This document shows positions 1-39,236 of a stretch of 39,236 bases of DNA, piece after piece. Below the pieces are notes generated by a model. That model ran no database searches. It was given only the letters and a program-made list of their open reading frames with translations, and was not told the origin of the DNA. The translations under genes and the position numbers were made by a program. This stretch comes from a virus, in IMG/VR virus record IMGVR_UViG_3300035183_000994, positions 1 to 39,236 of that record. One strand, given 5' to 3'. Position 1 is the stretch's first letter. Each line of letters opens with the position of its first letter.

Positions 1-75
1 CGGCCGCCGCGCCGCGGCCGCGCGCCGCGGCCGCAATCAATAAAGAATTCGCGCATTACGCCGTGCGCGAATTCT
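1..75. repeat. GC-only repeats and 12-bp hairpin at the left end
   Basis: The first 35 bases are pure G and C and hold two direct copies of an 11-mer (11-21 and 25-35), each containing the self-complementary 8-mer GCCGCGGC. A perfect 12-bp hairpin follows (arms 44-55 and 64-75, loop of 8). No promoter motif is convincing here. Together with 76-244 this is the gene-free left flank. It holds only this hairpin, RNA element A and two or three further stems before the first ribosome binding site at 231-238. If the molecule is circular, it continues the hairpin-rich right end of the window. Confidence 0.7.
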
Positions 76-81
76 GAAAAT

Positions 82-168
82 AGCACGCGCTGCAACGCGT
101 GCTTCTTGGAAATTTTCCGGCGTTCTGGAAAATTTCCAGGGATCACACGTTGCCGCGTGTGCGGCAAC
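82..168 (+). ncRNA. Structured RNA element, copy A (three stems)
   Basis: First of four copies of a three-stem element. Stem 1 is 82-89/96-103 with loop CTGCAA. Stem 2 is 105-118/127-140, 14 bp including the U106.G139 wobble. Stem 3 is 149-156/161-168 with loop GTGT. This copy is the most divergent and has a longer stem 2, but it keeps all three stems through paired changes: the outer pair of stem 1 is A-U, stem 2 has C105-G140 where the other copies have G-C or A-U, and stem 3 has U151-A166 where they have C-G. It lies upstream of the gene at 245, separated by a 7-bp (169-187) and a 9-bp hairpin (201-228). Function unknown. Confidence 0.75.
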
Positions 169-244
169 TGCCGGAAGTGCCGGCAGAAAAATTTTGGCTC
201 GACCTCCAGTGGAAAATCGCTGGAGGTCAAGAAAGGGGGACATC

Positions 245-601
245 GTGGACGCGATTAGGTACATGACTTCCGGGCGCAGCTCAAGCTTCACGCTTGAGCT
301 GCTGGAGCACGATTTCGGGCGGAGCGCCCGAAATTGTGCTCTGGTGATCGCGGGGGCGATCACCGAGGAAGAGTCAAAGCGGGCCGGCTTCTTGGTTTCG
401 ACCAAGAAGCCGGCGATTTGGATTGTTCTTCCCGCCCTTGTCCGCAAGGGCGGGAAGAATTCCGAGGCCGTCCTGAACTACATCAGGACGGCTGCCCCAG
501 ATGAGCAGCAGGCGATTGCCGCTGCCGCCGTCGGAATTTTCCGGCGGCAGCGGCGGCAATTGCCGCAGGTTGACGACCGGTACTACTACGCGGGTTGGTA
601 G
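245..601 (+). CDS. Small unknown protein, cassette A (118 aa)
   Basis: I do not recognise this protein. I chose the GTG start at 245 because AAAGGGGG (231-238) sits six bases upstream; an in-frame ATG at 194 lies inside a hairpin and has no such site. The product is 118 residues, mixed in charge, with a basic, Ala-rich C-terminal third and no signal peptide or membrane segment. The coding sequence is almost entirely hairpins: 276-302, 305-341 (16 bp with one G.U), 343-364, 383-414 (14 bp with a TTCG loop), 426-459, 467-492, 518-554 and 576-620. The stop codon TAG (599-601) lies in the loop of the last. The hairpins may constrain the protein more than the reverse, but the ribosome binding site and open frame support translation. 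It is the cargo of the first of four leader-plus-gene cassettes. Confidence 0.6.
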   Translation: MDAIRYMTSGRSSSFTLELLEHDFGRSARNCALVIAGAITEEESKRAGFLVSTKKPAIWIVLPALVRKGGKNSEAVLNYIRTAAPDEQQAIAAAAVGIFRRQRRQLPQVDDRYYYAGW

Positions 602-620
602 CCCGCGTAGTAGTACCGGT
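576..620 (+). repeat. 19-bp hairpin around the stop codon of the first gene
   Basis: A perfect 19-bp stem (576-594/602-620) has a 7-base loop that ends with the TAG stop of the 245-601 gene. It has no downstream T-tract, so it is not a classical terminator. It could protect the 3' end of the message or act with the palindrome that follows directly. Confidence 0.85.
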
Positions 621-622
621 AA

Positions 623-654
623 TGGGCGGGCGGGAAAATTTTCCCGCCCGCCCA
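623..654. repeat. 32-nt perfect palindrome
   Basis: A perfect 16+16 palindrome with centre AAAATTTT and G/C-rich flanks lies between the hairpin that closes cassette A and RNA element B. As RNA it could form a long stem ending in a run of U. As DNA it could be a dimeric protein site. The U4 within the arm is too short and badly placed for a standard terminator. Confidence 0.85.
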
Positions 655-656
655 CA

Positions 657-724
657 CGCACGCGCTGCGACGCGTGCGCGTTGGAAATATTTCCAGCGCT
701 CACACGTCGCCGCGAGTGCGGCGA
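657..724 (+). ncRNA. Structured RNA element, copy B
   Basis: Stem 1 is 657-664/671-678 with loop CTGCGA. Stem 2 is 678-687/690-699 and contains the conserved U681.G696 wobble. The linker CACAC (701-705) joins it to stem 3, 707-713/718-724 with loop GAGT. The 20 bases of stem 1 are identical in copies B, C and D. A further 7-bp hairpin (726-732/739-745) lies between the element and the ribosome binding site of the next gene. Confidence 0.8.
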
Positions 725-768
725 GCGGCGGCCGGTCAGCCGCCGTAATTTAGAAAGGGGGGTCCATA

Positions 769-882
769 ATGCTTTGGGGAATTTTGATGGCCATCATCGA
801 TCTCCTCTTCCGGCGCGAGCCGGAGGAGGAGCGCGCTCCCAACTCTTGGGAGCGGTGGTTGCTTCCGCACTGGCGGAAGTAG
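769..882 (+). CDS. 37-residue small membrane-like protein, cassette B
   Basis: This very short gene starts with ATG at 769, eight bases after AAAGGGGGG (754-762). The peptide has a hydrophobic N-terminal stretch of about 13 residues (LWGILMAIIDLLF), then RR, an acidic cluster, and a Trp-rich C-terminus (WERWLLPHWRK). That pattern fits a peptide that sits in or on the membrane, but the stretch is short and the function is unknown. A 13-bp stem with a GCGA loop (802-831) lies within the coding sequence. The 3' half, including the stop at 880-882, forms a 22-bp stem (847-868/873-894) with two U.G/G.U pairs. Its upstream context matches that of the other three cassettes, which is the main reason to believe it is translated. 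Confidence 0.55.
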   Translation: MLWGILMAIIDLLFRREPEEERAPNSWERWLLPHWRK

Positions 883-921
883 CCACCGCTCCCACGGCCG
901 CGCGCAGAAATGCGCGCGGCC
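802..921 (+). repeat. Hairpin chain with GNRA tetraloops
   Basis: Three stems stand almost back to back: 802-814/819-831 (13 bp, one U.G, loop GCGA), 847-868/873-894 (22 bp, two wobble pairs, loop ACTG) and 896-906/911-921 (11 bp, loop GAAA). An alternative short stem is 835-842/846-853. GCGA and GAAA are GNRA loops, which are favoured in folded RNA. The wobble pairs would be C.A mismatches in RNA of the other strand, so the plus-strand transcript is the likely structured molecule. Confidence 0.8.
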
Positions 922-934
922 TCTAAAAAGAACA

Positions 935-1000
935 TGCACGCGCTGCGACGCGTGCGCGTTGATTTTCTTCAGCGCTCACACGTCGCCGCGGGTGCGGTGA
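935..1000 (+). ncRNA. Structured RNA element, copy C
   Basis: Stem 1 is 935-942/949-956 with loop CTGCGA and a U.G outer pair. Stem 2 is 956-962/969-975, seven pairs including the conserved U959.G972, with loop TTTTCT. CACAC lies at 977-981. Stem 3 is 983-989/994-1000 with loop GGGT and one G985.U998 wobble. It is followed by two short hairpins (1001-1020 and 1031-1050) and then the ribosome binding site of the next gene. Confidence 0.8.
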
Positions 1001-1066
1001 GCGGCGGCGACCTCCGCCGCAGATTTGATTTCCCACAGAAATCTGTGGGAGAAAGGGGTTTAAATC

Positions 1067-1327
1067 ATGAGCCGCATTTGTCGGCACCGCCCGACCGGGC
1101 GGTGCGGCAACCCATGCACAATGGGTTGCGACCAGATTTACGGTAGCAGCGAGGGCTGCTACCTTGAGAATATTGACAAAGCCTGCGCTGCAATTCGCAG
1201 CGCGGGCGAGATCGGTCCAGGGGCCGCCGCGGTCGCCTATTATGAGGCGATGCGCGGCCTCCGGGCCGAGAGCGAGGCGCGCCGCTGGATTGCGCGCCTA
1301 GATTTGTCAGATAGCGCGGAGGAATGA
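1067..1327 (+). CDS. Small Cys-rich unknown protein, cassette C (86 aa)
   Basis: ATG at 1067 follows AAAGGGG (1052-1058) by eight bases. The first 31 residues hold five cysteines (positions 5, 13, 17, 21 and 31) and a histidine at 7, in a pattern such as CRHR...CGNPC...C that could bind a metal; a sixth cysteine is at 40. The C-terminal half is Ala/Arg/Glu-rich and probably helical. I cannot assign a family. The first 140 bases are a row of 9-11-bp hairpins: 1084-1105, 1107-1129, 1142-1163 and 1181-1207 (one U.G). Most of the cysteine codons are in these stems, so the arrangement could partly reflect selection on RNA. Third cassette of the four-member array. Confidence 0.6.
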   Translation: MSRICRHRPTGRCGNPCTMGCDQIYGSSEGCYLENIDKACAAIRSAGEIGPGAAAVAYYEAMRGLRAESEARRWIARLDLSDSAEE

Positions 1328-1334
1328 ATTTATT

Positions 1335-1375
1335 TCCCCCGCGCCTTGCGGCGCGGGGGACCTCCATCTTTTTTT
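1335..1375 (+). terminator. Probable terminator after the 86-aa gene
   Basis: An 11-bp GC-rich stem (1335-1345/1350-1360, loop TTGC) is followed by T7 at 1369-1375. The eight bases between stem and T-tract make it weaker than a textbook rho-independent terminator. RNA element D starts directly after the T-tract, so the hairpin ends cassette C. Confidence 0.6.
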
Positions 1376-1440
1376 CGCACGCGCTGCGACGCGTGCGCAT
1401 TGTCGTTCTCAGTGCGCACACGTCGCCGCGAGTGCGGCGA
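1376..1440 (+). ncRNA. Structured RNA element, copy D
   Basis: Stem 1 is 1376-1383/1390-1397 with loop CTGCGA. Stem 2 is 1397-1402/1410-1415, where the third pair is A-U (1399-1413) in place of the G-C of copies B and C; the U1400.G1412 wobble is kept. The linker at 1417-1421 is CACAC. Stem 3 is 1423-1429/1434-1440 with loop GAGT. The element ends about 13 bases before the purine-rich ribosome binding site of the 87-aa gene, the closest element-to-gene distance of the four. Confidence 0.8.
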
Positions 1441-1466
1441 GAAGGATTTTAGTAGGGGGGATGTTT

Positions 1467-1730
1467 GTGAAGCTCCGCGGCATCGATAGCCGGAGCCTCT
1501 ACGAGGCAACAGCTATCGATGAGAATTTTGTTGGGAAGCTGCTCGACAGCAGCTTCCCAATTGAGATGGTGAAGGATTCCGTGGTCGCATGGGCGACCTC
1601 CGGGAACCTTCACAGGATCGTCCACATGGCGGAGGACGCCGTGTGGGCGATGAAAGTCCGGGGTCTCCCGGAGCAGAGGATGCGTGATTTCATCATCCTC
1701 TGCATGGAGGTGGCGAATGAAGTAGAGTAA
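1467..1730 (+). CDS. Small unknown protein, cassette D (87 aa)
   Basis: I prefer GTG at 1467 because AGGGGGG (1454-1460) lies six bases upstream; the in-frame ATG at 1461 directly abuts the G-run. The product is 87 residues, acidic overall, probably alpha-helical, with one Cys near the end (ILCMEVANEVE). No family is recognised. Nearly the whole gene folds into nested or consecutive stems: 1481-1490/1512-1521 enclosing 1495-1507, 1531-1543/1548-1560 (13 bp), 1583-1598, 1617-1631/1637-1651 (15 bp, two U.G) and 1673-1682/1694-1703. It is the fourth and last cassette and is followed by a good terminator. Confidence 0.65.
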   Translation: MKLRGIDSRSLYEATAIDENFVGKLLDSSFPIEMVKDSVVAWATSGNLHRIVHMAEDAVWAMKVRGLPEQRMRDFIILCMEVANEVE

Positions 1731-1759
1731 TTTATCTCATCTCGGATTTTATTGAAGGT

Positions 1760-1795
1760 AGCCTAGGGGTGTCCGACCTCTAGGCTTTGTTTGTT
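1760..1795 (+). terminator. Rho-independent terminator after the cassette array
   Basis: An 11-bp stem (1760-1770/1776-1786, one G.U, loop GTCCG) runs straight into TTTGTTTGTT. It should end transcripts of the four-cassette region, so the downstream genes need either read-through or their own promoter. Confidence 0.75.
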
Positions 1796-1816
1796 CAGAA
1801 AACAGGAGGAATTTTC

Positions 1817-2200
1817 GTGCGCATCGGCGACATTTTTGGGATTGATCCCGACGACAAGGTCGGCGGGATCATTGTCCTCCGGCCAGACACCAGGGTCACG
1901 GAGGAAAATTCTCCGTGGCTGAAAGGCGCGAGCCTGATGGCCACGGTGCTGAATGAAATCTGCACCGTCACGCGGTGCAAGGGGTGCGGTGGTTTCAACA
2001 TCGCCACCTACGCGCACGTGGCGGAGCATGACGCGCTGGAGATGGTCATCGCCATCGCCGTTCCGGTTTCGATGGTCGATGACGTCCGCGCGCAGACCGC
2101 TGGACTCGATGTGAAGAGCATCGAGGAAATCTCTAGCAGAAAGGAGGACGACGAGGATAAGAAACCCGGCAGCAGCCCGCTGCCGAAGTGGCTTTCGTGA
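1817..2200 (+). CDS. Unknown protein, 127 aa
   Basis: GTG at 1817 is chosen because AGGAGG (1804-1809) lies seven bases upstream; the ATG at 1787 lies inside the terminator tail. The protein is 127 residues, with a beta-rich middle containing a CKGCGG motif (two Cys that might bind a metal or form a disulfide) and a highly charged tail ending in PLPKWLS. No membrane segment or known domain is seen. Unlike the four genes before it, it has no copy of the three-stem RNA element and uses a standard AGGAGG site, so it starts the ordinary early operon rather than belonging to the cassette array. Short hairpins remain frequent in it. Confidence 0.7.
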   Translation: MRIGDIFGIDPDDKVGGIIVLRPDTRVTEENSPWLKGASLMATVLNEICTVTRCKGCGGFNIATYAHVAEHDALEMVIAIAVPVSMVDDVRAQTAGLDVKSIEEISSRKEDDEDKKPGSSPLPKWLS

Positions 2201-2222
2201 TTGACCTCCAGTAGCAATCCGT

Positions 2223-2246
2223 CCGGCGCGCACAGTTGCGCGCCGG
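2223..2246 (+). repeat. 10-bp intergenic hairpin before the ATPase gene
   Basis: A perfect 10-bp stem (2223-2232/2237-2246, loop CAGT) is followed by CATTTTC. It lies 24 bases before the ATG of the ATPase gene and just upstream of its ribosome binding site. It could be a weak attenuator or a message-stabilising stem; the T-run is only four long. Confidence 0.6.
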
Positions 2247-2270
2247 CATTTTCAATCGAAAGGGGAGAAG

Positions 2271-3458
2271 ATGCGTTCGATTTCTTTCAACAATAAGGGA
2301 GAGAAGGAACTCTCCGACGGGGCCATCAGCGCCTTGACCGGCATCGAGGCGCTCAAGGGTTCCGTGGCCGGCGTGGTGATCGGCCACGAGGAAATTATTC
2401 ACCAGGCCATCCTGGCCGTGATTTCCGGACACCATATGGTGATTATCGGACCTCCAGGAGAGGCCAAATCTCTGACTGTTATGGAGATCGTCCGCCGCAT
2501 CGGCGGCGCGAAGGTCTTCAAGTACCAATTCTCCCAATTCTCCACTCCCGATCATGTCATCGGACCTGTGTCCATTCGCGCGTTGCGCGAAAGAGATCAG
2601 GTCGTGATGAATACCGAGGGCCGGCTCGCCGACTGCCACTTCTTCGTGGCAGAAGAAATCTTCAAGGCGGGGCGGGAAATTCACGACCACCTTCTTCTGG
2701 CGCTCAATGAGCGCGAGGTGGTCAACCCGACGCCAGTGAAGATTCCACTTCGATCGGTGCTCGCGACCAGCAATGAATTTCCTCAGGGAGAGGAAATGGC
2801 TGCGATGCGAGACCGGATTGCTATTCGCATGACGGTCGGGCGACCGCCAGCCAATGTTCTGCGGTCGGTGCTGACCGCCAAGAATCTTGACCGGCTGGCC
2901 ACGATCGAGCGTCCGCCGCTGGTTTCCCTTCAGGACCTCGACATCCTGAAGGAAGCAATTCCGCACGTCGATGTTCCCGACGGCGTGCTGGAATTGCTGA
3001 TGGAGATCGGGGCCAGGCTGGCATCGGCCAATCTCTCGGTTTCGACCCGGAGATTCCGGTGGGCACTCGACCTCATCCGCGCGAATGCGCTGATGCGCGC
3101 CAGCTTGACGGCCAAGACCTCCGACCTGGAGGTCGTCAAGCACGTTTTCTGGGAGGCGCTCTCGCAGCAGCGCTTGGTCGGTGAGATTGTCAACTCGGTC
3201 CTTGGTAAGGACGTCGAGTTGCTCTCATCTATTGCAGAGATGAGAGACTCGGTCGTGCAGTACTACAAGGACTGCATGACCAACGCGCTGACGAAGGACC
3301 AAGAGGTCAACGTGCGGGCCGATGCCGTCACCAGGCTGAGAGAGCTACACAAGCGGCTCGCTGACCTGAAGAAATCCCCGGACGTGGCTGATGACGCGCG
3401 CAAGCTCTCGATCGAGATCGAAGGGCTGATCGACCGCATCGTCAGCGGGAAAATCTAG
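2271..3458 (+). CDS. MoxR/RavA-like AAA+ ATPase
   Basis: A 395-residue AAA+ ATPase of the MoxR group, nearest in motif order to RavA. Walker A is GPPGEAKS at residues 60-67. The Walker B/sensor region reads FFVAEEIFKAG (124-134) and is followed by LLALNERE and ATSNEFP (165-171), as in RavA (EIWKAG, AINER, AASNELP). The usual Walker B Asp of the DE pair is Glu here (EE), and Ala occupies the neighbouring position. The C-terminal 100 residues are helical and shorter than in RavA, with no clear LARA domain. MoxR ATPases work with VWA proteins in remodelling or metal-insertion tasks; the next gene encodes such a partner. The start has AAAGGGG nine bases upstream. Its role in the phage is unknown. 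Confidence 0.88.
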   Translation: MRSISFNNKGEKELSDGAISALTGIEALKGSVAGVVIGHEEIIHQAILAVISGHHMVIIGPPGEAKSLTVMEIVRRIGGAKVFKYQFSQFSTPDHVIGPVSIRALRERDQVVMNTEGRLADCHFFVAEEIFKAGREIHDHLLLALNEREVVNPTPVKIPLRSVLATSNEFPQGEEMAAMRDRIAIRMTVGRPPANVLRSVLTAKNLDRLATIERPPLVSLQDLDILKEAIPHVDVPDGVLELLMEIGARLASANLSVSTRRFRWALDLIRANALMRASLTAKTSDLEVVKHVFWEALSQQRLVGEIVNSVLGKDVELLSSIAEMRDSVVQYYKDCMTNALTKDQEVNVRADAVTRLRELHKRLADLKKSPDVADDARKLSIEIEGLIDRIVSGKI

Positions 3459-3465
3459 CACGAAG

Positions 3466-3499
3466 GGAAGCCCAGGCGCGGCGTCGCGCCTGGGCTTCC
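3466..3499 (+). repeat. 15-bp hairpin between ATPase and VWA genes
   Basis: A perfect 15-bp stem (3466-3480/3485-3499, loop GCGT) lies between the stop of the ATPase gene and the AAAGGAG site (3511-3517) of the VWA gene. There is no T-tract. It could set the ratio of the two partners by stabilising or processing the message between them. Confidence 0.75.
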
Positions 3500-3524
3500 G
3501 CCGTGCCCGTGAAAGGAGAATTCC

Positions 3525-5093
3525 ATGCGGAAGTTCGACCGCTGGGATGATGCCGTCTGGGAATCGGTCAAGCACACGTCGAGGGACATCCTCGACGCGC
3601 GCCGGGCCGCCGAGCAATTCGGCCAGGATATCTCGGACGCCATGGTCCGCCAGATTTTCGGCGCGCTCTACCGGCGCTTCTCGATCGACATCCCGGCTGG
3701 CGATCCGGTCGGAAAGTCGATCGACCTCCTGCTCCAGCCGGTCTTCGAGTCGACCACCTGGCAGGAGCTTCACGACAACGTTGTCGGGAACTCTCTCCTG
3801 TCGTCGATGGCGACCGGCAAGATCGCTGCGCTGCTAGCGCGCGTGAACAACACGTCGTCGTTCGATCTCGGAGATTTGACATTCTGGATCGACAAATACT
3901 CACGTGAACTCGGCTTCTCTCAGAAGAAGCATCAGTCCCTTGAGGACATGGGGAAGTCGAGCGACCCGGAGATCAGAGAGGCAGCCAAGGACAGCAGGAA
4001 GAGCATCCGGCGCAAGATGCGCTCCATGGAGCGTGGCATCGAAAAGAAGCTTGAAAGGCTCCAGGAGATGTCGCAAATGACGCTGGACGAGCGCAAAGCC
4101 AACATCGATGCGGCGATGCGCTCTGTCAAGAACACGATCTCTGCTCTCAAAGAGGGACTTGCGTACATCAGGTCGCAAGGCATCTCGGAAGATTCTGAGC
4201 CGATCGACGAGACGCAGAAAATCTCCGTCGATACCTACGGCTTCTCCCTTGAGGGCGAGGGAAGTGGAAAGACCCTCAGTACGGAGATGATCCGCCGGAT
4301 GTCGACCGACGACCTGTCGGTGACGGAGATTACCCATGTTGTCCGTTCGCTCGGCAGGATCACCGAGAGCTTCGGCGACCTGATGCGGCCGGCCAAGATC
4401 GTTGGGCGTCCAGGATCGATCGTCGGCCTCTCCTACGGGAAGGCGATCGAAAAGCTGACGCCGCTGTCGCTGGCGACGATGGACGAAGAAATCTTCGACC
4501 TGAAGTTCGCCACCGGAAAACTTGAGGTCTACCAGACCTCTGGCCTGGATAATTCCAAGGGTCCGATCATCGTTGCCGTCGATGATAGCGGATCGATGGG
4601 CGGAGAAAAAATTATCTGGGCCAAGGCGCTAGCGCTGGCGATCGCCAAGATTGCCGCCATGGAAGGGCGCGACCTGATCTGGGTCAGGTTCGAAGTCCGG
4701 GCCGACTTCAACATCTTCCGCGGCGGGAAAATCCCGGAGCGTGATGTGGTACGATTGATCTCGGACTTCCGGGCCGGGGGGACAGACTTCCGTTCCTGGA
4801 TGAACGGGATCATCGAGAATGCTGATAGATTCCCGGCCGTCCGGAAGGCCGACCTCCTCCTCATCACCGATGGCGAGTGCCAGGTTGAGGAGACGTACAT
4901 TCAAAATTGGGAAGAATGGAGGAAGAGCCATGACATGAGGTCGATGGCCGTCTACGTTGGTGATGGCCGCGTGCCCGGTATTCTCTACGAGATCGTCGAT
5001 CGGGTCGATCCCATCGACCGCTTCACCAGCAAGAGCGGACAGGATGCGATCGGCCGCGTGATTGGTACCTTGACAGGAGAAAGAGATGTTTGA
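3525..5093 (+). CDS. VWA-domain protein, ViaA/CoxE-like partner of the ATPase
   Basis: 522 residues. The C-terminal VWA domain has a complete MIDAS metal site: DxSxS at 353-357 (DDSGS), Thr 420 in GGTD, and Asp 449 in ITDGE. The N-terminal 330 residues are helical and charged, with a likely coiled coil near 140-215. Size, domain order and the MoxR neighbour match the ViaA/CoxE type of VWA proteins that pair with RavA/MoxR ATPases. Its last eight bases overlap the next gene, so it belongs to the same operon. I infer a complex that remodels a phage or host protein; the target cannot be read from the sequence. The start has AAAGGAG seven bases upstream. Confidence 0.87.
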   Translation: MRKFDRWDDAVWESVKHTSRDILDARRAAEQFGQDISDAMVRQIFGALYRRFSIDIPAGDPVGKSIDLLLQPVFESTTWQELHDNVVGNSLLSSMATGKIAALLARVNNTSSFDLGDLTFWIDKYSRELGFSQKKHQSLEDMGKSSDPEIREAAKDSRKSIRRKMRSMERGIEKKLERLQEMSQMTLDERKANIDAAMRSVKNTISALKEGLAYIRSQGISEDSEPIDETQKISVDTYGFSLEGEGSGKTLSTEMIRRMSTDDLSVTEITHVVRSLGRITESFGDLMRPAKIVGRPGSIVGLSYGKAIEKLTPLSLATMDEEIFDLKFATGKLEVYQTSGLDNSKGPIIVAVDDSGSMGGEKIIWAKALALAIAKIAAMEGRDLIWVRFEVRADFNIFRGGKIPERDVVRLISDFRAGGTDFRSWMNGIIENADRFPAVRKADLLLITDGECQVEETYIQNWEEWRKSHDMRSMAVYVGDGRVPGILYEIVDRVDPIDRFTSKSGQDAIGRVIGTLTGERDV

Positions 5094-5718
5094 CATTTCC
5101 AAGTATCTGATGAAGATCAGGACCCGCGAGGGCCAGCAGGACTACCTGAAGGTTGCCGGAAGAATTCTGGCCCTCCACAACGCCTACCCGGACGGGGGCT
5201 TCGCGATCGAACTCTCGGTCGTGGAGCTTTCCGATGACCGGGCGACATTCATTGCCACCGTTCGCCTCCCGAATGGAACGGTGACGCAAAACGCCGGCTC
5301 CGAAACGCGGGGGGACTTCAACGACTTCATCGAGAAGGCGGCCACCAAGGCAATCGGCCGCGCGCTGGCCAGCGCCGGCTTCGGAACCGAGTACGCTCTG
5401 GCCGACTTCGATATCGGCGAGGGCGAAGAGCGGAAAGATTCCGACATGCCGCGCGTGGTCGATGCGCCGGTTCCCTCCAAGCCTGCGTCGACACGCCCGG
5501 ACAATCTGGCGACCGGCAAACAGATCGGCCTCATTCGCGGGCTGGCTCGCGAGAATGGCCTTTCTGAGGAAGACCTGAATGCCTGGGCGCTGCGCACGCA
5601 CGGCGTCACATCGATCTGGAATCTGGAGCGCGCCCAAGCAAGCGCCCTGATCGACCTGATCAAGGTCAAGGACCCGACATTGTTCGTCAAGGAGGATGAT
5701 GACGATGTGCCCTTCTGA
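5086..5718 (+). CDS. Phage ssDNA-binding/annealing-like protein with SSB-type tail
   Basis: 210 residues. The N-terminal half contains a motif seen in phage Rad52/Erf-like or ssDNA-binding proteins: a beta-rich stretch, then EKAATKAIGRALASAGFGTEY (two lines of the motif: EKAATKAIG and RALASAGFGTEY). A helical domain near residues 140-195 (KQIGLIRGLARENGLSEEDL and following) resembles the C-terminal module of similar phage proteins. The end is DDDDVPF, the acidic Pro-Phe tip by which bacterial SSB recruits replication and repair proteins. It likely coats or anneals single strands during replication and recombination, together with RusA and DnaB further down. It overlaps the VWA gene by 8 bases and has AGGAGA just upstream. 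Family assignment is by motif only. Confidence 0.7.
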   Translation: MFDISKYLMKIRTREGQQDYLKVAGRILALHNAYPDGGFAIELSVVELSDDRATFIATVRLPNGTVTQNAGSETRGDFNDFIEKAATKAIGRALASAGFGTEYALADFDIGEGEERKDSDMPRVVDAPVPSKPASTRPDNLATGKQIGLIRGLARENGLSEEDLNAWALRTHGVTSIWNLERAQASALIDLIKVKDPTLFVKEDDDDVPF

Positions 5719-5938
5719 GCCTGTCACCAAGGAGCGGCTGGAGAGGCTTCTCTCCAACCGCTCCGGCCGACCTCCAATCTCTCCGGATGGTGAAGAGTCT
5801 CGCTTCGTCTCGTTCCGCATCTCCGAGACCGAGGCGATTCTCTGGAAGATGGAGGCGGCTGCGCGCGAAATGTCTCTCTCCGATTTTATTCGTTCTTCGG
5901 TGCGGCGGAGGATCGCCATTGACCGAGGAAACGCCTGA
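5705..5938 (+). CDS. Ribbon-helix-helix-like small protein (77 aa)
   Basis: I chose ATG at 5705 because AGGAGG (5690-5695) is nine bases upstream; ATGs at 5696 and 5699 are too close. Near residues 33-74 the sequence runs RFVSFRIS, then a charged helix and LSDFIRSSVRRRI. That is the strand-helix-helix pattern of small ribbon-helix-helix DNA-binding proteins such as MobC or CopG-type repressors. It probably binds DNA as a dimer, either as a regulator or as an accessory replication factor. It overlaps the gene before it by 14 bases and the gene after it by 20 bases, so translation of all three is coupled. Confidence 0.6.
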   Translation: MCPSEPVTKERLERLLSNRSGRPPISPDGEESRFVSFRISETEAILWKMEAAAREMSLSDFIRSSVRRRIAIDRGNA

Positions 5939-6437
5939 ACTCTGGATCAACCGGGATGCCAAGATCATCCTGGATGCGAATGCGCTCCGGCGTCTGGAGA
6001 TGCACGGCATTACTGCGCCGAAGCGCGTCAACGTCATCCGGGATGAAATGCTCCGGCGGGCGATCGTCGTCGCCTGCCGACTTCCAGCAACGACCCCCAT
6101 CTCCCGAATTCGGGAGATGGGGAAGTCGGGCCTGGAATCGCTTGGCGTCAGCCTGGTCTATCATCGCCACATCGACCCGCGCAACGACACGGTAGTCGTC
6201 TACCGCGTCAATGAGGGGCGCAGAGAGAGGGCGCTCTTCTGGGTCAAGACGCCCGTGGCGCTGATCGACCCTGGCGGCCATCCGCTCGAACGGAAGAAAG
6301 GAGAGATTCCCCATGTCACCGTAACTATTCCCTACGGGGGCGACCCGGAGATTCTTTACTGGATGCGCGAGAAAGACTGGACCGGTGGCTGGAAGGAAGA
6401 AAGGCCGGAGGTAGATCATGCTGAGCACGAGAAATAG
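5919..6437 (+). CDS. Unknown protein, 172 aa
   Basis: The frame is open further upstream, but TTG at 5919 is the likely start: GGAGG (5907-5911) is seven bases away and the upstream part would only shadow the previous gene. The protein is 172 residues, mixed alpha/beta, rich in Arg, and acidic at its end. No family is recognised and there is no membrane segment. An exact 28-nt palindrome (6095-6122) and an outer stem (6078-6086/6121-6129) lie in its middle. It sits in a tightly overlapping block of small early genes between the ssDNA-binding protein and a predicted DNA-binding protein. Confidence 0.65.
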   Translation: MTEETPELWINRDAKIILDANALRRLEMHGITAPKRVNVIRDEMLRRAIVVACRLPATTPISRIREMGKSGLESLGVSLVYHRHIDPRNDTVVVYRVNEGRRERALFWVKTPVALIDPGGHPLERKKGEIPHVTVTIPYGGDPEILYWMREKDWTGGWKEERPEVDHAEHEK

Positions 6438-6777
6438 GGATGAGATGGTCGAGTGGCGCGAACACTGGCGTCGTGCAGCGGCACTGGTCGACCAGATCAT
6501 CAGCCGCTGCGATATCGACCCGGATTATGGTTCCTACGTCGAGTCTCGCCTCAAGGTCGTCAGGGTTGACAGCGCCATTCGCAACGGCGGAATCCTCTCG
6601 CCGTCCGAGTGGGAAGAGGCAGTGTCGGAGCTTTCCGACTCCATCCTGAGGTACAGAAGTGACCTCCTCAAGCAATCAGCCACAGAAAAGCTCGCCGACC
6701 TCGGCTTCCGCGATCCAGCGGATGCCGTCACCTATGTCCAGGCAAGAAAGAATCAAGCGCCTGGAGGAACGCCTTAA
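6418..6777 (+). CDS. Unknown protein, 119 aa
   Basis: ATG at 6418 follows GGAGGT (6407-6412) by five bases and overlaps the previous stop by 20 bases. The product is 119 residues, almost all predicted helix, with WREHWRRAAALVD near the N-terminus and a polar C-terminus. No family, signal or membrane segment is seen. Position and overlap place it in the early operon. Confidence 0.7.
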   Translation: MLSTRNRDEMVEWREHWRRAAALVDQIISRCDIDPDYGSYVESRLKVVRVDSAIRNGGILSPSEWEEAVSELSDSILRYRSDLLKQSATEKLADLGFRDPADAVTYVQARKNQAPGGTP

Positions 6778-6949
6778 GCGCGGTCTGGAATACCTCGACG
6801 CCCACCCGGAAAGTGAGGCGAACGAGGATCGTGCCTATCAGTTGTGGATTGCTCTCCTCAAGGAGTATGAAGCGCTGATGAGGGAAGAGTATGCGGATCA
6901 GCGTCGAAGGGGTTCCGTTCGGACCTCTAGTCAGGATTCTGGCGCTTGA
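6734..6949 (+). CDS. Small helical protein, 71 aa
   Basis: ATG at 6734 is taken as the start; upstream codons of the open frame only shadow the previous gene. The peptide begins MSRQERIKRLEERLKRGLEY, a strongly charged helix suited to a coiled coil or to nucleic-acid contact, and continues with a second helix and a Ser/Arg tail. It overlaps the genes on both sides (44 and 59 bases). No clear ribosome binding site is visible, so it may depend on coupling. Function unknown. Confidence 0.55.
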   Translation: MSRQERIKRLEERLKRGLEYLDAHPESEANEDRAYQLWIALLKEYEALMREEYADQRRRGSVRTSSQDSGA

Positions 6950-7265
6950 GCGCGGCCTGAAGATTGCCGATCTGGCCCGGATGATCGGCATGGACAAATC
7001 ATCGATCTTCAGGGCGGTCATGAACCCATCGCGCAAGCAACACCGGCCACCGTCCCTGAAGATGTTGCTGGGGATCGACCAGGCGCTCAATGCCATCAAG
7101 CCGCTCTCCCCAGAAGAGCGGACGCTGCTGTTCTTGAAGGGCGGCTACCTGCCGCCCTTCGAGAACAGGATCGTCTACTCGAAGGACAACGCGGTCTACG
7201 TTTCGTTCCATCTCGACCGCCCGCTGCGGAAGGAGGTCAACAGTGAGCCCATCGGCTTCGCATGA
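6891..7265 (+). CDS. HTH DNA-binding protein, probable regulator
   Basis: 124 residues. A helix-turn-helix of the Xre/Cro type is visible near residues 24-46 (IADLARMIGMDKSSIFRAVM), followed by a helical part ending in LFLKGGYLPP. Proteins of this shape act as dimeric repressors or switch regulators, so it may control early or late transcription, perhaps together with the sigma factor at 9874. No integrase is present, so a lysogeny switch is not implied. The ATG at 6891 is preceded closely by GGAAGAG. It overlaps the genes on both sides. Confidence 0.7.
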   Translation: MRISVEGVPFGPLVRILALERGLKIADLARMIGMDKSSIFRAVMNPSRKQHRPPSLKMLLGIDQALNAIKPLSPEERTLLFLKGGYLPPFENRIVYSKDNAVYVSFHLDRPLRKEVNSEPIGFA

Positions 7266-7977
7266 TGGACCATCGTTCGATGAATTCCTATCAGGGCTTG
7301 CCAAGAAGAAGGAGGACACACAGCGCGTCCTGAAGGAGATCAAGTTCAACGCAACAAAAGTCATCTCCAACATCATCAAGGAAAACATCGACAGCCAGGG
7401 CGATGCGGCTGACATCCGCATCGCCCTGCTCCTGTCGCAACTCGGCCGGCAGTTCGTCTTGTACGCCGGCAAAGTCTCGCCGCCAAAGGACGATAATCAG
7501 CGCAAGGGCTACGCGCTTGTCTCCGAGCGCATCGACGCATCGATCGATGCCGTCAAGAGACTTGCGAAGATGGTGCCCGTGCAGACGCACTTCATTCTCG
7601 ACATGGAGATCGAGGATGCCAGCGAGGAAGCCAGCATCCGCGACTTTGCCCTGTCGGTCCTTGGCGACGTCGTGAGGCGCTACCTAGAGCGCGAGAACCA
7701 CGAACAGCGAGCCAGGCGCTACAGCGCTGCGCTCATGTGCACCGTCTTCCTGGCGATGTTCATCATCGATGAAGAGCCCAATGTGACATCATCGCTGATG
7801 GCGGCGACATTCACGCTCGGTATGGCGGCAGCGCTGCTGTCGATGGCCGCCGATCACGGACACATCCAGTCCGAGCCAGCGCGCGAGCTAGCACGCCAGG
7901 CCGCAGGTATGGTCGCCGAATCCTCCCTCCATCTCTCGATGGTCGTCAGAGCGACCCAGCAAAATGGGAAGCTATGA
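7243..7977 (+). CDS. Unknown protein with hydrophobic C-terminal segments, 244 aa
   Basis: GTG at 7243 has AGGAGGT (7231-7237) five bases upstream, a good site. Residues 1-155 are helical and charged. Two hydrophobic stretches follow, about 161-175 (SAALMCTVFLAMFII) and 184-203 (SLMAATFTLGMAAALLS), separated by an acidic turn; the rest is helical. The pair could be a membrane hairpin, which would put the charged part on one side of the membrane, or a buried core of helices. There is no known domain. It overlaps its neighbours by 23 and 14 bases. Confidence 0.65.
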   Translation: MSPSASHDGPSFDEFLSGLAKKKEDTQRVLKEIKFNATKVISNIIKENIDSQGDAADIRIALLLSQLGRQFVLYAGKVSPPKDDNQRKGYALVSERIDASIDAVKRLAKMVPVQTHFILDMEIEDASEEASIRDFALSVLGDVVRRYLERENHEQRARRYSAALMCTVFLAMFIIDEEPNVTSSLMAATFTLGMAAALLSMAADHGHIQSEPARELARQAAGMVAESSLHLSMVVRATQQNGKL

Positions 7978-8425
7978 CGATGCGGTACATTTCCTGGCCG
8001 GGATTGCTGACCGGCGCGCGCAGCAATCCCGGTATGTCAGGCCGGAACCTCCGCCACCGCCTGACGAACAGGAAATCGAACGCATAACAGCGGCTCTTGC
8101 CGAACTTCGCGAGCGCGGTGATTACGGCGGGATAGAGTCGATCGACCCGGCCAGCCTGGCAGCATGGATGGCGCTCGAACCAGATAATGAGCTAGCCACA
8201 TGGGCAGCTACTGCGATTCGCATCGCACTAGAGCGCGTCTTCCTGGTGCCAACGACCGCTGGCTGGCTTCCGTACGGATCGCTGACTGGCGGAGAGGCCG
8301 AGCCACTCATCATCATTGGGCGGAGGTCCGATGGAACTTTCGTCATCGGGTTCAAGGCGAGCCGTGATGGCGAGAGTATTGTCCTTCACGAGAACGATCC
8401 ATTAAGGAGGGATCGCAATGTTTGA
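7964..8425 (+). CDS. Unknown protein, 153 aa
   Basis: ATG at 7964 overlaps the previous gene by 14 bases; no strong ribosome binding site is seen, so coupling is likely. A short helical N-terminus is joined by a proline-rich linker (about residues 28-33) to a domain with helices and then beta strands (residues 100-145). No family is recognised. The next gene starts within its last eight bases. Confidence 0.65.
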   Translation: MGSYDDAVHFLAGIADRRAQQSRYVRPEPPPPPDEQEIERITAALAELRERGDYGGIESIDPASLAAWMALEPDNELATWAATAIRIALERVFLVPTTAGWLPYGSLTGGEAEPLIIIGRRSDGTFVIGFKASRDGESIVLHENDPLRRDRNV

Positions 8426-8732
8426 TCCGGAAAATCATGAGCAGTTCGAAATCGTCCAGACCGGAGAAGGACCCGGCGTCTACATGGAGTTGCCCGACCT
8501 GAAGTACGTGAACCACTCCGGCGAAGAGAGGAAAGCACACTGCATGCTGATCTTCCCGGTCGAGACATCGCTGATGGCCATCGCCTCCCAGTCCACCGGC
8601 AATAACATCACGCGTTCGGCCATCGTCATCCCGATCTCCCAGTGGGAGACGCTGCGCGATGCGATCGACGAGCGCATCGGCTTCCTGCGCGAGTATGCCA
8701 AGAAGTACCGCGAGGATAAGAAGAATGGCTGA
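8418..8732 (+). CDS. Unknown protein, 104 aa
   Basis: ATG at 8418 follows AAGGAGG (8404-8410) by seven bases. It is a small alpha/beta protein with strands CMLIFPV and SAIVIPI and a charged C-terminal helix ending KKYREDKKNG. The next gene product has a comparable pattern of strands (FMVTAHI, QTIVLPV, then a Trp and a helix), so the two may be distant paralogues; the resemblance is weak. Function unknown. Confidence 0.7.
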   Translation: MFDPENHEQFEIVQTGEGPGVYMELPDLKYVNHSGEERKAHCMLIFPVETSLMAIASQSTGNNITRSAIVIPISQWETLRDAIDERIGFLREYAKKYREDKKNG

Positions 8733-8991
8733 CTGGAACCCGGAGATGAACGTCGATGCCAAGCGCCTTGCCAGGGTGCTCTATGACATGCGATTGACCG
8801 GACCAATCGCTGTCCGCTACTCGATCTCCTTCTTCGAGGACAACCACGACGTGTTCATGGTCACTGCCCACATCGACAAGGACGGCAAGAACCTGCTAGA
8901 GCAGACCATCGTCCTACCCGTCGTTGGCTGGCAGGATATCGTGAACCACGGCTTCAAGCTTGCCGATCTCGACAGAGACCGGCGTTCCTGA
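8725..8991 (+). CDS. Unknown protein, 88 aa
   Basis: ATG at 8725 overlaps the previous stop (ATGGCTGA), a usual sign of coupling. The AGGATAAGAAG before it is a weak ribosome binding site. The 88 residues form a small alpha/beta protein that resembles its left neighbour in strand order (see that entry). No catalytic motif or family is recognised. Confidence 0.65.
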   Translation: MADWNPEMNVDAKRLARVLYDMRLTGPIAVRYSISFFEDNHDVFMVTAHIDKDGKNLLEQTIVLPVVGWQDIVNHGFKLADLDRDRRS

Positions 8992-9006
8992 ATGACGGAA
9001 TAGGCC

Positions 9007-9414
9007 ATGGGGAACCGGATTGTCATCGCCACCGGCATCATCCCGATGCCACCGTCGATCAACCACGCCTACATTCGCTCCGTGAATGGCGTGTTCAATA
9101 CCAAGGAAATCCGCCAGTGGCGCGATGAGGCGTACTTCTCCTGGATCGCCACGGGAACGGTGCCTGACAAGAAGGTTCCCCCCAAGACCTCATGGGGATG
9201 GAGCGCCTCCTTCCGTATGAGCGGAAGGAGGCGCGACATGGACAACTGCTACAAATCGATCCAGGACCTCATCGCTGCGGTCATCGGTGCCGACGATCGG
9301 TACTGCGATGAGGATTACCACCGGAAGGTCGTCTCTCCCAAATACAAGAATGATGTAGAGATCACCGTCTACATCATTGGAGATGAAGATGAGAAAGAAG
9401 CGGGTCGATCTTAA
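9007..9414 (+). CDS. rusA: RusA-like Holliday junction resolvase
   Basis: 135 residues, the usual size for RusA. The N-terminal strand IPMPPSINHAY is typical of the family. The catalytic motif RRRDMDNCYKSIQDLI (residues 74-89) supplies Asp 77, Asp 79, Lys 83 and Asp 87, and the second acidic cluster GADDRYCDED follows at 94-103. RusA dimers resolve four-way junctions with Mg2+; in phages they resolve recombination or replication intermediates before packaging. A perfect 13-bp hairpin (9203-9215/9222-9234) lies directly before the catalytic motif. It partners functionally with the annealing protein at 5086 and DnaB at 11292. Confidence 0.88.
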   Translation: MGNRIVIATGIIPMPPSINHAYIRSVNGVFNTKEIRQWRDEAYFSWIATGTVPDKKVPPKTSWGWSASFRMSGRRRDMDNCYKSIQDLIAAVIGADDRYCDEDYHRKVVSPKYKNDVEITVYIIGDEDEKEAGRS

Positions 9415-9877
9415 CGAGCTAGCGCTGGCCATCGCCGGCAAGAAGATCATCGTCTCCCAGGGCGATGCCGTTCCGCTCCACCTGAACAAGGAAGAGCTTG
9501 CCGCCTACGAGGCAGCCGTCAAGAACGGCTACCTCATGACCAGGCACGGCAGAAGGCCGAACCTCTCGAACGCCGTGAAGTACTACTGCGGCGCGACCTT
9601 CAGTCCCTTCATCAAGGCCGTCGAATTGTACGGACCGGACTACGCCGGATCGCACCGCATCTACTACGACCTGATGTGGGCCGACTCATCGCTGACCGTC
9701 TACGATTCCCGGCGCGTGCTCCGTCTCTTCGACGACTACGGCATCGATGACGACCGGGTGATCAACCCGATCTGGGGCGGCATCAGGGTAAAATCCGAGC
9801 ATGCAGAGACGGTGGCCAGGGAACTCCTGTCGATCTGCCGGCACTCGATCAACTCCGGAAGTGGCCTCCGTGCATGA
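9389..9877 (+). CDS. Unknown protein, 162 aa
   Basis: Several starts are in frame (TTG 9377, ATG 9383, ATG 9389). ATG 9389 is preferred because GGAG (9379-9382) is six bases upstream. It overlaps the end of rusA by 26 bases. The protein starts MRKKRVDLNELALAIAGKKI and has a middle part rich in Tyr and Asp. No family is recognised. Its last bases overlap the sigma factor start (ATGA). Confidence 0.65.
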   Translation: MRKKRVDLNELALAIAGKKIIVSQGDAVPLHLNKEELAAYEAAVKNGYLMTRHGRRPNLSNAVKYYCGATFSPFIKAVELYGPDYAGSHRIYYDLMWADSSLTVYDSRRVLRLFDDYGIDDDRVINPIWGGIRVKSEHAETVARELLSICRHSINSGSGLRA

Positions 9878-10473
9878 ACGACGAAGAAATCATGGACGCA
9901 TTGATGCGCGGCGATGAGGAGGCGCTCATCACCTTCATCGATCGCTATCAGTCCAAGATCATCGGCTTCGGTATCCGACAATTCGGCATGTCGAAGGACG
10001 AGGCCGAAGACCTTGCCCAGGAGGTGATCATCAGGATATGGTTCAACGCGAGAAACATGAAGAGCAACAAGAGCCTGTCCGGTCTGGTCAACACGATTGC
10101 GTCGAACTACGCCATCGACCGCTACCGGCGCAGCAAGGTTGCGAACATCGACAGGGAGGCCGATGTCTACCTCAGTCCGGTCCCAGATGCATCTGACCTC
10201 TCTAACCCAGAGGCCGTTGCGATCCGCAACGACGAGAAGAGGAGGGCGTCGATTGCGCTCTATCGGGCGCTATCTTCTATCAACCCATCCTACGCAGACG
10301 CCCTTGTCAGGGCATACATTGACGGCAGCGGCAAGACCCTTGGTACGGTTGCCATGGCGATGGGTATCAACGCCATGACCCTCAAGTCGCGCGTGTTCAG
10401 GGCCAGGGCCGCTGCAAGAAAAGCATTGGAGGGTATCCATGGCAAAGATCGAGCCAATTACTCCACTTCCTAA
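9874..10473 (+). CDS. ECF-like sigma-70 family sigma factor
   Basis: 199 residues with two sigma domains. Region 2 shows the core pattern EAEDLAQEVIIRIW (about residues 43-56) and NYAIDRYRRSK, as in ECF sigma factors, where it binds the polymerase clamp and melts the -10 element. Region 4 near residues 125-190 has a helix-turn-helix (LGTVAMAMGINAMTLKSRVF) for the -35 element. Regions 1 and 3 are absent, as in group 4 sigma factors. A phage sigma would redirect host RNA polymerase to middle or late promoters, here probably those of the minus-strand block. It overlaps the gene before by four bases and the one after by 35. Confidence 0.82.
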   Translation: MNDEEIMDALMRGDEEALITFIDRYQSKIIGFGIRQFGMSKDEAEDLAQEVIIRIWFNARNMKSNKSLSGLVNTIASNYAIDRYRRSKVANIDREADVYLSPVPDASDLSNPEAVAIRNDEKRRASIALYRALSSINPSYADALVRAYIDGSGKTLGTVAMAMGINAMTLKSRVFRARAAARKALEGIHGKDRANYSTS

Positions 10474-10852
10474 CTCACTCGAAGAGGCGGAGATGATGCT
10501 CGACCGCCTCTGGCTCGACATCGAGTCGATCAACGAGCAACTGCGCGATACATCGCGCATCGGCCCGGATGGGAAGAAGATCGACGAGAACGAGTATCTC
10601 GTCTGGTTGCGCCGTGCCCGGACGGCGCTGGTCGTCAAGCGCGCGCAGTATCGCGCCGTGAGGACGTGGATTCGCCAGCACGTGCGGAAGAATGGCACTT
10701 CGCGCCACGAGGCCGTCTCAGCACTTGGCGAACTCTACGACGCCATCATCGACTTCTTCGATCGCAACTCGATCGAGCCGGATAGCCTGCTCTCGGCAGT
10801 GCTCTCCCGGATCGAGGATGTGCTCGAAATCTACGATCCATCGGCGGAGTGA
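10439..10852 (+). CDS. Unknown protein, 137 aa
   Basis: ATG at 10439 lies inside the end of the sigma gene and has GGAGGG six bases upstream. The product is helical and charged throughout, with regions such as EEAEMMLDRLWLDIESINEQL and an Arg-rich middle (RRARTALVVKRAQYRAVRTW). That could suit an accessory DNA-replication or nucleic-acid-binding role, but no family is recognised. It precedes a coiled-coil protein and the replicative helicase in one operon. Confidence 0.7.
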   Translation: MAKIEPITPLPNSLEEAEMMLDRLWLDIESINEQLRDTSRIGPDGKKIDENEYLVWLRRARTALVVKRAQYRAVRTWIRQHVRKNGTSRHEAVSALGELYDAIIDFFDRNSIEPDSLLSAVLSRIEDVLEIYDPSAE

Positions 10853-10858
10853 TCGTCT

Positions 10859-11332
10859 ATGACCGACACGCAGCAGCGCCGCAAGCGCAATACAACGAGT
10901 TGGAAATCGGCCGCTACCGCGCTCCGGCTCGACCTCGATATCGCCCGCAAGCGGATCACCGATCTTGAGATCGAGAATCTCAATCTCAGGGTCGACCTCG
11001 ACAATGCGAAGAACAAGGCGGAGACGATCCTGAACGACCGCACCACGCTCGCGAAAGAACTCCTCATTCGCGCAATGCGCGAGATTGCCGAGCGACACTT
11101 TGGGATGCCGGTCTTCATCGGCATTGGCCAGGCGCTCTGGAGCGATGCCCATGCCAAGGAGCCGGTAGCCCTGAACCGGCACGAGGCGATCCTGCTCAAG
11201 AAGCTTTCGTCCTGGTCCGGCGGATGGTGGACGCTGGAGCCAGGCGAGACCGAGATGAAATTCGTCGATATCGATCGCTGGGTGAAGGACTATGAGCAGT
11301 ACAGCAGGAAACCGGGAGAGTCTGCCACATGA
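10859..11332 (+). CDS. Coiled-coil protein upstream of helicase, 157 aa
   Basis: ATG at 10859. A basic N-terminus (QQRRKRN) leads into a heptad-like helix at about residues 20-66 (LRLDLDIARKRITDLEIENL and following). The C-terminal half is compact, with a Trp-rich patch (SGGWWTLEPGE) and WVKDYEQY. It overlaps the DnaB gene by 41 bases. Position suggests a helicase loader, primase accessory or other replication partner, but no loader or primase motif is seen. Confidence 0.65.
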   Translation: MTDTQQRRKRNTTSWKSAATALRLDLDIARKRITDLEIENLNLRVDLDNAKNKAETILNDRTTLAKELLIRAMREIAERHFGMPVFIGIGQALWSDAHAKEPVALNRHEAILLKKLSSWSGGWWTLEPGETEMKFVDIDRWVKDYEQYSRKPGESAT

Positions 11333-12602
11333 TCACCTGGTAGAACAAGCCCTGCTCGGTAGCCTGCTGATCGACCGCGATGCCATACTCACCGCCTCGA
11401 AGATCGTAAGCGAAGACGACTTCTTCGTTCCATCGCACCGGCTGATCTACGCAGCAATCATCCGGCTGATGAAGCGGCGCGTCCCGCCCGACATCATCAC
11501 GGTCGGCGCGGAGATGCGCCTCCGTCACCCGGCAGCCGGCATCGACGAGGCATACCTTTCGACGCTCACCAGCACGGTCCCGACAGCGGTCCACGCCGAG
11601 CACTACGCGCAGATCATCGCCGGCCTCTCGGCGCGCCGGCGGCTGATCGATACCTCGATCAACGTTGCTACTGTTGCCGGAGACACACGTATCGATCTTG
11701 GCAAGGTCATCCTCGAAACGAAGACCTCTATGGCCAGGATCGAGCGCAAGCTGTCGCAAGATAACTTTGCTAGCATCGCTTCGCTGCGCTCGCGCTGCCT
11801 GCCCTCCGGGCAGCAGCGCGGCGTAGAGAGCGGCATCATCGATCTTGACAACCTGACCGATGGCTTCCATCCGGGAGAACTCATCATCATCGCCGCCCGT
11901 CCCGGCGTCGGCAAGAGCGCGCTTGCAACATCGATCGCGCTCAATGCCGCCATCGCGCAGGGAATGAGCGTCGCCCTCTTCTCGCTGGAGATGTCTGGCG
12001 ATCAGGTGGTGATGCGGATGCTCTCGGTCCTGACCGGCATCCCATCACATCTGATCCGCCGCGGGCAGCTCGATAAGTATCAGTGGTATGCCGTCGCCGA
12101 CGCCTACTACCGGCTCGGACGGCTGCCGATCCTGATCGACGATACCGTGATGATCTCGATCGAGGAGCTTGCCCGGCGCGTGAGCAGCACGGCGTCAAGC
12201 CGGCGCATCGATCTCGTGATCGTCGATTACCTTCAGCTTATCTACGGCTCGAAGCCGGACAACCGCGTCCAAGAACTCGCCGATATCAGCCGCGGACTGA
12301 AGGCCATGGCTCGCGATGCGGGCTGCCCGGTCATCGCACTGAGCCAGCTATCGCGCGGCATAGAGCGGAGGTCCGACCGCACGCCGCGACTGTCGGACCT
12401 CCGCGAGTCCGGCGCGCTCGAACAGGACGCCGATATGGTGATCTTTCTCATGCGGGAGGAGCTATGGGATATAGCAGCACCATCGCGCGGGGTGGCGGAA
12501 TTGTATCTTGCCAAGAACCGGAACGGGCCGATCGGATCGGTCAGCGTCAGGTTCGATCACGGAACGACATCGTTCTTCAACCTGGAGGTAAGCGATGAGT
12601 AG
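11292..12602 (+). CDS. dnaB: Replicative DNA helicase, DnaB family
   Basis: 436 residues, near the normal size for DnaB. The N-terminal domain starts with the typical LPHDHLVEQALLGSLLID. The RecA-like domain has Walker A (ARPGVGKS, about 202-209), the switch LFSLEMS (229-235), Walker B (LVIVDYLQL, Asp 312), the SQLSRG motif and the arginine-finger region KNRNGPIG near the end. It unwinds DNA 5' to 3' as a hexameric ring at the phage replication fork. No primase or DNA polymerase is found in the window, so those are probably supplied by the host. A 13-bp hairpin (12365-12377/12392-12404) lies in its C-terminal third. Confidence 0.95.
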   Translation: MSSTAGNRESLPHDHLVEQALLGSLLIDRDAILTASKIVSEDDFFVPSHRLIYAAIIRLMKRRVPPDIITVGAEMRLRHPAAGIDEAYLSTLTSTVPTAVHAEHYAQIIAGLSARRRLIDTSINVATVAGDTRIDLGKVILETKTSMARIERKLSQDNFASIASLRSRCLPSGQQRGVESGIIDLDNLTDGFHPGELIIIAARPGVGKSALATSIALNAAIAQGMSVALFSLEMSGDQVVMRMLSVLTGIPSHLIRRGQLDKYQWYAVADAYYRLGRLPILIDDTVMISIEELARRVSSTASSRRIDLVIVDYLQLIYGSKPDNRVQELADISRGLKAMARDAGCPVIALSQLSRGIERRSDRTPRLSDLRESGALEQDADMVIFLMREELWDIAAPSRGVAELYLAKNRNGPIGSVSVRFDHGTTSFFNLEVSDE

Positions 12603-12819
12603 GACTGCGCTTGGTCTGACCTATGTCTCGTTTATCCGCAACGGCCTGCGCGAAACGGTGATCGTCGCTGTCGATGATGACGGTACGATCATCAAGGCCA
12701 TGCCGGGCTTCGAGGAGTACGTTGGCAAAGATTTGATCTCGCTGATGAATTGGGCTAGAAAGGTTGGCAAGGGCGTGCGCGTCTCCGACTTCGAGCCGGT
12801 TATTGCAGAGGACGACTGA
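12595..12819 (+). CDS. Small unknown protein after helicase, 74 aa
   Basis: ATG at 12595 lies in the last eight bases of dnaB with GGAGG just upstream, so translation is coupled. The 74 residues include beta strands (TYVSFIRN, TVIVAVDDDG) and a short helix with an acidic end. No family is recognised. It is the last gene of the plus block and overlaps the end of the oppositely transcribed metallophosphoesterase gene by 20 bases. No terminator hairpin is visible at this junction. Confidence 0.7.
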   Translation: MSRTALGLTYVSFIRNGLRETVIVAVDDDGTIIKAMPGFEEYVGKDLISLMNWARKVGKGVRVSDFEPVIAEDD

Positions 12820-13576
12820 AGAGGTGGAGTTCGCCCTTGGCGATGACGGCATAGCCCTGCTGCTGGCGCGGAAACGGGTGCGGCTTGATGTGCTGGTATT
12901 CGAAGCGCCGCGGATCGGCAGCGCATCCGACGCTGGCCACCGTGTAGCGTCCGCACCGGCTATAGCCCTGGGCACTCCGGTGCAAGTGTCCGACCAGTAC
13001 GTGCATCTGGTAGAGTTCGGCCAGGCTGGTTGGGAGCGCCAGCGGGTTCGACGGCCTCCCGCCAGTGCCATGGCAGATGAGATACTGCCCGTGGTCGGAC
13101 ATGATGATCAGGTGCTCCCTGGTCAGGATTCTGATCCCGTCGATGTGATCGATGCCCGCCATCTGGGCGAGCCAGAAGTCGGCGTCCATATGCCCAGACT
13201 GGGCGTCGATCCCCCACCGGTCGTGATTGCCAAGGATCACCACCACCCGCTGGAAGATACCCCGTAGCTCCCGCAGCAGCAGCCCGGCGTCGTTCAGGTC
13301 ATCCTGAACGCGCCGGGCATGCTGCTTGCCAACACCGGTCCGCGGACGGTACTGGTCGAAACTCATCAGGTCTCCGCCAATGACAACCTGATCGACATCG
13401 AGCGATTTCGCAACATCGCACGCCTCTTCGATCAGTTCGGAGTCATGGCAGGGAACGTGGGTGTCGAAGATCACCAGTGCATCGCCATCGATGCAGTCGA
13501 TCGTATCGTAGCGCGGCGACCTGGCCGGGCTAATGTGGCCGCGCCGCTCGACCTGGCTTGGCTGGGTGATCGACAT
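12800..13576 (-). CDS. Metallophosphoesterase
   Basis: 258 residues with the full set of calcineurin-like phosphoesterase motifs: DxH (Asp 38, His 40), GGD (Asp 69), GNHD (Asn 117, His 118, Asp 119), a lone His 169 in ICHG, and GHLH (His 197, His 199). These bind two metals and hydrolyse phosphate esters, cyclic nucleotides or nucleic acid ends. Phages often carry such enzymes, but the substrate cannot be read here. It is the last gene of the minus block after the amidase. GGAGGG lies close before the ATG at 13576. Confidence 0.9.
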   Translation of the reverse strand: MSITQPSQVERRGHISPARSPRYDTIDCIDGDALVIFDTHVPCHDSELIEEACDVAKSLDVDQVVIGGDLMSFDQYRPRTGVGKQHARRVQDDLNDAGLLLRELRGIFQRVVVILGNHDRWGIDAQSGHMDADFWLAQMAGIDHIDGIRILTREHLIIMSDHGQYLICHGTGGRPSNPLALPTSLAELYQMHVLVGHLHRSAQGYSRCGRYTVASVGCAADPRRFEYQHIKPHPFPRQQQGYAVIAKGELHLFSRPLQ

Positions 13577-13588
13577 CTTCCCTCCCCA

Positions 13589-14296
13589 CTAGGCAAGTGG
13601 CAACCGGTAGACCCGATCAGCGCCTTTGTGCCAGAAGTAGAGCGCCCTGGATGTCGCCACCACCGAGAAGACGGTGCCGCGCTCATCGCTGATATAGCGC
13701 TCGTCGCTGAGCGGCGGCCCGTCTCCGTTGCGCTTCATGGCATCAAGGATGCCCGGCCCGACCGAGAAGGTCGATAGACGCAGGCGCGCCTCGTTGATGA
13801 TTGCCGAGAAGACGGCTTCGCCAAAGCCGGGACAGCGCGCCCGGTTGACGCTATCGATCTGATAGTGACCGATGACCGTCTCGCGCGATGGCGTGATCTC
13901 CCGCCGCCGGCAGATATCGGCAACCAGGTCGCAGACCGCCTCTCGTTGCAGCGCCGTGATCGGGTTGCCGGGACGGCCAACGATCTCGATCGAGATCGTC
14001 CGGAGATTGGGATTGATCGCATTATCGACCCAGTGACGGATGAGCGGGTTGCTCATGTCCGGCGTGTTGACGACGCCATTCCCCCAGGCCGTGTCTTCCT
14101 CTCGCACCAGCCGGTAGACAAGGCCATTCTTGTCGATAACATAATGAGCGCTGGCATCAACCGACGGGTGCGCCAGCCAGGAGATCGCCCCGGACGCCGT
14201 GTCGCCATCGGTGATGTGCAGGACGATGGCCTCGACCGGATGACCATCGCGGCCAGTCCAGAACTTGCCCTGGAGAATTCGCTCAACAATCTTCAT
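13589..14296 (-). CDS. Endolysin: N-acetylmuramoyl-L-alanine amidase (Amidase_2)
   Basis: I chose ATG at 14296 because AAAGGAG lies seven bases upstream; a frame start at 14338 lacks a site. The 235 residues have the type-2 amidase zinc ligands: His 27 (VLHIT), His 144 (IGHYQ) and Cys 155 (RCPG). AHYVIDKNG and AWGNG around residues 50-74 are also typical. It cuts the amide bond between MurNAc and L-Ala in peptidoglycan at lysis. The last 50 residues (ISDERGTVFSVV, YFWHKGADRVYRL) follow the catalytic domain and may bind the cell wall; I do not recognise the module. No signal peptide is present, so release should need a holin. Confidence 0.9.
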   Translation of the reverse strand: MKIVERILQGKFWTGRDGHPVEAIVLHITDGDTASGAISWLAHPSVDASAHYVIDKNGLVYRLVREEDTAWGNGVVNTPDMSNPLIRHWVDNAINPNLRTISIEIVGRPGNPITALQREAVCDLVADICRRREITPSRETVIGHYQIDSVNRARCPGFGEAVFSAIINEARLRLSTFSVGPGILDAMKRNGDGPPLSDERYISDERGTVFSVVATSRALYFWHKGADRVYRLPLA

Positions 14297-14498
14297 AGAC
14301 GTGCTCCTTTTCTGGAACAACAAGGTCGAGCTTGGCATACTTGCCGCGCTCGACCATCATTCGCTCGAACTTGAGGCGCAACATCTCTTGCCGGGTGAAG
14401 CAGACCAGCCCATCAGACGGCTGGCCCTCGATCTCCACCCAATCACCACGGCTGCTATTCTGTCCCCTTCCTGGGACCCACGCATACCAGGTCGGCAT
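14283..14498 (-). CDS. Unknown protein in lysis cassette, 71 aa
   Basis: A 71-residue protein starting MPTWYAWVPGRG whose end overlaps the amidase start by 14 bases. It contains DWVEIEGQP, a Cys at 33, and a helix RLKFERMMVERGKYAKLD, with no signal or membrane segment. It might regulate or assist lysis from its position only; no family is recognised. Confidence 0.55.
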   Translation of the reverse strand: MPTWYAWVPGRGQNSSRGDWVEIEGQPSDGLVCFTRQEMLRLKFERMMVERGKYAKLDLVVPEKEHVYEDC

Positions 14499-14509
14499 TG
14501 GATGATCGC

Positions 14510-14731
14510 CTACTTGCCACTTCCCACCCTCATCATGACTTCTTTCTCCAAGGCAATAATCCTTTCTTCCTGATCCTTGTTGATCCGCATCTGATTGACC
14601 AGCGCTCGCTCCAGGACCGACAGGCGCTGTTCGACCGACTGGGACTGCGCCGGCTGCTGGCCAGCGCCGCCGCCACAGCCGGCTACAACAAAAATCAGGA
14701 GCGATAATAGCATCGATCGCACGATGCCCAT
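14510..14731 (-). CDS. Small lipoprotein in lysis cassette, 73 aa
   Basis: The N-terminus MGIVRSMLLSLLIFVVAGC is a lipoprotein signal peptide: a positive residue, a hydrophobic core and a lipobox (VAGC) with Cys 19. The mature part is a Gly/Gln linker followed by a helix suited to a coiled coil (VEQRLSVLERALVNQMRINK). In phages of Gram-negative hosts small lipoproteins next to amidase and holin genes are often outer-membrane spanin subunits. No inner-membrane partner is obvious unless it is the membrane protein next to it. The role is inferred from context. Confidence 0.6.
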   Translation of the reverse strand: MGIVRSMLLSLLIFVVAGCGGGAGQQPAQSQSVEQRLSVLERALVNQMRINKDQEERIIALEKEVMMRVGSGK

Positions 14732-14745
14732 GACCAGTCCCAGAC

Positions 14746-14994
14746 CTAAGGGTTTTCCCTCTTGTTGATAAAGGACTTGATCAGTTCGGAATGAAGCGCT
14801 ACCGTCTTGGAAAGCTCGGCCAGGCCCTCGATCAGGCGCTCATCGGCTTCGCGCTGCGCATCAAGCTTGCGCTCAAGGCGCAGCATGAACCAGGCCAGGA
14901 TGATCCCAAGCGGACCCTGGCGCGCGATATCCGAGACGATCTGAATGGCAGGATCGACGGCGACTGGTGCGGCGACTTGGTAGAGCACTTCCAC
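14746..14994 (-). CDS. Holin-like small membrane protein
   Basis: The frame is open from ATG 15015, but that ATG has no ribosome binding site. Codons 2-6 form GGAGGAGGGGGG, which would be a good site for the GTG at 14994, giving 82 residues. One hydrophobic segment (GPLGIILAWFMLRL) is followed directly by a long charged helix. This shape resembles BhlA/UviB-type holins with one membrane span and a charged cytoplasmic tail. Location before the lipoprotein and amidase supports a role in letting the amidase reach the wall, or in linking to the lipoprotein as a spanin-like partner. Confidence 0.55.
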   Translation of the reverse strand: MEVLYQVAAPVAVDPAIQIVSDIARQGPLGIILAWFMLRLERKLDAQREADERLIEGLAELSKTVALHSELIKSFINKRENP

Positions 14995-15018
14995 GCCTCT
15001 TCCCCCCTCCTCCATTGA

Positions 15019-16569
15019 CTAGGCATAGTTGTTATAGATCGGGATGTAGCCGATGACATCATTATTGGATAGTTTTCTGATTCTTAGAACGCCAGAGAGG
15101 CCAGATACGCTCGAAGCGGCCAGAATCTGCCGGAACCCGATCGACTCTTCGTTGATCCGCATCTGCGTGCGCATGCCACTACCAGCCGTACTCGTCTTGA
15201 TCTCGATCCTGCTCGGAACATTTCCTTGTGAGACGTTCCCATCGACGATCGCATTGATTGAAGCCGACGTTAGGTAGGTATTGCCATCATAGCCAGAGCC
15301 GGAGATGACGAACATTTCGTCTCCATTGACAACCGGATTCAGGGTTGTCGTCGAGCCTCGCGCCTTCTCGAAGCTGAGATTCGGTGCTGCGCTGTTATTA
15401 GTCCTCTGTTCTACCCTGATCGTCACCTGATTTTGGTCATAGATGTGGAGCCTATACCCCACGCCAGTCGTATCCCCGCCTACAATCAGAGCCCCAAGGA
15501 CAGTGACCTCACCAGTGTTTGATACAAGCAAGCGCGGTTTCATCTCAGGGTAGTCAATTTGCCTTGTGGACACACTCAGCGAGCCAGGCACAGCATTTGA
15601 GCCCGGCACTCCAGCGACTGCCTCGATCGCCACCGCATCTCGGTAGGCAGTGCCATCCCAGCCAGCGCCTCTGATAGAGAAGATATAATCTCCATTTTGG
15701 ATTGCCGCCTTATTTGCGACCGTCCCGCGCTCCCTATTGAAGTATAGGTTCGCTGGCAAGTTGTTATTCGTTGCCTGCTCAATATTGATCTTCACCACAT
15801 CGTCGTCATAGACGTAGACCTTCGCTTGACCGCTCGTTGTCGTCCCACCCACGGTCAGCGACCGGTTAGCAATGACTTCACCAGTGTTCTTGACCGAGAA
15901 GCGCTCGACTGGGTTTGCGCTGCCATCTGGCGATGTAAGCACTGCCAGCTTGCCCGGCATATCATTCGCGCCGGGCGTTCCGTCAACGGTGGCCACGACC
16001 TTCACCGAATCGCGGTAGCCACTGCCATCCCAGCCAGAGCCGGAGATGGTGAAGAGTTCATCGCCAGATTGGACCGCCGCCCTGCCTGGGATTGTCCCGC
16101 GCGCCTTGTTGAAGGAGAGGTTCGCCGAGGCGTTGCTATTGGTTGCTTGCTCCGTATAGATCACCACCTGGTCTGTATCGTAGACGTAGACCTTCGCTTG
16201 CCCGCTCGCCGTCGTCCCGCCCACGGTCAGCGACCGGTTGACCGTTGCATCGGTCTCGATGGAGACGACCGCGCCGCTGCGAACATGCAGCCGGTCCCAG
16301 ACCTGGAGATTGCGCATCTGCGCCGAGAAGCGCTCGCGGACGGCAACGAGATTGCTGGTCGGGCTGTACTCGACCACGACGCGGTACGGCTTCGTGTCGT
16401 CCTGGTTCGTGATCGCAAAGTAGCCGTTGGCGTCCGTCACCGTTGCCGCCGATGGAATCTCAACCGGCGACGATGGGTTGGTCACATCGTAGAGCTTGAC
16501 CGTCTTGCCGGATAGGGCCGATCCGTTCTTGTTGACGACACGGCCGTGGAGCGAGAGCGTTGTTCCCAT
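15019..16569 (-). CDS. Tail fibre/receptor-binding protein with three repeats
   Basis: 516 residues. The first 70 residues look like a carboxypeptidase-regulatory/Ig-type beta sandwich (LHGRVVNKNGSALSGKTVKL). Three repeats of about 124 residues follow, beginning near 111, 235 and 358. Each opens with a strand such as RSLTVGG, then VYVYD, EQATN, ARGT, SGSGWDG and VDGTPG. The C-terminus (FRQILAASSVSGLSGVLRIRK) may be a trimerisation or tip region. It probably forms an extended trimeric fibre that binds the host. Repeats 1 and 2 are much more alike than 3, which points to a later duplication. Confidence 0.75.
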   Translation of the reverse strand: MGTTLSLHGRVVNKNGSALSGKTVKLYDVTNPSSPVEIPSAATVTDANGYFAITNQDDTKPYRVVVEYSPTSNLVAVRERFSAQMRNLQVWDRLHVRSGAVVSIETDATVNRSLTVGGTTASGQAKVYVYDTDQVVIYTEQATNSNASANLSFNKARGTIPGRAAVQSGDELFTISGSGWDGSGYRDSVKVVATVDGTPGANDMPGKLAVLTSPDGSANPVERFSVKNTGEVIANRSLTVGGTTTSGQAKVYVYDDDVVKINIEQATNNNLPANLYFNRERGTVANKAAIQNGDYIFSIRGAGWDGTAYRDAVAIEAVAGVPGSNAVPGSLSVSTRQIDYPEMKPRLLVSNTGEVTVLGALIVGGDTTGVGYRLHIYDQNQVTIRVEQRTNNSAAPNLSFEKARGSTTTLNPVVNGDEMFVISGSGYDGNTYLTSASINAIVDGNVSQGNVPSRIEIKTSTAGSGMRTQMRINEESIGFRQILAASSVSGLSGVLRIRKLSNNDVIGYIPIYNNYA

Positions 16570-16581
16570 CGTATTCTTCCC

Positions 16582-17115
16582 CTAATATCCGTAGAGCCTG
16601 CCGCTCAGACTGTGATCGACCTTCGCGATTGCCTCGCTCAGGAAGTAGATCGGGTCCCTTACGGCATCTGCTTCGTCTATAACGATCAGCGTGTAGTCGA
16701 AGCGGCGCATGATGATGCGCTGCATCATGTCATTCGAGAGGATGGAGTATCCCTTGCGGTAATGCCAGTACTCTCCCTGAACGTTGATTGCGACGCGCTC
16801 TTCGAACTCCAGAAAATCAGGCACCATTCCGGCAAGATTGTACCCGCCGCCGAGTGGCACCTGGTATCCCCACTGCACACCCTCTGGTCCGCGACCAAGC
16901 GGCTCGTGCGCCCAGTAGATTGCCCACTCTGGCTCGGTTCCCGGCCACCACAGCGGCATCGCTGGATACCGGCGAAATTCCTGCCTCTCTGCCCTGGCAA
17001 GCGTAATTGGCTGGCTGCGAACGCGCTTGAAGATGCCAGGCCGCCTGACATTGGCAACCTTGTTGGCACCCGGTACCGGCTTGACCAGTTCGACCGACAG
17101 CGGGTCCTTAGGCAT
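16582..17115 (-). CDS. Vsr-like PD-(D/E)XK nuclease-fold protein in tail module
   Basis: 177 residues. The central part reads GMVPDFLEFEERVAINVQ (97-113), then GEYWHYRKG, and later DMMQRIIMRRFDYTLIVIDE. The pattern PDF - strand - V/I-x-V-x-GxxWH - D..R.....G....I.I.E matches the Vsr/very-short-patch-repair branch of the PD-(D/E)XK fold, where PDF gives the metal-binding Asp (100 here) and the WH dipeptide follows the second strand. The usual (D/E)xK is NVQ (111-113), as in some variant members. It is surrounded by virion genes and overlaps the 652-aa tail protein by eight bases. It may cut host DNA, or be a non-catalytic structural use of the fold. Confidence 0.6.
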   Translation of the reverse strand: MPKDPLSVELVKPVPGANKVANVRRPGIFKRVRSQPITLARAERQEFRRYPAMPLWWPGTEPEWAIYWAHEPLGRGPEGVQWGYQVPLGGGYNLAGMVPDFLEFEERVAINVQGEYWHYRKGYSILSNDMMQRIIMRRFDYTLIVIDEADAVRDPIYFLSEAIAKVDHSLSGRLYGY

Positions 17116-19066
17116 CGGAGATGACCTCGGAGACGGCCAGCCTCACCCTGCCGATCGTTCTCGGACCAGTGCCGACCGAGGCGCTCAGCCCGGTGACTTT
17201 GACCGGTCGCAATTGGACCGATCCTGTTTCGTCGTCGCTGTAGCAGAAGTGGAGCAGCCCGTAGCGATTGTCGTTCATGAGGTTCATCAGGGCAATCCAT
17301 TGTTCGTCTGGCGTGAGCCCGTTATAGTCCTGGCTCATGTCGATCTCCATGTCCCACCCCATGATCGGATCGACGACCTTGAGGACATGGAACGAGAGCA
17401 TCTCAAGGATCGGAGTCTTCGACACATCGCTGCCGCGCTGCATGTCGATCTTGAACCTGACGCTATCGTGGGCTCGGCCAGTGGGCGGGGATTCTCCGGC
17501 GGCACTGATCATGAATCGCGACCTGCCAATGGTGGTGATGCCATGGCTCCCGTCGCTATTGAGAACCGGCAGCCAGGTGCTGCTCCCATCCCAGGCGATC
17601 CACGGAGTGATCTTCTCGCTCGAACTGGCGAACTTCGCGCGAATTTCGAGCAATAGTCCGATCTTCTTGCTCTCGTGGTAGCCAAAGTCGATCCACGGTG
17701 TGACGATATAGCCGGATGGCTGGAACGTACCAGTGACTTCTTCGATCGGGTTCGAGAGCCCAAGCGGCATGTCGATCGAGTAGATCGTGTTGCCCCAGGC
17801 AAACCAGAGGCGGTAGGTTGTCTGGTAGAAAGAGACGAAGATCGTGGTGGCCTCGGATTGATCCGGCGAACTAACGCTCAGCACGTGCCAGCCAGAACCG
17901 CGCCTGACGAAGAGGCAGCTTGTTGCCGGACCAGACTGCGATGCCTCGATCGCGAATGAATCGTCGGTTGGCCCATATTCTCCGCCATCATCGGCTTCGC
18001 TCTGAAATGAAGAAGAGAGAACGAAGAGATCGCGGTCGGTTCCGAGGACCTTGACGATCCTGCCGCGGATATCAGATGGCACGCCATCGTCGACATCGAA
18101 GCCAATGTTCTGGGCCGTGTCGCCATTCCACTGGATGACGCTCATCCCGTGTCCGATATAGACAAAGTTATCCGCACCATAGACCGTTGCCGAGATCGGG
18201 TAGATATAGGGCGGCAGTGCTGGACCAGCCGGGTAGATCAGGCCAGCATCCTCGTCGATTGCGTAGATTCTCCGCTTGCCGATGATATAGGGGATCGTCT
18301 GGTTCTGTCCGCCCTGATAGATGAACATCCCCTTCGGAACATCATCGGTAAACCGCACCGATGATGTGATGAGCGTCCACGATGAGAGATCGGCCACATT
18401 GGACTTGCGGACGCTGCCAGACGCATCGACCGTCCACAAGTATCCGCCAAAGACGATACCAGCTACGGCATTGTTGTCGATCTCAGACCACGATGTCCCG
18501 TTGAAGCGGGCGATCTTTGAGCCAGTAAACCAGTAGATGCTGCCATTCCACTCGACCGGATCGCTGGTCGGGCTAGCTGCCAGTACGAACACTGGCGATC
18601 CGTTCGCCGTCGTCCACGACTCTGCCGTCTGGTCGTAGGCATAGATGGCGGAATCGAAGGCGACGTAGGTCAGCGACCCTAAATGAATTCCAGCCCTAGC
18701 CTTGCTATTGGGCAGCACTCCTGCATGCGGGTTCTGCCGGTCTGTCACCAGTGGAGCAAGCGCCACGGCACGCCGCCGCCGCGCGTCCAGAGTCCCCCAC
18801 CAGTAGCGGCGCATGCCGATGGCCGGGTCATAGTTCAAGATGCCGATGCCAGAAGTAAGATCATCGAATGCGATGGTCGAGGCGAATGGCTGCGTATCGC
18901 GACCATCGTCGCCAAGCGAGATCGTCGGGGGGAAGAGGCCGTTGAGGACTGGCCGGAGCGCGTTGACTTTGAAGCGGGCGGAGTTCTTGACGCTGCCAGT
19001 AGACGCGTCGATACTGGAGAGCCAGACCTCCCCCTGGCGGATGACCTCTTGCGAGATGCTCACCAC
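17108..19066 (-). CDS. Large beta-propeller-like tail protein, 652 aa
   Basis: 652 residues, beta-rich, with repeated strands ending in aromatic residues (YVAFDSAIYAYD, GSIYWFTGSKIARF, GGYLWTVDASGSV, NFVYIGHGMSVIQW). This spacing suggests a propeller. The C-terminal third (PWIDFGYHESKKIGLLLEI and on) is a separate beta domain. Similar large proteins form tail hubs or nozzles of short-tailed phages. The start at 19066 is supported by TAAG overlap with the neighbour; it lies between the 372-aa protein and the nuclease-fold protein. Function inferred from form and position. Confidence 0.65.
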   Translation of the reverse strand: MVSISQEVIRQGEVWLSSIDASTGSVKNSARFKVNALRPVLNGLFPPTISLGDDGRDTQPFASTIAFDDLTSGIGILNYDPAIGMRRYWWGTLDARRRRAVALAPLVTDRQNPHAGVLPNSKARAGIHLGSLTYVAFDSAIYAYDQTAESWTTANGSPVFVLAASPTSDPVEWNGSIYWFTGSKIARFNGTSWSEIDNNAVAGIVFGGYLWTVDASGSVRKSNVADLSSWTLITSSVRFTDDVPKGMFIYQGGQNQTIPYIIGKRRIYAIDEDAGLIYPAGPALPPYIYPISATVYGADNFVYIGHGMSVIQWNGDTAQNIGFDVDDGVPSDIRGRIVKVLGTDRDLFVLSSSFQSEADDGGEYGPTDDSFAIEASQSGPATSCLFVRRGSGWHVLSVSSPDQSEATTIFVSFYQTTYRLWFAWGNTIYSIDMPLGLSNPIEEVTGTFQPSGYIVTPWIDFGYHESKKIGLLLEIRAKFASSSEKITPWIAWDGSSTWLPVLNSDGSHGITTIGRSRFMISAAGESPPTGRAHDSVRFKIDMQRGSDVSKTPILEMLSFHVLKVVDPIMGWDMEIDMSQDYNGLTPDEQWIALMNLMNDNRYGLLHFCYSDDETGSVQLRPVKVTGLSASVGTGPRTIGRVRLAVSEVISDA

Positions 19067-20178
19067 CGCACCTCCGTCGCGTCAGCGGGGAGTGGCGTTG
19101 CCATTCTGCGCCGCTCAACCTCGGCGCGCTGCGACAGGAAATTCGAGCGCTGCAAGTCTGTCTCGTTCTTGTCTCCCTGAGAGAGCAGGATTGCCGCGGC
19201 CTGATTGACGACATAGGCCGGTGAGGCATCGATCAGCGAGTCATCATAGATCGGCATCGGTGGTGGCACCAGCATCTTCACCTTGAGGGTGTAGCCACTG
19301 GGCAGCGCCCGCGTCTCGATCCATCCCATCGGGGTGAAGGTGCTGAAATCTCCGGTAACGCGGAGCAACCCGCCCGGCTCGACCGACCACTCGTGCGGAG
19401 CAAGCCAGCCAAGCAGGATGCCATCCGAGTCTCTCACGATCCCGACCGCCGAGACATAGACGGCATCGGAGGGAAGCTGCCAGTCGATGGTCGTACCATC
19501 GGTCTTGAAGCGCTGCTCCTCGATCTCGGAGAGCACCGTGTTGCGGAGCGATGATAGGGCATCGCTGATGGAGCGGTCGATGACGGCTGGCCGCACCTGG
19601 ATCATATCGATCCGGTCGCCACTCGCGACTGCTACGGGCAGCGCCACGCCCCAGGAGAGCGTATTCGTCGCCTTGTCCCAGGCCGTCACCCGTCGCACCA
19701 GTCCGCGATTGGTGCCATTCTGGAAGATGGCCCAGAAGCCGCGGTACTCACCGGTGCCGCCGACGGCGAGTTCTGGCACGACAGCAGATGTCGTCGTGCC
19801 AGAAGTTGCGATAAGCTCCCAGGCACCATCGTGGCCGGACATGATCTCGGCAATGCGCAGCCGCGCCTCGCGCTTGGTTATCATGCCGGGCCGGACGATG
19901 CCGACCGAGACGAAAACCTCTTGGTAGAGATCGGTACTTCCCTTTGTCCCAGAAAAGATTGCCTTGATCCGGACCGGCTGCGTTAGGTACGTCTTGCTGA
20001 TCGTGTAGTCATAGTACCCGGCCGCCTGGCCATCCGAAGCCGGCGTGCTGGCAATCATGACCTGATCGGTCCGCGCGTTGCGAACTTCGACGCTCACGTT
20101 CGCGCTAGAGATCGGACCGTCCTGATCCTCGAAGTAGGCTGTAACGGTCAGGTCCTGGTTGATCATCGCATCCGGCAT
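19060..20178 (-). CDS. Tail/neck structural protein, 372 aa
   Basis: 372 residues. The first 90 resemble an Ig-like domain (LTVTAYFEDQDGPISSANVS, then KAIFSGTKGSTDLYQEVFV). The middle has a helix (MITKREARLRIAEIMSG) followed by beta strands, and the end is helical (AYVVNQAAAILLSQGDKNET). The last helical part is like head-tail connector proteins that count stretches of tandem helices, but the assignment is weak. It overlaps the propeller-like protein by seven bases. GGAGA lies upstream of the ATG at 20178. Virion protein by context. Confidence 0.6.
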   Translation of the reverse strand: MPDAMINQDLTVTAYFEDQDGPISSANVSVEVRNARTDQVMIASTPASDGQAAGYYDYTISKTYLTQPVRIKAIFSGTKGSTDLYQEVFVSVGIVRPGMITKREARLRIAEIMSGHDGAWELIATSGTTTSAVVPELAVGGTGEYRGFWAIFQNGTNRGLVRRVTAWDKATNTLSWGVALPVAVASGDRIDMIQVRPAVIDRSISDALSSLRNTVLSEIEEQRFKTDGTTIDWQLPSDAVYVSAVGIVRDSDGILLGWLAPHEWSVEPGGLLRVTGDFSTFTPMGWIETRALPSGYTLKVKMLVPPPMPIYDDSLIDASPAYVVNQAAAILLSQGDKNETDLQRSNFLSQRAEVERRRMATPLPADATEVRW

Positions 20179-20180
20179 GG

Positions 20181-21068
20181 CTATCTCCTTATGCCACCGC
20201 GCTGGCTAGCCGAGCGCACCCCGTGCCGGCTATTACTGGCAACCGAGATCACCCCGTATCTGCTCTGCTGGTTGGGTGAGCGCGCTCCGTGCCTACTATG
20301 CACCAGTATAACGCCGCCGGACGACCTTGCTCGTGGGGCATTGGAGATCGGTACAAAGAACCCTTCGCTGATGATGAGAACGTCCGAGATCGACAGGATA
20401 GCGGCTAGCTGTAGCGCATCGGCGAGCGACAGCCCCTCGGCGATCGAGACGGAGTTCGATCCAGCCACTGCCGAGACGGCCTCGGAGAGCGTCAGACCCT
20501 CTGCGAGTGCGCTCGATACGGCGAGCGCCATTGCCTCTGCGGCGCTCAGCGGCACACCAAGCACGTGCGAGACGGACGTGGCGAGCACTTCGCTCAGCGC
20601 CAGTCCCTCGCCCAGCACGACGGTGACTGAGGTGGCGAGCGCCTCGCTCAGCGACAGCCCCTCGCCCAGAACGAAAGCGACTGAGGTGGAGAGCGCCTCG
20701 CCCAGCGACAGCCCCTCTCCCAGCACGATGGAGACCGAGGTGGCGAGCGCCTCACTCAGCGTCAGCCCCTCGCCCAGCACGTGCGAGACGGACGTGGCGA
20801 GCGCCTCGCTCAGCGACAGTCCCTCGCCCAGCACGACGGCGACCGAGAAGGAAATAGCCTCAGATAGGCTATTGCTCTCGGCAAGAACATGCTGTACATT
20901 AAGGACGCTGCTATCGGTCCCACTCAATGAGTCGGTCAGCGTCGCCGTTACAGCGACGCTGACCGACTCATTGAGCGATAATGCCGCGCTCAGCGAGAAG
21001 GCATTCTGCTGCGGGGTGGGGACGATCGCCGGATCGACAGCCGGCAGCGGGATGTAGGGCGAGAACAT
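20181..21068 (-). CDS. Repeat-built virion protein (20-residue repeats), 295 aa
   Basis: 295 residues. After an N-terminal 35-residue leader, about ten copies of a 20-residue unit follow, with consensus LGEGLSLSEALATSVSxV, most regular between residues 75 and 165. The tail is basic with three short repeats SRHGARS, SRYGVIS and SRHGVRS. The regular Ser/Leu/Ala units could form a solenoid or fibre shaft; the basic RHG repeats might bind nucleic acid or a partner. Units are 60 bp long and recent enough to be near-identical in DNA (20620-20840), so copy number may vary. A 23-bp hairpin (20923-20975) encodes the leader segment SLNESVSVAV...LTDSLSG. Confidence 0.65.
   Translation of the reverse strand: MFSPYIPLPAVDPAIVPTPQQNAFSLSAALSLNESVSVAVTATLTDSLSGTDSSVLNVQHVLAESNSLSEAISFSVAVVLGEGLSLSEALATSVSHVLGEGLTLSEALATSVSIVLGEGLSLGEALSTSVAFVLGEGLSLSEALATSVTVVLGEGLALSEVLATSVSHVLGVPLSAAEAMALAVSSALAEGLTLSEAVSAVAGSNSVSIAEGLSLADALQLAAILSISDVLIISEGFFVPISNAPRARSSGGVILVHSRHGARSPNQQSRYGVISVASNSRHGVRSASQRGGIRR
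20409..20880. repeat. 60-bp tandem repeats within virion gene
   Basis: Seven to ten degenerate 60-bp units, most alike at 20600-20840, encode the 20-residue units of the 295-aa protein. They are in frame, so gains or losses of whole units keep the protein open. These could make assembly of short reads unreliable here. Confidence 0.75.
20923..20975. repeat. 23-bp perfect inverted repeat inside a virion gene
   Basis: Arms 20923-20945 and 20953-20975 are exact reverse complements of 23 bases with a 7-base loop. It lies entirely inside the coding sequence of the repeat-built virion protein, so the mRNA would form a stable stem soon after the start of translation (about codons 32-48). Confidence 0.9.
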
Positions 21069-21785
21069 CTATCGCCCCCGGTCTAGCCTGAATGCCATCG
21101 ATGGGGGATAGCGGCCAACGCGTGCCGGTCCAGCCGCCGTCGTGAGCGTGCCGTATACGGAGAGGTGCCTCCCATTGCCGGAAACGTCGAATACATCATT
21201 GTGTCCCGAAAGCAATGGTGCGCACAGGTACAGCCCTCTCCAGCGGACCGGGTAGAGCCAGTTCATCTCTGCCAGGATTTCTTCTCGCGTGAGTGCCTCG
21301 CCCCACATCTTGATGCCAGAGAAGCGGGAAACGATGACATCGACATTGCTTGTCGTAAATCCGCCAATCTCGTTGCGCGATGGGTCCGGCCTGCCGCTGA
21401 TATCCGAGACGTGGCTCGCCTCTACGACGCCATTCAGGTAGGCAATCCTGCTGTTGCTCGCCGATCTCACGATGGCAGCGTGGTACCAGGTGTTGGCGGA
21501 TAGTGATGTTGTTCCAAATGTCTCGGTACGCGTTCCGCCGCTATCAGTGGCGATGACTATCCTGGTTGGGCTTGCACCCTTGATATCAAGCGAGTCATAG
21601 TTTGCCGATGTGCTGTTCGTGTTGATGGAAAATATCGTGTCGTAGGTATTGGACGATGGCAGCGACGTGATATATAACCAGCACATGAAGGTATAATTGC
21701 GATCATAGTGAAGTAGATCGCTCGACCGAAACAATCGGTCCGTACTATCGATAAGGATGGACTGTGGCATAGCCGCGGCCGGCAT
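21069..21785 (-). CDS. LamG/concanavalin-A-like lectin domain protein
   Basis: 238 residues with a laminin-G/ConA-like jelly roll: YTFMCWLYI (strand with the aromatic pair), ANTWYHAAIVRS, RIAYLNGV, and SRFSGIKMWGEALTREEILA, which is the typical closing turn of LamG_3 domains. These proteins bind carbohydrate or surface polymers; in phages they occur as adhesion or decoration proteins. It abuts the repeat-built protein and overlaps the 143-aa gene by one base. Probably part of the host-binding apparatus or a capsid decoration. Confidence 0.8.
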   Translation of the reverse strand: MPAAAMPQSILIDSTDRLFRSSDLLHYDRNYTFMCWLYITSLPSSNTYDTIFSINTNSTSANYDSLDIKGASPTRIVIATDSGGTRTETFGTTSLSANTWYHAAIVRSASNSRIAYLNGVVEASHVSDISGRPDPSRNEIGGFTTSNVDVIVSRFSGIKMWGEALTREEILAEMNWLYPVRWRGLYLCAPLLSGHNDVFDVSGNGRHLSVYGTLTTAAGPARVGRYPPSMAFRLDRGR

Positions 21786-22216
21786 CAGGTGCCTCGCGTG
21801 CTATAGTACGCAGCCCTTACCGTTGAACCTGATGCAGGGAAGGAGACTCCAGAGCGGTTGATCAGGACGACCCGGAAGGTGTTGGGTGGCAGCAGCACTG
21901 GCCAGAGCAAGCGGCGCTGCGCGGTAGCGTTTCGCAGCACGAAGTTGCCAACCCAGAGCGCCGCCTGAATATCAGCGACGGCATCATCGGGGAAGTTCGT
22001 GCCATCATTCGATGGCAGAATGTAGAGTTCGCACGTCGTGCCGGCGGACGGTGCCGAACCAAACGTAACGGTAAGTTCAACTTGAGCGAAAAGCTCCTGG
22101 TTCGTATTCGTCAGCGTGCCGCTGACAGCACGAGCGCTGTTGGCCAGCGAGTTTAGCTCGGTAGAGAGCCACGTCACCGGCGAGGCGAGTGTATCGAGCC
22201 TGAACGATGATGGCAT
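21785..22216 (-). CDS. Virion-associated protein, 143 aa
   Basis: 143 residues, mostly beta strands: ELFAQVELTVTFGS, TCELYILPSNDGTNFPDD, TFRVVLINRSGVSF. This resembles small beta-sandwich virion proteins that lie next to tail or decoration proteins in other phages, but I cannot name the family. It is packed between the LamG-like and 164-aa genes with one to two bases between them. Confidence 0.6.
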   Translation of the reverse strand: MPSSFRLDTLASPVTWLSTELNSLANSARAVSGTLTNTNQELFAQVELTVTFGSAPSAGTTCELYILPSNDGTNFPDDAVADIQAALWVGNFVLRNATAQRRLLWPVLLPPNTFRVVLINRSGVSFPASGSTVRAAYYSTRGT

Positions 22217-22218
22217 GG

Positions 22219-22713
22219 CTACACCCCGCTCAGCAGCGCTTTGCCAATATCATCTGGCGAGACGGACTCTTCGATCCCAAAGAGCTGCTCCGCCCGCGAT
22301 CCGTTTCTCTTCGCCAGCGCTTGCAGCCTGGTACGGCTGCCATTCGTGTCGCTGTTCACGACCCGGAGCAGATTGTCCATGGTCCTGCTGTTCGTCCCAT
22401 CGGGATTAGCCAGAAATACCCAGCGCATTGAGAAGAATGCCCGTAACCAGGTCAATTGCGCAGCAGTGACCGAACCAGAAATATCGCGCACATCGATCGC
22501 ATCGAAGACTCTCTCGATTGCGACGCGCTCTGGAACCAGGATGACTGGGCCGGCCACTGCTCCTGGAACAGATGGTGGAGCAGATGCCCCATCTCGCGGA
22601 TGGTTGATCAAGTCGGCCAGGGCCTTGTGATTCCCTGCGGCCAGATGGACGGCGTAGCCCAGGCCAAGCGGGTCGCTCATGATCTCATTCCTGAGCGCAG
22701 CCATCGAGATCAT
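22219..22713 (-). CDS. Phage structural protein, 'DPLG-GY' type, 164 aa
   Basis: 164 residues. The start MISMAALRNEIMSDPLGLGYA matches a pattern common in many phages (ALR..I..DPL..GY...) followed by a helical part and NH..A..L, which occurs in a small helical protein found in virion modules. GGGAGGG lies six bases upstream of the ATG at 22713. The exact role is unknown; it is placed between tail and neck proteins. Confidence 0.65.
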   Translation of the reverse strand: MISMAALRNEIMSDPLGLGYAVHLAAGNHKALADLINHPRDGASAPPSVPGAVAGPVILVPERVAIERVFDAIDVRDISGSVTAAQLTWLRAFFSMRWVFLANPDGTNSRTMDNLLRVVNSDTNGSRTRLQALAKRNGSRAEQLFGIEESVSPDDIGKALLSGV

Positions 22714-22728
22714 GCGCCACCCTCCCGT

Positions 22729-23400
22729 TTAGGTGATCGTCACCTGTGCCGTGAGGTCCCAGGACGTTCCAGATGCCTTCGTGCCAAGGCTGGTCACATT
22801 CCGGAACATAGTCGTCTGGTCGGTTGCGCCATTGTCGACGACGAACTCATTCCAGGCATAATTGGCATCTGCCGACCCAAACGTGGACTTGAAGTCCATG
22901 CGCCGCGTGCCGGACCCGCCGGCTGCCGGGAACGACGTATTCATCGCCTTGTAGGTCTTGTTCGTTGAAGCCTGGAGGTCGGTCTGGCTTGCCGATGGTG
23001 CAACCGTGCTGTCGCCCACACCGAGCCGGGCATTGGTATTGTTGAAGGCGGTCTGCGATGCAGCGCCGATGATCAGGAGCCAGCAGTCGTTGTCCCAGCC
23101 TTCGTTGAGGGCCAGGTTGCCAGAGAAGGCATAGGTGCCAAAGCGCGCGCCACCATGGGCGCAGTGCCAGCGCTCGATCTCCTCGATCTTCGCCCGCAGC
23201 CGCGCTGCGTCATTGATCAGCCCGTGACGCAGCAGATGGACGACTTCGTTCCAGTACTTGGCCATCTTGCCGAAGAGCCAGTCCCGGTGCTCGCTCTCAT
23301 AGCGATCGAGCAAGAACTGCGTGTAGAGCCGGCCCGGACTGGTGAGGCTTGCGCCACCCTTCGCGATGAGCTTCTCGCGTTGAGCAATCTTCGAGCGCAT
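22729..23400 (-). CDS. Virion structural protein, 223 aa
   Basis: ATG at 23400 has GGAGG six bases upstream and overlaps the stop of the previous gene (TGATG); a GTG one codon earlier is the alternative. The first 80 residues are helical and charged (REKLIAKGGASLTSPGRLYT and on). The rest is beta-rich and resembles a phage beta-sandwich protein (GDSTVAPSASQTDLQAST, MDFKSTFGSADANYAWNEFV, GTSWDLTAQVTIT). It may be a head-to-tail or baseplate component. Exact role not readable. Confidence 0.65.
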   Translation of the reverse strand: MRSKIAQREKLIAKGGASLTSPGRLYTQFLLDRYESEHRDWLFGKMAKYWNEVVHLLRHGLINDAARLRAKIEEIERWHCAHGGARFGTYAFSGNLALNEGWDNDCWLLIIGAASQTAFNNTNARLGVGDSTVAPSASQTDLQASTNKTYKAMNTSFPAAGGSGTRRMDFKSTFGSADANYAWNEFVVDNGATDQTTMFRNVTSLGTKASGTSWDLTAQVTIT

Positions 23401-23816
23401 CACTGCCCTCCGACACTGCGAAGCTGTTCGAGTTCGCGCTCAAGATACTTGATGCGCTCGCGCGCCTCGCGTGCGCTCACGGCGCGCTTGATGAACTCGT
23501 CGCTGAACCGCCGGATACTCTCATTCGACATCGACCAGATGGCGGCGCACTCCTTCGAGCAGACCATCTTCCCGCTATATTCCAGGAAGCCGGCAGATTG
23601 CTCGTGGCAGACCGGGCAGACGAAATCGATGACGCGGACATGGCCGGGGAGAACCGGAATCTTTGTCCCATCCGAGGCAACGTACTCACCGTAGCGCCCG
23701 GCAAGCTCTTGGAGCGACAGGTATTCCGGCACGTCTGGAAGCGGCAGCGCCCGGCCGCGCTTCTCCCAATCGGCCCACGCTGCCTTGCTGGCGGCAATCT
23801 CTTCCTGGCTATACAC
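23400..23816 (-). CDS. Zinc-ribbon-like small protein, 138 aa
   Basis: 138 residues. A likely zinc site is formed by CPVC (residues 67-70) and, about 15 residues on, CSKEC (85-89). The C-terminus is a charged coiled coil (REARERIKYLERELEQLRS). It is between two structural genes; such zinc-bearing proteins may be assembly helpers or minor virion proteins. No family is recognised. Confidence 0.6.
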   Translation of the reverse strand: MYSQEEIAASKAAWADWEKRGRALPLPDVPEYLSLQELAGRYGEYVASDGTKIPVLPGHVRVIDFVCPVCHEQSAGFLEYSGKMVCSKECAAIWSMSNESIRRFSDEFIKRAVSAREARERIKYLERELEQLRSVGGQ

Positions 23817-23827
23817 GGGGCACCTCG

Positions 23828-24214
23828 CTAGGGGATGAGGCTATAGCCAACCGAATAGGTCGCACTGTTGGCGTTCGTGTGGGTAACGGAAATCCGGAAG
23901 ACGTTCGGGAGAACGCCGAGCGTCACCGTCAGCCCGGCATTCGAGCCGGCATAGAGAAGGTAAGAGTTCGTGCTGACGCCGGTAACGGCAGTAGTGGCTG
24001 TCGCCAGCGTCACGGCCTTGCCGCTCGCGGGATCGTATGCCTGGATACTGAGCGTGAGCGACAGTGACGATCCGGCGGTAACGTCAAGGACGACTAGGAC
24101 ACCCCTGCAACCAGTGTTCTCGATCCAGTCCGATGATGTGGTCGCGGTTCTTGCTGCGCTGGCAAGGGCGACGCCGCCTCTGTTTCCAGTATTGACAACC
24201 GTTAGTCCGGGCAT
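23828..24214 (-). CDS. Small beta-sandwich virion protein, 128 aa
   Basis: 128 residues, entirely beta, with a series typical of small phage structural proteins: CRGVLVVLDVTAGSSLSLTL, then VTLATAT, LLYAG, and PNVFRISVTHTNANSATYSV. It may be a capsid decoration or neck protein from its form and its location between the capsid and tail genes. GGAGGG lies four bases upstream of the ATG. Confidence 0.65.
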   Translation of the reverse strand: MPGLTVVNTGNRGGVALASAARTATTSSDWIENTGCRGVLVVLDVTAGSSLSLTLSIQAYDPASGKAVTLATATTAVTGVSTNSYLLYAGSNAGLTVTLGVLPNVFRISVTHTNANSATYSVGYSLIP

Positions 24215-24223
24215 GGCTCCCTC

Positions 24224-24883
24224 CTAGATCGGTCCGTATCCCTCGACGATATCGCCATCGTCTTCCGCCGGACCCATGCGCATCAGCCTCCGGTAGGCAT
24301 TATCTTCCATCTGCTTGACAAGCTTCTTCTGGTTCTCGGCATTGACAAGTACAGCGTGGACGGACTTCGGAACCATCACCGTCTTGCCCTTGGGGATGCG
24401 CATGCTCCAGCCGTTGATGGTCACGACGACCGACTCGTCGGCCATGTAGGGAACTTTCTCTTCGGCCATCACGACTTCGCGGGTCGAGCGGGCCTGGTTG
24501 ATCGATGCAATATTGGCCTCGGCCTCTTTCACCGCAATGTTGCTGGCAACCCTGACGATATCGCTAGCGGTAGCATCGGCATTGTTGGTCATCATCGAAG
24601 AGATCGCAGCACGCACTGTCCCGCTGCTGGCGTTGATCCCCTTCGATGCGAGCGCATCGATGATCTCTTTGGCAAGGACGTCTGGGTCGATCGTCTGGCG
24701 CGGAACATCGACCGGTTGCGGACTGGCGAGCGGCTTGGCAAGCGACTCTGGCGTATCGATGCCGTCTTCCGGCCCCGGCTCTGGGCCATCACCAGCGCTG
24801 CTATCGACAACAGGTTCGGTAGCCGGCTTGAGTGGTCGCGCCCGGAGTTTCTCGATAGCTTCGATCTCGGCAAGATTCTTCAC
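24224..24883 (-). CDS. Virion-associated protein, 219 aa
   Basis: GTG at 24883 has GAGGAGG five bases upstream. The N-terminal 70 residues are proline/acidic and disordered; then helices (DPDVLAKEIIDALASKGINA); and the last 70 residues hold VVVTINGWSMRIPKGKTVMV, a pattern seen in a small phage domain next to capsid genes. I infer a virion or assembly role. The 98-base gap to the capsid gene holds a 15-bp hairpin. Confidence 0.6.
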   Translation of the reverse strand: MKNLAEIEAIEKLRARPLKPATEPVVDSSAGDGPEPGPEDGIDTPESLAKPLASPQPVDVPRQTIDPDVLAKEIIDALASKGINASSGTVRAAISSMMTNNADATASDIVRVASNIAVKEAEANIASINQARSTREVVMAEEKVPYMADESVVVTINGWSMRIPKGKTVMVPKSVHAVLVNAENQKKLVKQMEDNAYRRLMRMGPAEDDGDIVEGYGPI

Positions 24884-24917
24884 GAATGCCTCCTCGCATC
24901 ATCGTCATTCTACACCA

Positions 24918-24951
24918 GCCGGGCCGGATCGTGCTGACGATCCGGCCCGGC
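24918..24951 (-). repeat. 15-bp hairpin downstream of the capsid gene
   Basis: A perfect 15-bp GC-rich stem (24918-24932/24937-24951, 4-base loop) lies 30 bases after the capsid stop on the minus strand and upstream of the next ribosome binding site. There is no T-tract. It probably stabilises the capsid mRNA or partly stops transcription, so that capsid protein is made in excess of the later genes. Confidence 0.75.
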
Positions 24952-24981
24952 CTCAAGGAGCACCAGCGCTACTCGCCAGTA

Positions 24982-25992
24982 TTAGGCGTAGACGCTGGAA
25001 ACCACGTGCAGAACCCAGTCTTGATTCAGGATGACTGCTTTGTGGACGGCCTTCCAGCCCTGGCTCCAGATCATGTTGAGCGGGTCGCCGGTGGCACCAC
25101 CGGAACCAACCGTCTTGGTGATCGTCTCCAGACCCATTCCCTCCAGGCCGACGACACCATAGCCCTGCCGGCCAATGACGAAGCCACCCTGGGCTTTCAC
25201 GCCGGACGGAACCGTGTTGCTGGTATCGCCGGCATAGGTTGAGCCGGCATCGCCAACGCTTGGCAGGCTGGTCCGGTAGAAGTCGAAGCCCATGTAGGTC
25301 CCGATCTCGCCATCGATCAGGTTGTCCCGCTGGCCATAGTTCCAGGTCTGCCGGATGTCGGGATCGGCCATCAAGTTGGCCCACTGCTCCGGGGTGATGA
25401 TGAAGGCGTAGCGGCTGCCGGAAACTGGCAGGGCGCGCTTGATAAACATCGTCTTCGAAGCCCGGACCAGATCGATGAACTTGAGCGATGCCGGCACGCC
25501 GCCAGCGCTCTTGATGCCGGTGACGCTGGTCGGGAAGTTCGCCGTTGCCGGGGCATCGTCAGGCTTGGAGAACTGCCGGTTGGTCGTGCCCTCAAGCACC
25601 GTGCGGGTGACGACCTCGAAGGTTTCCGATGCCTGCTGAGCCAGGAGATCGGTCGCCACGGTGATGATCGGGTCGATCGCGGTGACATCGACCAGATCGG
25701 AACCGCGAACGAAGTCGCCATACTGCGCCACAGTCGCCGTGATCAGCGTGAAGGAGAGGTCCTTCCCGCTCGGAGCGGTACCCTCGGTCAACGGCGTCGT
25801 GGCCTGTGCAAGCGGAGCGAAGCGCCGCCACTCGATCGTCTTGCCGCCACGGCGCGGGATGCGCGCCTTCTGACCAAAGCGGTTGTAGACCTCGTTATGC
25901 CGCACGCGCTCAAGCAACATGCGGTCATAGAAGGTCTTGAACTGCTCAGTACTACCACCAAAACCCTGGCCGGTCGTGAGCAACGTCGCCAT
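24982..25992 (-). CDS. Major capsid protein, N4-gp56 family
   Basis: 336 residues, a normal size for N4-gp56-type major capsid proteins of the HK97 fold. The series FYDRMLLERVRHNEVYNRFG, IPRRGGKTIEWRRFAPLA, TPLTEGTAPSGKDL, GDFVRGSDL and VTRTVLEGT is characteristic. So is the later YAFIITPEQWANLMADP. It forms the icosahedral head around the scaffold encoded just upstream. The gene is preceded by GGGGGGAGAAG close to the ATG. Its position between scaffold and neck genes is usual. Confidence 0.92.
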   Translation of the reverse strand: MATLLTTGQGFGGSTEQFKTFYDRMLLERVRHNEVYNRFGQKARIPRRGGKTIEWRRFAPLAQATTPLTEGTAPSGKDLSFTLITATVAQYGDFVRGSDLVDVTAIDPIITVATDLLAQQASETFEVVTRTVLEGTTNRQFSKPDDAPATANFPTSVTGIKSAGGVPASLKFIDLVRASKTMFIKRALPVSGSRYAFIITPEQWANLMADPDIRQTWNYGQRDNLIDGEIGTYMGFDFYRTSLPSVGDAGSTYAGDTSNTVPSGVKAQGGFVIGRQGYGVVGLEGMGLETITKTVGSGGATGDPLNMIWSQGWKAVHKAVILNQDWVLHVVSSVYA

Positions 25993-26010
25993 GAGAAGCT
26001 TCTCCCCCCT

Positions 26011-26874
26011 CTAGATTTTGATGCCGGTCCTCATTGCCTGTTCGACGAGTTTCTGGAATTCCTCAGGTGAGGCGCGCCTCACCCGCTCGGCAAAGTCGCT
26101 AACGCGAGGTCCACCAGTTGTTGATGGGGCAACGCTCTGCGATGCTTGCTGTTGCGCATTCTCTCGTGCTCTTAACGAGCTAAGGTAGAGAGCGGCGTCA
26201 AGCATGCGCGCTGGATCGGTAATTTCCTCGCCCCATGGTGTTTTGAGAAGCTGTTCGACTGGTACTTTATACCGCTCGCTCAGCTTCTGGGCAACGATCT
26301 GGCGATAGAGCGGTTCCGTCATTGCCCGCTGCTTGGCAAGCTTCACTTCGTGTTCGTAACGCTCTGCCTGGATTTTCGCTCGCTCGACCTTGGCATCGAA
26401 CTGTGCGAGTTCGGCAGCATGCGCCATCTGGATGGCCTGGCGCTGCGTCTCATCCTGAGCATGATGCCAGGCAGCAGAATAGCGTGCGGTGATCTCTGAT
26501 TTCTTCGCCTCGACTACTTCTGGGATCAGCAGCGAGCGATCGATCTGCGGTGGCGGCGGAAGCTCTGGCTGAACCCATGACGGTGGCGGCTGGAATGCCT
26601 TGAAGAACGGGTCCTGATCGAACGGTGGCGGCGTCTGCTGCTGCGGTGGTGGAGTCTGCTGCTGCTGCTGCTGCTGCTGTGTCTGCTGCGTCTGCTGTCC
26701 ACGCAGCGATGCAAGAACTTCGTCGAGCGATGGATAGTTCTCGGCTTCCTCTTGTTGCTTCTGGCCAGAATCGCTAGGCTGATCTGCTGGCGGCCTGACA
26801 TCGGGCGCTAGCCCGCTGTCGGTCTGGTTGAACTGGACATTCTGCTGAACGGTTGGATCAGTAACGAAGCTCAC
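26011..26874 (-). CDS. Scaffolding protein
   Basis: 287 residues with the composition of a scaffold: a disordered N-terminus with a run of Q (about residues 56-80) and PPP groups, a long charged helical middle (about 120-215), and a helical end (VSDFAERVRRASPEEFQKLV). Such proteins assemble the procapsid and leave it before packaging. GTG start at 26874 follows GGAGGA. It directly precedes the capsid gene. CAG repeats code the Q-run. An 18-nt perfect palindrome lies at 26066-26083. Confidence 0.78.
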   Translation of the reverse strand: MSFVTDPTVQQNVQFNQTDSGLAPDVRPPADQPSDSGQKQQEEAENYPSLDEVLASLRGQQTQQTQQQQQQQQTPPPQQQTPPPFDQDPFFKAFQPPPSWVQPELPPPPQIDRSLLIPEVVEAKKSEITARYSAAWHHAQDETQRQAIQMAHAAELAQFDAKVERAKIQAERYEHEVKLAKQRAMTEPLYRQIVAQKLSERYKVPVEQLLKTPWGEEITDPARMLDAALYLSSLRARENAQQQASQSVAPSTTGGPRVSDFAERVRRASPEEFQKLVEQAMRTGIKI

Positions 26875-29800
26875 CTATCTTCCTCCACGTACATAGGTAC
26901 TCAATGCGTCTTCACCAGTATATTTATTTGCCTCTCGCCACGCCAGGTAGCGAGCGAGCGCCTGATGAGAGGCGAGGTAATCGTCGATCAGTCTCCTCCT
27001 ACTAGCGGGCGGCAGGAACATCATGTTCGTGCGCAGTTCGGAGTAGCCGCGCATCTGCCGCTGGACGGCATCCTTCTTGGTGTTGGTGGTATCGAAGAGC
27101 GCCATTGCCTGCGGGAACTGCTTGATGAGCAACTCGCGCGCCAGGCTCTCGCGCGGAATTTCCATGATCGGGTTGGCAAGCTGGCGGAGACCGCGCTCCG
27201 TCTCGCTCATGAAACGGGTTCTCAGCGGAATGAGCGTGGTGATGAGGTTGCTGATGAAGAGCTGCCGCTCGACATCAAGCCTGGCCTGGTTCCAGATTTT
27301 CGCTGCCTCTTCCGAGAGGCCGGCAAAGTCTTCGCCGCCGATGCTGCGCCCGCCGTTCATAGCCTCAAGCCAGACGCCGTAGGGTGCCCGTCCCGTCTTT
27401 TCGTAGGCCATCTCGGCGATGCGGCGGCGGATCAGTTGATCCTTGTAGTCGCTGCCGGTCACGGACTCATCGTACGGGTTCGTGCCGATGAACTCCGAAG
27501 CGCCGCGCAGTGCCGACTTGATGAACTTCTCCGGGCTGTCGATGCCGGTACCTGCCAGCATGCCGATCGGAGCGCCAACCAGTTCGAGAAGCTGGCTGGT
27601 GCGCATCAGGTTGAAGCTATCCTGCGGCGTGAGGCCAAGCACCTGGAGTGGCAGAGAGACGCGCGGTGCCGGACCCAGGCCGAACCGCTGCATCATCGAG
27701 ACGAGCGACCCGATGAAATCCTGGTCATCGCGCGTGAATTGCGTCCCGCCAGCATCGGCCATCGGGATCAGGCCGCGCACCGGGTTGATGTAGACCATGC
27801 CGGCACGGCCAAAGAGCGTGGCGGCGAGAAGATTGCCGGCACCGCCAATGCCGACGAAGCCGCGCATCGACTCCGGGACGTCCTTGTCTTCCATCGAGAT
27901 TTGGTTGAGCGCCTTGATGACATTGAAGAATACCGGGTTCTGGATCAGCAATCGGATGAAGATTGGCGTCGCCCTGGTCGTCCAGACCGGGAAGAAAGTG
28001 ATCCGGCGCAGGAACTCCTCGAAATTATTCGTCCGGAGATAGTCGAAGTTCGTCTTGTTCGAGTGTTTGATCGACTCGCTGGCGATGCTCTCGATCGTTC
28101 TCTCCCACTTGCGGGCAATAGCGGCAGCGTTATCAACCGAGGCACCAGCATCGACGAGCATCCCGCGCAGCCGGTCTGGGCTGATTGGCAGCCCGTTCTT
28201 CCCGATGGCGCTGGTAATATCTTGCAGCGTAGCGTTATCAGGTAGTTCGAGCGCTTCGCGAACGGCGTTGATGAAGGCTTCCTTTCTTGGGGTGTTGACG
28301 ATCAGGTTCTGCCTGGCGGCATAAGATGAGGTGACGAACTTCCTGAATGCGTCAGGATCGAGCCCCGGACCAGCGGGCAGGATATCGAGCATCTTCGGAT
28401 TGATCTCGCCGATCCTTCTCGGCTCGATGGTTCTCAGCGCATCATCGAAGATATTCAGGCTCTCTCGCGGGAAGAGTTCGTTGAACTTCTCAAGGTAGCG
28501 TGCGCCGCGCAGCGCGCCTTCGATGACGTCATAGACCGCACGGTTCAGGCGAGCCATCTTCGGCTGGAGATTGACCTTTGCAGCAGCGCCGGCGGCAGCG
28601 CCGGTGGCCATGCCAATCGGACCAAGCGGCGACAGCATGCCAGCGCCCTGGATCGCGCCAATGGCACCGCGCACGAATGGGTTGACGCGCTCGGTCGCCG
28701 TCTCGGCAAGCTGCTCGCCGATGCCGGGAATAACGTCGGCGGGGCGGCCGGCTAGGTTGCCGGCCGCATCGTGCACCTGGCGCTTGAGTTCATTTGGGAC
28801 GGCAACGCCGAGCTTCTGGTGGATATCGAGAATCTCCCACGGGACGAACTCCTTGCCGCCGGCGCGCAAGCGCCGGAGGTTCTCCTTGAAGAGGCGGACG
28901 ATCTCGCGTGCCGGCGTGCCATCGAGCGAGGCGAGGAAGATGCCGCCGACGAGGTTCATGCCGCTCGTCGATGGTGCCATGAGCGCCTCTTCGCGCAGCA
29001 TCGACTCCAGCGCGTCTGCACCAGAGAGCGCCCGCCCCCAGAAGCTCTGCTTGTTGAGCCCAAGCTCGACAGCCTTGGCCTCCCTGAACCGTCTGGCAAC
29101 CAGGCGGAATGGGTCATCCTTGAAGAGGTTCAGGGACCACTTTTCCATGATCGACTTGACCGAGTTGATCGTCTGTGGGTCTTTGCCATTCTCCTTGAGG
29201 AAATCGATGATAGCCTGCGGATTGGGCGTGAGGCTCTGGATGGTCGACTTGATCGTCTTGGCATCGGTGATGCCCTTCTCCTCAAGCGTCTTGGCGATCG
29301 CGCCCTTGATGCGATTCTGGTCGATCACCAGTTCGTCGAACAGACGCTGGATGCGCTCGCTTTGCGGCTTGATGAAGTCGGCCGCCTCTTTGCTCAGCCA
29401 CGCCTCGAAGCGCTTCTTTCCAGACGAGAGCGCACCGCGCTCGGCCATGGCCAGCGAGAAGATATCCTCGGCTGCGCTCGCCATGTCGTTGTAGATGCTG
29501 CGAATTATCTCGTCGTGCGAGTCGGCCGCGGAGAGCATGAGCGATTCGAGCGCCTTCGCACTCCTGGCGATGTCGTCGTAGAAATTCTGGCGGTAGCGGT
29601 AGATGCCAGGCGCGGCAGATTCTGGAGAAACAGGAACATTCTTCAGGTGCCCTGCTCCAACCAGCGATGGGAAGATATCCTTGGTAGAAACCCCAATACC
29701 GGAGAGCTTCTTGAGGAAATCGACCATATTGCGGTAGGAAAGGTACTCGCCGATATCCGAGAGGGCGGCGAGTTCCTCGTCCGGCGATCCAAATCGTTTT

Positions 29801-31086
29801 CGCAGGTAGGCGTGCTGATTGAACAGGGCGTCGATCTGATCGAGAGCATTGGCGATGAGCTGCTTGTAATTGGCATACTCCTTCGGCACGCTGAGCGCCC
29901 TAGTGGCACCAGTCGTCGGATCGACCATCACCTCGGCAATGTCTTCGCGGTACTTCGACGCTGCCTTGAGCGCTTCGAGCCATGACTCGAGCACGTCCAT
30001 CGTCGATCGATGGCGCTGCGCCATGAGATTGTCGATATCTTTCTTCACGATTTCCGGCATGGGGACGAGATTGCCGCTGGCGTCTTTGACGCCGGGATAC
30101 CACTCCCTATTCTTGAAGACATGCTCGACGGCAATATCGAAGTCGTTGGCGATCTGGCGCAGGCTCTGGTAGGCGTTCCTGAGCAGCTTATAGTAGATCA
30201 CCTCGTCCCACTGTCCGGTAAAGTCATTCACCTGATCGAGAATTTCTTTGAAGAGATTGCGCTCGCGCCGGGCGAGCACGCCGTACTCATTGATATTTTT
30301 GCCGGCATATGAGGGGTTCTTGGAAAGAATGTCTTCGAGTTCTTTACTGGCGCTGCTCATGATATCCTCAGTGCTTACGCGACCTGGGATATCGAGGATA
30401 TTGATCGTATCGCCGCGTCCCCTGACGCGTCTTTCCATCTGCTCGAAGGCATCGAGCAACTTGGTGAAGTAATCGCCGAAGATGGCTTGCTTGGATAGCT
30501 GGAATGGCTTTGTCTTGCCGACCGTCGCTGCCAGGAAATTGCCGATGCCGCCAAGCAACTTGTTGGTCGCGCGAATGTAGGCATCGTCCACCGTGGCCAG
30601 TCCGGTGCCGGCAGCGCGCGCCAGTGGTCCCACCACCGGTCCGAGTGCTGGCGCTTTGGCGGCGAGCTTCGTTCCGGCGGCCTTGATTGGTCCGCCAAGA
30701 TAGCTGGTTGGATCGAAGGCGATCTCTAGCGCGGCGCGTGCGAGGTCGTTGCCGCCAGCCGTCGACTCTTCCCAGTACCGGCGCATGCTGGCCGGATCGA
30801 GGCCAGAAATTTCTGGCCGCTGCGGCGCTGCCTGTCCGATCAGCATGTCCAGAATGTCCTGGGCGGCAGCAAGTGGGGGGAACATCCGCCCGATGATCTG
30901 TTTGTTGACGATTGGGTTCAGACCGAGTGCTCTGCGACCGTAGAGGTAGTAGCCAAGCCCAGGCTGGGCCAGCTCGCGCCGTCCGGTATCGAGGAGCCAG
31001 AGCACATCCTCGAATGAGAGTTGCCGGCCCGGTGGTCCTGAGAGCGATGCCGCGAATGGATCGCTATAGTTGACCTGATCGACCAT
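26875..31086 (-). CDS. Giant virion protein, probable ejection protein (1403 aa)
   Basis: 1403 residues, mostly helical. A central Gly/Ala-rich hydrophobic part (GPIGMATGAAAGAAAKVN, about residue 825) could cross or disturb a membrane. Further on, near residue 1040, RRITFFPVWTTRATPIFIRL resembles a motif in very large head-associated phage proteins. Size, composition and the lysozyme-like neighbour suggest an internal protein ejected with the DNA, extending the short tail across the envelope. I see no RNA polymerase motif that would make it an N4-type virion polymerase and no tape-measure repeats. It is the largest gene by far (about 11 percent of the window). Confidence 0.65.
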   Translation of the reverse strand: MVDQVNYSDPFAASLSGPPGRQLSFEDVLWLLDTGRRELAQPGLGYYLYGRRALGLNPIVNKQIIGRMFPPLAAAQDILDMLIGQAAPQRPEISGLDPASMRRYWEESTAGGNDLARAALEIAFDPTSYLGGPIKAAGTKLAAKAPALGPVVGPLARAAGTGLATVDDAYIRATNKLLGGIGNFLAATVGKTKPFQLSKQAIFGDYFTKLLDAFEQMERRVRGRGDTINILDIPGRVSTEDIMSSASKELEDILSKNPSYAGKNINEYGVLARRERNLFKEILDQVNDFTGQWDEVIYYKLLRNAYQSLRQIANDFDIAVEHVFKNREWYPGVKDASGNLVPMPEIVKKDIDNLMAQRHRSTMDVLESWLEALKAASKYREDIAEVMVDPTTGATRALSVPKEYANYKQLIANALDQIDALFNQHAYLRKRFGSPDEELAALSDIGEYLSYRNMVDFLKKLSGIGVSTKDIFPSLVGAGHLKNVPVSPESAAPGIYRYRQNFYDDIARSAKALESLMLSAADSHDEIIRSIYNDMASAAEDIFSLAMAERGALSSGKKRFEAWLSKEAADFIKPQSERIQRLFDELVIDQNRIKGAIAKTLEEKGITDAKTIKSTIQSLTPNPQAIIDFLKENGKDPQTINSVKSIMEKWSLNLFKDDPFRLVARRFREAKAVELGLNKQSFWGRALSGADALESMLREEALMAPSTSGMNLVGGIFLASLDGTPAREIVRLFKENLRRLRAGGKEFVPWEILDIHQKLGVAVPNELKRQVHDAAGNLAGRPADVIPGIGEQLAETATERVNPFVRGAIGAIQGAGMLSPLGPIGMATGAAAGAAAKVNLQPKMARLNRAVYDVIEGALRGARYLEKFNELFPRESLNIFDDALRTIEPRRIGEINPKMLDILPAGPGLDPDAFRKFVTSSYAARQNLIVNTPRKEAFINAVREALELPDNATLQDITSAIGKNGLPISPDRLRGMLVDAGASVDNAAAIARKWERTIESIASESIKHSNKTNFDYLRTNNFEEFLRRITFFPVWTTRATPIFIRLLIQNPVFFNVIKALNQISMEDKDVPESMRGFVGIGGAGNLLAATLFGRAGMVYINPVRGLIPMADAGGTQFTRDDQDFIGSLVSMMQRFGLGPAPRVSLPLQVLGLTPQDSFNLMRTSQLLELVGAPIGMLAGTGIDSPEKFIKSALRGASEFIGTNPYDESVTGSDYKDQLIRRRIAEMAYEKTGRAPYGVWLEAMNGGRSIGGEDFAGLSEEAAKIWNQARLDVERQLFISNLITTLIPLRTRFMSETERGLRQLANPIMEIPRESLARELLIKQFPQAMALFDTTNTKKDAVQRQMRGYSELRTNMMFLPPASRRRLIDDYLASHQALARYLAWREANKYTGEDALSTYVRGGR

Positions 31087-31088
31087 GA

Positions 31089-31949
31089 CTATTCTCTGAA
31101 TCGCTGCTCAAGGACGCTTTTGGCCCACTGCTGTCTGGCGACGGGATACATCGCGGCTGGTCGCTCGGCGCGGTAGGCAACGATGGCAGCGGCCAGGTAG
31201 GGATCGGTCTCGAACAGGTCGGGCTGCTCTTTGCGCAGCGAGGCGATGGCGGCCTTATACTGGGGCAGCATGAAGCGGGTGGCGATGTCGGGATCGTTGC
31301 TCTCTTCCGGTGTAATCATCCCGGCATGCGCACCCTGGTAGATTTGATAGGGGCCATGCGACTGGCCATTATCGCCGGAGTTCCATGGGCCAGTCAGGTT
31401 GCCGCCTTCCATGAGCGCACCCATCAGCATTGCTCTGGCAAGCTCTTTATCGTCGCCAGCGTAGCGATAGACGGCCTCTTCGAGCGGAGTCAGTTCATCC
31501 ATGGTCGCACCTCGATTCCCTGATGGCGGTTGCTGCCGTTGAGTCTGCTGTTGAGTCTGTTGTGGCATCTCGGCCGGTTCAGCAGCAGCAGCAGCCGGTT
31601 TGCCGGTAGGCAACGGCTGCTGCTGCTGAACCGGCGCGCTGCGCTGCTTCTGGCTGGTCTGCTGCTTCTGCTCCGCGTTTCTGGACGGCCATGGCCTGCC
31701 GGTGATTTGGTCTGGCGCTGCTAGCGCATATGGTGATGGGACGGGTCTGGTATTCCACCAGGCAGTATCCGTAGAGGGCGCGAACGTGAAGGGTGGCGTG
31801 TACTGTCGAAACTCTGGCGGCTGGATAACCGGGCGTAGCGGTGGTGGGCTGGGCGGCTTGAAGAGCAGGCTGAGCGCCATATCTGGCGCAGCGAACGCCA
31901 GTGGCGTCAGCGTCCTGAAGAGGGTCAATGGGTCGGTCTGGAAGAACAC
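31089..31949 (-). CDS. Virion lysozyme/transglycosylase-like protein, 286 aa
   Basis: 286 residues. The first 150 are disordered and rich in Pro, Gln and Ala (poly-Q and poly-A stretches). The last 135 form a lysozyme-like domain: AMLMGALMEGGNLTGPWN with catalytic Glu at about 181, and SGDNGQSHGPYQI (191-203), typical of transglycosylase/lysozyme folds. It probably opens peptidoglycan during DNA entry with the 1403-aa protein. The GTG start at 31949 follows AGGAG. A 19-bp CAG/CTG stem (31574-31592/31616-31634) lies in the low-complexity part. Confidence 0.75.
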   Translation of the reverse strand: MFFQTDPLTLFRTLTPLAFAAPDMALSLLFKPPSPPPLRPVIQPPEFRQYTPPFTFAPSTDTAWWNTRPVPSPYALAAPDQITGRPWPSRNAEQKQQTSQKQRSAPVQQQQPLPTGKPAAAAAEPAEMPQQTQQQTQRQQPPSGNRGATMDELTPLEEAVYRYAGDDKELARAMLMGALMEGGNLTGPWNSGDNGQSHGPYQIYQGAHAGMITPEESNDPDIATRFMLPQYKAAIASLRKEQPDLFETDPYLAAAIVAYRAERPAAMYPVARQQWAKSVLEQRFRE

Positions 31950-33067
31950 TAGACACTCCTGAGCGCCCGGTAGCGCTGAACAACCTCGCGCGCCTTATCT
32001 GGTGAGATGCCCAGGCTGACGAGGCCCTCCTCGATCGAGCGAGCGGTGGAAAGTTTCTGGGCGAGGTTGACGAGCCGAGCCGCCTCTTGCCAGCCCCAGC
32101 TAGGAACCTTGTTGACTTCGCCGCGGTAGCCCCAAACGTCGGTCGTATCCTGCATGAGCTTTTCATCGTTCCGCACGATCGCCGGATCGACGATGCCGAG
32201 CAGTTCGTAGACGCCGCTGTCGATGAGCGCCTTGGCGAGCGCCGGGTGGATCGAGAGGCGCGATGCGAGCCGGACGATGGCCGTTGTTCGGTCGGTGGGT
32301 GGGTGATTGACGTTGCCGAGCAGCGCGTAGCGATCTCGCTGCCAGTCCGAACCAAGCGCGCCATCGCTGCGCCAGCGCACGCTCACGCCGATATCTGGCC
32401 GTCCGGATGGAAGCAGCCAGGGGACGGATGATGGCTGGCTAGTGCCGGGCGGTGTGGTACCAGGCGGCGTAGTGCCAGGTGGAGTGGTTCCTGGTGGAGT
32501 GGTACCCGAAGCCGGAGTCTGGCTGGACACCGGAGCCGGCTGGCGTCCGGCCAGGTAATCGGCCAGGGTCATATTCTGGTTGATCTGTCCGGTGGCCAGA
32601 CCACTAAGGAGAGTGCGGTACTTCTGCCGGAGCAGATTTTCTGCCGTCGACTGGTAGAGCGGCGTCCTGGTCGCATTTTCGAGCGCTTGCAATGCACGGA
32701 TTGCCGCCAGGTCTTTCTCTGGGTCGCCGGTTCTGACGGCGGCATACTGGCTCGTTCCTGGCTGGGCGGAGAAGTACTGCTGGGAGATATTCTGGAATTG
32801 GGAGAATGGGTTGGCTCCAGGCGTCATGACGGCCCTGGCGAAGGAGTCGATCATGCTCGGAAGCTGCTGGAGCGCATTCTGCTGGCCGAAGGTCGGGCCG
32901 AAGTTGTACATTGCCGAGAGGTGCTTGCCAAGGTTGCGAGCATACTGTCCCAGATAGCTGGTATCCGGGTCGAGCCCGTAGGCACGCAGTGCGGCATCGA
33001 AGCCCAGTGTTGGGTCCTCCTGGAGGAGCCCAAGCTGAGCCAGGTTGTAGTTACTCTGTGCAACCAT
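31949..33067 (-). CDS. Virion-module protein with TPPGT repeats, 372 aa
   Basis: 372 residues. A helical N-terminal part (NYNLAQLGLLQEDPTLGFD and on) and a helical C-terminal part (AREVVQRYRALRS) are joined by a linker containing four tandem TTPPG units near residue 195. Such a linker is often seen between domains of virion proteins. GAGGAG lies seven bases before the ATG. It shows no known domain. Its place next to the portal-ejection genes suggests an internal or neck protein. Confidence 0.6.
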   Translation of the reverse strand: MVAQSNYNLAQLGLLQEDPTLGFDAALRAYGLDPDTSYLGQYARNLGKHLSAMYNFGPTFGQQNALQQLPSMIDSFARAVMTPGANPFSQFQNISQQYFSAQPGTSQYAAVRTGDPEKDLAAIRALQALENATRTPLYQSTAENLLRQKYRTLLSGLATGQINQNMTLADYLAGRQPAPVSSQTPASGTTPPGTTPPGTTPPGTTPPGTSQPSSVPWLLPSGRPDIGVSVRWRSDGALGSDWQRDRYALLGNVNHPPTDRTTAIVRLASRLSIHPALAKALIDSGVYELLGIVDPAIVRNDEKLMQDTTDVWGYRGEVNKVPSWGWQEAARLVNLAQKLSTARSIEEGLVSLGISPDKAREVVQRYRALRSV

Positions 33068-33069
33068 GG

Positions 33070-33426
33070 CTATCTCCTCAGCATTCTCACCGGGGCGGCG
33101 TAAAGGTTCTTTCGCGAGGCGTAGTTCTGTGTGGCTGGGTAATCAGCGAACGGATTGCGGCCGGCGAGGAAGTCTTCGAAGCTCATCGTCGATCCGGTGA
33201 GTCCGAGCGCTGAGTAGTTGCGGAACTGTTCCGGGAGCCATTCTTCGAGGAAGCTACGGAAGAGCCGCGGGACTGCTCGCGGCCCGCTGGTTTGGTTGGC
33301 AGCGAGCATATAGGCGAAGGCATTCCGCGGGTCGTCGCGGAATGCCTGCTGCTGGATCGGGCTCCACGTCGCACCGATGAATGGGTTGACGAACGGCACC
33401 CCGCCGTAGGTCACTCCTGATGGCAT
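33070..33426 (-). CDS. Virion-module protein, 118 aa
   Basis: 118 residues, starting MPSGVTYGGVPFVNPFIG and rich in aromatic residues and Arg. Its parts PIQQQAFRDDPRNAFAYML and MSFEDFLAGRNPFADY look like short helices with loops. An 11-bp hairpin (33319-33329/33336-33346) lies within. AGGAGGG precedes the start. No family is recognised; I infer a minor virion protein only from position. Confidence 0.6.
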   Translation of the reverse strand: MPSGVTYGGVPFVNPFIGATWSPIQQQAFRDDPRNAFAYMLAANQTSGPRAVPRLFRSFLEEWLPEQFRNYSALGLTGSTMSFEDFLAGRNPFADYPATQNYASRKNLYAAPVRMLRR

Positions 33427-33438
33427 GGCATCTCCCTC

Positions 33439-34035
33439 CTAGCGGAGGTAGAGATCGATGATGTCGCTTACCGGGATTTCCTGGCGGCCCTGGGTGAGGA
33501 AGTCCTCCCAGTAGCGGCGGGACTTGATGTCGCGCAGCGATTGCGATGCGCGCATGTAGGCCGGCGTGTAGCCGCTGAGCATGTCGAGGAACGTTGCGAA
33601 GTTGCTGAGCCAGTCTTCGGACTGGCGGCCGAGATCGACGAGGTAGCGCTTGCCCTTCTCGGTCATCAGCCCCATCCGTGCCGCATCGCGGAGCGAGATC
33701 GGCATGCCTGGGTCGCCCTGTGGTGCGGGCAGGCCCATGATCGACTCGATGGTCGATCCTGGGGTCGAGATGGCGTTGACGAAGCGCGAGACGATGTCGG
33801 AGAAGGAGGGCATGGTCTTCTGGCCAAGAACATCGCCGTAGTAGAAGGAGAGCATGTTGGCGAGTTCCGGCAGCACCCGCGCATAGCGCTTGACGATGAT
33901 GTTGCCGATATAGCCGAAGTCTGGATCGTAGCCGCGCCGGCGCAACTCCGATGCCATCACGGCATCGGGATTGGCCATGCCGATCTCGCTATTGAGCGTG
34001 TTCCCCGATGGCGTCAGCGAATAGGGATCAGGCAT
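33439..34035 (-). CDS. Virion-module protein, 198 aa
   Basis: 198 residues, mainly helical, with YDPDFGYIGNIIVKRYARVL and LSNFATFLDMLSGYTPAYM. It shares its general style (aromatic- and Pro-containing helical segments, local DPD and YIG/YLG motifs near the N-terminus) with the 372-aa protein at 31949, which has GLDPDTSYLGQYARNL. The two may be distant relatives. Function unknown; AGGAG lies before the ATG. Confidence 0.6.
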   Translation of the reverse strand: MPDPYSLTPSGNTLNSEIGMANPDAVMASELRRRGYDPDFGYIGNIIVKRYARVLPELANMLSFYYGDVLGQKTMPSFSDIVSRFVNAISTPGSTIESIMGLPAPQGDPGMPISLRDAARMGLMTEKGKRYLVDLGRQSEDWLSNFATFLDMLSGYTPAYMRASQSLRDIKSRRYWEDFLTQGRQEIPVSDIIDLYLR

Positions 34036-34044
34036 TGGTCGCTC

Positions 34045-34236
34045 CTAGCGGAACATCTCTTCGAGGATCGAGAATGTCAGTTCGAGTGCGATCTTCTTGC
34101 GCTCTTCGTGGCTGATATCCTGCGGCAGGTTTTCATAGACGCCGCTATAGATCAGCGCAGCGGTTTTCCCGGCGTCGTATGGTTCGCGATTTCCCGCATC
34201 ATCATCAACAACGATAGTGCCAACATCGTAGTTCAT
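34045..34236 (-). CDS. Small acidic protein next to portal, 63 aa
   Basis: 63 residues, acidic at the N-terminus (VDDDAGNREPYD) and helical at the C-terminus (EERKKIALELTFSILEEMF). Starts in the last bases of the portal gene, so its translation is coupled to it. It may be a small assembly factor; no family is recognised. Confidence 0.6.
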   Translation of the reverse strand: MNYDVGTIVVDDDAGNREPYDAGKTAALIYSGVYENLPQDISHEERKKIALELTFSILEEMFR

Positions 34237-36320
34237 GGAATATTCTCCGCTGGAAGCTGGCCCGGTTGAACGGGCTGCATCATCGCCTGGATCAGCGCCT
34301 GGATGGCGGCTGGATCGCCTGGGAAGCCGGGAACGCCCTGAGCGAACTGGAGTTCGTTGGGAAGCTGGGCGTCATTGAAGCCGGGCACGGCGGGCAGTGG
34401 CGCTTGTGGCGCTTGCGGTGGTGGCGGAGGCGCTGGCTGCGGAGGTGCCGGCGGCGGCTGGGCCTGCTGCCGCTGCTTCTGGGCCTGGTTGAATTGCAGC
34501 CAGGCCAGCAGCTCTGGGTCAAGCTGGGCGAGCATTCTGGGAATGAAGACGTTCTTGACGATCTCTTCGTCTTTGTAGAGTTGGTCGTAGAGGGCGCGAT
34601 TGTTGACGGCGACGGGATCGTCCACGTCGAGGTAGCGGTCGCGCACATAGGTCATATCGAGCAGGCCCGATGTGGCCATCATGCTGGCGAACTGGCCGAT
34701 GGCCAGGAGGTCGCTCGGCGTCATGCGGCGCAACTGGACTTCGTTTTCGAGGCCGTGCAGGCGGACATCATCCGGCTTGAGCACCGAGTAGACGTATTCC
34801 GCCTGGCGGCGGCCGGCGCGGCGCGGGTATGCCTCGCGATTGGGACGGCGGTAGACGATGCCGGGTTCCGGCATGGCCTCTGGATTCTCGCCGCTCACTT
34901 CCGGCTCCAGGATGCCCTGCCGCTCGGCGACGAGCACCATTGCCATGGCGAGCGAGTTGCGCTTCTGGCGGTGCTTGATGATGCAGTCGGCGAAGGGGAA
35001 GAGCGCGTCCTCGGCCGCCTGGGTAGCGACGGCCTGATGGAAGCCGCCGGAGAGTCCGGATGGATCGCCCCAGAGAATGTCTGGTAGCCCGCCGCGCGCC
35101 AGTTCCTGTTCGACGAAGCTGGCGAGAATCTGGGCGTGGTTGATATCTTCGCGGACTTCGAGGATGCGCGTGTCCTGGTCGCTGGTGCGCCGGTTGCGCG
35201 CGCCGGGCGAGATGTCGAGCGGGGCCGGATAGGGGCTACCGGGCTGGACGATATCCATCGTCGGCGGGTTGCCATAGCGCGCCATACCGGTAGCAAGCTG
35301 GGAGTACATCCTGGATCGGTAGGAGATCATGTGCGTCAGCGGCGCGAGCAGCCCGGAGCCGCGCTGGTCGCGCGCCTCTGGAATATCCGATGGCGAGCCG
35401 CCGGCCAGATCGACGACCCAGGGGCAGAAGCCGTAGTTGTGCTGGTAGCTATCGAGTTCTACCGAGTCATCGGCGATGAGCACGGAGTTCCAGCAGTCTT
35501 CGTACCAGGTGATCGTAATCGTATCCTGGTCGTCCTTGTCCTTGAAGTACTCGTGATCGATGTACTTGGGGTTGGCGGCGAGGAAGGTGACGACATCGGT
35601 CTGTTCGTGGACGATCATGTCGCGGAGGTAGCCGATGCCGACGCGTCCGAAGCGCGGGTAGCAGCAGATCGGGTCGCGAATTTCATAACAGATCGGCTGC
35701 TCGATCGAGTTGTAATCGAGATAGACACGGCTGACGAGCCAGCCGCGGCAGCCAGCAAACCATGCCTCATCCCTGGCCATCGACTGGTGTCCGGATGCGA
35801 TGTGCTTTTCGTCTGCGTGCCGTTCGAGATCATAGAGAAAATCCTCACAATTCTGTGCTGCCATGACATGTTCGGGCGTCTGAGCGCGTGGGTAGGTCTT
35901 GATGCGGGCACGCTGGCGGCCGACCATGTAGCTGAGCTTATCGACGATAGCGCGCCCGTAGTTGGAGACGATCCGCTCTTCGCCCTTCTTGCCGGAAGGG
36001 GGCAGGGTGCCGGCGTCGAGCATCAGGTAGAGGCGCTCGTGGCGGCGCATCCGCTCATCGCGGCCGGCCCAGTAGGAGACGCGCTGGTTCTTCCAGGCGA
36101 TGATCTGGTCGATCGAGGGCGCTGGCTTGGGCTTGGTCTCCGGAAGCTCGAAGGGGCGGATGCGCCGCGCGCGCTCGCGCTGGCCGGGCGTCTCCAGCGG
36201 CGGTGGTGCCAGGATGCCGTCGGGTGGCGGCGGTGGAGTCTGGCCGCCCATAGCCTGGTTGAAGAGAGCGTCCTGGATTTCTGGCGGGATGTTCTGGAGC
36301 ACGGACGGGTCGATGCTCAT
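34233..36320 (-). CDS. Portal protein
   Basis: The preferred start is ATG 36320, since GGGAGA is just upstream and ATGA overlaps the terminase stop; ATG 36332 is an alternative. The 695 residues have the order of large podovirus-type portals: a disordered Pro-rich start, RVSYWAGRDERMRRHERLYL, IVSNYGRAIVDKLSYMVG, ENCEDFLYDLE-like helices, and a long helical region near residues 480-620. It ends with a Pro/Gln-rich tail (QQAQPPPAPPQPA). It forms the dodecameric entry ring for DNA packaging and carries the tail. The gene is directly after the terminase. Confidence 0.9.
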   Translation of the reverse strand: MSIDPSVLQNIPPEIQDALFNQAMGGQTPPPPPDGILAPPPLETPGQRERARRIRPFELPETKPKPAPSIDQIIAWKNQRVSYWAGRDERMRRHERLYLMLDAGTLPPSGKKGEERIVSNYGRAIVDKLSYMVGRQRARIKTYPRAQTPEHVMAAQNCEDFLYDLERHADEKHIASGHQSMARDEAWFAGCRGWLVSRVYLDYNSIEQPICYEIRDPICCYPRFGRVGIGYLRDMIVHEQTDVVTFLAANPKYIDHEYFKDKDDQDTITITWYEDCWNSVLIADDSVELDSYQHNYGFCPWVVDLAGGSPSDIPEARDQRGSGLLAPLTHMISYRSRMYSQLATGMARYGNPPTMDIVQPGSPYPAPLDISPGARNRRTSDQDTRILEVREDINHAQILASFVEQELARGGLPDILWGDPSGLSGGFHQAVATQAAEDALFPFADCIIKHRQKRNSLAMAMVLVAERQGILEPEVSGENPEAMPEPGIVYRRPNREAYPRRAGRRQAEYVYSVLKPDDVRLHGLENEVQLRRMTPSDLLAIGQFASMMATSGLLDMTYVRDRYLDVDDPVAVNNRALYDQLYKDEEIVKNVFIPRMLAQLDPELLAWLQFNQAQKQRQQAQPPPAPPQPAPPPPPQAPQAPLPAVPGFNDAQLPNELQFAQGVPGFPGDPAAIQALIQAMMQPVQPGQLPAENIP

Positions 36321-37924
36321 AGATTCTCCCATGCAGCGTGGTGGCGAACGGGCGGCGGGGCCGCGTCGTAGGATTCGAGCGGCGGCAGGTTGACGACCAG
36401 GAACTCCAGGGCGGTAGCCGGGTGCGAGGCCCAGTTGTGGACGGGCTTGAGCAGTGCCGACGGGTCCTTGAGGTTGCTGGTTGGCCGGGCGCGGCGGTAG
36501 TCGCGCATCGCCTGATCGAGCGGGCGCGAGTGCTCGATATTCACTTCCATCGATCGCATTGCCAGCTTGGTCCTGGTCTGGCGCTCGTGATAGCGATTGA
36601 TCGACGGATTGGTCGTCACGTAGATTTTGTTATCCGCAAGTTGCTGGATAACGCTGCGATCGGCGGCCTGGGTGAGTTGCGATCCACTGGGATCACCATA
36701 CCAGGTGATGCCCTTCCTTGTCCACAGATGAACGTTCTTGATGAATTCGAGGTCTTCCGCATCGTAGTCGTGGATGCCGCTCTTGATCTCCTTGCCGAAG
36801 AAGGGGAAGAACCAGTCGATCGTCTTGCCGGCGCGATAGTAGGCTCCGAGAATGCGAATTCTCCCGCTGGACGGATTGCGCTGGGCATAGACGAGCGCGG
36901 TGCCGTCGGCGCGCCCGAAGTCGACCGAACCGTAGACGGGCCAGCCGGGATGATAGGGGAAGTTTCCCTTGGGGACGCTATCCCATTCCGGGTAGATTCT
37001 CAGGTCGCTGAAGGCAGTGAAGCTTAGATCGTATTCCTGGGCGGCGCGATCTTTGGTGAGAATCTTGTCCTGGTTCAAGCGCCATTCGAGATCGCGCTCC
37101 GGGTGGAGGTACCAGGGGGCCTCGAAGACGTCGGCGAGCTTCTCGTCGACGATCTTCTTGGCCATGTTCTGACCGAAGGGATTGGGAGTGGTCACGATCC
37201 AGCGCGCGTGGGCGGCGGCGTGGCTGGAGGTGAAGACCGATTCGGCGTCGGGCCAGAAGTCGAACTCGTCGAGGAAGATCAGTGTATGGCGCGACTGGCG
37301 GGAGAAGTTCGGCGAACTGGCCTCGCCGATGATGGTGTTGCCGTTTTCCGGGTTGATCAGCATGTTCTTCTGGCGATAGCGCTTGTTGGCGATGTCGAAG
37401 CCGGCGGGCAGCATATACTCCGGCAGGTTTTCGAGGATGATCTCGATCCGCCCGAAGAGCGTCGTATCGATCCGCGAGCCCGGATTGGCGTCGACGAGTT
37501 GGGCAGTGCGCGATCCGATGCGGCAGCTAAAGCCGCGGATGAAGAGCCAGGACCAGACGATCAGGTTCTCGGCCAGCCAGGTCACGCCGAGTTCGCGCGA
37601 CTTGAGAACCAGCCGCGTCCGGCCCTCGCGCAGGCCATCCATGAGCCAGGTGGCTAGATCAACCTGGAAGGGGTAGAGCAGGAACGGCAGCGTGACCGGA
37701 GCGCCTCTGGCAGCATTTCGTGCCGTTGTGATGACGCCAAAAGCATTGGTCCAGAATATCGGGTCACGCGAGGAGATTTCTTTTATCGCCGCTGCCTGCT
37801 CAGGATGGTCGTCAAGTTTTCTGACGAGTATCCTCGCTTCCAGGAGATCGCGGTAGCGCGCTCTCCAGCCAGAAATTTTCTCGGCCTGCTCATCCGGCCG
37901 AGTTTTCTCGGCGACGTACAGCAA
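36317..37924 (-). CDS. terL: Terminase large subunit
   Basis: 535 residues, usual size. The ATPase part has a Walker A-like LVLKSRELGVTW (106-116, with Lys 108), and Walker B LIFLDEFDFW with Asp 219 and Glu 220. The RNase H-like nuclease part starts at VYGSVDFGRADG (331-341) with Asp 335 and has GDPSGSQ further on. It translocates DNA into the head and cuts concatemers. TTG at 37924 is the likely start, 10 bases after GGAG, inside the small subunit gene. Together with TerS and portal it forms the packaging set. Confidence 0.93.
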   Translation of the reverse strand: MLYVAEKTRPDEQAEKISGWRARYRDLLEARILVRKLDDHPEQAAAIKEISSRDPIFWTNAFGVITTARNAARGAPVTLPFLLYPFQVDLATWLMDGLREGRTRLVLKSRELGVTWLAENLIVWSWLFIRGFSCRIGSRTAQLVDANPGSRIDTTLFGRIEIILENLPEYMLPAGFDIANKRYRQKNMLINPENGNTIIGEASSPNFSRQSRHTLIFLDEFDFWPDAESVFTSSHAAAHARWIVTTPNPFGQNMAKKIVDEKLADVFEAPWYLHPERDLEWRLNQDKILTKDRAAQEYDLSFTAFSDLRIYPEWDSVPKGNFPYHPGWPVYGSVDFGRADGTALVYAQRNPSSGRIRILGAYYRAGKTIDWFFPFFGKEIKSGIHDYDAEDLEFIKNVHLWTRKGITWYGDPSGSQLTQAADRSVIQQLADNKIYVTTNPSINRYHERQTRTKLAMRSMEVNIEHSRPLDQAMRDYRRARPTSNLKDPSALLKPVHNWASHPATALEFLVVNLPPLESYDAAPPPVRHHAAWENL

Positions 37925-38606
37925 TTATCTGAAGCTCCTCGATCGTGGCGTTCTTGAGATTTTCTCTCGATCGCTCGATTTCTTCGACAATTTTATTTTT
38001 ATTTTCTTCCTCGCCAACCCCGTTGAGGCGCTCGTAGAGTTTGATGGAAATCTCGGTAGCGCGCAACTGGGTCCGGTTGTCATCGACCAGGCGCTCCTCG
38101 ACCCCGCCATTGCCATCTGGCAATAGCTGGATGCGCTTGGCGTCGAGCAATTGGGAGAGCTTCTGGGCCATGCGGCGGGCGGTGACGCCGGCGGCTTCGA
38201 GTTCGGCGAGCAGGAGGCGCTGGGCGATGGGGCGATTGAGGTAGCGGGAGACGGACTGGGGGGAGACGCCGATCTCGCTGCCGATCTCGGTCAGGCTCTT
38301 GCCTTCCATGATGCCGCGGACGGCGGCGGCGGTCCGGACGGCGGTCACGGTGCTCCGGGGTGCCCCCGGCGGGATGTATGCCACTCTGGCATAAGCGGGG
38401 TCCGGGCTGCCGGCAGCCGGGGTGCTGACCAGGGGACTGGTGGGCGTGATACGCTTGGCCCCCACCCCGGAGCCGGGCGGCCGGCCCCGCTTGCGCCGGG
38501 GCGGGTCCTGGCCGGGTGCCGGTGCCGTCGTTATGTCAACATGCCCCTCAGGCGCGCTGTGGGGCTCTGTGAGGGGCTCGGTGGGGGACCCAGTGTACTC
38601 ACTCAC
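37890..38606 (-). CDS. Terminase small subunit with AT-hook-like motif
   Basis: 238 residues. A disordered N-terminus carries RRKRGRPPGSG (37-47), an AT-hook-like motif. A helix-turn-helix follows near residues 103-124 (SLTEIGSEIGVSPQSVSRYL), then coiled-coil helices (ERSRENLKNATIEELQIIAV). Position before TerL and this order fit a small terminase that recognises the packaging site. GTG start at 38606 with AGGAAGAG seven bases upstream. The adjacent repeat-rich 38607-39236 region is a good place for its target. The AT-hook is unusual for this family and may add non-specific DNA grip. Confidence 0.78.
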   Translation of the reverse strand: MSEYTGSPTEPLTEPHSAPEGHVDITTAPAPGQDPPRRKRGRPPGSGVGAKRITPTSPLVSTPAAGSPDPAYARVAYIPPGAPRSTVTAVRTAAAVRGIMEGKSLTEIGSEIGVSPQSVSRYLNRPIAQRLLLAELEAAGVTARRMAQKLSQLLDAKRIQLLPDGNGGVEERLVDDNRTQLRATEISIKLYERLNGVGEEENKNKIVEEIERSRENLKNATIEELQIIAVRRRENSAG

Positions 38607-38770
38607 GATGCCACTCTTCCTGGCCTCTCAGGCCACTACAGGGGCTCACAGGCACATTCTGGGGCTGCCTGCCCAAGAGCGAGACGGTAGCTGGTCCAGC
38701 CTGGCCGTCTCGCCCCGTCTCGTACGGTCAACGCTGCCGCCAGCACCGGCGTTGCCAGGCATTGCCCTGA

Positions 38771-38800
38771 GGGGGAGGGGGGACTATAGGGGGGTGGGGG
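38771..38800 (+). other. Four-tract G-quadruplex motif 1
   Basis: G5-A-G6-ACTATA-G6-T-G5 on the plus strand. It satisfies the usual four-tract quadruplex rule with short loops. The long middle loop and single-base outer loops are the same plan as in the motif at 39134. Confidence 0.75.
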
Positions 38801-38861
38801 AGGTATACGGAGAGCGCTATTAAGGCGGTACTTAGAGTTATCTCGTTAACGCGCCGCATTC

Positions 38862-38917
38862 GCGTAACGCCGTAGGGAGTAATCACGTCATGGTGATTAC
38901 TCCCTACGGCGTTACGC
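38862..38917. repeat. Long hairpin 1, 25 bp
   Basis: Exact 25-base arms (38862-38886/38893-38917) with loop GTCATG. The top of the stem (AATCAC-loop-GTGATT) is shared with hairpin 2. Confidence 0.92.
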
Positions 38918-38974
38918 TTAACGCGATTCAGGCTTAATAGCTTAATAGAGTGATCGAGTTAATGCGGTGCGTTC

Positions 38975-39032
38975 GCGTAACCACGGTAGAGAGCAATCAC
39001 GTCATGGTGATTGCTCTCTACCGTGGTTACGC
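38975..39032. repeat. Long hairpin 2, 26 bp
   Basis: Exact 26-base arms (38975-39000/39007-39032) with the same GTCATG loop as hairpin 1. The base (GCGTAAC) and the top (AATCAC) of the stem match hairpin 1, while the middle differs, with both arms changed together. Confidence 0.92.
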
Positions 39033-39052
39033 TACGCGGTTAATGCGCTGCG

Positions 39053-39106
39053 GCATACCGGTACGGAGCGATGCATGTTGAGATGCATCGCTCCGTACCG
39101 GTATGC
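39053..39106. repeat. Long hairpin 3, 24 bp
   Basis: Exact 24-base arms (39053-39076/39083-39106) with loop GTTGAG. Its sequence is not related to hairpins 1 and 2, but size and loop length (6) are. Confidence 0.92.
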
Positions 39107-39111
39107 GGATC

Positions 39112-39129
39112 GCGGTGCGGTGCGGTGCG
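39112..39129. repeat. GCGGT tandem repeat
   Basis: 3.6 copies of the 5-mer GCGGT immediately after hairpin 3. Short and simple; might be part of a protein site or slip product. Confidence 0.8.
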
Positions 39130-39133
39130 AAAC

Positions 39134-39160
39134 GGGGGAGGGGGTTCCAGGGGGAGGGGG
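39134..39160 (+). other. Four-tract G-quadruplex motif 2
   Basis: G5-A-G5-TTCCA-G5-A-G5 on the plus strand, the same plan as motif 1. The two motifs bracket the three long hairpins. Confidence 0.75.
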
Positions 39161-39236
39161 CCACCGGCGGAGGCTGACTAAAACGCATCGTTATGTCTAG
39201 CCTGGCTCGCCGGAATTTCTGGCGAGGCTATTGCGA

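Follow-up and report, generated by a model that had tools for sequence, protein, structure and literature searches.

The leader repeated at the left end of this phage genome is one module of a larger structured early transcript, in which coding sequences as well as the leaders are predicted to fold into hairpins. The window, that is, the whole stretch of DNA analysed, is the complete IMG/VR virus record IMGVR_UViG_3300035183_000994 (39,236 bases), and the array of leaders and small genes opens the early operon of a tailed phage. The reading that we propose, and to which we give a probability of about 40%, is that the structure of the early mRNA may protect it from RNases or from an RNA-targeting defence, for example type III CRISPR.

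Starting at the left end, the early genes point to the right (small genes, MoxR ATPase, VWA protein, SSB-like protein, ECF-type sigma factor, DnaB), and the late genes of the window point to the left; the features of interest are collected in Table 1. The sigma factor, encoded at 9874-10473, contains Sigma70 regions 2 and 4. None of the phage records is close to the window in DNA. One viral contig, L063, is 93% identical to it, covering positions 24927-38798 of the window, which contain late genes only. When viral contigs were queried with the MoxR, VWA and SSB-like proteins, no relatives with the early region were found, and the DnaB query returned distant relatives only. Matches to the SSB-like protein are confined to Thermus phages, the single source of a match to the VWA protein is a Moorella phage, and the order ATPase, VWA, SSB-like, DnaB is common to the window and Thermus phage P23-45. 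Early gene order and protein matches place the phage near P23-45, and its host is likely a thermophile.

Table 1. Features of the structured early region and of the right end (positions in the window)
Feature	Position	Strand	Remarks
Leader copy 1	82-168	+	direct repeats, alignment, folding; long hairpin or three-stem alternative
Small gene 1	245-601	+	118 aa, GTG start; ORF, hairpins, codon-shuffle z -7 to -9
Hairpins in gene 1 mRNA	276-302, 305-341, 343-364, 383-414, 426-459, 467-492, 518-554, 576-620	+	hairpin search
Closing hairpin, cassette 1	623-654	+	perfect, 14 bp
Leader copy 2	657-724	+	direct repeats, alignment, folding
Small gene 2	769-882	+	37 aa; codon-shuffle z about -3
Two closing hairpins, cassette 2	847-894, 896-921	+	hairpin search; the first overlaps the end of the ORF
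Leader copy 3	935-1000	+	direct repeats, alignment, folding
Small gene 3	1067-1327	+	86 aa; codon-shuffle z -4 to -7
Closing hairpin, cassette 3	1335-1360	+	followed by seven T at 1369-1375
Leader copy 4	1376-1440	+	direct repeats, alignment, folding
Small gene 4	1461-1730	+	89 aa (ATG 1461) or 87 aa (GTG 1467); codon-shuffle z -6 to -8
Terminator-like hairpin, end of array	1760-1786	+	TTGTTTGTT tail, element 1760-1795; terminator search
127 aa gene	1817-2200	+	early gene after the cassettes
MoxR ATPase	2271-3458	+	early gene
VWA protein	3525-5093	+	early gene
SSB-like protein	5086-5718	+	early gene
216 aa ORF	5787-6437	+	early gene
Three paralogous perfect palindromes	38862-38917, 38975-39032, 39053-39106	+	24-26 bp, 6-nt loops; right of the gene at 37890-38606

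The initial annotation had reported four leader copies, and their places are confirmed by two families of direct repeats (D1/D2) and two alignments (A1/A2). The elements CTGC(G/A)A, CACAC and G(A/G/T)GT are present in all four, each of which is followed, as had been described, by a G-rich ribosome site, a strong one, and by a small ORF that differs from copy to copy. Leader length is 65-87 nt, with the loop and the top of the stem varying among the aligned copies. A covariance model built from the four copies gives them 80-98 bits on the + strand, these matches being recovered by construction; the - strand reading of the leader palindromes obtains 40-61 bits, and the rest of the window never exceeds 23.3 bits. 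Relative to dinucleotide shuffles, the leaders fold with z values of -9.1, -6.1, -5.8 and -4.3. The alignments show the four leaders to be homologous.

Three stems had been described in each leader. They are indeed kept in all four copies, but only as a local alternative to a more stable structure: at minimum energy each leader forms a single long hairpin, regularly interrupted by mismatches and 7-16 kcal/mol more stable than the local three-stem fold. Over the four copies, 98.9% of the cells are paired in the long hairpin and 100% in the three-stem fold, and each fold has three pairs changed on both sides, which is above the usual shuffle result. Columns 13, 70 and 85 co-vary (A/T/A in copy 1, G/C/G in the other copies), column 70 being the partner of column 13 in one fold and of column 85 in the other, and the U-G pair formed by columns 25/58 is invariant. 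Because both folds are kept in all four copies, the leader looks bistable. This suggests a bistable RNA, from a comparison of four sequences with few events, several of the changes being single.

A search of the whole window against Rfam returned nothing at or above any gathering cut-off, in line with the earlier remark that no described RNA family matches the leader. The leader pattern had 0 matches in IMG/VR. A shorter pattern led to 80 loci that were read, with a top covariance score of 21.9 bits, and the leader pattern had nine scattered matches in genome contigs, with a top score of 19 bits; both sets were judged to be chance. Likewise, the covariance model found no leader in 46 capsid-protein-related records, many of which are fragments. 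Building such a model and searching with it had been proposed as a check: the model recovers the four copies, and no further leader came to light in the viral and genome contigs searched, among which no relative with the early region was found.

The cargo is as first described. According to the ORF list, the small genes encode 118, 37, 86 and 87 aa (89 aa for the fourth if its start is ATG 1461), and they are mutually unrelated in sequence (blastp E of at least 0.57). A repeated structured leader with unrelated cargo is supported, and so is its location among early genes. In-frame coding scores are positive for the four ORFs, weakly so for gene 3. Searches of Pfam, PHROG and PADLOC with the four proteins gave no significant match. 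The gene 4 product has a confident four-helix model (a predicted helical bundle, pLDDT 85.8) with no significant fold match, and no usable structure model was obtained for the gene 1 product. The hexamer ACCTCC, which forms the core of the 16S anti-Shine-Dalgarno sequence, has five + strand copies within 2.3 kb (at 202, 1010, 1360, 1596 and 2204), and these could pair with the G-rich ribosome sites.

Hairpins had been taken as the elements that close each cassette. Closing hairpins do exist, but hairpins also cover the coding sequences, and gene 1 is tiled with them end to end. Perfect inverted repeats with a stem of 10 or more and a loop of 3-14 number 31 in the window; shuffled windows have 0 or 1 each, and 20 shuffles of the region 1-1800 yielded 0. 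At the left end, thirteen of them begin inside a stretch of 1.5 kb; among 258 other viral loci (3.0 Mb) the maximum is 4. The share covered by near-perfect hairpins is 51% for positions 1-1800, 4% for 1801-12600 and 1% for the late region; RNA folding z values of three stretches are -23, -20 and -12. The early genes at 1817-6437 (+) have a weaker excess of mRNA structure than the cassettes, and few perfect hairpins. It counts against a protective structure that at 65 C many 36-nt windows are still open and that the open fraction also varies among late genes. An assembly artefact was considered and rejected: the arms are short, the frames are open, the ORFs have positive coding scores, and one late coding hairpin is seen again in another contig.

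Long hairpins are also found elsewhere in the window. A 23-bp perfect palindrome (20923-20975) lies in the coding part of a gene for a repetitive (LSEALATSV) protein, and a Q-rich/A-rich gene stretch has a 26-bp perfect hairpin in L063 (7188-7247), imperfect in the window (31583-31635). L063 begins near the right-end palindromes, and its other end, which has a fold-back match, falls inside the 24918-24951 hairpin; its ends look as if assembly broke at hairpins. In a circular or permuted genome, and only then, the right-end palindromes would belong to the structured region.

Codon choice extends the observation beyond the cassettes. With protein and codon usage kept and synonymous codons shuffled, z is -8.9, -3.2, -7.4 and -8.2 for cassette genes 1 to 4, -7.5 for MoxR and -6.8 for VWA. 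It ranges from -0.5 to -3.3 at 7.2-12.6 kb and from -3.6 to +1.3 in the late genes, and 48 genes from other phages of similar G+C give a background with a mean of -1.3 and a minimum of -5.2. Other window settings of this test gave the same direction, with smaller values for some genes. The first ~6.4 kb are the clearest stretch of coding RNA that folds better than its synonymous shuffles, and the RNA-level constraint proposed at the outset is supported.

The question arises as to whether the structure is kept as RNA or is left behind by events on the DNA. A structure kept as RNA tolerates G-U pairs on the transcribed strand. In 1-1800 the sense fold contains 57 G-U pairs and the antisense fold 18 (p = 2e-4, allowing for composition), and of nine early genes, six have a stronger z on the sense strand than on the antisense strand, the other three an equal or weaker one. 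We infer from these sequence patterns that the early transcript is under selection as RNA. Within near-perfect hairpins alone the bias of G-T to A-C is weak (10 to 4); because this is not decisive, an origin at the DNA level stays a rival. The hairpins would in that case be a by-product, devoid of RNA function, of template switching near the genome ends or the origin, palindromes being created and corrected during replication. Several features fit: the stems are nearly perfect, 360 of 383 pairs being Watson-Crick; from one right-end palindrome to another, among the three, seven central pairs have both partners replaced, as full double changes, and the central stem has no G-U intermediates; both hairpin clusters lie at contig ends; and codon register is not optimised, codon position 3 pairing with position 3 in 9 of 17 coding hairpins and the register that leaves most synonymous freedom not being favoured. 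The bias of G-U pairs to the sense strand speaks against such an origin, as do the synonymous structure excess of MoxR and VWA, two genes with few near-perfect hairpins, and the existence of a distinct leader family with both folds kept in four copies. We consider template switching an improbable explanation of the whole.

Could the leader and hairpins instead be composite terminator/promoter or anti-terminator modules, the dense hairpins amounting to punctuation plus read-through? Transcription would then be ended or modified between cassettes, as it is by the promoter-terminator modules of T4-type phages and P23-45, or the leader would act on the polymerase like the put RNA of HK022. Four recurring elements do precede small early genes, and terminator-like sites in 1-3600 number 14 for 3.4 expected. 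The pre-early array of P23-45 (Oshimavirus) also contains many small unrelated early genes and short repeated control modules with hairpins; its repeats, however, consist of a 25-26 nt hairpin terminator motif and an AT-rich promoter for the virion RNA polymerase (PMC10770324), and P23-45 has neither a 65-87 nt leader nor a tiling of coding mRNA. The combination of a 26-nt terminator motif and an AT-rich promoter for each gene does not occur in the window, whose repeated unit is another sequence. The put RNA is, like the leader, a structured early RNA of ~70 nt with stems broken by bulges or mismatches, and it acts on early genes; it differs in being present once per early promoter, in having two stem-loops and in working through RNA polymerase (PMC9378689). 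Within the window, no promoter-like block is shared upstream of the leaders, sigma-70 promoters on the + strand are not above chance, the U tracts after the leaders are short, and structure extends into synonymous coding sites and into MoxR and VWA, for which punctuation is no explanation. We regard such modules as an unlikely account of the array. A virion RNA polymerase of the N4 or P23-45 type, with hairpin promoters, was also looked for and rejected: the polymerase motif DxDxD occurs only in an open frame antisense to the amidase gene, and this frame is not a likely protein.

Other phages have stem-loops or repeats before early genes. As presented in PMC4503421, the promoter-early stem-loops (PeSLs) of T4-type phages are repeated stem-loops that adjoin small early genes, and work cited there reports that they mediate the shuffling of interchangeable small early genes; PeSLs contain an early promoter, whereas none is recognisable in the leaders of the window, a phage-specific promoter being possible. 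Stem-loops and unrelated small genes are present together in this one phage. Structured coding sequence is, to our knowledge, absent from the known descriptions of PeSLs. In cluster K mycobacteriophages a subset of genes has, just before the start sites, an ESAS, an imperfect inverted repeat whose spacer varies (PMC3203893). The leaders share this build and likewise lie upstream of genes; the arms of an ESAS measure 17 bp, whereas the leader arms are of about 30 nt and each also folds on itself, and the 13-bp SAS motif of ESAS, GGGATAGGAGCCC, is absent from the window at up to 2 mismatches. An excess of RNA structure spread through coding sequence recalls GORS, which, in the mention made in PMC6563262, is described in positive-strand RNA virus genomes, whereas the present virus is a tailed DNA phage and the excess lies in part of its early mRNA. 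Coding RNA more stable than its synonymous shuffles over a long stretch is found in this one phage. Repeated modules before small early genes are a variant of a known arrangement; what surprises is the tiling of coding mRNA with hairpins.

General adaptation of mRNA to high temperature has also been envisaged, since the early proteins have relatives in thermophilic phages and the early genes of P23-45 have a mild excess of structure, with a mean z of -2.0 against -0.85 in its structural genes. Yet the late genes of the phage studied here are mostly without excess, P23-45 is without hairpin tiling, and temperature alone leaves the restriction to early genes unexplained; we hold this explanation to be very unlikely. 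Three early genes of P23-45 (L272 34354-35208, 35290-37140 and 27112-28803, the gp64 polymerase gene included) have a synonymous structure excess with z of -5.5 to -5.9.

Returning to protection of the early mRNA, the following sequence of events can be proposed. As the leader leaves the polymerase, its local stems would form first and would then refold into one long hairpin, which would give each gene an identical structured 5' segment. The coding part of the message would collapse into back-to-back hairpins, and this structure would shield the first viral messages up to the completion of take-over. In addition, the leader common to the four genes would be a candidate homologous segment for the exchange of small genes. 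In thermophiles, type III CRISPR would be the natural candidate opponent. The sensitivity of type III targets depends on RNA structure, and the worst guide improved by two orders of magnitude when a short oligonucleotide took the place of the folded transcript (PMC8682760). The same paper raises the possibility that type III systems of thermophiles are less affected by structure, which counts against an anti-type III role. In the Thermus phage phiFa, protective type III spacers fall in the early region (PMC7515739). The trace expected of an anti-type III role would equally be left by protection from RNases or by thermal stability.

In its full form, the proposal is that the early mRNA of a DNA phage, coding sequences included, is a chain of hairpins under a recurring bistable leader and acts as a shield against RNA-targeting immunity or RNases in the first minutes of infection. 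We put this forward tentatively, as a doubtful but specific idea. We know of no example of fold-based counter-defence in DNA phages. If the structure is selected as RNA, protection would be carried by the fold of the early message and not by a protein; if true, this would explain how folding can set codon choice in early genes. The array adds a new design to the known ways in which phages organise their small early genes.
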